Assembly (NCBI GenBank): GCA_018970725.1
Contig: JAGWVU010000031.1
Coordinates: forward strand, 1-56,458
Direction: 5' to 3'
From: Verrucomicrobiota bacterium
GTDB lineage: Bacteria > Verrucomicrobiota > Verrucomicrobiia > Verrucomicrobiales > DEV007
DNA length: 56,458 nt
How positions within the stretch are numbered: position 1 is the stretch's first letter; every line of letters begins with the position of its first letter. The notes beneath the pieces are model-generated. The model ran no database searches. It saw only the letters and a program-made list of their open reading frames with translations, and was not told the origin of the DNA. The position numbers and the translations under genes were made by a program. Positions 1-56,458 of the stretch are shown here, piece after piece.

Positions 1-494
1 AGTTCGTGGGAGACGATCGAACCCATCGCCGGATAATCGATCACCGCCGTCGGGGTGTAGCCCTTGAACAAATGATAGGTGGCGAGACCGTGGTCCGGAA
101 TCTTGCCGACGACGCTGCGGAGGATCGTCACCTCGTCGCAAATGGCCGCGGTTTTCGGAAAGTTCTCGCTCAGGATCTCCCCGCGCTTGGTCTTGATCAC
201 GCCGAAGGAACCGCGGTATTCCACCGGAGCCTCCGGCTTGGGATCGAACGATTCATGATGGGGAAAACCACCCGGCAGGTGGATCTGAATGACGCTTTTG
301 GCGCGGGCCTTGATTTTGCCGCCCGCCTCCATGGTCATCGCGGCCTTGTCCTGATCGGCGGCTTGCAGGCGGAAGAGATCGCCCATCGAAAGTCCGAGCG
401 CGCCGAGCACTCCGGCCTGCAAGGCGTCGCGTCGCGGCATCGAACGAAATCCGGAGCAACCGGCGGCGAATTTACGATTTGGTTTCGGGTTCAT
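1..494 (-). CDS. DUF1501 family secreted protein (partial, C-terminus outside window)
   Basis: Only the first 164 residues are present; the gene runs off the left edge. After the start the protein has a twin-arginine-like export signal ([10 protein letters not shown], then a hydrophobic [10 protein letters not shown] stretch). It then shows the DUF1501 hallmarks: [20 protein letters not shown] near residue 65 and, further on, a [13 protein letters not shown] segment. DUF1501 proteins are sulfatase/alkaline-phosphatase-fold proteins of unknown activity, very common in Planctomycetes and Verrucomicrobia and usually exported. The ATG at 494 is used; the internal ATG at 440 directly before RRDALQ is a good alternative. 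It is last in a same-strand row behind an amidohydrolase and a sigma/anti-sigma pair, so it may belong to the regulated set. The family call is firm, the role unknown. Confidence 0.85.
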
Positions 495-569
495 GGTTCG
501 GGTGGTTTTGATGGGGAACTCCAGCTAGAGACTCCCGGTCGAGCCCCAATCTGACAAAAAAAGGTGGAT

Positions 570-1502
570 TCAACGGCGCCCGGGGCGCTCCACCCAGCGG
601 TAGGCGCGTTGGGAATTGAGGGAACAGAATTTGCGGGTAGCGCTCTCGCCTTTCTCAAAGGCATGCCGCAGGGGGACGCGCTCCAGCGTCTCATAGTCGG
701 AGATCGACTCGGAAACGGGCCAGTTGCTGGCATAGATGACGCGATCCTCGCCAAAGGCCTCCCACATCTCGTCGAGATAGGGCCGGTAAAAATCCAGTTC
801 GGTGGTTCCCGGCGGCCTTTTTTCGTGCAAGGCGGTCCGGACGAGGTGGGAGATCTTGCAAAACACGTTGGGATGCTTCGCCGCCGCGTGGATGGAATCG
901 ATCCACTCCGTCGTGGGGCCCGCCTCCGTGACCGGGGCGTGACCGCTGTGGTTGAGCACAATCCGCAAGGCGGGCAACCGTTCGGCGAGCCGTGCCACCA
1001 CCGCCGCGGAGCCATTCACGTCGAGCGCCAGATCCCGGTCGGCCAAGCGCTGCAAATCACCGGTCGAATCCGCCTCCAGCAGTTTTTCCGCCGCAGTCCC
1101 CGAGATTCGGATGCCGCGGAAGAGCGGATTGGCGGCAAAACGATCGAGGTCCTTGGCAAAGGCCGCCGAGCCGGGTTGCAGATTCCCGACGATCCCGAGC
1201 ACAAAGGGATCTTTTTCCGCGAGGTTCAGCAGCCAGGCATTGTCCTCCACCCACGGACTGGCCTCCACGATGACCGTGCCGGTCACCTTGCGGAACATCT
1301 TTTGCGCCCGCAGATGCTCCGGCAGGGTGGTGCGATAGAGCGGCGTGCCCTTGCCCGGAAACGGCACGCCTTGGGGACGCGCGGGATCATAAAAATGGGT
1401 GTGGCAGTCGATGATGTCGAGGTCCGGCGGCCCCTGCTGTGCCGCCACCCGTGAGACGCCGAGAAGCAAGGCGGAGAGCAGGCGGAGGGTGGGAAATTTC
1501 AT
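570..1502 (-). CDS. Secreted amidohydrolase 2 family TIM-barrel hydrolase
   Basis: A 310-residue protein with an N-terminal signal peptide (MKFPTLRLLSALLLGVSRVAA). The metal-dependent hydrolase pattern follows: DCHTHFYD at about residue 32 gives the HxH metal ligands, NHSGHAP near 185 supplies a third-strand histidine, and YASNWPVS near 258 supplies the late catalytic region. This layout fits the L-fuconolactonase / 2-pyrone-4,6-dicarboxylate lactonase branch, which opens sugar or aromatic lactones. The export signal is unusual for a lactonase but common for Verrucomicrobial homologues. It lies 38 bases downstream of the FecR-LamG gene and 75 bases upstream of the DUF1501 gene on the same strand, so co-transcription is likely. 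The exact substrate cannot be read from the sequence. Confidence 0.85.
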   Translation of the reverse strand: MKFPTLRLLSALLLGVSRVAAQQGPPDLDIIDCHTHFYDPARPQGVPFPGKGTPLYRTTLPEHLRAQKMFRKVTGTVIVEASPWVEDNAWLLNLAEKDPFVLGIVGNLQPGSAAFAKDLDRFAANPLFRGIRISGTAAEKLLEADSTGDLQRLADRDLALDVNGSAAVVARLAERLPALRIVLNHSGHAPVTEAGPTTEWIDSIHAAAKHPNVFCKISHLVRTALHEKRPPGTTELDFYRPYLDEMWEAFGEDRVIYASNWPVSESISDYETLERVPLRHAFEKGESATRKFCSLNSQRAYRWVERPGRR

Positions 1503-1540
1503 GGACGGGTGGCGGGAAAGAACGGACCGCGAGACTGGAT

Positions 1541-3121
1541 TCAGAGCTTCGGCATCGGCACCCGGAGCGGCGGATTGTCACGTGACCAGAGCAGGCTGGG
1601 GCGACCGCTTTCGGTCAGCGAGACCACTTCCGCAGCCGAGAGAGCGCGGTTCCAGATGGAGAGCTCATCCACCAGACCGCACAGCGCGCGCGAGGAGTCT
1701 TCATGAAAACGAGCGTCCCCCAGCCAGTTGCCGAGGCGACACTGCCCCGGCTGCAAGAGCACATCCCCCTTTGCCAGCTCGGACTCCAGCACCGGCAGAC
1801 CATTGATGTAAATCACATGACGCCGCTGCGGCAGAGACAGCACAGAGACCACATGCACCCACTTGCCCACCGGCACCGGATTCCCCACCCAGCGCTGGTT
1901 AGGCCGACCCAAACCGAGCAAACCGCCACGCGGCAGGCCCAGCCGGTTCATCTGAAAATGGAATCCCCCAGCATCAGATCCATTCGAGTTCAGGATGGCA
2001 TTCATCTCGTGCTCAAAGCGCTCCACCTTCAGCCACACCGCCACCGTCAGCTCCGAGTGCTCGCCGGGAATCTCGATCTCCACGAAATCACTGTCCCGGT
2101 CGAACCACAGAGCCTCCTTCCCGGGCCAACGTCCCGTGGCCCAACGCGCTCCGGCGATCCGTCCGTCCGGCACCCCGCTACTCCGCGCCGCGTTGACCAG
2201 CAACGAAGGATTCCCACCCCGCTCAAAGGGAAACCAGGCGATCAAGCCGGGATCGGCCAGCCGTTCCTTCCGCCGCGCCGCCCAACGCAGGTGCCCGATG
2301 TCGCCCGGCGAGGGAAACCCGCCCAGCTCCATGTCTGGAACCTCTTCCAGACGGCCATCCCGGAATCCTAACGAATCGCCCACAAACGCACTGCGCAGGA
2401 TCGTGCCCGCGCCATCGCCCCGGCGCAGATTCACCTGACCGTCAAAAACATGCATCCGGTTCTCCCCGGTGGCCCCGTCCACGCTGAGGCCGAACTCGGT
2501 GCCGACATCCTCGTAAGCCAAATCCTCGGTCACCACGGTGAAACCATGCGCCGTGGGCGGCACAATCGCCCGCACCCGGCCCGCCGCCAGATGGGTTCGC
2601 ATGGGATCGCGAATCTCGAAACGGGCCGGACCTTCCACCACCAGATCCGCGCCGTTCACATAACGCAACTGCACGGTTCCCTGCAACAGGTCATAGACCC
2701 CCGGATCAAAACGGACTTCTCCCGGGCGACGCGGCCGGGCAAACACCGCCCCCGCTTCATCCACCAGCATGGCGGTGACCACACCGGTACCCGGCGTGCC
2801 GGTCGTGGACCGTTTCGATCCGGGATTTCCGCCCGGCGGGCTCCACCACGACGCCATGGCGACCAGACAAGCCGCCACCGCGATTCCCCACGCCACCCAT
2901 TGGGGACAACCGACGGACGCTTTCCGGCCCGGTGCCGACTCACCGGACCCGGTCCGGGCGAGGGCCAGCGCGTGCAGGCCCTCCTCGACTTCGGCCAAGG
3001 CCCGCAACGCCGCCCGCAACTCCGCGTCTTCCCGCAAACGGTCCTGCAAGAGAACAAACTCTTCCCCGGACAACCGCCCGTGGCGCCAGGCGTCAAGCCG
3101 TTCCAGGTCCTCCCTCTTCAT
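1541..3121 (-). CDS. FecR-type anti-sigma factor with C-terminal LamG domain
   Basis: About 526 residues. The N-terminus (about 1-70) is charged and cytoplasmic, beginning MKREDLERLDAWRHGRLS like zinc-less anti-sigma N-domains. One membrane segment follows (about 75-93, WVAWGIAVAACLVAMASWW). A FecR-like periplasmic domain covers about 115-260, with MRTHLAAGRVRAIVPPTAHG and DVGTEFGLSVDG. A LamG / concanavalin-like domain at about 315-500 ends in LSIWNRALSAAEVVSL. FecR proteins sequester and release an ECF sigma factor in response to a surface signal; LamG domains bind carbohydrate. The start is set at the ATG at 3121 because it overlaps the stop of the upstream sigma gene in an ATGA junction. 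A sensor for extracellular polysaccharide is an inference. Confidence 0.88.
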   Translation of the reverse strand: MKREDLERLDAWRHGRLSGEEFVLLQDRLREDAELRAALRALAEVEEGLHALALARTGSGESAPGRKASVGCPQWVAWGIAVAACLVAMASWWSPPGGNPGSKRSTTGTPGTGVVTAMLVDEAGAVFARPRRPGEVRFDPGVYDLLQGTVQLRYVNGADLVVEGPARFEIRDPMRTHLAAGRVRAIVPPTAHGFTVVTEDLAYEDVGTEFGLSVDGATGENRMHVFDGQVNLRRGDGAGTILRSAFVGDSLGFRDGRLEEVPDMELGGFPSPGDIGHLRWAARRKERLADPGLIAWFPFERGGNPSLLVNAARSSGVPDGRIAGARWATGRWPGKEALWFDRDSDFVEIEIPGEHSELTVAVWLKVERFEHEMNAILNSNGSDAGGFHFQMNRLGLPRGGLLGLGRPNQRWVGNPVPVGKWVHVVSVLSLPQRRHVIYINGLPVLESELAKGDVLLQPGQCRLGNWLGDARFHEDSSRALCGLVDELSIWNRALSAAEVVSLTESGRPSLLWSRDNPPLRVPMPKL

Positions 3122-3651
3122 GATGCCCCTCCATCTCCGGCCAAACCGGATTCCACGCACTTCCGCAAATCAAGGCGCAACCGGCGCAGCATCTGGTAGA
3201 GGGCATCCTCGGAGCGGCCCAAGCGCCCGGCCAAGGCCCGCGCGGTGCAACCCGGCGTGTAGACTTCCAGCAACAGCTGCCGGCGCGTCTCCGGCAACTT
3301 TTCGAGGCAACGTTCCAAAAGGGAGAGCCTTTTGGCGCGCCCCGGCGCCTCTTCCCCGGCCTCCGCCAGAATCCGCTCGACCAGATCCGTGTCCAACACG
3401 AAGCGCTCCCGCGCCCGCGTCCTCAGGAACTTCAGAATCTCATAACGGGCAATCACGCAGGCCCATCGGCCGAAACCCTCGCGGTCGGTCAACGAGTCGA
3501 ACTTCCGCCAAGCCACCAAGCTCACCGCCTGCATCACCTCGTCCACATCCTCCGCCCGGTGGACCACCGACCGGATCACCGCGCGGACCGACGGTTCATG
3601 CCGCAACAACAGCCGAATGAAGCTCTCATGGGTGGAATCGGCGTCGTTCAC
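3118..3651 (-). CDS. ECF-like RNA polymerase sigma factor, Rhodopirellula/Verrucomicrobium family
   Basis: About 177 residues from a GTG start at 3651 (VNDADSTHESFIRLLLRHEP). Sigma region 2 is seen in RAEDVDEVMQAVSLVAWRKF followed by FGRWACVIARYEILKFLR, and region 4 in LEKLPETRRQLLLEVYTPG followed by the helix-turn-helix-like SEDALYQMLRRLRLDLRKC. This matches the small sigma-70 family expanded in Planctomycetes and Verrucomicrobia. There is no ATG in the frame. The next upstream start-like codon, a TTG at 3771, would overlap the preceding gene by 74 bases, so GTG is preferred, with CGGGAG about ten bases before it. The stop overlaps the anti-sigma start by four bases, which fits translational coupling and a fixed sigma/anti-sigma ratio. 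Confidence 0.85.
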   Translation of the reverse strand: MNDADSTHESFIRLLLRHEPSVRAVIRSVVHRAEDVDEVMQAVSLVAWRKFDSLTDREGFGRWACVIARYEILKFLRTRARERFVLDTDLVERILAEAGEEAPGRAKRLSLLERCLEKLPETRRQLLLEVYTPGCTARALAGRLGRSEDALYQMLRRLRLDLRKCVESGLAGDGGAS

Positions 3652-3697
3652 TACCTGACTACTCCCGTGCCCCTGGAAATCTGACAAAGATTCGCCC

Positions 3698-4606
3698 TCA
3701 GCGGGCCGGTTTCCCCTCCCGGTATTGTGTGGAGAGCCAAGCCTCGATCCGGGAAATTTCCCCGGGTGCAAGCTCCCGGTTGAAAACGAGGGTTTCCGCG
3801 AGATCCATCGTTCCCACGGAATCGACCCCGTTTTCCAGACCCTGCCCCAGCCGGATCAGCCCTCCGGCTGGTTCTCCCCTCCCCTCGATCCTCGCTTCCC
3901 GTGCCTGCCGGGGCGGGCCGTTCAGCGGCAGGACGGCCAAACGGCAGATTCCGCCGCCCGGCCGGGGATTCCAGGCGAGGGAGACGATCACCCAGCTCTC
4001 CCGCGGCCCGCTGACCCTGAGCAGGGAAACGCCCGGCACGGGCGACCACTCGAAGGAGCCATCCGGATGCGCCCGCAAGACCCTCCCGCGCCCCGGCCCG
4101 GTTGGAGGATCCAGTTCCAAGGTGTCGAGCGTCTGCCCGGGCGCGACCCGACAGCGCACGACCTGCAGGACGGTCAGGGCGCCGGCTGCCGGACCGGTTC
4201 CCTCCATGAAGGCGCCCGGACCGAAGGCAAGAAAACGCAGTTGCCCGCGGTCCGGGGTCAACCGGAGCTCCTTGACGACCGGTTGATACCGGGAGTCTCG
4301 CGGCGCCTCCAACGCGGCCCGACCCCCGAGCGTCGAGAAATCCGCCCACCGGTCGACCCGGTCGCCCACCATGGCGTCCCCCGGCTTCCCGTCTTCGGCC
4401 CGCCGCAGGACATCCCGTCCCGCCGAGTAACGGCTGATCAGAGCCGCATCGAACGGCCCCGGCCCGACAAACGCGATGGCAGGAAAAGAGGGCCGGATTT
4501 CCGGACGATGGCGTTTCAGCGCAAATCCCCCCGCGGCCAGGGCCACGGCCTCGATCACGAGCAACGCGTAGCCGACTTTGGCAGCCATTCCATACAGGTT
4601 TTGCAT
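3698..4606 (-). CDS. Membrane-anchored LamG-like (concanavalin-fold) protein
   Basis: 302 residues, function unknown. An N-terminal membrane anchor ([24 protein letters not shown]) is followed by an extracytoplasmic domain. Its last segment, [19 protein letters not shown], is the typical closing strand of LamG-like jellyroll domains in PVC bacteria. The ATG at 4606 is used; the ATG at 4588 just before the anchor is a second choice. The frame stays open for another 950 bases upstream, but that part is antisense to rimK and is not coding. The gene sits 46 bases before the sigma factor on the same strand and has its own promoter candidate (4620-4647), so it probably heads the sigma/anti-sigma operon. 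It could be a co-sensor or a target of the system. Confidence 0.72.
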
Positions 4607-4619
4607 ATCCGGCCCGACC

Positions 4620-4647
4620 AGCCTAAAGGATGGCGCCCCACGGTCAA
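4620..4647 (-). promoter_or_regulatory. Candidate sigma-70-type promoter of the LamG/sigma operon
   Basis: On the minus strand TTGACC (4647-4642), a 16-base spacer and TAGGCT (4625-4620) precede the ATG at 4606. The same TAGGCT hexamer recurs at 34520. Only 13 bases separate the -10 box from the start codon, so the leader would be about 7 bases. Confidence 0.5.
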
Positions 4648-4738
4648 GCCTCCCTTGGAAGGATTGACCGGCCCGCAATTGAGTTGCTTTGCGAGGAACC
4701 GGAACGATAGTGCGCGCCTTCAGAAGCGAACGCTCCCC

Positions 4739-5701
4739 ATGTCCACCCAGCCTGATCCCGCGGACGATGCCGATGCTGACGAGGAACGCCCCTTTTTGAA
4801 GGTCGGCATCCTGTCGCGCAACGAGAGCCTCTTTTCCACCAGGAGCCTGGTGCGGGCCGGAGAAGCCCGGGGCCATGAGGTTCATGTCATCGACTACCTC
4901 AAGTGCCACATGAACATCACCTCGCACAATCCCCGGATTTATCTGGGGGACGAGGAGTTGACCGGCTTCGACGCGATCATCCCGCGAATTGGGACGACCC
5001 ACACGTTCTTCGGCACCGCCGTGGTGCGGCAGTTCGAGATGATGGGTGTTTACTGCGTGAACGAAAGCGTGGCCATCAGCCGGTCTCGGGACAAGCTCCG
5101 CAGCCTGCAATTGCTGGCCCGCAAGGGGATCGGACTCCCGGTCACCGGCTTTGCCCACGACACGGACGCCACCCAGCATCTCATCGACCTCTGCGGCGGC
5201 GCCCCGCTCGTGATCAAACTGCTCGAGGGCACCCAGGGAGTGGGCGTGGTCCTTGCGGAGACGCCCCAGGCGGCGGAATCGGTCATCGAGGCCTTTCGCG
5301 GGCTGGACGCCAACATTCTCGTCCAGGAGTTCATCGAGGAAGCCGGCGGCTCGGACATCCGCTGCCTTGTCATCGGTGACAAGGTGGTGGCGGCCATGCG
5401 GCGCACCGCCAAAGCGGGGGAATTCCGCTCGAATCTCCACCGCGGCGGTCAGGCCTCGATCATCAAAATCACGCCCGAGGAACGCACCACCGCCGCCCGC
5501 GCCGCCCGGGTCATGGGCCTGAACTTCGCCGGGGTCGACCTTCTGCGCTCCAACCACGGAAGCCTCATCATGGAGGTCAACTCTTCGCCGGGCCTCGAGG
5601 GAATCGAAACGGCCACCGGCAAGGACGTCTCCGGCATGCTCTACCGCTTCATCGAGCGCTCCGCCAGAGCCGGCAAAACCAGAACCCGCGGCAAGGGATG
5701 A
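4739..5701 (+). CDS. rimK: RimK-family ATP-grasp alpha-L-glutamate ligase
   Basis: 320 residues. The protein starts with an acidic 20-residue extension and then aligns with RimK from [19 protein letters not shown] onward. The N-domain ends around [20 protein letters not shown], and the ATP-grasp domain runs from about residue 115 with [38 protein letters not shown] and [13 protein letters not shown], the magnesium/ATP-binding end. RimK adds glutamates to the C-terminus of ribosomal protein S6 in E. coli; relatives ligate amino acids to other acceptors. Length is close to E. coli RimK (300). The ATG at 4739 is chosen; upstream open frame is antisense to the divergent LamG gene. The last four bases overlap the start of the polysaccharide lyase gene (ATGA). 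Confidence 0.92.
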
Positions 5702-7032
5702 GGTTTTGCCTCGCGGCTCTCCAGCTCGCCGCGCTCACGCCCGTCTCCGCTCCGGCGGCGGAGCACCACGCCGCCTCGGTGGCGGAATTCAACAAGGTCA
5801 TCGCCCTCGCCAAACCGGGTGACACCGTCTTTCTCGAGGCCGGGGAATGGAAGGACGCGGATCTCGTGGTGGCGGCACAAGGGACCGCGGATCTGCCCGT
5901 CACGGTGCAAGCCCGGCACCCGGGAAAAACCGTGATCACCGGCCGGAGCCGACTCCGGTTCGCCGGGAATCACCTCGTAGTCTCCGGCCTGTTTTTCAAG
6001 GGAGCGTGGCACAAGGAGGACCTCATCGAGTTCCGGCGGGATTCGAAAAAACCGGCCCACGACTGCCGCCTCACCCAATGCGCGGTGGTCGATTGCAACG
6101 CCCCCGAAAACAAGGAAACCCGCTGGATCGGGCTTTACGGGCAGCGAAACCGCGTCGATCACTGCTGGGTCCAAGGCAAGACATCCAAGGGCACCACGCT
6201 TGTGGTCTGGCTCAAGGGAATCCCGGCGGATCACCGGATCGATCACAACCACTTCGGCCCCCGGCCGGAACTGAAGCAAAACGGAGGCGAGACCATCCGG
6301 GTGGGCGACAGCAAGACGTCGATGCAGATGAGCCGCACCGTCGTGGAAGCGAACTGCTTCGAACGGTGCGATGGCGAGGCGGAGATCATTTCCAACAAAT
6401 CCTGCGGCAACATTTACCGGGGAAACACCTTCCGGAGCTGCTCCGGTTCCCTCACCCTACGCCATGGGAACGACTGCCTTGTCACAGGAAACTTCTTTCT
6501 CGGGGAACACGCCAAGGGGACCGGCGGGGTGCGGGTCATCGGGGAACGTCACCGCGTCATCGGAAACTATTTTCAGGATTTGGCGGGTGACGAAGCCCGC
6601 GCCGGGCTTTGCCTCGTCAACGGGTTGCAGGATTCCCCCTTGAACGGTTACTTCCAGGTGCGCGGCGCCGAAGTCACCGGGAACAGCTGGGTGAACTGCA
6701 AGCTCCCGGTGTTCATCGGCCAAACCGACGAGGACGAGGGCAATTCCCTGCCCGTGCAAGGCGTCGTCCTCTCCCGGAACCTGTTCTCCGGCCGAACCCC
6801 CGCCGTCAAGACCGCTCTGGCCGGGGACGTCATCTGGAAGGAAAACATCGTCCATCCCGACGCCGCGCCGCAACCTGCAATCAACGGGCTGGAGGTCGTC
6901 GAGTTCGTCCTCAAGGGCGAACCGGTCCGGCTTCCCCCCGCCGATAGCCCCGCCGCCGGCCATGGTTTTGCCTTGTCGGACGGGGCGCAAGGCCCGTTGC
7001 TTCCCTCGCAAACCGGTCCGGAGTGGCGGTAA
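5698..7032 (+). CDS. Secreted PL6 family polysaccharide lyase (chondroitinase B / alginate lyase type)
   Basis: 444 residues with a short signal peptide ([21 protein letters not shown]). The body is a right-handed beta-helix of the PL6 type: [18 protein letters not shown] at the first coil, then [15 protein letters not shown] and [20 protein letters not shown], which are hallmark PL6 strings. The catalytic pair of PL6 enzymes, one Lys and one Arg, is probably the Lys of SNKSCGN and the Arg of TLRHGND (about residues 230 and 255). PL6 enzymes cleave uronic-acid polymers such as alginate or dermatan sulfate by beta-elimination with calcium. The start codon overlaps the rimK stop, so the two are translationally coupled. 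Substrate specificity cannot be decided here. Confidence 0.9.
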
Positions 7033-7057
7033 GCCCCTTCCCGGCAACGCCTTGAAA

Positions 7058-7085
7058 TTGACTCGCCAGCGTTCCCACCCATAAT
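7058..7085 (+). promoter_or_regulatory. Candidate promoter of trxB, very short leader
   Basis: TTGACT at 7058-7063, a 16-base spacer and CATAAT at 7080-7085 form the best sigma-70-like promoter in the window. The start codon at 7095 is nine bases after the -10 box, so transcription would begin two or three bases before the ATG. No Shine-Dalgarno sequence is visible. Confidence 0.65.
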
Positions 7086-7094
7086 AGCGGCGCC

Positions 7095-8012
7095 ATGGAA
7101 AACCTCATCATCATCGGAACCGGATGCGCCGGTTGGACCGCCGCAATTTACTCCGCCCGCGCCAATCTCGCCCCCCTCGTCCTGGCCGGCTCCCAGCTGG
7201 GCGGCCAGTTGACCACGACCACCGAGGTGGAGAATTTCCCCGGGTTCCCCGAGGGCATCCAAGGTCCCGACCTCATGATGCGGATGCAGGAACAAGCCGA
7301 AAAGTTCGGCGCGAGGATCGCCTACGAGGAGGTCGTCGAAGTCACCCGCCTGCCCGATCACTTCCTTGTCCGCACCGGAGAAAAGACCTATGAAGCCCAA
7401 ACGGTGATCCTCGCCACCGGAGCCAGTCCCCGGCACCTCGGCCTGCCGAACGAACGCGAACTGATCGGCCATGGCCTCACCAGTTGCGCCACCTGTGACG
7501 GTGCGTTTTATCGCGATGTGCCCGTCTGCGTCGTGGGTGGAGGGGACAGCGCTTGTGAGGAAGCCGGCTTCCTCACCCGCTTCGCCTCACGCGTTTATCT
7601 CATCCACCGGAGGGGGGAACTGCGGGCATCAAAGATCATGGCGGAACGGGCGCTGGCCAACCCGAAAATCACCCCGGTCTGGAATAGCCACATCACCGCT
7701 TACCTCACCGATGAACAGGGGGAAATGGCCAAGGTCAGACTGCAGAATCTCGTGACCGGAGCCGAAAGCGAACTTGAGGTCCGCTGCGTTTTCGTGGCGA
7801 TCGGGCACGTGCCGAACACCCGGTTCCTCAATGGCTTGGTCGAGTTGGACGAGAACGGCTACATCTTGCAGCAGCGCGGCACCATGACCAACATCCCGGG
7901 GCTCTTCGCGGCGGGGGACGTGGCGGATCACATTTACCGCCAAGCCGTGACCGCCGCCGGCAGCGGATGCGCCGCCGCCTTGGACGCGGAGCGCTATCTG
8001 GCGGGCCATTGA
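7095..8012 (+). CDS. trxB: Thioredoxin reductase
   Basis: 305 residues, the usual length. The FAD-binding motif is at the N-terminus (IIGTGCAGWTAAIYSARA, with a Cys where most homologues have Pro). The redox-active pair is Cys131 and Cys134 in SCATCDGAFYRD. The NADPH site is VCVVGGGDSACEEAGFLTR at about 144-162, and the closing FAD motif is GLFAAGDVADHIYRQAVTA. The enzyme passes electrons from NADPH to thioredoxin in the cytoplasm. It stands alone, convergent with the desaturase gene 24 bases away, and has its own promoter candidate at 7058-7085. Confidence 0.97.
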   Translation: MENLIIIGTGCAGWTAAIYSARANLAPLVLAGSQLGGQLTTTTEVENFPGFPEGIQGPDLMMRMQEQAEKFGARIAYEEVVEVTRLPDHFLVRTGEKTYEAQTVILATGASPRHLGLPNERELIGHGLTSCATCDGAFYRDVPVCVVGGGDSACEEAGFLTRFASRVYLIHRRGELRASKIMAERALANPKITPVWNSHITAYLTDEQGEMAKVRLQNLVTGAESELEVRCVFVAIGHVPNTRFLNGLVELDENGYILQQRGTMTNIPGLFAAGDVADHIYRQAVTAAGSGCAAALDAERYLAGH

Positions 8013-8036
8013 AGAAAAACCCGCCCCCTCATCCAC

Positions 8037-9272
8037 TCACCAACCGGCGGCTTGCCGGGGTCGGCCCGTGAGGGAATCGAGCAAACTGCGCTTTCCGGAG
8101 GGAGCCCGGAACGTGCCGACCGTCTCCTCGAACTGCGCGCGGTAGGATTCGGAGGTTTTCATCAGCTCGTCATGCGCCCCGCGCAAGTTGTAGTGCGGGA
8201 TGTTCGGGTAAATGTGATGGACGAGGTGGAAATCATTGCCATACCCCAAAACCGCCCAACGGGTGAAGGGATCCGCATGGATGATGCGGGAATTGTCCAG
8301 CTTGCCCACCCCCAGATTTGCGTGTTGATAGACTTCGCGCAACAGCATCAGGTAAGGAAACACGTAGACCAAGGGCAGGATCCAAAAGAGCGCGTAATAC
8401 AACGTGATCGGCAGTCCGGTGAGGATTTGCAACCCACACAGGAGCAAAAAGACAATCCCGTGGAAGCTCAGACGGTAGAGCGCGCCCCATTTGCGGCTGT
8501 AGGCGAGACCGCCCGCCGCTGCGCCCTCGTAAAACGAAGCCGGGATCAAGGCCATGATGCCGAGCACCGTCAGGAGGAACGCGGCCGGCGGCAACAGAAC
8601 CCAAGCGCCCACCAGATTGATCTCGGAGACCCGGGTCACGCCGATCATCAACAACAGGGAGAGCAACCCGCAAAGGGTCGGTGACTTAAACCATGGCCTC
8701 CGCGGGCCCGACTTCGGCCCACTTCCCACCGAAAGCACCTTGGTCAAATCCACCAGGTTGCGGAGAACGAACGGCGGCCAGAAAAACTTCACGTAATACT
8801 GGAGGATGAAAGACGGGCGCGGCATCGGAAACCTCGCATACAAATCCGCCGCTTTGTCCCCCGCCCAATTGGGATCATGCTCCGGATCATTGGGATGCAA
8901 ATGATGACCGGAATGCTTCGCCCGATAACTCGTCAGACTGCTCCAGAGTGGGAAAAAACAGGTCAGGTTGGCGATGACGTCGTTCCAGAACCGGTTGGGC
9001 AGCAACAGATGATGGGAGGACTCATGCCCCAACAAACCGATGCGGTGGAGCACCACCCCGGTGAACACAAAGGTCACCAGCCCCACCGGAACCGTCATCC
9101 AGATCGGCAGACCCCAGTCGTCACGCTGCAACAAAAAGAGAATGGTGGCAGCGTGCACGACCAGAAGGCAGGCATACTCGAACCCGACCGCGGCCAGATT
9201 CGAGTAAGGCTGCAGCCGGGTCCACCTTCGAAGGGAATCGACTGCCAAAAGCTGACTGGACTTTGCTACCAT
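8037..9272 (-). CDS. Membrane fatty acid desaturase
   Basis: 411 residues from the ATG at 9272. The three histidine boxes of the membrane di-iron desaturases are all present: HESSH at 83-87, HSGHH at 120-124 and HLVHH at 349-353, plus QHANLG at about 316, which often contributes a ligand. Hydrophobic segments flank the boxes at about 30-80, 95-115, 200-240 and 270-310. The likely reaction is oxygen-dependent introduction of a double bond, or a related hydroxylation, in membrane acyl chains. Upstream in-frame sequence reaches into the sulfotransferase gene and is not coding. A 157-base gap separates the two same-strand genes; it contains the perfect dyad AATTCT-T-AGAATT at 9323-9335. Confidence 0.92.
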   Translation of the reverse strand: MVAKSSQLLAVDSLRRWTRLQPYSNLAAVGFEYACLLVVHAATILFLLQRDDWGLPIWMTVPVGLVTFVFTGVVLHRIGLLGHESSHHLLLPNRFWNDVIANLTCFFPLWSSLTSYRAKHSGHHLHPNDPEHDPNWAGDKAADLYARFPMPRPSFILQYYVKFFWPPFVLRNLVDLTKVLSVGSGPKSGPRRPWFKSPTLCGLLSLLLMIGVTRVSEINLVGAWVLLPPAAFLLTVLGIMALIPASFYEGAAAGGLAYSRKWGALYRLSFHGIVFLLLCGLQILTGLPITLYYALFWILPLVYVFPYLMLLREVYQHANLGVGKLDNSRIIHADPFTRWAVLGYGNDFHLVHHIYPNIPHYNLRGAHDELMKTSESYRAQFEETVGTFRAPSGKRSLLDSLTGRPRQAAGW

Positions 9273-9429
9273 GCGCCCCGACCGGGGAAGAAACAGTATC
9301 AACCTACGGGAATCAAGCGTTGAATTCTTAGAATTAAAGATGACCGCACCATGTTCACCGGCGCCTGCTGAACGCCCGTGAAGAGAATGGCCGGCCTGAA
9401 CTCCGGTCCGGCGACGGCGGCCGCGTTTT

Positions 9430-10602
9430 TCAAACCACCTCGATGTGGCCCGGCAACTCGCTCGGCCACTCGCGGAAGGAGAAGGCCCAGTCCCGCTGGA
9501 TCCGGTCCACCGTCGCCCGCGGCATCCGGTATTTGTTGCGCTCGTAGTCCCGGAGGCTGTCGGCGTAAGGATCGATCTTGGCAAACGCCTCTTCTTGATT
9601 GGGCAGCTTCAGGACGTCGTAGATCCGCCGGATCTCTTCGCGCGGCTTGGCGGTGATCGCTTCGTAGGTGGTCTCGACCAGATCCGCGGAAGGGATGGAA
9701 GGACGCTGCTCCAGATAGCCGGTGAGGAGCCGCTCGTACTTGTGATACACCATCTCCTCGAAATTGATGTCATGGAAGTCCTGCCAGGCGAACGCTTGCA
9801 TCAACCGGAAATACCGGTTCAGGCTGGAGGCATAGACCTCGTAGGGATTGCGATGAATATAGATGAAGCGCGCTCCCGGGAACAGTTCCTTCAACATCCG
9901 GATCCGCGCGGTCGAGGGCGGATTCTTGAAGAGCAACTGCTTGCCGCCGTGCGCCAGGCTGAGCTTCTTCACCAGGGTCAGATAGGCCTTTTTGAAGCCC
10001 TCGATCTCCTCGACCGTCACGCCCTCGAAAAACACGGTCCGCGCGAAGTGCCGCAGCATGTTCTGCGGAAAATAATAGGCGGCGTAATAACCCAGGGGAT
10101 TGAGACTCCCCAACGCCATCTCCTCCTCCTGCGGCGTGTCAATGGTCAACTCCACGTTGTCATACCCGCGCTTCTTCGGAAGCACCGACGCCACCATGTC
10201 CCGCGCGATTCCCCGGCTCCCTCCGCCCAACAGGTTGTGCGGCAACGCCGTCTGCCCGAAATCAAGAAACCGGAACTGCGGGTCATGGCTCAGCAGGTTG
10301 TGCAGGTGCGTCGTGCCGCTGCGCCAGTGACCCACGATGAAAACCGGCCCCACCGAAACCCGGTGCCGGTTCACTTTCTCCTCCCAACGGAACTTTTCCA
10401 GGCAACTGAACGGATGCCGCGCCAGCACCGAGAGCGCCGCCACCACCCGCTGCGGCGCGCTGCGACGGCTGAACCCGGAATTCTGGGAGAGATGCGCCAG
10501 ATACGTGTCCACGTCACACCCGCCAAGAGGATGCAATATCTGGGCAGGCTCTTTCATTGCCCGCTCCACCGACCATCGGTTCCCTTCGCCAGTCCCGCTC
10601 AT
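9430..10602 (-). CDS. Sulfotransferase family protein (PAPS-dependent)
   Basis: 390 residues. The 5'-phosphosulfate loop is FIVGHWRSGTTHLHNLL at 88-104 and the 3'-phosphate-binding region is FIYIHRNPYEVYASS at about 246-260, with Arg251 and a downstream Ser as expected. These are the two PAPS-binding elements of Golgi-type and bacterial sulfotransferases. The acceptor may be a lipid, glycan or small molecule. No transmembrane segment is evident, so it is probably cytoplasmic. The ATG at 10602 is used; the ATG at 10557 (MKEPAQILHP) is also possible. The next gene on the strand is a desaturase; a shared role in membrane lipid modification is possible but unproven. Confidence 0.88.
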   Translation of the reverse strand: MSGTGEGNRWSVERAMKEPAQILHPLGGCDVDTYLAHLSQNSGFSRRSAPQRVVAALSVLARHPFSCLEKFRWEEKVNRHRVSVGPVFIVGHWRSGTTHLHNLLSHDPQFRFLDFGQTALPHNLLGGGSRGIARDMVASVLPKKRGYDNVELTIDTPQEEEMALGSLNPLGYYAAYYFPQNMLRHFARTVFFEGVTVEEIEGFKKAYLTLVKKLSLAHGGKQLLFKNPPSTARIRMLKELFPGARFIYIHRNPYEVYASSLNRYFRLMQAFAWQDFHDINFEEMVYHKYERLLTGYLEQRPSIPSADLVETTYEAITAKPREEIRRIYDVLKLPNQEEAFAKIDPYADSLRDYERNKYRMPRATVDRIQRDWAFSFREWPSELPGHIEVV

Positions 10603-10668
10603 CCTTGAAACCTATCCACCCCCGGCGACCTGAAAAAAAGTGATTTCACCATGATTTTTCAGTTCAGT

Positions 10669-11049
10669 TCAGGATCGCAACCAGAGCGTTAGATAGTAAC
10701 CCCCGCATACCGCCCCCAGCCCCCCCAGCACGCTCCCACCGGCATTGAACATGGCCAACGCCATCTGCCCCTGACGCAGCAACAGGAAGGTGTCCCCGCT
10801 CAAGGTCGAGAACGTGGTCAGGCTCCCGAGGAAACCGGTCGCCACCAACCAGCGCGTCTCCGCCGGAATCCAGCGCGTGTGCTCGGCCAGCGCCATCACC
10901 AAGCCCATCAGGAAACAACCGGCCATGTTCACGCCGAAAATCCCCCAGGGAAACGATCGCCCCGCCCAAGCCGAAATCCAGCCCGCCAAGTAGTGGCGCG
11001 CCAGCGCCCCGGCGATTCCCCCCAGCCCGACCAACACGCACGCCTTCAC
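10669..11049 (-). CDS. crcB: CrcB/FluC fluoride channel
   Basis: 126 residues, four hydrophobic helices, full family length. Diagnostic strings are GGIAGALARHYLAGW near the N-terminus, WGIFGVNMAGCFLMG in helix 2 and GFLGSLTTFSTLSGD in helix 3, which contains the fluoride-track Thr/Phe/Ser residues. FluC proteins are dual-topology homodimeric channels that release cytoplasmic fluoride. The start is a GTG at 11049. It follows the PilP-like gene by 27 bases and appears to be the last gene of the pilus operon. No fluoride riboswitch was found before it, and none is expected inside an operon. Confidence 0.93.
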   Translation of the reverse strand: MKACVLVGLGGIAGALARHYLAGWISAWAGRSFPWGIFGVNMAGCFLMGLVMALAEHTRWIPAETRWLVATGFLGSLTTFSTLSGDTFLLLRQGQMALAMFNAGGSVLGGLGAVCGGYYLTLWLRS

Positions 11050-11076
11050 CGCTTTTCCAGGTCTCCCGCCGCCCGT

Positions 11077-11577
11077 TCAAAGGGCCGGTGCCAGTTGCAC
11101 GCGTCCTCCACGGTTCGTTCGCGACGCCCGGAAACCGATCTCCGCGGAACCCTCCGGACCGGACACGATGACGCGGTCCGCGAGGATCGTTTCCACCCGC
11201 ATCCCGGCCACGGTTTCCCCCTCCGCGACCACGCCGCCGTTGATGATCGCCCATCGGCCGGTGTCCTGAAGCCAGGTGGCGGCAAGTTCGAGCGTCTGCT
11301 CCGGGTCATCGATCGCCTCCTCCTCGGGCAGCGGTGCCGAACTGAAGGGATTGCGCCGCGGGATCTCCCCCCCCCATCCGGTCAACCCGGGATCAAACCC
11401 GGCGGGCGGCTTCTCCGCGTCCGCCTCTTCCTTCTCCGCCCCGCCGTCCGCCACCCCGACGGTCTTCGACGCGACCGCCCTCTTGAAAAGCGCCGCGAGG
11501 TTGAAATTGCGGAACACGAGGACCAGCGCCACGACCGAAAGAACGCCGACAAAGATGGGATTCCTGAGAAATTTCAT
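11077..11577 (-). CDS. PilP/GspC-like inner membrane pilus assembly protein
   Basis: 166 residues. One N-terminal membrane helix (IFVGVLSVVALVLVF) precedes a low-complexity acidic linker and then the string IPRRNPFSS, the RNPF-type signature of PilP and related secretion proteins. A small beta domain follows (WAIINGGVVAEGETVAGM, then VETILADRVIVSG), which resembles the homology region of GspC/PilP. In type IV pili PilP links the PilMNO inner-membrane complex to the secretin. The start overlaps the PilO-like stop by four bases. A run of nine C (nine G on the coding strand) at about 11367-11375 lies inside the gene. Assignment rests on motif and position. Confidence 0.7.
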   Translation of the reverse strand: MKFLRNPIFVGVLSVVALVLVFRNFNLAALFKRAVASKTVGVADGGAEKEEADAEKPPAGFDPGLTGWGGEIPRRNPFSSAPLPEEEAIDDPEQTLELAATWLQDTGRWAIINGGVVAEGETVAGMRVETILADRVIVSGPEGSAEIGFRASRTNRGGRVQLAPAL

Positions 11578-12215
11578 GGCTTGGAATCCGCTTGGGTAAC
11601 CATCGGGGCCGTGTTCGCTCCGGACGCCGGCGCGGGTGCCGGGTCCGGTTCCTTGAGAAACCAGAGGCGCAGCGTCGCGCGGGCCTCGGAAACGCTCTCG
11701 CCGTTGCCCTTGATCGTGAGATCGACGATTTCGACGCGCCGTCCGCGATCTTCATCCAACTCCCGGAGAAAGCGCAGGACCTCCCCGAAAAGCGGCGCCC
11801 CCTGCATCTTGGGCCGGAAATCCCAACCGGTCGGCATGCAGACGAGGTGTTTTGCCAAGGCCTCGTCACCGGGAGGAATGGGCTTGTCCGGTTTGACCCC
11901 GACAGCCAGGGTGGCGCTGTTGGAAGGCTCGTTGAACTGGGAGGCCCACGACGCGCTGTTCGGGTCACCGGAGAAGAGGGTGCCGACGGCCGCGGCATAC
12001 GCAGCCCCGACCTTTTTCTCCCGCTCGGCGGGCCACTCGTTTTTGAGGCGTTCCACCTCGGTCTCCAGATCCACGATCTTCTGGGCCACGAGCCGTTCGC
12101 GACCGATAACCGGGTAACGACCAAACCAAGTCCACCCCTGGAGGCCAAGCGAGAGGACCACCACGGACACGGCCGCAATCATGAGACCCTTGGGATTGGA
12201 TGCCGCTGGTTTCAT
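11574..12215 (-). CDS. PilO-like pilus assembly protein
   Basis: 213 residues. An N-terminal membrane helix (GLMIAAVSVVVLSLGLQGW) is followed by a coiled-coil stretch (LVAQKIVDLETEVERLKNEWPAEREKK) and a periplasmic domain with GAPLFGEVLRFLRELDEDRG and VEIVDLTIKG. This order, a helix, a coil and a small alpha/beta domain, fits PilO. The protein would pair with the PilN-like part of the upstream fusion. Both junctions are four-base ATGA overlaps, upstream with the PilM/PilN fusion and downstream with the PilP-like gene, so the three are one translationally coupled unit. Sequence identity to classic PilO appears low. Confidence 0.68.
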   Translation of the reverse strand: MKPAASNPKGLMIAAVSVVVLSLGLQGWTWFGRYPVIGRERLVAQKIVDLETEVERLKNEWPAEREKKVGAAYAAAVGTLFSGDPNSASWASQFNEPSNSATLAVGVKPDKPIPPGDEALAKHLVCMPTGWDFRPKMQGAPLFGEVLRFLRELDEDRGRRVEIVDLTIKGNGESVSEARATLRLWFLKEPDPAPAPASGANTAPMVTQADSKP

Positions 12216-13690
12216 TCCGCTTTGTTCTGGCGAATCGTCCCTTCAATGAAGAACCGGTTGGGACTGGACGTGGACGGGGCGCCGCCAATCACCGACCAGG
12301 CGATCGGCGAGGCACGGGGCACGAACCGGTTCGTCTTTTCCGCGATCTGCAGCCGGAACGGCCCCTCGGCCAACTCCTTGGAAAACTGCTCGAAAGCCGC
12401 CTTGACCGGCTCCGGTCCTTCCTCCGCCACCGCTTTCTCCGGCGCATACCCTTCGATCCGGACCCACCAGTCCGGTTCTTCCACCTTCTCCGTTTGCCCG
12501 GAATAGGCATCGCGCCGCCTCACTTGGATCCCTGTCAGGAGCAACTGGGGCGGCATCGTCCGGGCCAGATGAACCGTCAACCAGCCCGGGATCGGCGGCA
12601 ACAAGCCCGAACCAACAAATTCCGCCACCTTCTCCTTGGCATCTATCTCCTGCAAACGCGCTTCCAAATCCGCCTTGGACTCCGTCGCCCGGGTCTCGCC
12701 CTCCCGCTTGCCCGCCACCAATTCCTTCGCCGAGCGGATCCGCAGCTCGACCCATCCGAAGCTGGCCAGGGAAAACAACGCCAGAAAGGCGATCCCGCAG
12801 GTCGCGAGGACTTTCATTTGCCGACGTCGGGGACCGAGGCGGAGATCCCGGTGGACCAAATTCGCTTCCGATTCCGGGCTGATGGACGCCGCTTTTTCGG
12901 CCCAAAACGTCTGGGGATAGGCCGGACTCGAGTCCACCGGCATGCCGGCCTCCTCCTGAATCAGTCCGGCGATCTCCCGGGCGGCCGCCCCCGTCAACCA
13001 GATCCGGCTAATGTCCGTCCCGAACTGCTGGCGCAGGAAGACGGTGCTCCGGTTGATCTGCGAGGCGACCCGGTCCGGATTCTCCTGCCAGGAACAACGG
13101 AGCGCCCGGGCCATGAAGATCGGCTCGCCCCGGCGCCCGATCAGGAGCGTGTTGCCCTCCCCCGTATCCACCGCCAGCAGCGTGATGTCCGTCTCCTCGA
13201 CCGGCAGGGAATTGAACTCGGCCGCCAAGGCCGCCGCCGGGGGCAGGATCATCAGGAGATGCAACTCCTCCCGCTGGCAATCCTCATACAACCGCTGCAC
13301 GGATTCCTGCGGACAAAGGCAGAGGACGAGACCTTTGGAACTCTTGATCGGCTGGGTCGGCAACCAACTCCAGGCCACGTCTTCATCGTGCACCTTGAGC
13401 TGCCCCAGCTGGCGCTCGACATAAAGCTCCAGATCCCGCCCCTTGGCCGGCGGGGTGGAAAGAAGCTGCAGCGTCATCCGCGCGTGATCGAGCAGCATGA
13501 CCAAGTTCTTGCCGCGGTAGCCGGTGTTCTTGACGGCTTCACGCAGGATCGGACCAAACTTCAGCTCGCCCCTCTCATATTCCCCGATCGACCCCTCGCA
13601 TTCCCAGGAGGCCACCGTCTGGCCGCCACGCACGTGGAGGAACAGCAAACGCGTTCCGAGCCAGGCCAGACTTAAAATCTCGCGGTGCAT
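12212..13690 (-). CDS. PilM/PilN-like (GspL-type) fusion protein
   Basis: 492 residues. The first 270 or so look like a PilM/GspL actin-like cytoplasmic domain: LSLAWLGTRLLFLHV at the start, TDITLLAVDTGEGNTLLIG as the second phosphate-binding-like strand, and ISRIWLTGAAAREIAGLI. A single membrane helix follows (VLATCGIAFLALFSLASFGWV, about 295-315), then a coiled coil and a periplasmic PilN-like domain (IPGWLTVHLARTMPPQLLLTG). PilM and PilN are separate in most type IV pilus systems, while GspL joins the same two modules in type II secretion. The ATG at 13690 is chosen over an in-frame TTG at 13705. First gene of the operon with PilO-like, PilP-like and crcB. Confidence 0.72.
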   Translation of the reverse strand: MHREILSLAWLGTRLLFLHVRGGQTVASWECEGSIGEYERGELKFGPILREAVKNTGYRGKNLVMLLDHARMTLQLLSTPPAKGRDLELYVERQLGQLKVHDEDVAWSWLPTQPIKSSKGLVLCLCPQESVQRLYEDCQREELHLLMILPPAAALAAEFNSLPVEETDITLLAVDTGEGNTLLIGRRGEPIFMARALRCSWQENPDRVASQINRSTVFLRQQFGTDISRIWLTGAAAREIAGLIQEEAGMPVDSSPAYPQTFWAEKAASISPESEANLVHRDLRLGPRRRQMKVLATCGIAFLALFSLASFGWVELRIRSAKELVAGKREGETRATESKADLEARLQEIDAKEKVAEFVGSGLLPPIPGWLTVHLARTMPPQLLLTGIQVRRRDAYSGQTEKVEEPDWWVRIEGYAPEKAVAEEGPEPVKAAFEQFSKELAEGPFRLQIAEKTNRFVPRASPIAWSVIGGAPSTSSPNRFFIEGTIRQNKAE

Positions 13691-13772
13691 GAGTTTCCGG
13701 GGCAACGCACCTCAATCACCCCCTGAAAGCGGGCGACGCCAATCAAAAGGAAGATTGGATGTGGAACGTATC

Positions 13773-13800
13773 ATTATCTATTGTAAATACCAAAAGTCAT
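13773..13800 (-). promoter_or_regulatory. Candidate promoter of the pilus operon in a divergent AT-rich region
   Basis: ATGACT (13800-13795), 16 bases, GATAAT (13778-13773) on the minus strand. The surrounding 13745-13852 is strikingly AT-rich for this window and separates two divergent genes. A plus-strand candidate for the regulator gene (ATTGCA, 16 bases, TATATG near 13800-13827) lies beside it, so the two promoters would be back to back. Confidence 0.45.
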
Positions 13801-13852
13801 TGCAAGCAGCAAGCAGATTCTATATGTTTCTTGAAATTAAGGAAACCTAAAC

Positions 13853-15892
13853 ATGGCGTCAACTTTTCCCAGAGATTCCGCCGCGGTCCCCGCCGGAGTC
13901 CTCATTGTTGACGATGAGGAACCGGCCAGAAGTTTGGTCCGCCGGGCCCTGCCGGAAATCCGTTTCCAGGTGCGCGAGGCCGGCAACCTCTCCGAAGCGC
14001 GCCACCAGCTCGACCAAAACGACATCGAACTGGCGCTTTGTGATCTCTCCCTCGGTTCCGAAAACGGGCTCGATCTCCTCGAGGAAATCTGTCAGGCCGA
14101 CTCCAAGACCGCGGCGGTCGTGGTCACCTCGAACGACGACGCCCGCACCGCCATCGCTTGCCTGCGTTCCGGAGCTTACGACTACCTGCTCAAGCCGTAT
14201 TCGGTCGCCGAATTGAGGAAAGTCGTCGTCAGGACCTTGGAGCGCCACCGCGCCCGGGTCGCCGGGAGGGACCTGCGACGCCGCCTCACGGAACTCGAAA
14301 CCTTTTCCCGGCACAATCCCCACCCGATTCTGCAAATCGCCCGCGACGGCACGGTCCGATATGCCAACCTGGCGAGCCGCCCGATTCTTGAGGCCTGGGG
14401 GATCCGCTTGGGCGATGTCCTGCCGACCTCCGTCCACCCGGTGCCCCTGCTCTTCAGCGGTCAAACCGGGGAAATCGAAGTCGAATCCGGTGGCCGGAGC
14501 TTTGCCCTGTCAGTGATTCAGGGGATGGAGACCGACTTCGTTTATCTCCACGGGCCTGAGACCAGCGGTCTGGTCGAAGCGCGGCGGCAGGTCGCGCTCC
14601 TGAGAAACGAGGCCCAGACCCTGGCCTTTCACGATACCCTGACCGGTCTGCCAAACCGCCTCCTCATGGAGCACCGGTTTGAATCCGAGATGGCCCGGTG
14701 TGACCGGGACAGCCCCCACGTGGCCATGGTCTTCGTGGACTTGGACCGGTTCAAACAGATCAACGATACCCGCGGGCACCGCACGGGGGATCAGGTGCTG
14801 GTCAGCGCCTCCAAGCACATGAGCCGTTGTCTGGGCGGCGTGCACCGCGTCACCCGTTGGGGCGGGGATGAGATGGTCCTGATGCTCCCCGGAGTCGGTC
14901 CCGGCGAGGCCCATGCGGCCTGTGAACGCCTCAAGGTCCAGGTGCAAAATCTGGTGACCAGGGAATGCGGAATCCCGCTCACCATGAGCATGGGCGTCGC
15001 CATCTATCCGGACGACGGCCGCCAGGTCGATGACTTGGTCCACGCCGCCGACGCCGCGCTGCTGGAAGCCAAGCGGGTCCGCAACAAAGTCGTCGTCTTC
15101 GGCCAATGCCCGGAGCTGCGCTTTATCCGCCACGAAAACGCCTTGCGCCCGTTGCTCGCCCGGACCGTGGCCAGATCCGGGATATCCCTCCGCTATGAAC
15201 CGGTCGCGGATCTGGCCACGGGAAACATCGTGGGAATGGAAGCCCACCTGCACTGGCACCGTCGCGATCTCGGCCCGATCCCCGAAAAAACCATTCTCGC
15301 CCTGGCAGAGACCGGGGGCTTTCTGGACAAGCTTTTCCGTCAGGTGATCCGGCAGGGGCTCAGGCACACTGCGGGTTGCCGGGGGCTCGGCCACGCGGTG
15401 GACCTGACCTTCCGCCTGCCAGCCCGGATCTTTTCCCGGCCGGACTTCGTGTCATGGCTCGCGCAAGCCTGCGCCCGGGCCGGCTTGCCCACGGGCTGCG
15501 TCTTTCTGGAAATTTCCCGGGACGGGGATTTCGCGCCGGACACACCGGCCCGGCAGTGCGGCCACGAGCTTTCCCGGGCCGGGTTTCCCCTTTCCCGGAG
15601 CGTGATTCAGCGCGACTCCCCTTCCCTCTTCGACATCGATCAGACCGGGACGCGGGAACTGCGGATCGACGCCCGGGCGTTGCCCGCCGGGGAAAAGGAC
15701 GAGAGAAGCCGCGTGGCCACGGTGGCGAAAATTGCAAAGACGTTGGGGATGGGGCTCCGCGCCACTGGGGTGGAAAATCGGGAGCAACTTGCGCTTCTGA
15801 GGGAAATCGGCGTGGACCGGGTCCAAGGCCCTCTCATTGCGGAAGCGGTTTCGGCGGCGGCGTTCACCAAACGGCTCGGGCCGGGATCGTGA
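13853..15892 (+). CDS. Response regulator with GGDEF and degenerate EAL domains
   Basis: 679 residues. REC domain 14-125: acidic pair Asp20-Asp21, phosphoacceptor Asp64 (ALCDLSLG), Thr92/Ser93 and Lys114 (YLLKPYS) are intact. A PAS-like linker covers about 150-235. GGDEF domain 255-415: DTLTGLPNR, FVDLDRFKQINDTRGH and the active loop RWGGDEMVLM, where the usual Phe is Met. The RxxD inhibitory site is missing. EAL domain 420-676 has decayed: EAL is EAH (463-465), the DDFG region is gone, and only QGPLIAEA near the end is well kept. The likely output is c-di-GMP synthesis controlled by phosphorylation, without hydrolysis. AAGGA lies about nine bases before the ATG. It is divergent from the pilus operon and convergent with pilB, which suggests control of pili. 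Confidence 0.88.
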   Translation: MASTFPRDSAAVPAGVLIVDDEEPARSLVRRALPEIRFQVREAGNLSEARHQLDQNDIELALCDLSLGSENGLDLLEEICQADSKTAAVVVTSNDDARTAIACLRSGAYDYLLKPYSVAELRKVVVRTLERHRARVAGRDLRRRLTELETFSRHNPHPILQIARDGTVRYANLASRPILEAWGIRLGDVLPTSVHPVPLLFSGQTGEIEVESGGRSFALSVIQGMETDFVYLHGPETSGLVEARRQVALLRNEAQTLAFHDTLTGLPNRLLMEHRFESEMARCDRDSPHVAMVFVDLDRFKQINDTRGHRTGDQVLVSASKHMSRCLGGVHRVTRWGGDEMVLMLPGVGPGEAHAACERLKVQVQNLVTRECGIPLTMSMGVAIYPDDGRQVDDLVHAADAALLEAKRVRNKVVVFGQCPELRFIRHENALRPLLARTVARSGISLRYEPVADLATGNIVGMEAHLHWHRRDLGPIPEKTILALAETGGFLDKLFRQVIRQGLRHTAGCRGLGHAVDLTFRLPARIFSRPDFVSWLAQACARAGLPTGCVFLEISRDGDFAPDTPARQCGHELSRAGFPLSRSVIQRDSPSLFDIDQTGTRELRIDARALPAGEKDERSRVATVAKIAKTLGMGLRATGVENREQLALLREIGVDRVQGPLIAEAVSAAAFTKRLGPGS

Positions 15893-15911
15893 GCCCGCCC
15901 GGGCACGCGGA

Positions 15912-17645
15912 TCAGTGGTCCCGGGTCACCCGCAACACTTCCTTCACGGTGGTATGACCGTCGAGAACCTTGATGATGCCGTCCTCGAACATGGTGAGGA
16001 AACCCCGTTCCCGGGCCAGCTCGACGTAGGTCGAGGATTCCGCCCGGTTGCAGATGGGCTCATAAAACCGCTCGTCAAAAACCATCAATTCATGGATGCC
16101 GACACGGCCCTTGTATCCGGTGCCGCGGCAACGGTCACAACCCTTGCCATAAAACAGTTTGAGGGGTTTGTCCGAGGGTGGTTCCAGGCCGAGGGCGCGG
16201 AACACCTGCTCCGGATCACGCTCCTCTTCCTTGCAGTTCTTGCAAATGCGCCGGGCCAAGCGTTGCGCCAGCGCCCCCTGCAAACACGAGGGAAGCAGAT
16301 ACGGCTCCACACCCATGTCGATCAAACGTGGAATGCAACCGGCGGAATCGTTTGTGTGGAGGGTCGTGAACACCAAGTGGCCGGTCAGAGCCGCCCGGAT
16401 CATCAGTTCCGCCGTCTCCTGGTCACGGGTTTCCCCCACCAGAATGATTTCCGGATCCTGACGCAGCAGTGCACGCAAGCCGGTGTTGAAGGTCATCCCG
16501 ACTTTGGAGTTGATCTGGGTCTGCCGGATCATGCTCAAACGATATTCCACCGGATCCTCAAGCGTGAAGATACTCACCTCCGGCTTGTTCAATTCTCCGA
16601 GGATGGCGTAAAGCGTCGTCGATTTTCCACTGCCCGTCGGACCCGTCACCAGCACCACTCCGTTCGGCTTGTAGATCACCTCCACCAGTTGCTCGTATAG
16701 CTGCGGCCGGAAACCCATGTCCTTCAGCCCAAGATCCAGCGCGGATGGATCCAACACCCGCAACACCACGTTCTCCCCCCAAACCGTCGGAAGCGTCGAT
16801 ACCCGCAAACTGATCTCCCGTTGCCCGATCCTGATGCCACTCCGGCCGTCCTGCGGAATCCGCGTCTCCGCCACGTTCAGTTCCGCCATGATCTTCAACC
16901 GCGCGATCACCGGCGGCTGGATCTTCTTCGGCAACATCACATCCTGCTGCAAGATCCCGTCGATCCGCACCCGCAACGCCAGCGCCTTCTCCTCCGGATT
17001 GAAGTGAATGTCACTGGCCCCGTCCTCGATCGCCCGGGAAAGGAGCTGATGCACCAACTCGACGATCCCCTCGTCCCCTCCCACCGCCTGTTCCTTGCCG
17101 GCCTCGGCCGCGGAGCGCGCCTTCTCGGCGCTTTCCTCCATGATCGTGTCGATCGACTCCTCGATCTGATCCCCTTCCGCATACAAACGGTCGAGGCAGA
17201 GCGTGATGTCATCCTTGGAGGCCGTGACCACCTTGATGGTCATGCCCGTGATCTGCTCCAACATGTCCGTCGCCACCACGTTGAACGGATCTCCCAGGGC
17301 CACCGTCAGGACATCCTCCTGAACATTCAGCGGCAACGCAGAATATCTCCGGGCGATCGGCTGCGGAATGAGCCGGCGCAGCTCCTTGTTCGGCTTGAAC
17401 TGCCGGACCTCCACGAAGTCCGTGGAGGTCTCCTCCGCAAGGTAGGAGCTGATCACATTGGAGCGGACAATCCCCAACTCCGCGAGAACCTCACCAAGAC
17501 GCCCGCCCTCCCGCTTCTGGTGGCGCAAGGCTAGATCAAGCTGACGCTTCGTCAGCACTCCCGCCTCGATCAACCTCTGCCCGAGGGGCTGGGGCTTGGA
17601 GGCATCTTCAGGAGCGGACTCCGGCGGATTGGCTGGCTGGTGCAT
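15912..17645 (-). CDS. pilB: Type IV pilus assembly / type II secretion ATPase (PilB/GspE family)
   Basis: 577 residues. An N-terminal MshEN-type domain (about 20-150; LGQRLIEAGVLTKRQLDLAL) precedes the hexameric ATPase. Walker A GPTGSGKST is at 335-343, the Asp box LEDPVEY at 362-368, the Walker B region ILVGETRDQET at 401-411 and the His box TGHLVFTTLHTNDS at 421-434. The tetracysteine zinc site, typical of PilB/GspE and absent in PilT, is Cys468, Cys471, Cys503 and Cys506. MshEN domains can bind c-di-GMP, which fits the neighbouring GGDEF regulator. The enzyme powers pilus extension or pseudopilus assembly at the inner membrane. No prepilin, PilC or secretin lies in the window, so pilus versus secretion cannot be settled; two PilT genes at 25437-27648 favour pili. 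Confidence 0.93.
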   Translation of the reverse strand: MHQPANPPESAPEDASKPQPLGQRLIEAGVLTKRQLDLALRHQKREGGRLGEVLAELGIVRSNVISSYLAEETSTDFVEVRQFKPNKELRRLIPQPIARRYSALPLNVQEDVLTVALGDPFNVVATDMLEQITGMTIKVVTASKDDITLCLDRLYAEGDQIEESIDTIMEESAEKARSAAEAGKEQAVGGDEGIVELVHQLLSRAIEDGASDIHFNPEEKALALRVRIDGILQQDVMLPKKIQPPVIARLKIMAELNVAETRIPQDGRSGIRIGQREISLRVSTLPTVWGENVVLRVLDPSALDLGLKDMGFRPQLYEQLVEVIYKPNGVVLVTGPTGSGKSTTLYAILGELNKPEVSIFTLEDPVEYRLSMIRQTQINSKVGMTFNTGLRALLRQDPEIILVGETRDQETAELMIRAALTGHLVFTTLHTNDSAGCIPRLIDMGVEPYLLPSCLQGALAQRLARRICKNCKEEERDPEQVFRALGLEPPSDKPLKLFYGKGCDRCRGTGYKGRVGIHELMVFDERFYEPICNRAESSTYVELARERGFLTMFEDGIIKVLDGHTTVKEVLRVTRDH

Positions 17646-17660
17646 CGCTTACTGCCTCAC

Positions 17661-17688
17661 ATTCTAATTTGTTATATACAATCCGCAA
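17661..17688 (-). promoter_or_regulatory. Candidate promoter of pilB
   Basis: TTGCGG (17688-17683), 16 bases, TAGAAT (17666-17661) on the minus strand. The -10 box matches consensus in five of six positions. The ATG at 17645 is 15 bases further on, with GTGAGG between them as a possible ribosome binding site. Confidence 0.5.
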
Positions 17689-17751
17689 GAAAACACCGCC
17701 CGCCACCCTCATTTTCACCCCGCATCCTGACAAGGTTCTCCTGACCCGCAC

Positions 17752-17782
17752 AAAAAAAGCGGGTGGTCCAAGGACCACCCGC
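17752..17782 (-). terminator. Rho-independent terminator of the malQ-mdh unit
   Basis: A perfect 11-base-pair stem, GCGGGTGGTCC / GGACCACCCGC with an AA loop (17759-17782), is followed on the minus strand by seven T (17758-17752). It lies about 270 bases beyond the mdh stop and is oriented to end minus-strand transcription. It is the clearest terminator in the window. Confidence 0.9.
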
Positions 17783-18053
17783 CGACAAGCTTCCGGAATC
17801 TCTCCCGGCGGCCCGTCCCAAGATTCACATGTGGTTGATATACACGCGCACCGTGCCGGTCGCACCGGCACCGATCGCGGGGTATTTCACGCGGCCCTTG
17901 GTGGCCGCCCCGCCCACCCTACAGGCAAGCCTCCGGGGCGCCGCCCATGATCAACCACGCCCACCAGGGAAAGTCCCTCCCGACTTCTGGCCGCGACTCC
18001 GCTGGATCCGGAGCGAAATCGACCCCGGTCCAGACTTTCTCAAGCCCACCAGG
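17783..18053 (-). other. mdh 3' region with a 30-codon ORF, possible gene remnant
   Basis: Between the mdh stop and the terminator there is no full gene. On the minus strand a GTG at 17917 opens a 30-codon frame to a TGA at 17827-17825, ending KYPAIGAGATGTVRVYINHM, which looks more protein-like than random. An ATG 36 bases upstream (near 17950) would join it if one base were removed near 17925, so this may be a frameshifted small gene. No family is recognised. Confidence 0.3.
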
Positions 18054-19043
18054 TCAGATCAGCCCGAGGCTCGCGACCGCGTCGCGCTCTTCTTTCAGTT
18101 CGGCGACGCTGGCATCGATCCTGGCCCGGCTGAACTCGTTCACCGGGACGCCTTGGAGGATTTTCCATTTCTTGCCGTCGGTCACGACAGGGAAAGAGGA
18201 AATGAGCCCTGGCTCGACGCCGTAGCTGCCGTCGGAACAGACGCAAACGCTGGTCCAATCCTTGCCCGGCGTCTTGGTGGTGAGACTGCGGACGGTATCG
18301 ACGACGGCATTGGCGGCGGAAGCAGCGGAAGAGGAACCGCGGGCCTCGATGATGGCCTTGCCCCGTTGCTGGACGGTGGAAATAAAGGAGCCCTTGAGCC
18401 ACTCCTCATCCTTGATGACCTGGGTGACGGGCTTCCCACCGATTCTGGCGTTGGTAAAGTCGGGGTATTGGGTGGCGGAATGGTTGCCCCAGATGGTCAT
18501 GTTCGTCACCGCGGAACAATGCACCCCCGCCTTTTGGGCGAGCTGGCTCTTGGCACGATTTTCGTCGAGCCGCGTCATCGCGAACCACCGTTCCCTGGGG
18601 ATCTTCGGCGCATTGCGCATGGCGATGAGGCAATTCGTGTTGCACGGGTTGCCGACAACGAGGATCCGGACATCCTTGGCGGCGCTGCGCTCGATGGCCT
18701 GACCCTGTCCGGTGAAGATTTTGCCGTTGATGTTGAGGAGGTCCTTGCGCTCCATGTCCGCTTTCCGGGGCACGCTGCCCACGAGGAGCGCCCAGTTCAC
18801 CCCGGCGAATCCCTCGTCCAGATTGGAAGTCTGGACCACGCCGCGGAGCAGCGGGAAGGCGCAGTCGTCCAACTCCATGACCACGCCCTGCAATGCTTTG
18901 AGGGCGGGTTCGATCTCGATCAGATGAAGGGAGACGGGCTGGTTGGGCCCGAACATGGCTCCCGAAGCGATCCGGAAGAGGAGGGAGTATCCGATTTGGC
19001 CGGCGGCGCCGGTCACCGCCACCTTGATGGGGTCATTGCTCAT
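18054..19043 (-). CDS. mdh: Malate dehydrogenase (type 2, cytosolic-like)
   Basis: 329 residues, the standard length. The Rossmann motif is [21 protein letters not shown]. The substrate and catalytic region is present: [15 protein letters not shown] supplies the mobile loop Arg residues, [10 protein letters not shown] the NAD contact, [14 protein letters not shown] the Asp of the dyad, and [13 protein letters not shown] the catalytic His. The enzyme interconverts malate and oxaloacetate in the TCA cycle. It starts 20 bases after the malQ stop, with AAGGGA about nine bases before the ATG. The pair is probably one transcript ending at the terminator near 17752. Confidence 0.97.
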
Positions 19044-19063
19044 GAGTGTGTATCCCTTACGTC

Positions 19064-20815
19064 TTACGCCGTGACCGCCAGGCGGCCAGTCTCTTTTAAG
19101 AGATTTTTCACGCCTTCACAGGCCTCATGCCAGCGCGGCCCGGTCGACAACTCCGCCACCGTCATCGGAAGCCGGTGGGACCAGTTGCGATCACTCAACA
19201 GGCCGGGGACGTTGAACCGCTCCTCCAACCCGAAAAGATCCGTGATCATGACCGAGGCATAGCGGGACCGGGCGGCGAACAGCGCCTTGAGCAAACGCTC
19301 GCGCACCCGGTCGTCAAACTCCGGGATGCCCTGCCCATGGATGTCGATCCCCGCGAGCCGGCCGAGCCCCTCCAAAAAGCGGCAAGGTCCCCAACCTTCC
19401 CCGTCGTCCCCATGGCGGAGGACCTTTTCCCGCGCCGCGTTCCACTGCGTCTTCAGCGGCTCATGGTCGTGCGTGGCGTAGGTGGCCAGCGAAAGCCACG
19501 GATAGTCCTTGGGATCCCGGAACCCGCCGTGGTCCGCGGTCTCCCACTGCGGCACCTTCATCCCAGCCAGGCCGATGGACAGCAGGCTCTCCGGGACATA
19601 TTCCGGCACCATGCCCAAATCCTCCGCGACCACCGCCGAACCGTTGGCGGACTCGCGCACCATGCCCAGATACCGCTCGCCGAGCAACCGGTTGCGCTCC
19701 GCCAGCTCCGGGGTGTCGTCCGGACCGGGTTGGAAGCCCGGGAGCCGTCCCCCGGTCAGGCCCATCGTTTCCTCCGCAGACAACGGCAAAAACTCCGCAT
19801 TGCGGTCCGGTCTCCAGGGAAAACTGTAGATCCGGTAGAACCCGAGGGCGTGGTCGATCCGGAAGATATCGAAAAAACGGCACAGCTTGCCGATGCGTTG
19901 CCGCCACCACGCGTAGTTGTCTCCGGCCATGAGGTCCCAGCGGTAGAGCGGGATCCCCCAGTTTTGCCCCCAACGGACCACAAACTCATCGTCCTTGAAG
20001 TTGCTCTCCGGCGGGGCCCCTCCAAACCACTCCAGATCGAAAAAGCGACGGTTCGCGAACACATCGCAACTGCAACGACTCACTCCGAAGGGCACGTCCC
20101 CCATCAGCTTCACGCCCCGCGCCCGCGCATGCGCCGCCGTGGCGTCCCACTGCTCCTGGGCGATGAACTGAACGTAGGCATAAAAGGCGAGTTGCAGCTC
20201 CGTCTTCTCCCGTTCCCTGACCAACAATCCGTCGATGAAGGCCCAGGCTTGTTCAGGAGACCGATACTCAGGAGACCAATTCTCCCAGTCCTCCCTACCC
20301 TCCTCCATGTCCAGCAAAAGCCGGTAACGACAGTAATCATGCAACCACTGGCGCTCCGCGGCGCAAAACTCGAGGAAGGCCCCTTCACGCTCCGTCCCGT
20401 GCCAGTAATGCTCCTTGCGGAACTTCCCGAAAGCGCGCCACAGCAGATCCAGCTTCAATCGCCGCACCTGGTCGTATTTCACCCCGTCCGCCCGCAGAAA
20501 CCCGAGGTCATATCCCGCCAGCACCTCCTGATATTCCGACTCCGCCAACTCCGGAATCGCCCCCGGGGAGGTGTCCAGCGTCAGCGGTTCCAGCGCCACC
20601 GAGCTGATGGCGTTGTAAGGACTGTTGTCCCGCCCCATCTCGTTCACCGGCAAGAGCTGGATGAAGCCCAGCCCGCACTCCGCCGCCCAGTCCACCAACT
20701 GCCGCAGCGCCGTCACATCCCCAATCCCGAGGTCATCCTCACGCCGCAGAGCGAAAACGGGCACGAGAACGCCGGCGATTCGTTCTTCGGTGGCGGCGGA
20801 GCGGGAGTCGAACAT
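19064..20815 (-). CDS. malQ: 4-alpha-glucanotransferase (amylomaltase, GH77)
   Basis: 583 residues from the ATG at 20815. GH77 features in order: [20 protein letters not shown] at the N-terminus, [14 protein letters not shown], the nucleophile region [16 protein letters not shown], the acid/base region [18 protein letters not shown], and [14 protein letters not shown] near the end. The enzyme transfers maltodextrin segments between glucans in glycogen and maltose metabolism. Open frame continues 78 codons upstream without family similarity and into the divergent gene's control region, so the later start is preferred. It precedes mdh on the same strand. Confidence 0.93.
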
Positions 20816-20895
20816 CACAACGCGCTGACTATAGCCTCCGACCCCGTTCACGCGAGCGGAAATTCGGAGCATGTTAACCATGTTTTTCCGAAAAC

Positions 20896-20924
20896 TTGAC
20901 GAATCCCGTTTTCTCCATTCCAAT
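20896..20924 (+). promoter_or_regulatory. Candidate promoter of the DUF1080 fusion gene
   Basis: TTGACG at 20896-20901, 17 bases, TCCAAT at 20919-20924 (four of six consensus bases). The start codon at 20931 is only six bases after the -10 box, so the transcript would begin at or next to the ATG. Confidence 0.45.
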
Positions 20925-20930
20925 CCGCCC

Positions 20931-22961
20931 ATGCCCCGCGTTCTCACGATTCTGGCGCTTGCTCTTCCCTCATCCGCCAGCTTCGCGGCCGGGTGGTCCC
21001 CTCTCTTCGACGGCTCCTCCCTCCAAGGCTGGATCCAACGCGGCGGCAAGGCCGATTACCAAGTCCGCGACGGTGCCATCACCGGCACCGCCGTCCCCAA
21101 CACCCCGAACAGTTTCCTCTGCACCGCACGCGACTACGGCGACTTCATCCTGGAGTTGGAGTTCCGGATCGATCCCTCCCTCAACGCGGGCATCCAATTC
21201 CGTTCCCAGAGCCTGCCCGACTACAAGAAAGGCCAGGTCCACGGCTACCAGATGGAAATCGATCCAAGCCGCCGGGGTTGGGCCGGGGGCATTTACGACG
21301 AGGGCCGCCGGGGCTGGATCTACCCTCTCACCCACCGCCCCGAAGCCCGCCTCGCCTTCAAGCAAGACGCCTGGAACCACTACCGCGTCGAAGCCATCGG
21401 CGATTCCATCCGCACCTGGGTCAACGGCATCCCGGCGGCCGATCTGGTCGATTCCCTGACGCTCGAGGGATTCATCGCCCTTCAGGTCCACGGGGTAGGC
21501 AAGCGGGCCGACGGACCGAAAACTAGCTGGCGCAACATCCGGATCGAGGATCTCGGGCGGAGCGTCTGGAAACCGCTTTTCAACGGAAAGGATCTCACCG
21601 GATGGAAACCCTCGCCCGGTGGCTCATGGAAAGTGGCGGATGGGATCCTGAAGGGCACCAGCGCGCCCTCCGAACCCCGCCACGGCCTTCTCCTCAGCGA
21701 AGCGGAACACGCCGATTTCACGGTCCGCGCCGTCTATCGCTCCCTCTCCGGCAACAGCGGGCTTTACTTCCGCGCCCAACCGGTGGACGACGCCGTGGCC
21801 GTGAAGGGATTCCAAGCCGAGATCGACTCCGCCGGGCGCGACGCGGGCGGGCTTTACGAAACCCTCGGCCGCGGCTGGGTGGTCCAGCCGGAGGAGGAGA
21901 CGCGGAAGAAAGCGTTCAAACCGGGTGAATGGAACGAGATGACCGTGTCCGCGCACGGACCGCGGCTCGTGGTCCACCTCAACGGGATCAAGACCGCGGA
22001 CATTCTGGATGCGAGCGGCACCCGCAAGGGGCGGCTGGCCCTGCAACTGCACGGCGGCCAGGACATGGACGTCGAGTTCAAGTCGATCGAAATTCTCGAG
22101 ACCCCCTCCCCGCGTCCTGTCCCGGTGATCCCGGCCCCCGCCTCCGGCCCGGTCGTGCCCGAAGGAGCCACGTTCCGAAAACTCGGCGACGGCTACAAAT
22201 TCACCGAAGGCCCGGCGCAAGGTCCCGACGGACGGATCTGGTTCAACGACATCCCGAACAACCGGACCCATGTTTACGATCCGAAGACCGGCCGGATCGA
22301 AGTCTGGCGGGAAAACACCGGAGGAGCCAACGGATTGCTCTGGGTTCCCGGCGGGGATCTTTATGCCTGCGAAGGGACCAACCGCCAGATCTCGCGGCAG
22401 ACCGGGGACTCGATCAAACCGGTTGTCGGCGCGTTCAAGGGCAAGCGCCTCAACAGCCCCAATGATCTGATCTCCGACGGCCAGGGCGGGATCTATTTCA
22501 CCGACCCGCGTTACGGCAACGCCGGCGGGGAAAGGGAGCTGGAACAGGAATCCGTCTACTACCTCGGCAGCGGCTCCTCCATCACCCTGGCCACCGCGGA
22601 GGTCACCAAACCGAACGGCGTGGCGCTCTCCCCGGATCAGAAAACCCTCTACGTGGCCGACACCGCGGAGAAACAAATCTTCGCCTGGGACATCAAGAAA
22701 CCGGGCGTGCTGCAAAACCGCCGTGTTTTCGCTCCCTCCTCAAGCGACGGCATGGCGGTCGACGTGGCCGGCAACCTCTATCTCACGGTGGGCCCGGGCC
22801 TATCGGTCTGGTCACCCGCCGGAGACAGGATTGCCGAAATCCCCTGCCCCGAGAACCCCGCGAACTGTGCCTTCGGCGGACCGGAAAACAAAACCTTGTT
22901 TGTCACGGCAAGGACCGGTTTTTATGCGATCGACCTCAACATCCCGGGGCTGAGGGAATAA
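20931..22961 (+). CDS. Secreted protein with two DUF1080 domains and an SMP-30/gluconolactonase-like propeller
   Basis: 676 residues with a signal peptide (MPRVLTILALALPSSASFAA). DUF1080 copy 1 is about 22-205 (WSPLFDGSSLQGWIQRG; ELEFRIDPSLNAGIQFRS) and copy 2 about 210-400 (WKPLFNGKDLTGWKPSPGGS; LSGNSGLYFRAQ). DUF1080 is a concanavalin-like fold with glucanase-like or carbohydrate-binding roles. From about 420 a six-bladed propeller of the SMP-30 type follows: YKFTEGPAQGPDGRIWFND with a metal-ligand Glu, RLNSPNDLISDGQGGIYFTD with Asn/Asp, and KPNGVALSPDQKTLYVAD. SMP-30 enzymes hydrolyse sugar lactones. An exported carbohydrate-binding lactonase is a reasonable guess. The ATG at 20931 directly precedes the signal peptide; the gene is divergent from malQ. 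Confidence 0.88.
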   Translation: MPRVLTILALALPSSASFAAGWSPLFDGSSLQGWIQRGGKADYQVRDGAITGTAVPNTPNSFLCTARDYGDFILELEFRIDPSLNAGIQFRSQSLPDYKKGQVHGYQMEIDPSRRGWAGGIYDEGRRGWIYPLTHRPEARLAFKQDAWNHYRVEAIGDSIRTWVNGIPAADLVDSLTLEGFIALQVHGVGKRADGPKTSWRNIRIEDLGRSVWKPLFNGKDLTGWKPSPGGSWKVADGILKGTSAPSEPRHGLLLSEAEHADFTVRAVYRSLSGNSGLYFRAQPVDDAVAVKGFQAEIDSAGRDAGGLYETLGRGWVVQPEEETRKKAFKPGEWNEMTVSAHGPRLVVHLNGIKTADILDASGTRKGRLALQLHGGQDMDVEFKSIEILETPSPRPVPVIPAPASGPVVPEGATFRKLGDGYKFTEGPAQGPDGRIWFNDIPNNRTHVYDPKTGRIEVWRENTGGANGLLWVPGGDLYACEGTNRQISRQTGDSIKPVVGAFKGKRLNSPNDLISDGQGGIYFTDPRYGNAGGERELEQESVYYLGSGSSITLATAEVTKPNGVALSPDQKTLYVADTAEKQIFAWDIKKPGVLQNRRVFAPSSSDGMAVDVAGNLYLTVGPGLSVWSPAGDRIAEIPCPENPANCAFGGPENKTLFVTARTGFYAIDLNIPGLRE

Positions 22962-22967
22962 AGGATT

Positions 22968-23036
22968 GGCAGCAGGGCCTGGGGTCCAACTTCCGATTCG
23001 AATGATCGGGCTGGCTTCGGCACCATTCCTGCTGCC
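22968..23036. repeat. Nested inverted repeats before the M42-like peptidase gene
   Basis: The outer arms are GGCAGCAGG (22968-22976) and CCTGCTGCC (23028-23036). An inner pair CCGAT / ATCGG with a seven-base loop lies between 22993 and 23009. The outer arm ends 12 bases before the TTG start at 23049. No T-run follows, so it may be a structured leader or an attenuator rather than a terminator. Confidence 0.4.
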
Positions 23037-23048
23037 GGGACTTTCATC

Positions 23049-24128
23049 TTGAGCGATCCCGTTCCATCCCACCCCGCCGGTTCCACCGGGAACGACCTCG
23101 ACCTGACCGAGTTTCTTGAGATCCTCTACCAGCTCGTCCGCGAGCCCTCGGTGGTGGGGACGGAGGATTCCTTCTTCCGCGTGGTGCGGCGGGAACTGGA
23201 GGAAATCGGGGTGAGGGTGGATCACCACTTCGGGGCCTTGGTGGCCCGGGGCTCCCAACCGGAATTGCTGGTGCTCTCGGCGCACATCGACCGGCACGGT
23301 CTCCTCTGCACCGGTCCCAACGAGTTCCAGTATGCGGCCTTCATTTCGGGAAACCGCGGGGAACTGGACGGGGATTCCATCTCCGAACAGATGATGGCCA
23401 CCATCGCCGACCGTTTCAACGGGCAGCGCGTCCAGGCGCATCTTCCCTTCACCGGAACCTACCTTGGCCAGGGGGTGATCTCGACCTCGCGGCTTTGCCC
23501 CTACCGCCGCAACCTGATCTTTGAGATCGAGGGGTTGCCCCAGTTGCACCCGGGGACGCCCATCTCCTTCCTCGACCGCCTTCACGTCGGCCAGACCCAC
23601 GTTTCCGCCCAGTTGGACAACGTGCTCTCGGTCGCCATCATGATCTATCTGTTCCGCCAGGGCTTCACCGGCACCGCGCTGTTCACCGCCCAGGAAGAGG
23701 CCGGGCGGAGCTGGCGACACGCCCTCGCCTGGTTCCAAAGGGAGCGGATCACCACCCGGAGGCTGCTGGTGATCGATACCAGTCCCTACCCCACCGCCGA
23801 AGCCGCGGGCGAGCAGGAACTGGTCCTGCGCCGCAAGGATGCCACCGGAGGGTTCGACCCCGGCTTCACCTCGGAAATCGAGCACGCCTGCAAACGGCTG
23901 GGCATCCGTTACACGTTCAAGGATGCCTGGATCGAGGAACAGAACCGGAACCGCGCCAAGCCAATTTCTTTGGGAAGGACGGAACTGGGCCGGCTGGTGG
24001 CGGCCACCGGCGGCCTGATCAACGGCACCACCCTCCAGATCCCCACGACCGGCTACCATACGGCCAACGAAACCGCCTCGCTCGCCTCGATCCGGGCCGC
24101 CCTGGGTTTGCTGGGCGCCTATCTGTGA
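23049..24128 (+). CDS. M42-like metallopeptidase (glutamyl aminopeptidase/endoglucanase family)
   Basis: 359 residues. Metal-binding positions of the M42/M28 group are visible: VLSAHIDRHGLL (HxD), AQLDNVLSVA (bridging Asp), FTAQEEAGRSW (general-base Glu pair), LVIDTSPYP (Asp) and TTGYHTANETA (final His). No signal peptide, so cytoplasmic, where such enzymes trim peptides. The frame opens with TTG at 23049 and has no early ATG; the weak GGGAC upstream is the only ribosome-binding candidate. The start is therefore uncertain, but the family fold begins soon after (LTEFLEILYQLVREPSVVGTE). It may use the nested inverted repeats just before it for control. Confidence 0.8.
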   Translation: MSDPVPSHPAGSTGNDLDLTEFLEILYQLVREPSVVGTEDSFFRVVRRELEEIGVRVDHHFGALVARGSQPELLVLSAHIDRHGLLCTGPNEFQYAAFISGNRGELDGDSISEQMMATIADRFNGQRVQAHLPFTGTYLGQGVISTSRLCPYRRNLIFEIEGLPQLHPGTPISFLDRLHVGQTHVSAQLDNVLSVAIMIYLFRQGFTGTALFTAQEEAGRSWRHALAWFQRERITTRRLLVIDTSPYPTAEAAGEQELVLRRKDATGGFDPGFTSEIEHACKRLGIRYTFKDAWIEEQNRNRAKPISLGRTELGRLVAATGGLINGTTLQIPTTGYHTANETASLASIRAALGLLGAYL

Positions 24129-24214
24129 CCGGGATTGTGGTGAACCCGGTTGCGTCCCGCGGTCTCCGGTGCTTTGATGATGTAGGTGGGGAATCCCTCC
24201 ACCCCAACCGCCCC

Positions 24215-24586
24215 ATGGACCCGAACGCCCCAGCCCTCCGCAGTCCCGACTCCGTTCTCGAATCAGGCAAGACCCAGGCCATGCGGGCCGCGGAACAACT
24301 GCGCCAGGCCGCCGCCTCCACCGTCCAGCAGTTCCGCACCGCGGCCGAAGACCGGGCGGAGCGGCTCCGGACCGCCGCCGGAGAGCAGACCGATACCATG
24401 AGGGCGGCCGCGGAGGCCCAGGCCGGGCAACTTCGCGATAGCGCGGAACAACATTGGAGCCAGGCCCGCACCCATGTCCAGGACTGGCAGCAGGATTTGG
24501 AAGCCTATGTGCGCGCCAACCCCACCAAATCCATTCTGGCCACCTTCGGCCTCGGTCTGGTTCTGGGATTGATCCTGCGCCGCTGA
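24215..24586 (+). CDS. YqjD/ElaB-like (DUF883) membrane-anchored protein
   Basis: 123 residues. A long Ala/Gln/Arg-rich amphipathic coil (about 20-100; QLRQAAASTVQQFRTAAEDR) ends in a short C-terminal membrane anchor (VRANPTKSILATFGLGLVLG and LILRR), the typical DUF883 ending. In E. coli YqjD, ElaB and YgaM are tail-anchored inner-membrane proteins that bind ribosomes in stationary phase; the same role here is inference. The ATG at 24215 is used because upstream frame lacks similarity. It is followed by YqjE-like and YqjK-like genes, as in E. coli yqjDEK. Confidence 0.78.
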   Translation: MDPNAPALRSPDSVLESGKTQAMRAAEQLRQAAASTVQQFRTAAEDRAERLRTAAGEQTDTMRAAAEAQAGQLRDSAEQHWSQARTHVQDWQQDLEAYVRANPTKSILATFGLGLVLGLILRR

Positions 24587-24614
24587 CTCCCGCCCTTCCA
24601 CCCTTTTCGGATTG

Positions 24615-25025
24615 ATGGCCAGTCCTTTCGGCGACAACAGCCCGCCCGGAAAACAGATCGGGGCCACCACCCGCAACCTCGTTGCCCACCTCCAGGCGCG
24701 CACCCAGTTGCTCGCCCTCGAAACCCGGGAAGCTTACGGTGAACTCTGCGGCCGCTCCCTCTTCGGCGCCATTGGCAGCCTCCTCGTGCTCATCGGCTAC
24801 CTGCTCGCCCTGACCTGCCTCATCCCGCTCCTCGCGGAAAGCCTCCACACCCGCTGGCAATTCGTCGGGCTCGTCCTCGCCGCCGTTCACCTCGTGGCCG
24901 GTGGCGTGGTTTTCTGGATCGCCCGGCGCCGCTTCTCGGCGGTTCTCTACGAATGCACCCTCTCGGAACTTGAAAAGGATCGCCAATGGCTCGCCCGGAA
25001 CCAGCCCGCTACCCCGGGAAACTAG
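24615..25025 (+). CDS. YqjE-like (DUF1469, holin superfamily III) membrane protein
   Basis: 136 residues. Two membrane helices (SLLVLIGYLLALTCLIPLL and FVGLVLAAVHLVAGGVVFWI) are flanked by an N-terminal amphipathic helix (LVAHLQARTQLLALETREA) and a charged C-terminal tail with ECTLSELEKDRQWL. This is the YqjE pattern. The family is associated with envelope stress and stationary phase, without a defined biochemical activity. It begins 28 bases after the DUF883 gene and its end overlaps the next gene by 40 bases. Confidence 0.75.
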   Translation: MASPFGDNSPPGKQIGATTRNLVAHLQARTQLLALETREAYGELCGRSLFGAIGSLLVLIGYLLALTCLIPLLAESLHTRWQFVGLVLAAVHLVAGGVVFWIARRRFSAVLYECTLSELEKDRQWLARNQPATPGN

Positions 25026-25381
25026 AACTGGTCGCGACGCTCGACCGCACTCGCGCCGCTCTCTCGAGGGATTTCGGCGGCGTCGGCCGCGCCCTTGACC
25101 TCAGCACCCAATTCCGCCGTTCCTACGCTTCCGGCTGGTGGCGCTGGCTCGCCGGTGCCCTGGCGGTGGGAGTCGTGGCCGGTTCGCGCTTGATCCCGTC
25201 CCACCCTTCCTCCACCGCCGGAAAGGGGCCGGAGCCCAAGCCGCAAAACGGCGCCATCCTCACCAACATCGCGGGCGTCGTGCTGCGACAACTCCTCGCC
25301 AGCGCCGCTCAACCCGCTTTGAGCCGCGTTTTGGGGCAGGAGATCGACAAATGGCTCAGCGCGGTATTGCGGAAGCCTTGA
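24986..25381 (+). CDS. YqjK-like small membrane-associated protein
   Basis: 131 residues. An N-terminal charged helix (LELVATLDRTRAALSRDF) leads to one hydrophobic stretch (WWRWLAGALAVGVVAGSRLI), a Pro-rich linker and a C-terminal amphipathic part (ILTNIAGVVLRQLLASAAQ). The position after YqjD-like and YqjE-like genes, and the general build, suggest a YqjK counterpart, although sequence resemblance is weak. The 40-base overlap with the YqjE-like gene is unusually long for this window, where most overlaps are four bases. Confidence 0.6.
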   Translation: MARPEPARYPGKLELVATLDRTRAALSRDFGGVGRALDLSTQFRRSYASGWWRWLAGALAVGVVAGSRLIPSHPSSTAGKGPEPKPQNGAILTNIAGVVLRQLLASAAQPALSRVLGQEIDKWLSAVLRKP

Positions 25382-25436
25382 CTCTTTGCTTAGCTGGGGC
25401 CTTCCGCACCGACGACCCCTGTCTTCCACGGCCGCC

Positions 25437-26522
25437 ATGTCCGACACCATCGCCACCCTCGCCCACATCGACGACTACCTGAACCTGTCGGTCGAATACG
25501 ACGCCTCCGACCTGCACCTGTGCGCCGGCACGCAACCCTCCTGGCGGCGCTACGGGGTTTTGCAGCCGATCTGGCAAAACGGCGCCATCCTCACCGCCGA
25601 GGACATGGAGAAACTGGTGAAAGGATTCATCGACGACCGGAACTTCCAACGGCTCATGGAGCGCGGGGACGCGGATTTCGCCTACGCCACGGAGACCCAC
25701 CGCTTCCGCGCCAGCGTGGTCCGGCAGCGCCTCGGTTGGACGATTTGCTGCCGGGTCATCAACACCAAGGTCCGCTCCATGGACGAACTCGGCCTGCCCT
25801 CGATGCTCAAACCACTGCTGGAATACAGCAGCGGGCTGATCCTCGTCACGGGCGGGATCGGTTCCGGAAAGTCGACCACTCTGGCGGCCATGATCAACGA
25901 GATCAACACCACGCGGAACGATCACATCATCACCCTCGAGGATCCCGTGGAATACGTGGTTGAGTCCAAGGCCTGCCACGTCAACCAACGCGAGGTCCAC
26001 CTCCACACCAACTCCTTCGCCCGCGCCCTCCGGGCCGCCTTGCGCGAGGACCCCGATGTCATCATGGTCGGGGAAATGCGCGACCTCGAGACCATCTCCC
26101 TCGCCATCACCGCCTCGGAAACGGGGCACCTCGTGATGGGCACCCTGCACACCAGTTCCGCCGCGCGGACGCTGGACCGGGTGCTCGATGTCTTCCCGGT
26201 GGATCAACGGGACCAGATCCGCCAAATGGTCAGCGAATCCCTCCGGGGCGTCATCTGCCAGCAACTCGTCCCCCGTTGCGATCAGGAGGGCCGGGTGCTG
26301 GCGCAGGAAATCCTCGTGAATTCCCCGGCCGTTTCCGCCTCCATCCGGGACGGCAAGACCTTCATGATCCCCGGCATCATGCAAACCGGACGCAGCCTCG
26401 GGATGCGTCTCATGGACGATGTTCTCTACGAGCATTTCACCTCCGGGCGGATCTCGCAAGACCAATGCCTCATGCGGGCCGTGGACCAAACCACCATGAA
26501 GCAAAAACTCGGACTCGTCTGA
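25437..26522 (+). CDS. pilT: PilT-family pilus retraction ATPase, copy 1
   Basis: 361 residues from the ATG at 25437. PilT layout: N-domain about 1-110 with DASDLHLCAGTQPSWRRYG, P-loop GGIGSGKST at 139-147 (most PilT have GPTGSGKST), Asp box LEDPVEYVV, Walker B region IMVGEMRDLETISLA and His box TGHLVMGTLHTSS. No tetracysteine zinc site, which separates it from PilB. It shares DLETISLA and nearby residues with the next gene, so the two are paralogues by duplication. PilT hydrolyses ATP to depolymerise the pilus for twitching. The variant P-loop with Gly-Ile replacing Pro-Thr keeps Gly-Lys-Ser/Thr and should still bind nucleotide. A PilU-like role is possible. Confidence 0.9.
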   Translation: MSDTIATLAHIDDYLNLSVEYDASDLHLCAGTQPSWRRYGVLQPIWQNGAILTAEDMEKLVKGFIDDRNFQRLMERGDADFAYATETHRFRASVVRQRLGWTICCRVINTKVRSMDELGLPSMLKPLLEYSSGLILVTGGIGSGKSTTLAAMINEINTTRNDHIITLEDPVEYVVESKACHVNQREVHLHTNSFARALRAALREDPDVIMVGEMRDLETISLAITASETGHLVMGTLHTSSAARTLDRVLDVFPVDQRDQIRQMVSESLRGVICQQLVPRCDQEGRVLAQEILVNSPAVSASIRDGKTFMIPGIMQTGRSLGMRLMDDVLYEHFTSGRISQDQCLMRAVDQTTMKQKLGLV

Positions 26523-26559
26523 TCCTCCCCTTCCGGCATCCCCCCAAACCTTTCACGCC

Positions 26560-27648
26560 ATGCCCATCATCGACCAGTATTTCGAGGTGCTCGTTCAAGG
26601 AAGCGGTTCCGACCTCCACCTCTCCGAAGGTCAACCTCCCAAGGCCCGCATTCACGGCTCCATCGTCCCCATCGCGGAGGGAGAACTCTCCCACGAGGCC
26701 ATCAAGCAGATCCTCGCGGAAATTTGCGATCCCAACGCCTTCGAACGCTTCCTCGAAGCCGGGGACCTCGATTTCGCCTACGAGATGGATGTGAATTCCC
26801 GTTTCCGCTGCAACTACTTCAAGCAGCAGAACGGTCTCGCTGCGGTCTTCCGTCTCATTCCCACGAAAATCGCCACCCTCGACCAGCTCGGCATTCCCAA
26901 GGCGGTGGAGGGCTTCGCCCACATGCGCAGCGGCATCGTCCTCGTCACCGGCCCGACCGGCTCTGGAAAATCGACGACCCTCGCGGCGCTGATCGATTTC
27001 ATCAACACGAACTACAACCGGCACATCGTCACCATCGAGGAGCCGATCGAGTTCGTGCACCGCAACAAACAATCCATCCTGACCCAGCGCGAGGTCGGCA
27101 TCCACTGCCCCACCTTCGCCGATGGCCTGCGCGCCTCCCTCCGGGAAGACGCGGACATCGTGCTGGTCGGGGAAATGCGGGACCTCGAAACCATCTCCCT
27201 CGCGCTCACCGCCGCGGAAACCGGACAGCTCGTCTTCGGCACCCTGCACACCAACAACGCCCGCAAGACCGTCGACCGGATCATCGACGTCTTTCCGTCC
27301 GACCAACAGGCTCAGGTCCGCACCATGCTCTCCTCCTCGCTCCGGGGCGTCGTGGCCCAGCTCCTCATGAAGCGGATCGACCAGCCGGGACGCGTCGCGG
27401 TCAACGAAATCCTCATCTCCACCCCGGCCGTCGGGGCCGTGATCCGGGAAGGTTCCACCTACAAGCTCTATGACGTCATCACCGGCGGCAAGGCCTACGG
27501 CATGCAGTTCATGGACGATGCCATCATGTCCAAGCTCATGGCCGGTCACGTGTCCCCTGTCGAGGCCTACATGAAGGCCACGGACAAGAGCCGGTTCGTC
27601 AAATTCCTTCCCCCGGAACACGCCGCTCTCGCGAACTCCGGCGGCTGA
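26560..27648 (+). CDS. pilT: PilT-family pilus retraction ATPase, copy 2
   Basis: 362 residues. N-domain with GSDLHLSEGQPPKARIHG, canonical Walker A GPTGSGKST at 131-139, Asp box IEEPIEFVH, Walker B region VLVGEMRDLETISLAL, His box TGQLVFGTLHTNNA. The C-terminal part keeps LLMKRIDQPGRVAVNEIL and AVIREGSTYKLYDVI, close to the usual PilT retraction helix region. It lies 37 bases downstream of copy 1 and is almost certainly co-transcribed. It looks the more conventional of the two, so it is probably the main PilT. Its TGA stop is directly followed by the stop of the convergent M48 gene; together they form TGATCA. Confidence 0.93.
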   Translation: MPIIDQYFEVLVQGSGSDLHLSEGQPPKARIHGSIVPIAEGELSHEAIKQILAEICDPNAFERFLEAGDLDFAYEMDVNSRFRCNYFKQQNGLAAVFRLIPTKIATLDQLGIPKAVEGFAHMRSGIVLVTGPTGSGKSTTLAALIDFINTNYNRHIVTIEEPIEFVHRNKQSILTQREVGIHCPTFADGLRASLREDADIVLVGEMRDLETISLALTAAETGQLVFGTLHTNNARKTVDRIIDVFPSDQQAQVRTMLSSSLRGVVAQLLMKRIDQPGRVAVNEILISTPAVGAVIREGSTYKLYDVITGGKAYGMQFMDDAIMSKLMAGHVSPVEAYMKATDKSRFVKFLPPEHAALANSGG

Positions 27649-29577
27649 TCATCCTCTCAAGGCGGCGGGGCCGCCCGGATAAATCAGGCTCCCGGGGATC
27701 CTCCGGATCGCCCGTCCCAGCGGCCCCAAAAACAAGACGCCGCTCCCGCCTCGTTCCACGAAGAGGTAAAACTGCCCCGGGACCGGCAGACTCTCGAGCA
27801 GTTCATCCACCAGCTGCTGGTCCACGCGGTTTCCCCGGAACTTCCACCAGGGCACCTTGACCGTGACCGCGATCAGGTAATAGGGATGTTCGCGCAGATG
27901 GGTCAGCACCGCCCGCGCCATTGCCACCCGGGAAATCTCGGGATGCGCCGCGAGAACCTTGCGGATCTCCTCCAAGGCGGCGGCATCCAGATCGGGCGCT
28001 TCCATGGAGGTCCGGTGATTCACCTCGTTCCGTTCCCGCTGCGCCGTTTCCAACAAATGCTCATGGTCATAAGCCCGCCGCTCCATCTCCTTGGCCTCGG
28101 TCAAACGCCCCTTGCGCTGCAGATAAGCGTGCATCAAACCGCACGCCCCCGGGGTGGCGAAAATATCCCGGCGGATGGCCCGCTCGAGGCATTCCATCCC
28201 GGCGGCATCATCCCGGTCCAGGAGAATCCGGCCGTAAAGGAAGTTCGCGGCGGCATGGTCCGGCTCCAGCGCCAACAAATCCCGCACCATCGGCTCCGCG
28301 GCCCCGGCGCCTTCCACCTCGACGACGTGGGCGATCCGCTCCCATCGTTCTTCTGGGGTCAAGGTTCCGGCTACCTCGGCCGCCTCGGTCTTTTCCAAGG
28401 CCGCCAACCTTCTGGCCGCCTCTTCGTGGCGCTCCTTCCAGACCTCCCGGACCCGAAAGGCCCAGTCCGAGCTGAAGCGTTCCCCGGCCCGCTGTTCCAA
28501 CGGCCCGAGCCACTCCGCCGCCGCGGTGGGCCCGGGTAACGGGGGAACTGGAATGGCCCCGGGATTTTCCGCCCCGGGAAAGCCCATCTCCACCAACCGG
28601 TCCCGCAGGCAGGGGTGGGTATCGGCGTTGTTGGTGGGCACCGCGAGACCTTCGCGCAGCCACCGGACCGCTTCGGGACCCGGGTCCCGCCGCAACGCCG
28701 CCGCAAGGCGCGCGGACAAATCGAGGGGAGGCATCGGCGAGTCCACCGCCAGTTTCTGCACCTCCGGCCAGAACTCCTCGTCCAAAAAGCGGGTCAACAC
28801 CGTCAACCGCAACAGGGCCCGCCCCGCCACTTCCGCGCCCGCCGCCCGCGCCGCCGCCTGATCCGCCTCATACTCCTGACGCCTCGAGAGAACGAAGGCG
28901 TGGGCATTGAACCGCGGCCACCACCAACGGAGAAAGGGCCCCAAAAGGAAGATCCGCTGCCGTTGCTCCCCATCGGAAAGAAGGCTTTGCCACGTCAACC
29001 GGACCCGGCAGAGCCAGCGGGTGATCCCGTTGTGTTCCCTCGAAAAGTGCCCGATCTCATGGGCGATCACGCTGCCCAGCTCCTCCGGGGGAAACGCTTG
29101 GAGCAACGGCAACCCAAGCACGAGATACCGCCGGGACCAGCCGAAGATCCCGAACCGCGGAACCTCGCAGGCCGCCGCATTGAGGTCCGGCGTCAAATAC
29201 ACCCTGGCGATCCGCCCCACCCGCAACCGCCGCCGCAAACGTTTCAGTTCCGCAAACAACGCCGGCGCTTCCTTGCGTTTCACCACCATCCCCTCGGGGC
29301 CGCCCAAACGCACCCAGAGGGATCGAAACACACTCCACGCCGAAAAAACGGCCCAAACCCCCAAGCCGGCCAAGCCCCCCATCACCCGTTCCTCCTTGAA
29401 CCGGACCATTAACCAAAACGCTCCCCCGGCCGAGCACAGGAGAACGCCCATCACAAGGAACAAAACGCCGTAGCCGAGGATCGCCATCGCCGCCACCCGG
29501 CGGACGAAACGGCCCGGCCCCTGCCGCTCCACCGCCTCGAGACGGGCCAGCAGGGCGTCCTGTTCATCGGGACTCAT
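27649..29577 (-). CDS. M48 family membrane metallopeptidase with TPR-like C-terminal half
   Basis: 642 residues from the ATG at 29577, which overlaps the upstream methyltransferase stop by four bases. Two membrane helices near the N-terminus (AILGYGVLFLVMGVLLCSAG; GGLAGLGVWAVFSAWSVF) precede the peptidase domain with zinc motif VIAHEIGHFSREHN and the third ligand in RRQEYEADQAAA, the M48 signature. After about residue 400 helical repeats appear (ALEPDHAAANFLYGRILLDR). HtpX and related M48 enzymes degrade misfolded membrane proteins. The long repeat half and the C-terminal hydrophobic strand (QFYLFVERGGSGVLFLG) are unlike HtpX and closer to large M48 proteins of Planctomycetes. Confidence 0.88.
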   Translation of the reverse strand: MSPDEQDALLARLEAVERQGPGRFVRRVAAMAILGYGVLFLVMGVLLCSAGGAFWLMVRFKEERVMGGLAGLGVWAVFSAWSVFRSLWVRLGGPEGMVVKRKEAPALFAELKRLRRRLRVGRIARVYLTPDLNAAACEVPRFGIFGWSRRYLVLGLPLLQAFPPEELGSVIAHEIGHFSREHNGITRWLCRVRLTWQSLLSDGEQRQRIFLLGPFLRWWWPRFNAHAFVLSRRQEYEADQAAARAAGAEVAGRALLRLTVLTRFLDEEFWPEVQKLAVDSPMPPLDLSARLAAALRRDPGPEAVRWLREGLAVPTNNADTHPCLRDRLVEMGFPGAENPGAIPVPPLPGPTAAAEWLGPLEQRAGERFSSDWAFRVREVWKERHEEAARRLAALEKTEAAEVAGTLTPEERWERIAHVVEVEGAGAAEPMVRDLLALEPDHAAANFLYGRILLDRDDAAGMECLERAIRRDIFATPGACGLMHAYLQRKGRLTEAKEMERRAYDHEHLLETAQRERNEVNHRTSMEAPDLDAAALEEIRKVLAAHPEISRVAMARAVLTHLREHPYYLIAVTVKVPWWKFRGNRVDQQLVDELLESLPVPGQFYLFVERGGSGVLFLGPLGRAIRRIPGSLIYPGGPAALRG

Positions 29578-30614
29578 CCGCGTTCCCGTTTCACCGCCGT
29601 CAGGAAGCCGCGATCCGCGATCGTGTCCCGGTAAGTTCCGACCTCGAAGCCGAGCGGCTCCAACAACTCCCGGTATTCCGCCGCCGAATAACATTTCCCC
29701 TGGGTGATGTTCATGAGCAGCGCGGAATATTCCGCCACCGGCAGCGGCCCCGTTTTGTCATCGCGCAAGAACGCCTCGTGGATCACCAGCAGCCCGCCGG
29801 GGACCAAGGCCTCCGCGGATTTTTCGAGGAGCATCCGGACCTCCGGCACATCCCAGTCATGCAAGAGATTGGACAACAGGAGAATATCCCGCCCGCCCGG
29901 CCAGGGATCCCGGAACATGTCCCCGCTTTGCACTTCAATCCGATCCCGCAAGCCATGCCGCTCGATTTCGGCCCGCGTGATCCGGTCCACCGGAGGTTGC
30001 TCCAGCACCGTCCCCGAAAGCCCGGGATGCGCGGCCACCAAGGTCGCGGCATAAATCCCGGACCCGCCCCCCACATCCAACAGGGTCTTCCGGCCGCCCA
30101 GAAGCGGCGTCAGACCACGCGCCAGCATCTGGCCGAGGATCAGTCCCCGGCAATTCATCAGTTCGGTGAAACCTTTCGCGAAATCCTCGGACAACATCGA
30201 GGCATGCCAGTCCCGGCCTTCGTCCTTGGCCTGCCAATTCGCCGGACGCCCGGTGCGCAGGACCCGCAGATAGCCCTGCAGGATCGCGGAATCCCGGATC
30301 GGCTCGTAGTAAGGGCCAAGATACCACGGGGAATCCGCCACCAAATGTTCCCGGGCGGTCACCGTCAAGCGGTTGTCCGCGGTGAGGAACCCGTTGGCCC
30401 GGCACAACGTGAGAAGGACATCCGCCGGCCGTTCCACCCAGCCGAACGCCTCGCAAACCTCCTTCACCGAAGCCCCAGGATGATCCCGGAACCAGGTGAA
30501 CAAGTCGAAGTGCAGCAGCGCCGCACAGATCAGGTCCGCGGCATATTGGCGATCCCGCATCCGCAGGATCAGGGCGGGGTCGCTGACAGGAAGGGTGGTG
30601 AGCGTCGGATTCAT
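29574..30614 (-). CDS. SAM-dependent O-methyltransferase (acetylserotonin OMT-like family)
   Basis: 346 residues. An N-terminal winged-helix dimerisation domain (about 10-90; DLICAALLHFDLFTWFRDHP) precedes the Rossmann methyltransferase: motif I LLDVGGGSGIYAATLVAAHP, then GTVLEQPPVDR and IEVQSGDMFRDPWPGG, and the catalytic region NLLHDWDVPEVRMLL, whose His is the usual general base. The C-terminal YSALLMNITQGKCYSAAEY fits small-molecule OMTs. The acceptor is unknown. Start and stop overlap the sulfatase stop and the M48 start by four bases each (ATGA), so all three genes are translationally coupled although their activities lie in different compartments. Confidence 0.88.
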   Translation of the reverse strand: MNPTLTTLPVSDPALILRMRDRQYAADLICAALLHFDLFTWFRDHPGASVKEVCEAFGWVERPADVLLTLCRANGFLTADNRLTVTAREHLVADSPWYLGPYYEPIRDSAILQGYLRVLRTGRPANWQAKDEGRDWHASMLSEDFAKGFTELMNCRGLILGQMLARGLTPLLGGRKTLLDVGGGSGIYAATLVAAHPGLSGTVLEQPPVDRITRAEIERHGLRDRIEVQSGDMFRDPWPGGRDILLLSNLLHDWDVPEVRMLLEKSAEALVPGGLLVIHEAFLRDDKTGPLPVAEYSALLMNITQGKCYSAAEYRELLEPLGFEVGTYRDTIADRGFLTAVKRERG

Positions 30615-32350
30615 GGTTTCAAGGTCAGGCTGAGAAGTCGGACATCCGCCACCGAAGGCCCGGGGATCGCCGTCGCCCGCAACCTGAGCGGCCCCCGCCC
30701 CTGCGCGAGATCAATCGTCCCCAGATTGAGGGGCCGGAACTCTTTCATCCGAGACTCCGCCTTCGGCCGCTCCAGGGTGTCCTGATTCTGCAAGAGAGGC
30801 GGGTCCCAGGCCGGAGCGAGGGTCCCGCTGAGCCGCGCCGCGCCGAAACTCAATTCCACCGTGGCCCCGGCCGGTTCCGGAGCGGTGTAATGGAGGATCA
30901 CTTCATAGGTTCCCGCGGTGCGGACCTCGATGTCCCAAACCATGGCGTCCTCCGCGGTCTTCCAGTTCACGAAATAGGAACAATTCGGCGCCCCGGCGCT
31001 CCGCCTCACCCCGCCTTCCCCCACCCCGTCCCGGGCGGGCAACGGCGTCCAGGGAAACTCGGGATAGCCCACCGGGATGGGACGATCGTCAGGGGGGAGG
31101 GCGACCTCCCGGCCCCAGGCTTGCAAGGCGGCGCGGAGTTCCTCCGCCACTGGCAGGTCCACGGGCGTCGTCTGCCCGGGATCCCGCTCCAAATCATAGA
31201 GCGCCCCGGCCGCATCCAACCGGTATCGTTGTGTCCTCACACTGAGTTTGTTGTTCTGCCGGCTGAAAAGCATCCGGTCCGGCCAATCCACCGCCTGCCC
31301 GAGCAACAACGGCGCGAGATCCCGCCCGTCCAACGGCTTGTCCCCCACCCGCGGGATCCCGCAGAGGGAGAAGAAGGTGGGCAAAAGGTCGATGGCTCCG
31401 GCGATCGGCTCGATGACCCGGCCCGGGGCGATTTTGCCGGGCCACCGGACCAAAGCCGTGGACCGGAGCCCGCCTTCATCCACGGAGCCCTTCCTGCCCT
31501 TCATCCCGCCATTCCACCGCCCGGTGTTCGGGCCGTTGTCACTGAAATAAAAGACGATCGTGTTCTCCCGGAGCCCCAAGGCCTCCAATCGCCCCAACAC
31601 GCGCCCCACGTTTTCATCCTGATTCTCCAGCATGGCATGCACACAACGCGTCTCCTCCAACACCTCGTTGGCGCCGTCCCGTCCTCTCAAGGTCACCGGC
31701 TTGTCCCGGAAATGACCCCAGTTCTCCCCGGGAACACTCCAGGGCGAATGCGGCGTGTTGTAAGGAACATAACAGAAAAACGGTTTTCCCGCCCCCGCAT
31801 GACGCTCGATGAAGGCAATCGCGCGATCGGTGAACAGGTCCGCTATATAGCCTTTCTCCCGGACGATCCTGCCATTGTGCTCCAAAGGCGGGTCCACGTA
31901 TTCCCCCCAGTGACCGGAGGTGAACCCGTAATACTCACCGAACCCCCGCGCCAGGGGATGGTAAGGCCACTGGCTGCCATTGTGCCATTTGCCGAACGCA
32001 CCCGTCGCATAACCAGCCGCCTGGAATCCTTCCGCCATCGTGCGCTCGTCCACCGAGAGACGCTCCTCACCCAAGGACACCCCGCGCACCCCGCCTCGCG
32101 CGTGGTAACGCCCCGTGAGGAACTCCGCCCGGGTCGGCGCACAAACCGAGCAGACGAAAAAACGCTCGAACCGCGCCCCCTCCCGCGCCAGGGAATCGAT
32201 GTTCGGCGTATGCGCCAGCCCGTTCCCGTTGTGCCCGTAATCTCCCCATCCGGCGTCGTCCGCGAGGAACACGACCACGTTCGGCGGCAGCGCCCCCCGC
32301 GCGGATCCGGCGGCGGCGAGGCAGATCAGGAGGAATCGAATCGAACACAT
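30611..32350 (-). CDS. Secreted formylglycine-dependent sulfatase with C-terminal accessory domain
   Basis: 579 residues with a signal peptide (MCSIRFLLICLAAAGSARGA). Metal ligands Asp31-Asp32 (VVVFLADDAGWGDYG). The sulfatase signature CAPTRAEFLTG has Cys70 as the residue converted to formylglycine. Later conserved parts are AFGKWHNGS, YNTPHSPW, IVFYFSDNGPNTG and MKGRKGSVDEGGLR. After about residue 440 comes an extra beta-rich domain (NCSYFVNWKTAEDAMVWDIE; GTYEVILHYTAPEP) resembling the carbohydrate-binding or gleaned modules found behind PVC sulfatases. Likely role: removal of sulfate esters from polysaccharide in the periplasm or outside. First gene of a three-gene overlapping unit, divergent from a DUF1080 gene 79 bases away. 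Confidence 0.92.
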   Translation of the reverse strand: MCSIRFLLICLAAAGSARGALPPNVVVFLADDAGWGDYGHNGNGLAHTPNIDSLAREGARFERFFVCSVCAPTRAEFLTGRYHARGGVRGVSLGEERLSVDERTMAEGFQAAGYATGAFGKWHNGSQWPYHPLARGFGEYYGFTSGHWGEYVDPPLEHNGRIVREKGYIADLFTDRAIAFIERHAGAGKPFFCYVPYNTPHSPWSVPGENWGHFRDKPVTLRGRDGANEVLEETRCVHAMLENQDENVGRVLGRLEALGLRENTIVFYFSDNGPNTGRWNGGMKGRKGSVDEGGLRSTALVRWPGKIAPGRVIEPIAGAIDLLPTFFSLCGIPRVGDKPLDGRDLAPLLLGQAVDWPDRMLFSRQNNKLSVRTQRYRLDAAGALYDLERDPGQTTPVDLPVAEELRAALQAWGREVALPPDDRPIPVGYPEFPWTPLPARDGVGEGGVRRSAGAPNCSYFVNWKTAEDAMVWDIEVRTAGTYEVILHYTAPEPAGATVELSFGAARLSGTLAPAWDPPLLQNQDTLERPKAESRMKEFRPLNLGTIDLAQGRGPLRLRATAIPGPSVADVRLLSLTLKP

Positions 32351-32429
32351 GGACCACCCCCCCTTTCCCCGGCGCGCGCCGGTTTCGGACTGGACTTGCG
32401 AAATCTGCCGGATCCGCCACCGTTCCCCC

Positions 32430-33125
32430 ATGAAACCCTCATCGCTGCTCTTCGCCGCCGGGCTCGCCCTGGCGCTTCTTCCCACGCTTCCTTGCTCCGC
32501 CGCCGACGAGGGCTGGGTTCCGTTGTTCGACGGCAAATCCTTCGCCAGCGACTGGGAGATCAAGAGCGGCTTCGCCACCTACCGCGTCGAGGATGGCGCC
32601 ATCGTCGGCAAGACCGCCGAGGGCAGCCCGAACTCCTTCCTCGTCACCAAGGAACCATACACCAACTTTGAGCTGGAGTTCGAGGTGAAGGTCGACGGCG
32701 ACCTGAACTCCGGCGTCCAAATCCGCTCCCTCCTCCAGGAAAAGAACGACAAGGGCCAGCCCAATCCCCACGGTGGACGGCTCGGCGGTCCCCAGGTGGA
32801 AATCGAAAACGGCCCGGGCCAAGCCGGCTGGATCTACGGGGAAGCCACCAAACTCGGCTGGCTCTCCCCGGAACCGCAGAGCAAAAATCCCGCCACTGAC
32901 CAACACTCACTGATGAAAAACGGCGACTGGAACCACTTCCGCGTGGTGGCCAACGGGCCGCGCATCCAAACCTGGATCAACGGGCAGCCGGTCGCCGACC
33001 TCACCCACGAGGAAATCTTCAAACGTTACCCCGCCGGACACATCGGCCTGCAAGTCCACGGGATCAAGAAGGGCACCGGCCCCTTCGAAGTCCGCTGGCG
33101 CAACCTGCGTCTCAAGAAGCTCTAA
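32430..33125 (+). CDS. Secreted DUF1080 protein
   Basis: 231 residues: signal peptide (MKPSSLLFAAGLALALLPTLPCSAA), then a single complete DUF1080 domain with EGWVPLFDGKSFASDWEIKS, ELEFEVKVDGDLNSGVQIRS, GPQVEIENGPGQAGWIYGEA and WNHFRVVANGPRIQTWINGQ. It is the same family as the two domains in the protein at 20931. The domain is a concanavalin-like lectin/glucanase fold, likely carbohydrate-binding or hydrolytic. It is divergent from the sulfatase, so the pair may be co-regulated and act on the same sulfated polymer. Confidence 0.92.
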   Translation: MKPSSLLFAAGLALALLPTLPCSAADEGWVPLFDGKSFASDWEIKSGFATYRVEDGAIVGKTAEGSPNSFLVTKEPYTNFELEFEVKVDGDLNSGVQIRSLLQEKNDKGQPNPHGGRLGGPQVEIENGPGQAGWIYGEATKLGWLSPEPQSKNPATDQHSLMKNGDWNHFRVVANGPRIQTWINGQPVADLTHEEIFKRYPAGHIGLQVHGIKKGTGPFEVRWRNLRLKKL

Positions 33126-33141
33126 GGCGCCACGGACGCTT

Positions 33142-34101
33142 TCAAGGCTCCGCCACGAACGGCTCGATGTGGACCGTGGCATCCAGAATGCCAAGGTCCG
33201 CATCCAGCAAGGCATCCTTGACCCGGTGCGCGATCTCGTGCCCCTCTCTCACCGTGAGATCCCCGTCCACCACCACGTGGATGTCCACGAACAGCATCAA
33301 ACCGCTTCGCCGCACCAGGCATTTCTCGATCGCCGCCACCTGATCCAAGGCCCCCGCGATTCCGCGCACCCGTTCCACGATCTCCCGCGGCGGCGCCACG
33401 TCCAGAATCTCCCGCCAGGCGGAACGGAAGAGCCGGGTCCCGTTGAACCCGATCACCCCCGCCGCAAACAGGGCCGCCCAATCGTCCGCCGCCTCGTAAC
33501 CCTCCCCTCCCAGCAAGGCCACCCCGATCCCCAGAAACGCCGCGACCGAGGTCAGGGCGTCGGACCGGTGATGCCACGCGTCCGTCTTGAGGGCCGCGCT
33601 GCCCGTCTCCTCCCCCGCCCGGCTCAACTTGCGGAAAAGCATCTCCTTGGCGGCCACCACCACCACCAGCACCACCAAGGTGAAGGGCTTGGGCAAATGA
33701 TGCGGCACGAGAATCTCGCGGATGCTCTGGATCGTGATCGCCACCGCCGCTCCCAACAACGCCGTGGCCACCGCCAGCGCCGCCAACGTCTCCGCCTTCC
33801 CATAGCCATAGGGGTGCCGCTCGTCCGCCGGCTGCGAGGCAATTTGCAAACTCCCCAGCACCACCATCGAACTCACCAAGTCAAGCATCGACTCGATCCC
33901 GTCCGCGATCAGCGCGTAGGAATTCCCCGCCAGACCGGAGACCACCTTGACGATGGCCAGCACCGTGCTGGCCACGATTCCCCACAGCGTCGCGCGAATC
34001 CCCCGGGAAGCCGCGTCCCGCAACAATGCCTGCGGCCGTTTCAAGCCGGTCCGTGATGGGGTCGGGTGGGTCACGCGCTCCCACCTTCCCCCCACGCCCA
34101 T
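33142..34101 (-). CDS. Cation diffusion facilitator (CDF) family metal efflux protein
   Basis: 319 residues from the ATG at 34101. Six membrane helices are predicted by eye. Metal-site elements of CDF proteins: ALIADGIESMLDLVSS in helix 2 (DxxxD-type site) and DAWHHRSDALTSVAAF in helix 5 (HxxxD). A cytoplasmic ferredoxin-like tail follows (VEKCLVRR-like segment, then LFVDIHVVVDGDLTVREGHE and ILDATVHIEP). Such proteins exchange zinc, cadmium, manganese or iron for protons. Downstream of the VOC gene by 22 bases on the same strand, so probably co-transcribed from the promoter at 34520-34549. Metal specificity cannot be given. Confidence 0.92.
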   Translation of the reverse strand: MGVGGRWERVTHPTPSRTGLKRPQALLRDAASRGIRATLWGIVASTVLAIVKVVSGLAGNSYALIADGIESMLDLVSSMVVLGSLQIASQPADERHPYGYGKAETLAALAVATALLGAAVAITIQSIREILVPHHLPKPFTLVVLVVVVAAKEMLFRKLSRAGEETGSAALKTDAWHHRSDALTSVAAFLGIGVALLGGEGYEAADDWAALFAAGVIGFNGTRLFRSAWREILDVAPPREIVERVRGIAGALDQVAAIEKCLVRRSGLMLFVDIHVVVDGDLTVREGHEIAHRVKDALLDADLGILDATVHIEPFVAEP

Positions 34102-34123
34102 CCTGCGGCAAGGAACGAGATGT

Positions 34124-34510
34124 TCACGGGCGACTTTTCTTCGAGGCAATCCACCAGGTGACTCCGCCCGGATGAAAGACGCCGCCCCGCAGATCATCGT
34201 CCCCATCCCGGAACGGCTCCCGCACCGCAATCGCCCCGGCGGCCAGCGCCCGGCGATACGCTTCCTCGACATCCCGCACGAAAACGTGCACATGACTCGG
34301 CACCGCCGGCAAATCATCGGTGCAGTCCGCCAGCATCAAAACGGTGTCATCCAGTCGCACTTCGGCATGACGCAAATGCCCCGATTCATCCGCAAAACGG
34401 CACAGTTCCTTGGCATCGAAAACCGTCTTGAGAAAATCGATGACCAGATCCGCGCCATCAACCAACAGATACGGCGAGACCGAATTGTAGCCTTCCGGTT
34501 TGAAATCCAT
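34124..34510 (-). CDS. VOC superfamily protein (PhnB/glyoxalase-like)
   Basis: 128 residues with the paired beta-alpha-beta-beta-beta modules of the vicinal oxygen chelate fold. Recognisable strings are VSPYLLVDGADLVIDFLKTV, LRHAEVRLDDTVLMLADC, HVHVFVRDVEEAYRRALAAG and GGVFHPGGVTWWIAS. This is the PhnB-like / bleomycin-resistance-like branch. Most members lack a proven substrate. Cytoplasmic. It heads a two-gene unit with the cation efflux gene and carries a TTGACG / TAGGCT promoter candidate nine bases before its ATG. Confidence 0.88.
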   Translation of the reverse strand: MDFKPEGYNSVSPYLLVDGADLVIDFLKTVFDAKELCRFADESGHLRHAEVRLDDTVLMLADCTDDLPAVPSHVHVFVRDVEEAYRRALAAGAIAVREPFRDGDDDLRGGVFHPGGVTWWIASKKSRP

Positions 34511-34519
34511 GGAGCCCTC

Positions 34520-34549
34520 AGCCTAACGGCCCGTATCATTCACCGTCAA
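34520..34549 (-). promoter_or_regulatory. Candidate promoter of the VOC-CDF unit
   Basis: TTGACG (34549-34544), 18 bases, TAGGCT (34525-34520) on the minus strand, then nine bases (including GAGGG) to the ATG at 34510. The -10 hexamer is identical to that before the LamG gene at 4620. Confidence 0.5.
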
Positions 34550-34611
34550 GGTGGCGAAACCCCCAATCCCGCATCGCCCTCCAAGAACCAAGAACCAGCA
34601 ACCTCCCCCCT

Positions 34612-34640
34612 TTGACTTCCCCGCCGCGGCCCGCTAAGGT
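34612..34640 (+). promoter_or_regulatory. Candidate promoter of the surface repeat protein gene
   Basis: TTGACT (34612-34617), 17 bases, TAAGGT (34635-34640). The ATG at 34656 is 15 bases after the -10 box, so the only Shine-Dalgarno-like string (AAGGTG) overlaps the -10 box and would not be in the message. Confidence 0.45.
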
Positions 34641-34655
34641 GAAGCAAGCCGTGTC

Positions 34656-36809
34656 ATGGCCTTCCCCTCCCCACGTCCGCTCCTGACTTGGCTCTGGTTG
34701 CTGGCCGGAACCCTGCCCCTCCATCCGGGGGACGCGTGGGCGGATGTCATCAGGCCTTCCTCTCCCCCGGTGAACACCGAAACCCGTCCCCGCGGCCGGG
34801 ACCGGCGTGACCCGGAGCCCCCCACCCTGCCCACCCGGGAAGATCGTCTCCCCGTCGTGGAACCGAAGCGTTTCAAACTGCTCCGGGGGGAAACCCTCGA
34901 AATCACCTTGGATTCCGTCGAGGATCCCTTCTCCCAACGAGTCCGCTTCTTCATCCGGGACCAACCCGCGGCGGGTCTTCTTTCCGAGCCCCGGGAATCC
35001 GCGGAGGACTTCTCCACGGCCACCGTCACCTACCGGTCGGATCCGGACTCCAAGGTCGCCACGGACCAATTCACCTTCGCCGCCCAATACCCGGCCGGAC
35101 GCGTCTCCGCCGCCGCCCCGGTCGTCCTTGAGATCATCGACCCCGCTCCCCTGATCGCTTGCGTCTCCACGCTCGATTTCGGGAAGACCTATCCCGGAAC
35201 CAGCTCGGTCCGCATCCTTGTCCTGACAAACAAGGGGACCGCCCCCTTCGAAATGATCCCGGAACTTCCCCCGCCTTGGAAATGGATCCCCGCGGAGGAC
35301 CAAACCACCCTGCGCCTTGCGCCCGGCCAATCCGCGCCGGTCACCTTCGGCTTTTTCCCGGAAGAGCCTGGCGATGCCGTCTTTCGTCTCGCCCTGCCCA
35401 CGGGAGCGACGGACAAACCGGGCATCCTGTTCACCGGCAAGGGCGTTGTGCCGTTCGTGCTGGGATCACCGGACCTCGCCCTCACCCTCGAGCCCGCGAG
35501 CCGCCTGCGGGCGGGAACTGTGGCCCTGTCCAATCCGGAAACCGAGGGCGTCTCGGTGACCGTGCACGGAGGCTCGCGGATTCAAGCACCGGCCGGGAAC
35601 CGCCTTTGGCTGGAGCCGGAGCGGCGTGAGGAACTGCGGCTCGTCCTCCCGCCGGAGGATGCCTCGGCGTTCACCGGGGAGGTCCGCATCGAGGCCAACG
35701 GCTTTGCACGGGTTCTCACCGTGCACGCGGATCCGCTCCCCGGTTTTCTCGCCCTGTCCGGGGTGGCCGCCGATCAATCGATCCAGTGCGGTCAGGTCCT
35801 CGTGGGCCGGGAAGCGGCGTTTTCCATCCGGCTGAAAAACGTCGGCGGCCAACCCCTCGCGGTCCGCGCCTCGGGTCCGAAACCTCCGTTCCTCCTCGAC
35901 GTCGCCCCCGCGGATCCGGCCCCGGCCTGGACCCTGCCGCCCGGAGCCGAAACGGAACTCCGGCTCCGCTTTGCCCCCGGGGAGGCCGGCCTCTTCCGCG
36001 ACCGCCTCGTGCTCACCGCCCCCGGACAGGAATTCGCCCTCCGGTTGCACGGCGAATCCCTCGCCCCACCATCCCCTCCCGGGGTGGAGGCGACCGCCGC
36101 CGCCAACCTCTCCGGAACCATCCCGCAAGGCATGCGGGCCTCTCCGCAGGGAAATCCGACCCCCGGCCAGGCCGCTCCCGGCTCGGCTCCAGCCACGGAC
36201 TACCATGAGCTGCTTGGTGCCAAGACCGATCCCCCGGCCAGCGTGGCCACCCCGGCCGGGCGGGAAATCATTGCCTCGGAAGCCCCGGGCTCGGTGACGG
36301 GGCGCAACGGAGCGATTCCCCTGCCGGCGATGATCTCGCTGGACGGTCTCCTCGCCTTCAGCCCGCACAAGCTCAAGACGGATGTCAAACTGCCACGGGT
36401 GCCGGTCTTCGCCGTCCGGGAAACCACCGCCCACAGCGCCCGGCTCGTCTGGCGCCAGCCACAGGGGAATTCCGAGGGCTACGAAGTGGAAACGCGCCTC
36501 ACCGTTTTCAACGGCGCGAAACAACGGCTGGAGTGCGTTTGGGTCCCCACGAAGAAGGTCCGGTTCTCCCTCGCCGACGGCGTCGTGACCGCGGAAGTCT
36601 CCGGCCTCCAACCCGAGTCCTACCATCTCTTCCGGATCTTCACCCTGGGAGCGGACGGGACCAACAGCCTGCCCTCACGGGAATTGGGCGCGCGCACCAA
36701 ACGCGCCACCCTCTCCACCGGCACCATCATCAACCTCGGCGTGGCCGGTCTGGTGATCGGCGGCGGGATCGCCATCTTCACGATGCTGCGCCGCGAGCGG
36801 CTCCTTTGA
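34656..36809 (+). CDS. Large exported Ig/HYDIN-like repeat protein with fibronectin type III domain and C-terminal anchor
   Basis: 717 residues, no known specific function. Signal peptide (LLTWLWLLAGTLPLHPGDAWA), then a Pro/Arg-rich stretch, followed by several beta-sandwich units. LDFGKTYPGTSSVRILVLTN and QCGQVLVGREAAFSIRLKNV are typical ASPM/HYDIN-like or choice-of-anchor domains. Around 590-690 a fibronectin type III domain is seen (TTAHSARLVWRQPQGNSEGY to YHLFRIFTLGADG). The C-terminus has one membrane helix (GTIINLGVAGLVIGGGIAIF) and a basic tail, so the protein is held in the membrane with most of it outside the cytoplasm. It overlaps the convergent NUDIX gene by 32 bases. An adhesion or envelope-structure role is inference. 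Confidence 0.78.
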   Translation: MAFPSPRPLLTWLWLLAGTLPLHPGDAWADVIRPSSPPVNTETRPRGRDRRDPEPPTLPTREDRLPVVEPKRFKLLRGETLEITLDSVEDPFSQRVRFFIRDQPAAGLLSEPRESAEDFSTATVTYRSDPDSKVATDQFTFAAQYPAGRVSAAAPVVLEIIDPAPLIACVSTLDFGKTYPGTSSVRILVLTNKGTAPFEMIPELPPPWKWIPAEDQTTLRLAPGQSAPVTFGFFPEEPGDAVFRLALPTGATDKPGILFTGKGVVPFVLGSPDLALTLEPASRLRAGTVALSNPETEGVSVTVHGGSRIQAPAGNRLWLEPERREELRLVLPPEDASAFTGEVRIEANGFARVLTVHADPLPGFLALSGVAADQSIQCGQVLVGREAAFSIRLKNVGGQPLAVRASGPKPPFLLDVAPADPAPAWTLPPGAETELRLRFAPGEAGLFRDRLVLTAPGQEFALRLHGESLAPPSPPGVEATAAANLSGTIPQGMRASPQGNPTPGQAAPGSAPATDYHELLGAKTDPPASVATPAGREIIASEAPGSVTGRNGAIPLPAMISLDGLLAFSPHKLKTDVKLPRVPVFAVRETTAHSARLVWRQPQGNSEGYEVETRLTVFNGAKQRLECVWVPTKKVRFSLADGVVTAEVSGLQPESYHLFRIFTLGADGTNSLPSRELGARTKRATLSTGTIINLGVAGLVIGGGIAIFTMLRRERLL

Positions 36810-37296
36810 GCGCTTCTTTCCGGGCCTCCCGGAAGCGAACCTCACGCCAGAGCAACGCGTCGCCATCGAAGAGAAAGAGGGCCTCGACCACCTGCCCGTC
36901 GAGCACCTCGCGCAGCCAGTAACGGTCATCCGCCCACATCTCGTCGAACGGAATCCCGTCGAGGGGAAACCAGAGCGGCGCGGCCTCGGCGGTCTCGGTG
37001 GGTGTTCCGGAAAATGCGAACGCGCGAAACACGACGACGTGCAAGGCCAAGCCGTCGACGAACCGGAAACGGAGGACGCCCATCTCCTCGCAATCGGCCG
37101 GATCGACTTCCACCTGCAATTCCTCGCGGGTCTCCCTCACGGCCGCCTGCAACGCGGTTTCCCCGGGCTCGAGTTTGCCGCCGGGTCCATTGATCTTGCC
37201 CTGGCCCAGCCCGGTTTTCTTGTGGATGAGCAAGACCTGGCCCTCCTTGACGAGAAACAGGAGCGTGGCCCGTATCATGTCAGGGTCGGAAGGCAT
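36778..37296 (-). CDS. NUDIX hydrolase, MutT/MTH1-like (8-oxo-dGTP diphosphatase type)
   Basis: 172 residues. The Nudix box GGKLEPGETALQAAVRETRE plus EEL keeps the catalytic Glu pattern (REtrEE); only the last Gly is replaced. The flanking sequence is strongly like vertebrate NUDT1 and its bacterial relatives: LIHKKTGLGQGKINGPG before the box and FDEMWADDRYWLREVLDGQ after it. NUDT1-type enzymes remove oxidised purine nucleotides. ATG at 37296 chosen; ATG at 37278 is an alternative. It begins four bases after the protease stop and closes the lpxC-led unit. The 3' end overlaps the convergent gene by 32 bases. Confidence 0.88.
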   Translation of the reverse strand: MPSDPDMIRATLLFLVKEGQVLLIHKKTGLGQGKINGPGGKLEPGETALQAAVRETREELQVEVDPADCEEMGVLRFRFVDGLALHVVVFRAFAFSGTPTETAEAAPLWFPLDGIPFDEMWADDRYWLREVLDGQVVEALFLFDGDALLWREVRFREARKEALKGAARGAAS

Positions 37297-37300
37297 CGGT

Positions 37301-40300
37301 TCAGGGGAGGAGGACGCGGTAATAACGCCGCGGTTTGTTGATAGCGTTGCGGTCGATCCAAGTCGTCTGCGGGCCGGTGGCGGTGATGGTCCCGGGATAT
37401 CGGGTCCAACTCCCGAGATCCTCGCTATGCTCGATCCAATATTCATTACCCGCCACCGAGGGAAACCGCAGGGTGGTGAGGGTTCCGGCCCGCTCCACCG
37501 TGACTTGCGGAATCACCATGGGGACCTCGTCCGAAGTGCCGAACCAGGACTCGAGATCTTCATGGATGCCATCGCCATCGAGATCCCGATACACGGCGAA
37601 GCGGTCGACCAATCCGAGATCCAGACCGGCGGAAAGATAGGCGTCCTTGGCATAAACCCATTTCAGGGTATGCGCCCCCGGAGGCACCAGAAACGCCATC
37701 CGCCGCCATCCGGTCTCCCCGCTGATCGCCGCCTTCTCCACGTCATCCACACAGAACCTCAAGAGATCACAATCCGTTTCCGAGGAGACACCCCAATAAA
37801 AGACCACCTTGCACGGCCCCGTCACCCCGGTGCTCATGACACTGCTCCCTTCGTCGCTGATCTCACCGGAACGCGCCGCGTCCTTGCCGTCCGTGGTATA
37901 TTGGGACTGCGGAATCCAGGGCAGGTCTCCTGACGTGGCCACGACTTGTTGCGGAGCATCGATCGCATCCGCCAGCCCCGCTTCCAAGGTCCCCACTTGC
38001 AGCGTCACACTTTTGGAGGCGGTGCCCGCGGAATTGGTGGACTGCAACGTCAGCGGATAGGTTCCCACGGCGGACGCCGTCCCGTAGATGAGCCCGGTGG
38101 GACCATGCAAGGTCACTCCCGCCGGCAAACCGGAGGCGGCGAATCCGGTGGGCGCATGGGTCGCCTCCACGGAACGCCGGAAATAAATGCCGCGGTAGGC
38201 TTGGATCACATCCGTGAGGATCCCGGGCACCGCGGAAGTCGGCGTGATCTCAACCTGATCGATCCATCCTTTATCCTGCCCCCGGGCGGTGGCCGGGTCC
38301 TTGGTGTAATAGATATCCACATTGTGCGGCCCGTCCCCGACATAGGTGGAGGCGGCTTTCCAGTCCACCTCACCCGTGATGAAGTCCTTCACCAATCCGT
38401 CCACCACGAGCACCAGGTAATCCCCGTTTTTCTCCGAGGACACCTTCCACTGGAAGTCCAGTCTGGCCGGACCGTTCACCGTGAATTCAATTCCGGAATA
38501 CTCCTCGTTCTTCACCGGCAGGGTCTCGATGGCATCCACGCCATCCTTCGTCACGGAAGTTTGCCTGACAGGGTCTCCATACCCGAAAGGAATGATTTTG
38601 AGCGTGGCAGGTTGGTCGACCGCCTCGGACAAGGCGGGCGCGGACGGGAGGATATAGTAAATGGCGTATTCCGCCCCCATCCCCGCGCCATTGACCGCCG
38701 CTTGATACCCGTCGGAAATCCCGGATTCCAACGGGGTCCCGGAAATCAGGCCGGTGCTCGTGTTGACACTGAGCCCCGGGGGGAGGCCGGGGAAATACAG
38801 CCGGCCCGCATCATAACTGGTGGGAAAACCCGAGGCGGTGATCTGATGTTCCAGTTTCCACTGCTCCCGCCCCACGATGAGCCAGTTCGAGGTGATCTTG
38901 GGCACGGCCAGGGCCGGGCTGGAGGTGGTCCCGTGAAACGTCACCGTGACTTGATCCAGGGTGCCCACATGGTCCGCTGCCCGGTCGAACACTTCCAACT
39001 TCCAATCGCCCCGGGATTGTTCCCCCCGATAATGGGTGCTCAGGAAAGTCCAATCGAGGTTCACCGCGATGTCATTGGATCGATCCCGGGCCAGGGTGGA
39101 AACCACGCCGCTGGGTGAGGTGAGGCGCCACTCCAGATTCCCCGCACGGGGATGCGTCGCCTTGACCTTCACGGTGACATGCTCCAGACGCAGGTTGTCC
39201 CCGTCCGGAACGGTGAGCACCCGGGAAAGCCCGGCTTCATCCGCGTCCGGGATGGCTTGCGCCGGCCCTGTCCAGGAAACCGCGCGGGTTTGCAGAGCGG
39301 CCAGGTTCGTCCAACCGGCGGCCAGGGTGCAGGCCGCCGCCGCGTTCACCAGGCCGGCGCCGTAACGGTGATGGAAGTGAAACCCGGCCCCGTTGACCGA
39401 CCACCCGCTGTTATATTGGTCGTTTTGCACGGCGGTGCGCACCAGGATTTCCTGCACGTCCCGATAGGTCAGGTTCGGATTCGCCTGAAGCATCAGCGCG
39501 ATCACACCCGCCACCGTGGGCGTCGCGGAGGAGGTGCCTCCGAACGTATTGGTATAACTGGTGTCCGCAAAGTCAGGGTATTCCACCAACCCTCCATCCT
39601 CGTTGTAACCGTTCGCGCCGGTCTGATCGGTGGTGGTGATCCCCTGGTTCCCCCCGTTGGAGGGCGCGCACACCAAAATGTTGGCTCCCGGCTCACTGTA
39701 ATACGAGGGCCGGCCACCATCATTGATTGCGGAGACCGCGATCACTTCCGGCTGGTTCGCCCACCCGTTGTAGTTCGAGTCGTCCCCGGCCCAATTCCCG
39801 TTCCCCGCCGCCCACAGCAAAATCGTCCCCTTCCCGCCCCGCCCGCCCGCCGCCGCCTGACGGATCGCCGCCAGAGCCAGCGGCCCCGGCCCTTCCGCCC
39901 CGATCCCGGTATCAAACGGGCCCCAACTGTTACTCTTGATCGCGATAGCCTCCTGCCGGAACAGGATCGCGTCCGCGTCCTCGGCATCCGTGGTGGGCTC
40001 CGCGATCAAGCGCAACCCGGCCAGCCTCGCTTCCGGAGCGCTCCCCGTGCCGCCCGCTCCATTGTTTCCCCGCGCCGCCGCGACCCCGGCACACGCGGTC
40101 CCGTGAAAGTCCCCGGGCCCCGGGGAGGGATCCGCGTCATCGCCGTTGAAATCATGGCTGTTGGCAAGGTCCGCGTTGGCCGAGAGATCGGGATGTTGCA
40201 GCGCCACCCCGTCATCGACGATCCCGATGATCACCCCGTTGCCCTTGTAAGTGTCCCACGCGGGAACCACATTGACATCGATGCCGCTTTTGCCGTCGTT

Positions 40301-40786
40301 TTGGCCCGTGTTGCGGAGGTGCCACTGGTAGCCGGCGTTCCCGGGGTCATGGGTGAACAACGGGTCGTTGGGCACCCAGAGCCGCGCCCATTGGCGGGCC
40401 AGCATCGGCTCGGCGGAACGCACCCCGGGGACGCGGCGGATCGCGGCGGATCCGGCCAAGGCGGCGTCCGGCGGCCCGGCAAAGTCGATCACCGCATAAC
40501 CTTCATGCCGGGACGCCTTCACGACGCCAGGCAGGGCGCGCAAGGCGGTCAAGGGATCGGCCCCGGGTTGCACCTCCACCAGGACCTGACGGCTGAGCCA
40601 TCGGCGCGTCGTCTCGTTGCGGACGGTCCCGCGCTCGTAAAAAACCCAGGCCCCGCCCGGTCCCGCCTCCGCCGGAGCCCGCTCGAAAGATTTCGCACCG
40701 AGCACGAGCTGGGCCATGGCCGGCGGGGTCATCGCCAGCAGGCCGGTCATCCAGACCACAAGGGAAATGGAGCGGGACCAAGGCAT
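37301..40786 (-). CDS. Large secreted S8 subtilisin-like protease with P-domain and Ig-like repeats
   Basis: 1161 residues. Signal peptide to about residue 25 (PPAMAQ), an inhibitor-like propeptide, then the peptidase domain: Asp191 (IGIVDDGVALQHPD), His228 (DFHGTACAGVAAARG), oxyanion Asn near 329 (WAAGNGN) and Ser419 (FGGTSSATPTVAGV). A proprotein-convertase P-domain covers about 500-635 (LEHVTVKVKATHPRAGNLEW; GDWKLEVFDRAADHVGTLDQ). The rest holds putative Ig-fold repeats (GLSVNTSTGLISGTPLESGI; LHGPTGLIYGTASAVGTYPL) and related beta domains. This kexin-like layout is frequent in large exported PVC proteases. It follows lpxA by 69 bases on the same strand. Ig repeats may attach it to the surface. 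Confidence 0.92.
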   Translation of the reverse strand: MPWSRSISLVVWMTGLLAMTPPAMAQLVLGAKSFERAPAEAGPGGAWVFYERGTVRNETTRRWLSRQVLVEVQPGADPLTALRALPGVVKASRHEGYAVIDFAGPPDAALAGSAAIRRVPGVRSAEPMLARQWARLWVPNDPLFTHDPGNAGYQWHLRNTGQNDGKSGIDVNVVPAWDTYKGNGVIIGIVDDGVALQHPDLSANADLANSHDFNGDDADPSPGPGDFHGTACAGVAAARGNNGAGGTGSAPEARLAGLRLIAEPTTDAEDADAILFRQEAIAIKSNSWGPFDTGIGAEGPGPLALAAIRQAAAGGRGGKGTILLWAAGNGNWAGDDSNYNGWANQPEVIAVSAINDGGRPSYYSEPGANILVCAPSNGGNQGITTTDQTGANGYNEDGGLVEYPDFADTSYTNTFGGTSSATPTVAGVIALMLQANPNLTYRDVQEILVRTAVQNDQYNSGWSVNGAGFHFHHRYGAGLVNAAAACTLAAGWTNLAALQTRAVSWTGPAQAIPDADEAGLSRVLTVPDGDNLRLEHVTVKVKATHPRAGNLEWRLTSPSGVVSTLARDRSNDIAVNLDWTFLSTHYRGEQSRGDWKLEVFDRAADHVGTLDQVTVTFHGTTSSPALAVPKITSNWLIVGREQWKLEHQITASGFPTSYDAGRLYFPGLPPGLSVNTSTGLISGTPLESGISDGYQAAVNGAGMGAEYAIYYILPSAPALSEAVDQPATLKIIPFGYGDPVRQTSVTKDGVDAIETLPVKNEEYSGIEFTVNGPARLDFQWKVSSEKNGDYLVLVVDGLVKDFITGEVDWKAASTYVGDGPHNVDIYYTKDPATARGQDKGWIDQVEITPTSAVPGILTDVIQAYRGIYFRRSVEATHAPTGFAASGLPAGVTLHGPTGLIYGTASAVGTYPLTLQSTNSAGTASKSVTLQVGTLEAGLADAIDAPQQVVATSGDLPWIPQSQYTTDGKDAARSGEISDEGSSVMSTGVTGPCKVVFYWGVSSETDCDLLRFCVDDVEKAAISGETGWRRMAFLVPPGAHTLKWVYAKDAYLSAGLDLGLVDRFAVYRDLDGDGIHEDLESWFGTSDEVPMVIPQVTVERAGTLTTLRFPSVAGNEYWIEHSEDLGSWTRYPGTITATGPQTTWIDRNAINKPRRYYRVLLP

Positions 40787-40855
40787 CGCGGAAAACGGGG
40801 GTGAGCTTGCCCGGTTCCAGCCCGCGCCGCAAGGCGAAAGACGCGGGAGAGCCGT

Positions 40856-41632
40856 TCAGCGGATGATCCCGCGGGAGCTGGACTCGACGAAGTGGATGAT
40901 CTCCGCCAGAAGCCCGTCCACATCCTCCAGAGCCCGCAGTTCCGCCAGGGCCTGCGGCGTGTTGAGGTCCTTGCGCCAAAGCGAGCGGTGCGCCTCCTTG
41001 ATCACGCGGACGGCGGCTTCGGAATACCCGTGCCGTTGCATCCCGACCGAGTTCACGCTGCGCACAGAGGCCGGGTTGCCATCGGCGATCATGTGGGGCG
41101 GGAGATCCTGAACGATCTTGGTGCATCCGCCGGTCATCGCTCCGCGGCCGATGTGGCAGAACTGATGGACCGCCGAGAGTCCTCCCAAAATCACATGATC
41201 ACCCACGATCACGTGCCCGGCGAGCGTCGCGTTGTTCGAGAAGATGCAGTGGTTCCCCACCTTGCAATCGTGCGCGATGTGGGCATAGGCGAGGAAGTTG
41301 TTGTGGCTGCCGATGACCGTCTTGTCCTCCCCGCCGGTGCCGCGGTGGACGGTGACGAACTCGCGGAAGGTGTTGCCCTGACCAATCTCGCAAAAGGTCG
41401 GTTCACCCTTGTATTTCAAATCCTGGGTTTGCTGGCCGATGGAGCCGAAGGCGAAGAAGCGGTTTCCCGCGCCCACGGTCAGCGGTCCGGCCAGGGTCAC
41501 GTGGTTTTGCAGCCAGCAACCATCCCCCAGACGCACCCCGGCATGGATCACACAGTAGGGACCGATCTCGACGTCCTCACCGATTTCCGCGGAGGGATCG
41601 AGCACCGCCGTGGGATGAATCCGTGATGCCAT
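40856..41632 (-). CDS. lpxA: UDP-N-acetylglucosamine acyltransferase
   Basis: 258 residues, the standard length. Left-handed beta-helix hexapeptide repeats from IHPTAVLDPSAEIGEDVEIG through NHCIFSNNATLAGHVIVGDH. The catalytic His is in HIAHDCKVGNH, and the conserved HRGT appears in FVTVHRGTGGEDKTVIG. The C-terminal helical domain (IKEAHRSLWRKDLNTPQALA) is complete. LpxA puts a 3-hydroxyacyl chain on UDP-GlcNAc as the first step of lipid A synthesis. It starts six bases after the LpxC-FabZ stop, in the correct functional neighbourhood. Its presence argues for an LPS-bearing outer membrane. Confidence 0.97.
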   Translation of the reverse strand: MASRIHPTAVLDPSAEIGEDVEIGPYCVIHAGVRLGDGCWLQNHVTLAGPLTVGAGNRFFAFGSIGQQTQDLKYKGEPTFCEIGQGNTFREFVTVHRGTGGEDKTVIGSHNNFLAYAHIAHDCKVGNHCIFSNNATLAGHVIVGDHVILGGLSAVHQFCHIGRGAMTGGCTKIVQDLPPHMIADGNPASVRSVNSVGMQRHGYSEAAVRVIKEAHRSLWRKDLNTPQALAELRALEDVDGLLAEIIHFVESSSRGIIR

Positions 41633-41638
41633 GCCCTT

Positions 41639-42961
41639 CTATCGGTCCATTAGCGCGAACTTCAACTCCGCGGTTGAAGCGATCTCGCCGTTCACGGTGC
41701 ATTTGCAAGCCGCCTGACCGATGTTTCGTTTCACCTTGAGGAACTCCGCCTCGATGACCAGGGTGTCCCCCGGCACCACCAGCCGGCGGAATTTCACGTC
41801 GTTGGCACTGACAAAGTAACCGATCTTGCCCTGATGTTCCGGCTTGCGCAGCATGATGATGCTCGCGACCTGGGCCATGGCCTCCACCTGCAGGACCCCG
41901 GGCATGACCGGGTGCCCCGGAAAGTGCCCTTGGAAATACGGCTCGTTGACGGTGATTTGTTTCACCCCGGTGCATCTCGCGTCGCCCTCGAAGTCGACGA
42001 TCCGGTCCACCATGAGGAACGGGTAACGATGCGGCAGGATCTGCATGATGTCCTCCACGTTGAGGATTCCCTTGCCGGTGGGCACAAAGACCGGTTTGGG
42101 AATGGCCGCCTCGATGGCGCTGTAGGCTTCCCACACCTTGCGTGCCATCTCCGTGTTCGGACGATGCCCCGGCTTGACCGCGATGACGTGCCCCATGATC
42201 CTCCGGCCGCCGAGCATGAGATCCCCGATGATGTCGAGGATCTTGTGCCGGACAAACTCGTCCTTGAAGCGGAGGGGTTCCTTGGTCATGACCTCCTGGT
42301 CGCGGATGACAACCGCGTTCTCGAGGCTCCCGCCCTTGATCAACCCCTTCTTCATGAGGGGCTCGACGTCCTCGTAATACACGAAGGTGCGGGCCGGGGC
42401 GATCTCCTTCTCATAACTCTCCGGCGTGATCTCGAAACTCTGGTATTGAGTGAACCGCCCCTGAGGCCCCATCTGCGTGCAACTGACACGGAAGTTCTTG
42501 TCCGGCACGATCGTGACCAACGATCCTCCCGGCGTCTCCAGATGGATCGGCTCGCGCACCTCGAAGACCTTGCGCAGCGGATCCTGCTTCTGGGCCCCGG
42601 CTTTTTTGATCAATTCCACGAAGGGCAGTGCGCTGCCGTCCGCGATCGGCGGCTCGTTTGCGTCCATCTCCACGATGGCGTTGTCGATCCCCATCCCGGT
42701 CAGGGCGGAAATCACATGTTCCACCGTATGCACCTTCACGCTGCCCTCTGCGATCGTGGTGGCCCGCTCCACTTCCTGGACACGGTCGATCGTGGCGGGG
42801 ATGAACGGGGCGTCCTCGAGGTCCACCCGGCGGAACTTGATCCCGTGGTTCGGCGGGGCCGGGCGCAGGGTGAGGGAGACTTTTTCCCCCGTGTGCAACG
42901 AGGTTCCCGCCAGCGTCGCGGCCTTGGCGAGAGTGTGTTGATGGTCGATCGGGCCTGCCAT
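41639..42961 (-). CDS. lpxC: Bifunctional UDP-3-O-acyl-N-acetylglucosamine deacetylase / 3-hydroxyacyl-ACP dehydratase (LpxC-FabZ fusion)
   Basis: 440 residues. LpxC part about 1-290: ATLAGTSLHTGEKVSLTLRP, the zinc His in TVEHVISALTGMG, and the second ligand region RHKILDIIGDLMLGG with catalytic His later in MGHVIAVKPGHR. FabZ part about 300-440: MQILPHRYPFLMVDRIVDF and the hot-dog active site FQGHFPGHPVMPGVLQVEAM. LpxC removes the acetyl group in the committed step of lipid A synthesis; FabZ dehydrates 3-hydroxyacyl-ACP, the same substrate pool LpxA uses. The fusion is known from Bacteroidetes, Chlamydiae-Verrucomicrobia and relatives, and supports the taxonomic guess. First gene of the unit lpxC-fabZ, lpxA, S8 protease, NUDIX. 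Confidence 0.96.
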   Translation of the reverse strand: MAGPIDHQHTLAKAATLAGTSLHTGEKVSLTLRPAPPNHGIKFRRVDLEDAPFIPATIDRVQEVERATTIAEGSVKVHTVEHVISALTGMGIDNAIVEMDANEPPIADGSALPFVELIKKAGAQKQDPLRKVFEVREPIHLETPGGSLVTIVPDKNFRVSCTQMGPQGRFTQYQSFEITPESYEKEIAPARTFVYYEDVEPLMKKGLIKGGSLENAVVIRDQEVMTKEPLRFKDEFVRHKILDIIGDLMLGGRRIMGHVIAVKPGHRPNTEMARKVWEAYSAIEAAIPKPVFVPTGKGILNVEDIMQILPHRYPFLMVDRIVDFEGDARCTGVKQITVNEPYFQGHFPGHPVMPGVLQVEAMAQVASIIMLRKPEHQGKIGYFVSANDVKFRRLVVPGDTLVIEAEFLKVKRNIGQAACKCTVNGEIASTAELKFALMDR

Positions 42962-42970
42962 AGCCCGCTC

Positions 42971-42998
42971 TAGTTAGGGAGGCGGGGCCGGGATTCAA
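42971..42998 (-). promoter_or_regulatory. Weak candidate promoter of the lpxC unit
   Basis: TTGAAT (42998-42993), 16 bases, TAACTA (42976-42971) on the minus strand, nine bases before the ATG at 42961. The -10 box is poor, but the spacing and short leader match the other candidates here. Confidence 0.3.
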
Positions 42999-43174
42999 GC
43001 GGCAAGTCGATTTTTCGTCGGCAAGGGTGGGGAAAGCGGGGGGGGCGGGCGGCGGACATCGCCCGGCGCGGATCGCTTGGATCCCGGGGAACGATGGATT
43101 TCCAAGGGAATCCGCAGGGCACGGACCACTTGTCATCCGGGCGGGATGCCCGATGGTGCGGGGGGACGCGGGTC

Positions 43175-44908
43175 ATGAACGGGGAACGGGCGGATCAGGT
43201 TTTGTTGGCGGCGGGAGACGGGATGCCCCCGCTCTTCGCCCTGCTCGCCGTGATGCTGATCTCGGTGGTGCTGGTTTCCCTCCTTTTGCTGCGGTTCCGG
43301 CAGTCGCTCCTCGTCGCCTATTTCTGCTGCGGCATCCTCATCGCCAACACCGGGATCATGAGCCTCTTCGGCGGAGGGGAATCCCATGAGGCGGTGCGGC
43401 AGATGGCGGATTTCGGGGTGGTGTTGTTGATGTTTGTCATCGGGCTGGAATTCTCCATCGGGGAACTCCGCTTCCTGAGACGTTATGCCCTGACCGGCGG
43501 CGGGTTGCAGATGGCGACCTGCCTCCTCGTGACCATCGCCCTGGCCCGCCTCGGCGGCTTGCCTTGGAACGCGTCGATCCTGCTCGCAGTGGCCCTGGCC
43601 ATGAGCTCCACCGCGATCAGCCTGAAGACGTTGCAAGACATGGAACTCTCCAACAGCCGGGGCGCGCGGTTCGCCCTCGGCGTGGCGATCCTCCAGGACC
43701 TGTTCATCATCGCCTTCCTCGTCTTGCTGCCGCTCATCCTCGGCCACGGCTCCAGCGGCACCCGCTGGACCGCGCAAATCGGATGGCTCGCCCTCCGCGG
43801 CACCGGGTTCGTCGCCCTCGCCGCGGTGAGCGCCCGGTGGATTCTCCCCGCGGTGCTCCAAGCCGTGGCCCGGACCCGCTCCCGGGAACTCTTCACCCTG
43901 GCCATGATGGGCAGCTGCCTCGGCCTGGCCTTCGTCGCCGGTTTGCTCGAGCTCAGCCTGGCCCTCGGAGCCTTCGTGGCCGGACTGGCTGTCAGCGAGA
44001 CCGTCTACAAGCACCGCATCCTCGCCGACATCCTTCCCATCAAAGATGTCTTCCTGACGCTCTTCTTCGTCTCCGTCGGACTGCTCATCGACCTCCGCGT
44101 CGCCCTCGCAAACCTCTGGCCCATCCTCGGACTCACCGTCGCTCTCACCGCCGGCAAAACCGCCACGATCACCGCCATCGCCTGGCACCTCGGCCTCGGC
44201 AACCGGCAAGCCCTTCTCGGAGCCCTGTCCCTCGCCAGTGCCGGGGAGTTCTCCCTCCTCCTCCTCCAAAACCCAGGCGTCGGCTCCCTCTGGTCGGCGG
44301 ACCTGCAGCAGACCCTGGTGGCCTCGTCCGCCCTTTCCATGGGCCTCGTCCCGGGCCTCGTCCGGCTCGCGGAACCCGTCGCGGCATGGCTCAACCACCA
44401 TCGGCTCGGGCGGTCGCAGAGGCCGCGGGGGGCGGGAGACCTTCCCGTCCGGCAGCGGGTCAAGGAACTGCGGGGGCACGTCATCATCTGCGGCCACGGC
44501 GTGGTCGGAGCCGCCCTGAACCAAACCTTGCGCGAGGCGGGCCTCCCCACCCTGGTCATTGAAATGAACGTCGATACCGTCCGCCAACTGATGCGCGAGG
44601 AACAGGCGGTCCTCTTCGCCGATGCCGCTCACGAGGAGACCTGGCACCTGGCCCGGCTCCGCGACGCCGCGCTCGTGGCCTTCACCTTCCCGGACGCGGC
44701 CACCACGGCGACGGCGTTGCATCATGTCCGGGACATCAACCCGGAGGTCAGCGTGCTGGCGCGGGCCCGGTTCGCCCCGGACCAGGCCCGTCTCGAACGG
44801 CTCGGGGTCCAGGCGGTGATTCACGATGAACGGGAAGCCGCCGCCGCCGCCGTGACGCAAACCCTGCTCCTACTGGGAAATCGCCGCCGTTCCTCCGGCC
44901 CGGCTTGA
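43175..44908 (+). CDS. KefB/KefC-like monovalent cation:proton antiporter (CPA2) with RCK domain
   Basis: 577 residues from the ATG at 43175 (an earlier ATG at 43094 is less likely because that part is not hydrophobic). About twelve membrane helices cover 15-400, with conserved CPA2 segments VVLLMFVIGLEFSIGELRF, LAVALAMSSTAISLKTLQDM, LGVAILQDLFIIAFLVLLP and ALSLASAGEFSLLLL. The C-terminal RCK/TrkA-N domain begins at about 430 with HVIICGHGVVGAALNQTLRE (GxGxxG nucleotide site) and ends near 560. Such proteins exchange potassium or sodium for protons and are gated by NAD(H) or glutathione adducts. It stands alone and reads toward the accessory strip. Confidence 0.92.
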   Translation: MNGERADQVLLAAGDGMPPLFALLAVMLISVVLVSLLLLRFRQSLLVAYFCCGILIANTGIMSLFGGGESHEAVRQMADFGVVLLMFVIGLEFSIGELRFLRRYALTGGGLQMATCLLVTIALARLGGLPWNASILLAVALAMSSTAISLKTLQDMELSNSRGARFALGVAILQDLFIIAFLVLLPLILGHGSSGTRWTAQIGWLALRGTGFVALAAVSARWILPAVLQAVARTRSRELFTLAMMGSCLGLAFVAGLLELSLALGAFVAGLAVSETVYKHRILADILPIKDVFLTLFFVSVGLLIDLRVALANLWPILGLTVALTAGKTATITAIAWHLGLGNRQALLGALSLASAGEFSLLLLQNPGVGSLWSADLQQTLVASSALSMGLVPGLVRLAEPVAAWLNHHRLGRSQRPRGAGDLPVRQRVKELRGHVIICGHGVVGAALNQTLREAGLPTLVIEMNVDTVRQLMREEQAVLFADAAHEETWHLARLRDAALVAFTFPDAATTATALHHVRDINPEVSVLARARFAPDQARLERLGVQAVIHDEREAAAAAVTQTLLLLGNRRRSSGPA

Positions 44909-45144
44909 GGACCGCGAGGGCTGCCTGGTGGGGCGGAACGAGGGGGCCGCGTAAGGGCAGCCGCCCCGAACGTCACCCGGCTTTTTCCTCTCCTTTGCGT
45001 TTCCCGGTGCCGCCTTGCTCAACTTCCAGTTTGCGCCATTTTGCTTGGATGCACCAAGCACCTCGCCTCGATCGCTCCAGAATTGAACGATGCCCGGCCC
45101 TTGAGGCCGACTCGGCGTAGGGTTGGCCTTCATGGAAAGACCGC
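44909..45144. other. Non-coding stretch after the antiporter gene
   Basis: No convincing gene. GGGGCGG (44930-44936) could pair with CCGCCCC (44961-44967) followed at some distance by a short T run, a poor terminator for the antiporter gene. A small dyad TGCTTGG / CCAAGCA lies at 45043-45061. Beyond this nothing is recognised. Confidence 0.35.
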
Positions 45145-45319
45145 ACCCCACAAGAGCGGCTCGCTGCCCTGGAAAGCTTGCGCAGCCTCATGATCGACCC
45201 CGGACCGGTTGGAACTCTACCCCGACTTCAAAGATTTCTTACTGTTGTCAGACGAGAAGAACGTTGAGTATCTGGTCGGCGGCGGTGTCAATGGGCGGGG
45301 GATGATTGAACGAAGCTGA
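45145..45319 (+). pseudogene. Remnants of a nucleotidyltransferase-type toxin-antitoxin pair
   Basis: Two short coding-like pieces follow each other. From 45145 the frame reads TPQERLAALESLRSLMIDPG, which looks like the C-terminal part of the small antitoxin-type partner. From a TTG at 45209 another frame reads ELYPDFKDFLLLSDEKNVEY and LVGGGVNG, matching the first 30 residues of MNT/AbiEii-like nucleotidyltransferases (normally ending LVVGGYAV). It then runs into unrelated sequence and stops at 45319, so the catalytic GSxxxDxD part is gone. The 3' end overlaps the antisense HicA-like gene by 32 bases, which suggests a junction created by recombination. Non-functional as it stands. Confidence 0.55.
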
Positions 45320-45482
45320 TACCAGTTCCTTTCCGGGCCAAGCGCTCGGCAATCTCACGATGCCGGGGAACCGGCTCCAGGACTCCCGTCGCCGGTTGGC
45401 GCCAGATATCATGGGAACCACCGTGACGGACGAACTCACATCCAAGAGCCTCCAGCTCGCGGATCAGATCGAGCCGTTTCAC
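45288..45482 (-). CDS. hicA: HicA-like mRNA interferase toxin
   Basis: 64 residues from a GTG at 45482 (VKRLDLIRELEALGCEFVRH as first codons). The HicA fold is recognisable: LIRELEALGCEFVRHGGSHD with the catalytic His in GGSHD, and the second strand-turn PVPRHREIAERLARK. The end (GTGISFVQSSPAH) differs from the usual LARKILRDL-type helix and may be a frame change from an older recombination, since the opposite strand here carries the end of another remnant. HicA toxins cleave mRNA and are held by HicB, but no intact HicB is adjacent. The start codon overlaps the stop of a broken upstream gene. It could be inactive. Confidence 0.6.
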   Translation of the reverse strand: MKRLDLIRELEALGCEFVRHGGSHDIWRQPATGVLEPVPRHREIAERLARKGTGISFVQSSPAH

Positions 45483-45662
45483 GCAATTTCCAGCTCACCC
45501 GAATGGTATTGATGATCCGGCAGGAGCCCCCCGGTGGAGCATTCCTTATGCAGGTCCAGGTATCCGGAACAATTTGTCCACGCCCACCTCGTCCCATGAT
45601 CCGCCGCCTGGGTGATCCGTTACAGAGCGTCCAGACACTGGTCGTCCAACCGTTGCCCGAGT
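45479..45662 (-). pseudogene. Interrupted small gene upstream of the HicA-like gene
   Basis: In one minus-strand frame the sequence reads LGQRLDDQCLDAL, a TAA at 45622-45620, then RITQAADHGTRWAWTNCSGY and LDLHKECSTGGLLPDHQYHS before GELEIA and a TGA that overlaps the HicA-like GTG start. Both sides of the TAA look coding and continuous, and the four-base junction with the next gene is the classic toxin-antitoxin arrangement. No family is recognised with confidence; it does not resemble HicB. Probably a partner gene that has lost its 5' part and gained a stop. Confidence 0.45.
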
Positions 45663-46681
45663 CACTCACATGACCGGCTTTTCTTCGCTCAATCCAATTC
45701 CGCTGAGAAGAAGTCCCGGAAGGATGAATTCCCGCCCATCATCCGTGTAGATCGAAACGCGACTCCGGCTGGGGTATTCGCGTCCGTCCGTCCGTCGTGC
45801 AAATCACGAAAGGAACAAAGGGAACCGCTGTTAGGCGATCACTCTCCCGCCATGAACCGTCGCCACCTCCGCGCCCGCTGCAACTTGGAATCCATCTGCA
45901 GCGCATCGAACCTCCTCGCTGCGGACAAAGCCCGCAAACACAAATTTTGGTAGCCCAGGGCAAAGCCGGGCACGGAGAGGGACCCAAAGCAGAGCATGTC
46001 TCTTCCCATCCGTGTCATCCCGCCCCTCCGTGTTTCATCCGTGCCCCCAAAAAGCCCTCTTCCGCGTCATCCGCCAAGGGGATCTTCCAGGGGACGGTGA
46101 AACATCGGTATGGGATGAGCCATCATGGATGATTCCCGTAAAAGCCGCTGAACACTCCGCGACGCGGCGACCTCCAGCGCGATGCCCTCCGCTTTTTTCA
46201 TCGGGACTGGGCGGAAACCAATGTTGTCCTTCTGGGAGCCAGGTCTGTCCGGACCGCCGTGAGCGGCGCGTCCGGCCCGTTGGGCCTTAGAGGGGCAAGA
46301 ACCGAAGAACTTGTGGCTGCTGGCCAGCATCTGGCACCGATGCTTCACCATCCGTGAGCCCCAACCCGGCGCCATCGGCTTTACCGGACCGGCATGCCGA
46401 TGCGTGAGATCGGTCTGCGGGTCTTGGCCTGGTAACCGTTCAGCCGGGAAGCGAACTCCGAGGGTTTGCGACGGGCCTATTGCGGATGGCCTCTTGAGGG
46501 CAGAAAGCGAAAACGACGAAAAAAAATCTCCGCTCCGCAGCACGCCGCCCCGCAACCGAATCGCCCACCGATTCCGTCCCGGACGACCGCCCGTTCCATT
46601 CACACCCGGACGGCGGTCTTCACTTGCAAGCCGCCCGATTTTCCGTATCCGGATCTCCATTCATCCGGCAATCCATCGGCG
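45663..46681. other. Long non-coding strip with short dispersed repeats
   Basis: No supported gene in about one kilobase. Repeated short strings are visible: ATCCGTG at about 45741, 46009, 46032 and 46351; a REP-like TAGCCCAGGGCAAAGCCGGG near 45951; and a C(G)AAAGGAACAAAGGGAAC string near 45808 of a sort often seen between genes in Verrucomicrobia. On the minus strand near 46160-46250 the string GSQKDNIGFRPVP resembles the end of a formylglycine-generating-enzyme-like domain, but nothing else of that family is present. A weak promoter candidate (TTGCAA at 46623, 16 bases, TATCCG) precedes the next gene. Confidence 0.4.
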
Positions 46682-48061
46682 ATGACTCCCGAAGAACCCC
46701 GCGACCAACCCAAACCGGGCGGACTGGACTTTTCCCTGCCCGAACTCCCCGGCTCCGCCCGAGCGAGGCCGTTCCCTTCGCCCCGGACCCTGCTCATCGG
46801 CATCGCGACGCTCACCCTGGTCAACCTCTGCCTGACGCTTCTCCCGGAACGCTCCCCCGCTCAGCGTGCCGGGGCGACTCCGCCCGGGCTCCAGCCCGCC
46901 GCCGACGACCTCAGGAAACTCGCCCTCAAGCTGGAGCAACAGGGCCTCACCCAATCCGCCACGGCCACGTGGATGGAGGTCCTCGAAGCCACCCGGCCCG
47001 GGGCCAAGGAAGCCGCCGCCATCTGGTATCGGATCGGCAAGCTGCACCAAGACGCCCGGAACCATGAACCGGCGCTCAACGCCTTCTACCGCGCCGAGGC
47101 CCTGGCGCCGGGTGATCCCGATCTCAGCGCCGACCTCGGGCGCCGCGTGGAGGAATGCCTTTCCGCCATGGGCCGTTTCGCCGCCCTTCGCCATGAACTC
47201 GCCGGACGCGTGGCCCTCGACCCCGCCACCGCCGCTTCCGCCGGCGCGGTGGTCGCGGAAATCGGAAAGGAAAAGATCACCGAAGCGGATCTGGACCGAA
47301 AAATCGAGGAACGGATCGAAAGCGAACTCGCCCGCGCCGGGAGCCGCCTGGAGGAACCGGAGCGCTCCCGGCAGAAGGAAGCCATGCTCGGGCAGTTCTC
47401 CGCCAAGGAGGCCCGGCTCCAATTCCTCCAACAGCTCGTGGCCGAGGAAATCCTCTACCGCAAGGCCCTGGAGATCGAACTGCCGGAAAAACCCGGGGTC
47501 CGGAGCCAACTGGAAGAGACGCGGCGCGGCTTGCTCGCCGGTCTGGTGATGCAACGCCGGGTCGAGGACTTCGCCCGCATCAGCGAGGACGAGGTCAAAG
47601 CGCGCTACGAGGCGAACAAGGAGAGCCTGCGCCTACCGGAATCCCTCCGCGTCAGCCGCGTGAGCCTGCCCGACGCCGGGGCCGCCCGGCAAAGGATCGC
47701 CCAAGGCGGCGCCGGGACCGATTGGCAGGAGATCGCGGAACCCCTCGTCCAAGGCCGGCCCGTCCCCGGTCTCAAGGCGGACGCCGCACTCGATCCCCTC
47801 TGGTCCACACCCGCCCGGGGCGTCGTGCCCGAGCCGTTCCCGGCGGAGGACGGCACCTTCCACGTCTTTCTGGTGCGGGAACGGATCGAGTCCCGCCTGC
47901 CCCCGTTCGAGGAGGTAGCGGACCAACTCGCCCGGGAAACCCGGCGCGAAAAGGAACAACGCATCCAATCGGAACTGTTGGAACAGCTGCGTCGCGAATA
48001 CGATGTGGTGCTCCATCTGGACCGTTTCGGAAAGCCCGGGCGGGAGGTGGAGCAACCGTGA
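46682..48061 (+). CDS. Membrane-anchored peptidyl-prolyl isomerase-like protein (SurA/PpiC type)
   Basis: 459 residues from the ATG at 46682. One membrane helix (TLLIGIATLTLVNLCLTLL, about 40-58) anchors the protein, TPR-like repeats follow (about 75-165; WYRIGKLHQDARNHEPALNA), then a SurA/PpiC-type chaperone domain (GAVVAEIGKEKITEADLDRK; LQQLVAEEILYRKALEIELP) and a rotamase-like end (LRVSRVSLPDAGAARQRIAQ; GTFHVFLVRERIESRLPPFE). The parvulin active-site His residues and the GGDLGW string are missing, so catalysis is doubtful and a chaperone role is more likely. It is first in the Bat operon, overlapping the lipoprotein gene by four bases. An in-frame extension upstream is not supported. Confidence 0.78.
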   Translation: MTPEEPRDQPKPGGLDFSLPELPGSARARPFPSPRTLLIGIATLTLVNLCLTLLPERSPAQRAGATPPGLQPAADDLRKLALKLEQQGLTQSATATWMEVLEATRPGAKEAAAIWYRIGKLHQDARNHEPALNAFYRAEALAPGDPDLSADLGRRVEECLSAMGRFAALRHELAGRVALDPATAASAGAVVAEIGKEKITEADLDRKIEERIESELARAGSRLEEPERSRQKEAMLGQFSAKEARLQFLQQLVAEEILYRKALEIELPEKPGVRSQLEETRRGLLAGLVMQRRVEDFARISEDEVKARYEANKESLRLPESLRVSRVSLPDAGAARQRIAQGGAGTDWQEIAEPLVQGRPVPGLKADAALDPLWSTPARGVVPEPFPAEDGTFHVFLVRERIESRLPPFEEVADQLARETRREKEQRIQSELLEQLRREYDVVLHLDRFGKPGREVEQP

Positions 48062-49107
48062 GCCGGCCCGCCCTCACATGGATGCTGGCCGCCCTGGCCC
48101 TCCTGGCGGCCCCGGGTTGCGGCGGCGGCAAAAAAGCCGCCCCCCCCCCGCCCGCTTCGCCCGGCCTCGAAAAAACCTTCGAGCGCGGCCCGGTGAAGGT
48201 CACCGTCCGGCTGGACAAAAAGGAACCGACCCTGGCCGACCGGCTGAAACTCGAATTGGAGGTGCTCAGCGAGGCCTCCGTCAAGGTGACGATGCCTCCC
48301 GCCGGAACCGAATTGAGTTCCTTCGGCGTGGTCGACTACACCACTTCCCAACCGGAACTCCGCGCGGAGGGCAGGCTGCGCCAAACCCGGACCTATGTTT
48401 TGGAGCCTTTTCTTTCGGGGAAATACGAAATCCCGCCGCTCGTTTTCACCTTCACGCGCGACGGTGAGCCGGAGCACCGGCTGGAGACCGAAGCGATCCC
48501 CATCGAGGTGCGCTCGTTGCTTCCCGAAGACGCCCGGAATCTGGATATCCACGACATCGCCGGTCCGGTGGACCTGCCCCGCCCCGCGCTCCCCTGGCCC
48601 GCGATCCTCTCCGCCGTGCTCCTCACGCTCGGTCTCGCGGCCGGCGGCTGGTGGTGGTGGCGCTTCCGTCTCCGGGACCAGCAGGCCGGCCCGCCTCCGC
48701 GCCCGGCCCACGAGATCGCCTTCGAAGCGTTGCGCGGGTTGGTCGGCGAGGATCTTCCGGGAGCGGGCCGGATCAAGGAATTTTATCAGCGCCTCTCGGC
48801 CATCTTGCGCCGCTACATCGAAGACCGGTTCGGGGTTCACGCCCCCGGCCAGACCACGGAGGAGTTCCTCTCCTGGCAATCCCGGCATGCAGAGAGCGCC
48901 TTGGACCATCGCCATCAAGCGCTCCTCACCGAATTCCTCAAACATTGTGATCTGGTGAAGTTCGCTGAATTGCAACCCTCCGAAGCGGAGATCCAAAAGA
49001 CCTTCGACGCCTGCAAGGCCTTCATTCTGGAAACGCAGGTCCAGCCGCCCCAAGGACCCCCCGCTTCCCCGCTAACCTCCACCCCGGCCACCTCCGATGC
49101 GCTTTGA
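48058..49107 (+). CDS. Lipoprotein with DUF4381-like domain, Bat operon member
   Basis: 349 residues from a GTG at 48058 that overlaps the upstream stop. Lipobox LLAAPGC at about 15-21 (lipidated Cys21), a Lys/Pro-rich spacer encoded by a C10 tract, then a BatD-like beta domain (about 35-170; FERGPVKVTVRLDKKEPTLA; LRQTRTYVLEPFLSGKYEIP). One membrane helix (WPAILSAVLLTLGLAAGGWWWW, split here as WPAILSAVLLTLGLAAGG) precedes a helical cytoplasmic tail with IKEFYQRLSAILRRYIEDRF, as in DUF4381 proteins of BatA-linked operons. Its end overlaps batA by 11 bases. A lipoprotein that also has a membrane helix is odd; the lipobox could instead serve as an ordinary signal. Confidence 0.72.
   Translation: MSRPALTWMLAALALLAAPGCGGGKKAAPPPPASPGLEKTFERGPVKVTVRLDKKEPTLADRLKLELEVLSEASVKVTMPPAGTELSSFGVVDYTTSQPELRAEGRLRQTRTYVLEPFLSGKYEIPPLVFTFTRDGEPEHRLETEAIPIEVRSLLPEDARNLDIHDIAGPVDLPRPALPWPAILSAVLLTLGLAAGGWWWWRFRLRDQQAGPPPRPAHEIAFEALRGLVGEDLPGAGRIKEFYQRLSAILRRYIEDRFGVHAPGQTTEEFLSWQSRHAESALDHRHQALLTEFLKHCDLVKFAELQPSEAEIQKTFDACKAFILETQVQPPQGPPASPLTSTPATSDAL
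48140..48149 (+). repeat. C10 homopolymer inside the lipoprotein gene
   Basis: Ten consecutive C, seven codons after the lipobox Cys, encode the Pro run AAPPPP. A short A6 run precedes it. A one-base slip would frameshift the gene before any functional domain. Confidence 0.8.
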
Positions 49108-50164
49108 ATCGCCTTGGATGCTTGTGCTCCTCCTCGGATTGCCCGCCCTCCTCTGGTGGCGGCACCGACGCATGGGACCGGGGGCGGCCATCCGCTTTTC
49201 CTGGACCCGCAACGCCGCCCGGGCCGGGGCCTCCCTCCGCCAACGGCTCGGGTTCATCCCCCAGGTGCTCCGCTTCCTCGCCCTCGGGCTCCTCGTGATC
49301 GCCCTCGCCCGGCCCCAGCAAGGCATGGAGCGGGTCCGCGAAGCCAACGAAGGCATTGCCATCGAAATGGTCCTCGACCGCTCCAGCAGCATGGCCGCGG
49401 AAATGAACTTCGAAGGGCGGCGCCTCAACCGCCTCGAGGTCGTCAAGGAAGTCTTTGCCGCCTTCGTGCTCGGCGATGGCCGGGACCTCAAGGGACGCGG
49501 AAACGACCTTGTCGGGATGATCTCCTTCGCCGGATTTCCCGAAACGGTCTGTCCGCTGACCCTCGGGCACGGCGCCCTGCCCCAGTTTCTCGAGACCGTC
49601 CGCCTCGCCTCTCCACGCAGTGAAGAGGACGGCACCGCCATCGGGGACGCCATGGCCCTCGCCGCCGCGCGCCTCAAAACCGCGGAAGACACGCTGGCGC
49701 GGCAACTGCCCGGCGCCGCCAACCGTTTCCTCATCAAGAGCAAGGTCATGATCCTCCTGACCGATGGCCAGCAGACCGCCGGCAAACGAAGCCCGGCCGA
49801 GGCCGCCAAACTCGCCGGGGAATGGGGCATCAAGGTCTACGCCATCGCCGTGACCGGTCAGGAAGAGATGCGGTCCCAGGACACCTTCTTCGGCCGTTTC
49901 CTTCAGTTCGGCTCGGCCCCGGCACCCAACACCCGGGACCTCGAGGCCATCGCCACCGGGACCGGCGGCAAGTTCTTCCTCGCCGGGGACGCCGAATCCC
50001 TCGGGGACATTTACCAGGAGATCGATTCCCTCGAACGCAGCAAGATTGAAGCCGTCCGCTTCATGGATTATCGGGAATGGTTCGCCCCCTTCGCCCTCGC
50101 CGCCCTCTGCCTCGTGGCCCTCGAGATCGCTTTGAACTGCACCCTTTTCCGCAAAATCCCATGA
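49097..50164 (+). CDS. batA: BatA-like von Willebrand factor A protein
   Basis: 355 residues. Two N-terminal membrane helices (PWMLVLLLGLPALLWW; VLRFLALGLLVIALARPQQG), a VWA domain from about residue 85 with the MIDAS motif EMVLDRSSSMAAEM, and later metal-site residues GDAMALAAARL and MILLTDGQQTAG. A C-terminal helix ends the protein (FAPFALAALCLVALEIALNC). BatA and BatB of Bacteroides and Leptospira are paired VWA membrane proteins linked to oxidative stress tolerance and envelope integrity. The MIDAS is intact (DxSxS). Overlaps the lipoprotein gene by 11 bases and batB by four. Confidence 0.9.
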   Translation: MRFESPWMLVLLLGLPALLWWRHRRMGPGAAIRFSWTRNAARAGASLRQRLGFIPQVLRFLALGLLVIALARPQQGMERVREANEGIAIEMVLDRSSSMAAEMNFEGRRLNRLEVVKEVFAAFVLGDGRDLKGRGNDLVGMISFAGFPETVCPLTLGHGALPQFLETVRLASPRSEEDGTAIGDAMALAAARLKTAEDTLARQLPGAANRFLIKSKVMILLTDGQQTAGKRSPAEAAKLAGEWGIKVYAIAVTGQEEMRSQDTFFGRFLQFGSAPAPNTRDLEAIATGTGGKFFLAGDAESLGDIYQEIDSLERSKIEAVRFMDYREWFAPFALAALCLVALEIALNCTLFRKIP

Positions 50165-51987
50165 ACGCAATCCGCTTCCAGAGCGTGGCCATGCTCCACT
50201 GGTTGTGGCTGCTCCCCCTCCTGACCGGGCTCCTCTTCTTCGCCGCCAGCCGCCGCCGCGCCGCCTTGCACACGCTGATCGAGGCCGGACTGCTGGATCG
50301 CATCCGCATCTCCATCAGCCCAGCCAAACGCCGCGCCAAGGCCATCCTCGCCCTCGCCGGTCTCGCCCTGCTCGTGACCGGCCTCGCCAGACCGGGCTGG
50401 AATCCCCGGGCGGAAACCGTCGAGAGGCGCGGCCGGGACGTCGTCTTCCTCCTCGATGTCTCCAAGAGCATGCTGGCCGCGGACCTCAGCCCGAACCGCA
50501 TGGAACGCGCCAAACTCGCCATCCAGGATGCGGTCGACCGACTCGCCGGGGACCGGGTCGGCCTCGTGGTGTTCGCCGGGACCTCCGTCGTCAAGTGCCC
50601 GCTGACCCTCGATTACGGTTTCTTCCGCCTCATGCTCGAGGATATCTCTACCGACAGCCTATCCCGCGGCGGCACCCTCATCGGCGATGGCATCCGCAAG
50701 GTGCTGGAGGATGTCTTCGACGACGAGGAACGCCAATACAAGGACATCGTCCTCATCACGGACGGGGAGGACCACGACAGCTTCCCCGTGGAAGCCGCCA
50801 AAACCGCCGGGAAACGCGGGGTCCGGCTCATCGCGATCGGCCTCGGGGACGAGGACCAGGGCCGCCGCATCCCCGTCACCGATGCCCAGGGCCGCCAGAC
50901 CTTCCTCACCCATGAAGGCCGCGAGGTCTGGACCAAGCTGGACGCCCACACCCTGCGCGAAATGGTCAACGCCACGCCGGGCGGCAAATACCTCAACGTA
51001 GCCACCGGAACGATCGATCTCGGTCAGGTCTACGTCGAACTCATCGACTCCGCGGAAAAGAAGGATCTCGAATCCGCCACCATCAAGCGCTACGACGAAA
51101 AGTTCCAGATCTTCCTCACCCTTGCCTTGATCCTGCTCGCGGTCGATGCCGGACTCACCGACCGGCGCCGTCTCCCGCCCGCCCTTGCTTTGTTCACGTG
51201 CCTTTTCCTCTTCCCCGCCGAATCCCGCGCGGTGGCCGCCGGGACCTTGGTCCGTCAAGGGAACGAGGCCTTTGCCCGGGGCGATTGGAAAACGGCGCGG
51301 GAACGCTTCGCGGAAGCTTCCGTGACCGAACCCGGTTCCGCCGGCATCTCGTTCAACCTCGGCGCCGTTTCCTACCGTGAGGAAGATTACGCCCGGGCTC
51401 TCGAGCATTTCTCCGAGGCCGCGCTCAACACCAAGGACTCTCTCTTTGCCGCCCGGGCCCAATATAACATGGGCAATTGTGCCTTCCGTCAGGCACAACG
51501 CCAGAAGGACGGGGATCTGGAACAGGCCATCAAGGAATGCCAGGCCAGCGTCTCCCACTATCAGGACGCCCTTCGCCTCGACCCCCGCCACCAGCAGGCC
51601 TCCGAAAACATCGAGGTCGTCAGGCTTTTCCTCAAAAACTTGCTCGATGAACAAAAACGTCGTCAGGAAGAACAGGAGCAAAAAGACGATCAATCCCAAA
51701 AAGACGATCAATCCCAAAAAGACGATCAATCCCAAAAAGACGATCAATCCCAAAAAGGCGATCAATCCCAAAAAGACGATCCGTCCCAAAAAAAGACCGG
51801 ATCCGCCGACAAAGCCAGCCCCGGCAAAGACCCTCAACCGCAGTCACAGCCGCAGCCCGAAGCCCCTTCCGAATCCTCCACACCGGTCAACGAACAGGCC
51901 CGGGAGATCCTTGACGAGGAAAAAGAGAACCAGCGCCGCCGGCGGCCCGTTGCCGGTGGAACCCGGCCGGTCGACAAGGATTGGTGA
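50161..51987 (+). CDS. batB: BatB/BatC-like fusion: VWA domain plus TPR
   Basis: 608 residues from the ATG at 50161 (ATGA junction with batA). Membrane helices near 15-35 and 60-75 frame a VWA domain with MIDAS VVFLLDVSKSMLAADLSP, FAGTSVVKCPLTLDYGFF and VLITDGEDHDSFP. A third helix at about 345-385 (FLTLALILLAVDAGLTD; LALFTCLFLFPAESRA) behaves like the start of a second protein. TPR repeats follow (VRQGNEAFARGDWKTARERF; YNMGNCAFRQAQRQKDGDLE), as in BatC. The C-terminus is a charged repeat QKDDQS (six copies) and a Pro/Glu-rich tail. Bacteroides encode BatB and BatC separately, so this looks like their fusion. Confidence 0.86.
   Translation: MNAIRFQSVAMLHWLWLLPLLTGLLFFAASRRRAALHTLIEAGLLDRIRISISPAKRRAKAILALAGLALLVTGLARPGWNPRAETVERRGRDVVFLLDVSKSMLAADLSPNRMERAKLAIQDAVDRLAGDRVGLVVFAGTSVVKCPLTLDYGFFRLMLEDISTDSLSRGGTLIGDGIRKVLEDVFDDEERQYKDIVLITDGEDHDSFPVEAAKTAGKRGVRLIAIGLGDEDQGRRIPVTDAQGRQTFLTHEGREVWTKLDAHTLREMVNATPGGKYLNVATGTIDLGQVYVELIDSAEKKDLESATIKRYDEKFQIFLTLALILLAVDAGLTDRRRLPPALALFTCLFLFPAESRAVAAGTLVRQGNEAFARGDWKTARERFAEASVTEPGSAGISFNLGAVSYREEDYARALEHFSEAALNTKDSLFAARAQYNMGNCAFRQAQRQKDGDLEQAIKECQASVSHYQDALRLDPRHQQASENIEVVRLFLKNLLDEQKRRQEEQEQKDDQSQKDDQSQKDDQSQKDDQSQKGDQSQKDDPSQKKTGSADKASPGKDPQPQSQPQPEAPSESSTPVNEQAREILDEEKENQRRRRPVAGGTRPVDKDW
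51680..51787 (+). repeat. Six-copy 18-base tandem repeat in batB
   Basis: Unit AAAAAGACGATCAATCCC, four identical copies from 51680, one with a single change (GACGAT to GGCGAT at 51752) and a last with CAATCCC to CCGTCCC. Each unit encodes QKDDQS. Near-perfect copies point to recent slippage and variable length between strains. Confidence 0.95.
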
Positions 51988-52008
51988 CCCAGCCCCCGCT
52001 CCCCTCAC

Positions 52009-54612
52009 ATGACCCGCGTTTCCTTCCCCTGGTATCTCCCCGCCCTGATCCTCGGTGCCTTCGCCGCCACGGCGCCCGGTCAGGAACCGCTCGGCGTCGA
52101 AGCTGTGGTCAGCAGTGACTCGGTGACCTTGGGCGAACCGTTCGACTTCCAGCTCCAGGTCTCCGGCTCTGAGGCCCCCTCCCCGCCCGACCTGACCGGC
52201 CTTGCGGATTTCACCGTGACGCCCATGGGCAACGGGACGAACTCCAGCAGCTCGGTGACCATCATCAACGGCCAAGTCACCCAAAACGTGCGCAAGGGTT
52301 TCCTCTTCAACTACCAACTGGTGGCCAGAAAGGCCGGGTCCCTCACCATCCCGCCCCTCACCGTCAAGGACGGTCCCAACAGCGCCACCACCCGCCCACT
52401 CGTGATCCGCGTCGGTGCCATGCAGGAAAATGATCACTACAAGCTCCGGGTGTCGCTCCCCGGGACCAGCGCCTGGGTCGGTGAGGCCCTCCACCTCAGG
52501 CTGACTTTCTATTACGATGCCAACCTCGAACAACCCCGCCTCAATCTCCCCGTGGCGAACGATCCCTCCTTCCAGGTCCATGAAGCGGACGTGCCGATCA
52601 CCAACCAAAACGAGACCCTCGACGGCCGCACTTTCCAAACGATGAAGCTCCTCCGCATCCTCGTCCCCCGCCGCGCCGGCTCCTTCCACCTCGAACCCGC
52701 CACCTTCATTTTCCGGGGCGTGGACGGTTACGAGATAAGGGACGATCCTTTCTTCGGCCGCCAAAGGGTCCCCCGCGTCCGCAATTTCGTCGTGCCTTCC
52801 AATGCCCTCGACCTCACCGTGCGCGAACTCCCCGCGGACGGCAAACCGGCCAACTTCGCCGGGCACGTCGGCCGCTTCAGCCTCAGCACCTCCGCCAACC
52901 CCCTCAAGGTGAATGTCGGGGATCCCCTCAACCTCGTCGTCAAGGTCTCCGCCCCCACCTTCCTCAATGACTTCGAGCTGCCGCCGCTCCAGCGGCAAAC
53001 CGCTCTCGCCAAAGACTTCCGCCTCCCCGCGGAACCCTCCCCGGGTCAGGTCGGGGACGATTCCATCACCTTCACCTACACCATCCGCGTCGCCCGGGAA
53101 GGCCTCCGGGAGATTCCCCCCCTCGAACTCCCCTTCTTCGATCCCGACGCCGCCGCCTACCGCGTCGCCCGTTCCGAACCGATCCCCATCGAGGTCGTCG
53201 AAACGCGCGTCGTCACCGCCCGGGACGCCGAAGGCACGGAACCCGTCACCCCCCGCACCGCGGAGGTGGAGGCCTGGTCCCTCGGCATCGCCCACAACTA
53301 CGAAGATCCGGACGCCCTCCGTTCCGAGCGCTTCTCCCCGGCCCTTTGGTTCCGCTCCGCTGCCTTCTGGACCCTCCTTCTCCTCCCCGCAGCCCTCCAC
53401 GCCCTCCTCCGCTTCCTCGTGGGCCGCCAGCGCACCTTGCACGCCGACCCGGGCGGAGCGCGCCAGGCCCGGGCCGCCCGGAACTTCCACCTCCTCATCG
53501 ACTCCGCCACCTCCACGGACCGGGTGCTCGAAGCCTTCCGCACCTACCTCGGCGACCGCTTGCGCCTCTCCGCCGGCGCCCTCACCGCCAACGATCTCCG
53601 CGCCCCCCTGCAGCGCGCCGGCGTGCCCGGGGAAACCATCGCCGCCGCCGAGGATCTCTTCCGGCGCTGCGAGGCCAGCCGCTATTCCGGCGGCCAGGCC
53701 GGGGAAGCCGGAGATCTCGCCGCAGCCTGCAGGGACGTGGTCGCCGGCATCGAGTCCGGGTCCCGCACGCCGGGAGGGACTCTCCTCCGCCGCCTCCCCA
53801 TCCCCGGCCGTTTCCTCCCGCTCCTCACCGCTTTGCTCGCTTTTTGCGGAATCTCCGGAGCCGCGCTGTCCCCTGCGGACCAAGAGCGCATTTTCCACGA
53901 GGCCAATGCCCTCTTCCGCCAAGCCAACGAACAGTCCGCCACCCAACCGGACGCCGCCGGAGAGACCTACGCCAAGGCCATCCTGCACTTCGAACAACTC
54001 ATCCGCGAAGGCGCCATCGAAAACGGAAAACTCTACTACAACCTCGGCAACGCCTACTTCCGCACCCGCGATCCGGGCCGCGCCATTCTCAACTACCGCA
54101 GGGCCGCCGATTTGCGACCGCACGATCCTAACCTCGCCCAGAACCTCGCCTTCGCCCGCTCCCGCCGCGTCGACCGCATCGAGGCGACCGCGAAACGCCG
54201 GGTCGCGGAGATCCTTTTCTTCTGGCACCATGACCTTCCCCCCGCCCTCAAAGCCACCCTCTTCGGCTGGGCCACGGTTCTGGCCTGGGCGGCCGCGACG
54301 GCCCGCCTCTTCCGCTCAACCGGCTGGCTGCTCTGGACCACGCTCGGCAGCGCCCTCGTGGCCGGACTGATGCTCCTCTCCCTCGCCATCGACGCCCGGT
54401 CCGCCCGGGAAATCCGCGAGGGCGTCCTCGTGGCCCCGGAGGTCGTGGCCCGCAAGGGCGACAGCGATTCCTACGAACCGAGCTTCAAGGAACCACTCCA
54501 CGCCGGCACCGAAATCCGCATCCGCGAGACCCGCGCCGGCTGGATTCTCGCCGAACTCGGGGACGGCCGGACCTGCTGGCTGCCCGCAAAAGCGGTGGAA
54601 GCAATCTGGTGA
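52009..54612 (+). CDS. batD: BatD/BatE-like fusion: oxygen-tolerance beta domains, TPR and SH3
   Basis: 867 residues. Signal peptide (YLPALILGAFAATAPGQ). Two or three BatD beta domains cover about 25-410 (EAVVSSDSVTLGEPFDFQLQ; AWVGEALHLRLTFYYDANLE; FELPPLQRQTALAKDFRLPA). A membrane helix at about 450 (AAFWTLLLLPAALHALLRFL) and a helical cytoplasmic stretch with TSTDRVLEAFRTYLGDRLRL follow. Around 590 a new hydrophobic segment (FLPLLTALLAFCGISGAAL) resembles a second signal sequence and leads into BatE: TPR (KLYYNLGNAYFRTRDPGRAI), two membrane helices and a C-terminal SH3-like domain (GTEIRIRETRAGWILAELGD then RTCWLPAKAVEAIW). This is therefore probably BatD fused to BatE. It starts 21 bases after batB and ends the operon. 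Confidence 0.86.
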   Translation: MTRVSFPWYLPALILGAFAATAPGQEPLGVEAVVSSDSVTLGEPFDFQLQVSGSEAPSPPDLTGLADFTVTPMGNGTNSSSSVTIINGQVTQNVRKGFLFNYQLVARKAGSLTIPPLTVKDGPNSATTRPLVIRVGAMQENDHYKLRVSLPGTSAWVGEALHLRLTFYYDANLEQPRLNLPVANDPSFQVHEADVPITNQNETLDGRTFQTMKLLRILVPRRAGSFHLEPATFIFRGVDGYEIRDDPFFGRQRVPRVRNFVVPSNALDLTVRELPADGKPANFAGHVGRFSLSTSANPLKVNVGDPLNLVVKVSAPTFLNDFELPPLQRQTALAKDFRLPAEPSPGQVGDDSITFTYTIRVAREGLREIPPLELPFFDPDAAAYRVARSEPIPIEVVETRVVTARDAEGTEPVTPRTAEVEAWSLGIAHNYEDPDALRSERFSPALWFRSAAFWTLLLLPAALHALLRFLVGRQRTLHADPGGARQARAARNFHLLIDSATSTDRVLEAFRTYLGDRLRLSAGALTANDLRAPLQRAGVPGETIAAAEDLFRRCEASRYSGGQAGEAGDLAAACRDVVAGIESGSRTPGGTLLRRLPIPGRFLPLLTALLAFCGISGAALSPADQERIFHEANALFRQANEQSATQPDAAGETYAKAILHFEQLIREGAIENGKLYYNLGNAYFRTRDPGRAILNYRRAADLRPHDPNLAQNLAFARSRRVDRIEATAKRRVAEILFFWHHDLPPALKATLFGWATVLAWAAATARLFRSTGWLLWTTLGSALVAGLMLLSLAIDARSAREIREGVLVAPEVVARKGDSDSYEPSFKEPLHAGTEIRIRETRAGWILAELGDGRTCWLPAKAVEAIW

Positions 54613-54633
54613 CTCCCGGAACACGGCCGTCCC

Positions 54634-54694
54634 GTAAGTTGGACCGGTGATCCGACCGCGGATGGAGTGTGGTCGGACGACATGGCCAACTTAC
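54634..54694. repeat. Two-part inverted repeat after the Bat operon
   Basis: Outer arms GTAAGTTGG (54634-54642) and CCAACTTAC (54686-54694), inner arms TCCGACC (54651-54657) and GGTCGGA (54671-54677) with a 13-base loop. It begins 21 bases after the batD stop. No T run follows on either strand, so it is not a standard terminator; it may still stop or stabilise the Bat transcript, or be the relic of a mobile element end. Confidence 0.5.
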
Positions 54695-54792
54695 CCAAAC
54701 AGCCAAGCTCCCGCCCCACTGTTTCCATCATCTCCTCCTGACACCTTTGGTCCGTCAGGGCGCCGGAAGGTCGCGATGTTTCAAGCGCCCGT

Positions 54793-56458
54793 TCACACCG
54801 TTCGTGCCATCTCATAAAGTTCGGCCGGCATCGGGTGAGCGAGGTCCCAGATCATCTTGATCGGTCGGTCGCCTTGCGCGGAGACCAGATCCGCCGCGGG
54901 ACCGAGGAAAAGGAAGGGTGAGGTGTTGCCTTCGGTGTTTTTTTCGAGACGGGCGAAAAAGAGGATCTTGTAACCGCGCTCGCGGAAATGAAGATAGTTC
55001 CGGCCAGCCGCCGAGGCCAGTGCGGTCCCTGCCTGCGACTCCCAGTGGAGGCGGGTTCGGCTGATGGGGTAATCCTTGTAGCGGGTGGTTGGGGCAAAGT
55101 CCCGCTCCTCTTTCCGAAAGGTCACGAAATGAAGGTAGGTCTTGCGCTCCTCAAGATGGATCACGCCGACACCGGCCGGTCCGGTCGTGGCCAGAGTCGC
55201 TTTCCCGAAGGCTGCGGTGATCTCGCGGTAGCCGTAGGCGGCGTGGAGACGCAGGGAGCAGGGATAGCCGAGATCGATCTCGCTGGTCGGAAAGGGATGC
55301 AGGCTCCGCCGCCACCGTGCGATCTCGACGAGGTCCGCGGCGGCACTCGGGTTGCGGAGCCAGCGGGCAACGGATTCCCGATGGTTCGCGACCCCGAGAT
55401 CCTCGCCATTCTTTGACCAGAGCGTGTAATGGAGACCGTTTGCCTCCGCTTCCGTAAAGCCATAGGCCACCGGATCCTCCGCGACCTGGGCCGAGGAAAG
55501 TCGCTCCACTTTTTCGAGAAAAGCTGGATCGCTACGCAGGCAGATACGACGAAGCGCCTGCCGGGCGTCGTGGAGGTCCGGATCGGCGACCGTGTTCGTG
55601 CCCACGGCGAGATCCTTCCACTCGGACCAAGTCCGATGCCTGAGAATGGCGAGCGGGGAAAGTTGGGTTTCCCTGACAAATTCACCAAAACAAAGATCCT
55701 TACCGGTCTCCACCTTGAAGGTCCGAATCGCTTCGGGAATGAAGGTATTCAGATTGCCGAGCGTCTCGCGGATATTGGCTAGGATGTGTTCCCGGGCGAC
55801 GCGTTCGAGATGGATATGGCATCCAGGCGGCAAGTTGGGAAAATCGTTTTCGATCTCTCTGTCGATCTGCCGGCGGGAATGTCTCAGGAGTGCACTGAAC
55901 TTGCGGTCGGCACGATACTTCCGGTGCGCCTGCCCCACAAAGTCCAGCACAGTGAGGCGGTCCTTCTCGGGGGCATGTCGGAGTCCTCGCCCCAGCTGCT
56001 GAAGGAAGACGGTGAGGCTCTCCGTCGGCCGCAGGAACAGGACAAGATTGATCTCGGGGATGTCGATACCTTCGCTGAAGACATCGACCGTAAACAGAAA
56101 GGGAAGGCTTCCGTTTCGGAACTTTCTCACCCGTTCATCACGAAGGGCCGGCGGCGTTTCACCAACCACGACCTCCGCAACACGTCCGGCCTCGCGGAAT
56201 TTCCGGGCCATGAATTCCGCGTGCCGGACGCTCACACAAAAACCGATTGCCCGGATGCTTGTGAGGTTGGGATGATATCGATCAAGCGCCTGAAGGACGG
56301 CATTGAGTCGATCCCGCGCACGGACGTCGTCACCGGTGTAGACCGTTTCCAGCTCAGAGAGGTCATACCTCCCGTTCCGCCAGAACCGCTCGTCCGAAAC
56401 GGAGACCGGATCGGTCACCGCGAAATAGTGGAAGGGACAGAGCAGCTTTTCCTCGAGC
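54793..56458 (-). CDS. Superfamily II DEAD/DEAH helicase with DUF3427-like C-terminal region (partial, N-terminus outside window)
   Basis: About 555 residues are present; the frame continues past the right edge (LEEKLLCPFHYFAVTD before the first ATG). The second RecA-like domain shows AIGFCVSVRHAEFMARKFRE, motif V as FTVDVFSEGIDIPEINLVLF and motif VI as LQQLGRGLRHAPEKDRL. The first RecA domain with Walker A and B lies outside. The C-terminal 350 residues have the DUF3427 character, including HFVTFRKEERDFAPTTRYKD and NYLHFRERGYKILFFARLE. This family (with N-terminal PLD-type nuclease in many members) is frequent in restriction and defence neighbourhoods. It is convergent with the Bat operon. 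Function unproven. Confidence 0.85.
   Translation of the reverse strand, partial: LEEKLLCPFHYFAVTDPVSVSDERFWRNGRYDLSELETVYTGDDVRARDRLNAVLQALDRYHPNLTSIRAIGFCVSVRHAEFMARKFREAGRVAEVVVGETPPALRDERVRKFRNGSLPFLFTVDVFSEGIDIPEINLVLFLRPTESLTVFLQQLGRGLRHAPEKDRLTVLDFVGQAHRKYRADRKFSALLRHSRRQIDREIENDFPNLPPGCHIHLERVAREHILANIRETLGNLNTFIPEAIRTFKVETGKDLCFGEFVRETQLSPLAILRHRTWSEWKDLAVGTNTVADPDLHDARQALRRICLRSDPAFLEKVERLSSAQVAEDPVAYGFTEAEANGLHYTLWSKNGEDLGVANHRESVARWLRNPSAAADLVEIARWRRSLHPFPTSEIDLGYPCSLRLHAAYGYREITAAFGKATLATTGPAGVGVIHLEERKTYLHFVTFRKEERDFAPTTRYKDYPISRTRLHWESQAGTALASAAGRNYLHFRERGYKILFFARLEKNTEGNTSPFLFLGPAADLVSAQGDRPIKMIWDLAHPMPAELYEMARTV

Follow-up and report, generated by a model that had tools for sequence, protein, structure and literature searches.

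We consider it probable that the five-gene Bat operon in the window (the whole stretch of 56,458 nucleotides analysed, contig C101 of its genome) derives from a nine-gene Bat operon as its downstream part, the cut lying between the DUF58 gene and the chaperone gene, that the upstream MoxR-DUF58 part is located on contig C37 of the same genome, and that the two parts serve one MoxR-driven machine. The evidence consists of the gene content, the conserved order in relatives, the matching relationships of the two halves and an upstream element which they share.

The five-gene operon

The five genes are located on the forward strand, tightly spaced or overlapping. Their order, first read from the letters alone, is confirmed by Pfam matches and coordinates.

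46682-48061, forward strand: TPR/SurA-PpiC-like chaperone gene; Pfam Rotamase_2 over cut-off; SurA/PEB4 and TPR folds; membrane-anchored
48058-49107, forward strand: probable lipoprotein gene; GTG start; Pfam DUF4381 and BatD over cut-off
49097 (alternative start 49118)-50164, forward strand: BatA; BatA (PF07584), VWA (PF00092) and VWA_2 over cut-off
50161-51987, forward strand: BatB/BatC fusion; VWA_2 (74.6 bits), VWA and TPR_2 over Pfam cut-off
52009-54612, forward strand: BatD/BatE fusion; Pfam BatD (PF13584) 103 bits, over cut-off

The intergenic distances, in gene order, are -4, -11, -4 and +21 nt. BatA carries the MIDAS motif DxSxS at residue 94, in the VWA domain. In the 608-residue frame of the fourth gene, the BatB part has the same motif at residue 99 and the BatC part is formed by TPR and a QKDD repeat tail. 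The NCBIfam models BatA, BatB and BatC_Lepto match genes 3 and 4, with every score below cut-off. In the genome search, the BatD part of gene 5 gave three BatD-type stretches that exceed the cut-off. Its BatE part reaches 25.2 bits for TPR, below the Pfam cut-off of 27.8, and ends in a C-terminal tail that looks SH3-like by eye; no Pfam match to an SH3 domain was found in this part, and the SH3 match in the BatE of contig C49 is below cut-off. The C-terminal part of the fusion has homologues that are BatE-like genes in their own right (42% to that of L066). BatB and BatC are separate genes in G095, L066 and L068, as are BatD and BatE. Both fusions are of kinds already known, and we rejected them as a novelty since both are in print: BatB/BatC is described for Leptospira biflexa (PMC3557215) and BatD+TPR+SH3 for BB0170 of Borrelia (PMC5700661). 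Orthologous five-gene blocks (66-84% protein identity) are found in two other genomes of the window's genus, which rules out chance as the source of the block.

The chaperone and the probable lipoprotein

The first protein consists of an N-terminal membrane anchor, a TPR domain and a SurA-like part with a degenerate parvulin (PpiC) domain. It gives a profile match to PEB4 in the PDB (5.8e-17), with PEB4 and HP0175 as the top PDB sequence matches. The predicted model has a mean pLDDT of 75 and a pTM of 0.46. The top matches of this model in the fold search are SurA-like proteins (a YrvJ-YacD model, PEB4, SurA, LIC12922 and PrsA); the PDB matches PEB4, SurA and PrsA have a probability of 0.99-1.00 and low query TM-scores (0.15-0.27), so that the domains are recognised and their arrangement is not.

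An intact parvulin active site has a His in the first strand (as in AHIL), a GG..W segment and a His in the last strand. The window protein has SRVS in place of AHIL, lacks the middle segment and keeps the last-strand His alone (FHVFLV). Judged by these motifs, the isomerase domain is degenerate. The label “isomerase-like chaperone” given by the sequence-only reading stands for the SurA-like fold (profile and fold matches) and fails for the active site. As the parvulin domain is cut out in L066, L067, L068, L115, L116 and L124, it was rejected as an essential part. An insertion of the domain in the window protein was also rejected; L108-L114 have canonical-looking copies, which makes loss the simpler reading. 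The SurA-like core and the parvulin position are shared with the periplasmic chaperones SurA, PEB4 and PrsA (PpiC), whereas the window protein adds the membrane anchor and TPR, lacks the parvulin motifs and is encoded in a Bat operon. G149 (70% complete) gave no chaperone match, yet the MoxR-DUF58 pair is present; the missing match may reflect incompleteness.

The second protein comprises a putative lipobox, a BatD-type beta domain (about 37-152), a TM helix (about 180-200) and a cytoplasmic DUF4381 helical domain. By eye, the lipobox is weak in the window (APGC) and clear in three orthologues (LAGC, LGGC and VSSC); the product is probably a lipoprotein. Its earlier description as BatD-like was right about the BatD-type domain and incomplete as regards the TM helix and the DUF4381 domain. 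Homologues occupy this position in Bat operons elsewhere in the order. The fold search with the lipoprotein model gave no match with E <= 0.001 (the top rows are Ig-like beta domains), the profile search of the PDB gave two rows (E 0.41 and 0.55), and a literature search on DUF4381 found nothing relevant by title and start of abstract.

The nine-gene order in relatives

The full order is MoxR, DUF58, TPR/SurA-like chaperone, lipoprotein (BatD-type and DUF4381), BatA, BatB, BatC, BatD and BatE. It is complete in 10 of 20 mapped loci, from three phyla; nine loci have a shorter stretch with the order unchanged and one has MoxR-DUF58-chaperone only. The operons of L066 and L068 were checked gene by gene. 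Because this order is found in three phyla, this Bat subtype has long included the chaperone and the lipoprotein. Both do belong to the Bat system, as had been proposed, and their place beside it is conserved across phyla; the loci drawn on for this include a set of 15 (L069-L079, L082, L085, L086 and L090). In all three genomes of the window's genus, the break in the nine-gene operon falls after DUF58 and before the chaperone gene (sister MAG contigs CAMCXS010000033.1 in G027 and QQNE01000007.1 in G153).

With the Bat operon of Bacteroides fragilis and spirochaetes, the window type has in common the BatA and BatB VWA proteins with MIDAS, TPR proteins, BatD and the MoxR/DUF58 partners, and fused neighbouring bat genes are known there too (PMC3557215, PMC5700661). 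In contrast to these, it has a TPR/SurA-like chaperone gene between the DUF58 and DUF4381 genes, the protein with DUF4381 also has a BatD-type domain and is probably a lipoprotein and, in the window's genus, MoxR-DUF58 is at a separate locus.

MoxR and DUF58 in the genome

The genome gave 10 AAA_3 (MoxR) and 10 DUF58 profile matches; the C80 BatA accounts for one of the DUF58 matches. None of them is on C101, and the observation that MoxR and DUF58 are not adjacent to the operon extends to the whole contig. A MoxR-DUF58 pair is located on C37 (49.6-51.5 kb of 108 kb). The C37 MoxR is 68-79% identical to the MoxR of the closer intact operons and 57-61% to its nearest own-genome paralogues; for DUF58 the values are 58-69% and 42-45%. 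Across the four further g1/g12 genomes that were searched, the MoxR is kept at 82-97% identity and the DUF58 at 73-91%. Among the matches listed for the 112-genome order sample, DUF58 proteins with at least 70% identity to that of C37 occur in G000 (the genome of C37), G027 and G095 only, the next full-length match being 50%; BatB proteins with at least 70% to that of the window again occur only in these three, the next being 44%.

In the trees, the C37 DUF58 and the window BatB each share a group (96/88 and 99/100) with the C49 type and with the closer of the chaperone-bearing operons, and C80 lies apart from this group in both. Row L047 of the BatB tree (end branch 4.36) was disregarded because its contig has no BatB and BatA had been picked. 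The chaperone-bearing operons are not one clade, which counts against the split-operon explanation; in the DUF58 tree, a divergent Desulfobacterota set (chaperone identity 26-32%) is placed with other Bat operons. The genome has a second split pair, a lone MoxR on C47 and a DUF58 on C80, for which no common upstream element was found (no 16-mer with at least 13 matches).

The shared upstream element

A promoter- or operator-like element precedes the window operon, and a like element precedes the C37 MoxR.

46621..46647, forward strand: element CACTTGCAAG-N8-TTTTCCGTA, 27 bp, 34 nt before the chaperone start codon
L027 7535-7509, reverse strand: like element, 34 nt before the start codon of the C37 MoxR

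The two copies are identical in 23 of 27 bases. The pattern was noticed after looking and derived from the sites themselves, so the 0 mismatches at the window site are by construction. No third copy with fewer than 4 mismatches was found in the 1,612,888 bases scanned (about one-third of the genome; spacers 6-11). In G027 and G153, the element is located before the chaperone gene with 0 mismatches and before MoxR with 3 and 4; as 4 mismatches is chance level genome-wide, the sister site at 4 counts by place only. The MoxR-side element is absent in genus g12. The 20 chaperone-bearing loci of other lineages gave one 4-mismatch match (L112), within the operon and on the opposite strand, and 10 further loci gave none at <=4 mismatches. 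Rfam had 0 matches on 44800-46750. As they have one upstream element in common, the two halves are probably still co-expressed.

Alternative explanations

A complete second Bat operon (MoxR-DUF58-DUF4381-like-BatA-BatB/C-BatD/E; DUF4381 match 19.5 bits, below cut-off) is located on C49. The sequence-only reading had named a standard operon of this kind elsewhere in the genome as its refuting case, and this genome contains one. The C49 MoxR is 61% identical to that of C37, and no other paralogue comes as near to the window BatB as the C49 BatB (43%). The window operon might then be driven by another MoxR-DUF58 (that of C49, or the C47 MoxR), with the C37 pair an unrelated leftover and the halves uncoupled; the many MoxR and DUF58 matches in the genome would fit this. 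We regard it as unlikely, as the C37 pair is well conserved in the g1/g12 genomes, the upstream element is common to both loci and the trees of the two halves agree. The window proteins could also rely on the complete C49 operon and the lone C47 MoxR, which counts against the split-operon explanation.

The absence of MoxR and DUF58 from C101, the operon's own promoter-like element and the tight gene overlaps are consistent with a self-contained, MoxR-independent envelope complex in which the chaperone and the lipoprotein took over from the ATPase. In intact operons, however, both genes adjoin MoxR-DUF58, so they did not replace it; recruitment of the chaperone as a MoxR replacement was rejected for this reason. 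With a conserved C37 pair that sequence and tree both assign to this operon family, and with an upstream element common to the two loci, the suggestion of a self-contained operon is not supported, and we regard such a complex as improbable. Least credible, and very improbable, is an artefact of assembly or binning. The four genomes in question are fragmented assemblies (108 to about 490 contigs), and G027, G153 and G095 are MAG records, but the identical break is seen in three different genomes of the genus, the halves in G000 and G027 lie well inside contigs among other genes, KefB is located upstream of the chaperone gene in G000, G027 and G153, and a separate copy of the element precedes each half. 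In G153, about 1 kb separates the end of the MoxR-DUF58 pair from a contig end, which proves nothing on this question.

Proposed mechanism and implications

For the split nine-gene operon, the break between DUF58 and the chaperone gene would date to the common ancestor of the genus, or earlier. The mechanism that we propose is an envelope assembly machine driven by MoxR. This ATPase would act from the cytoplasm by way of DUF58, its VWA partner, and of the DUF4381 domain at the lipoprotein's cytoplasmic end. On the far side of the inner membrane, BatD/E, the two VWA domains (of BatA and of BatB) and the beta domain of the lipoprotein would form a periplasmic frame, for which the membrane-tethered TPR/SurA-like chaperone would hold unfolded or assembling envelope clients. 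The VWA domain of BB0173, a BatA homologue, is periplasmic by experiment (PMC5700661). An ATP-driven pull on the DUF58/DUF4381 side might remodel the periplasmic VWA parts, in the way put forward for NorQ/NorD, where NorQ is proposed to act on the NorD linker by twisting and stretching it (PMC13036017); as a result, envelope proteins would be assembled or repaired under stress. A MoxR ATPase with a VWA partner is the general working principle in both (PMC13036017), but the window system has no NOR target and its VWA parts are probably on both sides of the membrane, so this is an analogy only. Deletion of bat genes in L. biflexa gave no oxidative-stress phenotype (PMC3557215), which we count against our explanation.

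The function of the Bat proteins is still called elusive (PMC3557215). The conserved SurA-like chaperone and the membrane-bridging DUF4381 lipoprotein point to envelope folding or assembly rather than direct detoxification. Annotated “Bat operons without MoxR” may simply be split. We see as evenly balanced the wider proposal of a chaperone-equipped Bat machine, present in at least three phyla, whose ATPase and membrane halves have been uncoupled into two loci under a tiny private regulon of one element. That the motor is naturally separate from the frame, and that both have a control-like element in common, offers a route to the control circuit; if the private regulon is true, the cell could tune the motor apart from, or together with, the envelope frame.

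Gene content of the operon

The five genes under study are packed on one strand of the window.

46682-54612, + strand: TPR/SurA-PpiC-like protein (the chaperone), probable lipoprotein, BatA, BatB/BatC fusion and BatD/BatE fusion, in that order

The spacing between the genes is -4, -11, -4 and +21 nt, and both BatA and BatB retain the metal-binding DxSxS motif. The sequence-only reading of a compact Bat operon with no adjacent MoxR and DUF58 was right, since the five genes are in place, every one of them scores above cut-off for one or more Pfam domains, and a search of the genome's contigs found no MoxR or DUF58 match anywhere on this one. Its "BatD-like lipoprotein" does contain a BatD-type beta domain, but the description was incomplete, as the protein also has a transmembrane helix and, on the cytoplasmic side, a helical DUF4381 domain. 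Within the order, other Bat operons have homologues of this protein at the same position; the window's copy is larger. The lipobox, located by eye, is APGC (LAGC, LGGC and VSSC in orthologues), and the protein is probably acylated. Fusions of the BatB/C and BatD/E types are already known. BatD and BatE are fused in the window (52009-54612) and in a second Bat operon on contig C49 (L028 798-3446), and are separate in G095 (a genome of genus g12) and in L066 and L068, the Desulfobacterales and Krumholzibacteriota loci; the two fusions are perhaps independent events in one lineage. Elsewhere in the window, 25437-27648 holds two adjacent tandem ATPase frames, which we take to be PilT-like.

Other Bat loci of the genome

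The genome gave ten matches each to AAA_3 and DUF58; one DUF58 match is a BatA. Its other contigs carry the following Bat-type loci.

C49: MoxR-DUF58-DUF4381-like-BatA-BatB/C-BatD/E, a second Bat operon, judged complete from homology
C80: DUF58-DUF4381-like-BatA-BatB/C-BatD-BatE, without MoxR
C37: MoxR-DUF58 alone, with a convergent unrelated gene opposite
C47: lone Bat-type MoxR

The window operon had been proposed to encode a self-contained envelope complex, with a standard MoxR-DUF58-Bat operon elsewhere in the genome named as the finding that would speak against this. Such an operon was found on C49; its DUF4381 scores just 19.5 bits and no TPR match was found in it. The DUF4381-like gene of C80 has no Pfam match and is named from blast and its place. 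The C47 MoxR (L036 7963-8949) and the C80 operon (L030 2056-8915) make up a second split Bat system. This MoxR is 91-95% identical in two sister genomes; no Bat gene was found with it in the 9-12 kb covered, and no upstream element common to the C47 MoxR and the C80 operon was found.

The intact nine-gene operon

A scan of named bacterial genomes for the chaperone family gave six loci: three from Verrucomicrobiota (G095 and the sister genomes G027 and G153), one from Desulfobacterales and two from Krumholzibacteriota MAGs. L066 and L068 are each a nine-gene run of MoxR, DUF58, chaperone, lipoprotein, BatA, BatB, BatC, BatD and BatE, with 7 and 5 bp, respectively, from DUF58 to the first possible chaperone start. 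The chaperone and lipoprotein, taken as signs of a self-contained complex, do accompany the Bat operon in relatives, but in these intact runs they lie beside MoxR-DUF58. The C37 MoxR is 77% identical to that of L066 and 70% to that of L068, and the C37 DUF58 65% and 64%; the nearest paralogues in their own genome reach 57-61% and 42-45%. The C37 pair is probably the upstream half that the window operon lacks. The window BatB shares 65% identity with BatB of both intact operons.

In the phylum of L066 (Desulfobacterota, judging by the name of L066), 280 of 395 sampled genomes match the chaperone profile at E ≤1e-10, most of them probably with generic PpiC proteins. Among 30 loci listed with 1.5 kb on each side, DUF58 is beside the chaperone in 15, 14 of these also with the lipoprotein; the remaining 15 have neither. 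In the window's phylum, 10 of 387 genomes match at ≤1e-22, namely the window's own and nine from two other families; DUF58 directly adjoins the chaperone in eight of the nine loci, and the ninth (L102) ends at that point. Larger stretches were mapped for 17 of these 24 loci (12 of 15 from the L066 phylum, L066 itself being one of those outside the 12, and 5 of 9 from the window's phylum) and for the three non-Verrucomicrobiota loci of the six-locus scan. The complete nine-gene order is found in 10 of the 20; nine have fewer of the genes, in unchanged order, some cut by contig ends and elsewhere with BatC-E undetected at 1e-6. L114 has MoxR-DUF58-chaperone only. In this locus (genome G288, 8686-11961), the lipoprotein and BatA were undetected over the 8.7 kb that follow, and the operon may have broken here independently.

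A DUF58 tree with 40 rows and a BatB tree with 39 place the C37 DUF58 and the window BatB, respectively, in one group together with the C49 type and the closer of the chaperone-bearing operons (96/88 and 99/100), with C80 outside in both. The window's genus and g12 form a clade inside the group (99/97 and 100/98), although the forks adjoining it are weak (81-85 bootstrap). Chaperone-bearing operons are not one clade, because the divergent Desulfobacterota ones fall outside the group.

Position of the cut

The chaperone is present in only 4 of 74 genomes of the window's family: the window's own, G027 and G153 (one genus) and G095 (another). In all three genomes of the window's genus the break falls between DUF58 and the chaperone, and G095 has three pieces (MoxR-DUF58, chaperone-lipoprotein-BatA and BatB-BatC-BatD-BatE). 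The cuts lie inside contigs in the window's genome, G027 and G095; G027, G153 and G095 are MAG records. Among the matches listed for a 112-genome sample of the order, a C37-like DUF58 and a window-like BatB (each at least 70%) co-occur in the window's genome, G027 and G095. Both Bat operon types of G095 (L045/L047, L188/L189) are seemingly interrupted between BatA and BatB. CAMCXS010000033.1 (L063), titled Akkermansia muciniphila, carries the G027 locus; the genome search places the window's genus in a family other than the small-genome group f2/g14, and the record is probably a mislabelled MAG.

When the upstream regions were aligned, CACTTGCAAG-N8-TTTTCCGTA was found to precede the chaperone gene in all three genomes of the genus, with a similar sequence ahead of MoxR in the same three.

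Window 46621-46647, + strand: element before the chaperone gene, ending 34 nt before the start codon
C37 (L027 7535-7509), - strand: element before MoxR, ending 34 nt before the start codon

The two copies in the window's genome are identical at 23 of 27 bases, including all 19 fixed bases; the perfect match of the source sites is by construction, the pattern having been drawn from them. They are not simply a recent duplicate, as their flanks differ. The MoxR-side copy has three mismatches in G027 and four in G153. No third copy with fewer than four mismatches (spacers 6-11) was found in 1,612,888 bases of the window's genome, about a third of it and chosen partly around Bat genes. Four mismatches with spacer 8 occur at five other places in these bases; in five random sequences matched for length and dinucleotide composition, the combined total was eight sites with four mismatches and one with three. 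At the loci of G095 and G149 (both g12), the element is absent at ≤4 mismatches. The element looks like a putative promoter, with TTGCAA and a CGTA reminiscent of -10 boxes used by ECF sigma factors, or like an operator. Its place in the sister genomes is within the 73-74 bp separating a KefB-like gene from the chaperone. The corresponding gap in the window is 1,773 bp (44909-46681) and contains a HicA-like toxin frame (45288-45482, - strand); on both grounds, it is perhaps an insertion.

The chaperone and a possible mechanism

The chaperone matches SurA-like chaperones (PEB4, SurA, PrsA) and TPR proteins in sequence and fold, although the model as a whole gives low TM-scores. Unlike SurA, PEB4 and PrsA, it has lost the first-strand His of the parvulin domain. 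"Isomerase-like chaperone" thus stands for the SurA-like match but not for the parvulin domain, which is degenerate throughout the window's genus (middle segment missing, last-strand His kept). The domain is cut out in L066, L067, L068, L115, L116 and L124, lacks both His residues in L117-L123 and retains both in L108-L114. With the domain degraded in the genus and cut out or His-less at other loci, prolyl isomerisation looks dispensable in the Bat setting, the TPR/SurA-like core persisting. The N-terminal helix (residues 36-54) would be an inner-membrane anchor.

MoxR ATPases work with VWA partners, and the proposal for NorQ is that it twists and stretches the linker of NorD (PMC13036017). 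BB0173, a BatA-type protein, is an inner-membrane protein with a periplasmic VWA domain (PMC5700661). In Riemerella, both transcription of the bat operon and survival under stress are influenced by MoxR (PMC11834572). A Bat role in oxidative stress is contested, as bat mutants of Leptospira biflexa showed no oxidative-stress phenotype (PMC3557215). The literature searched, which included few subscription papers, gave no description of a SurA/PpiC-like gene within a Bat operon and none of a Bat operon in split form. We infer that MoxR and DUF58 would act on the lipoprotein at its cytoplasmic DUF4381 end, and that this end would relay movement to the protein's periplasmic beta domain, BatA, BatB and BatD/E, and the tethered chaperone may supply or shield clients.
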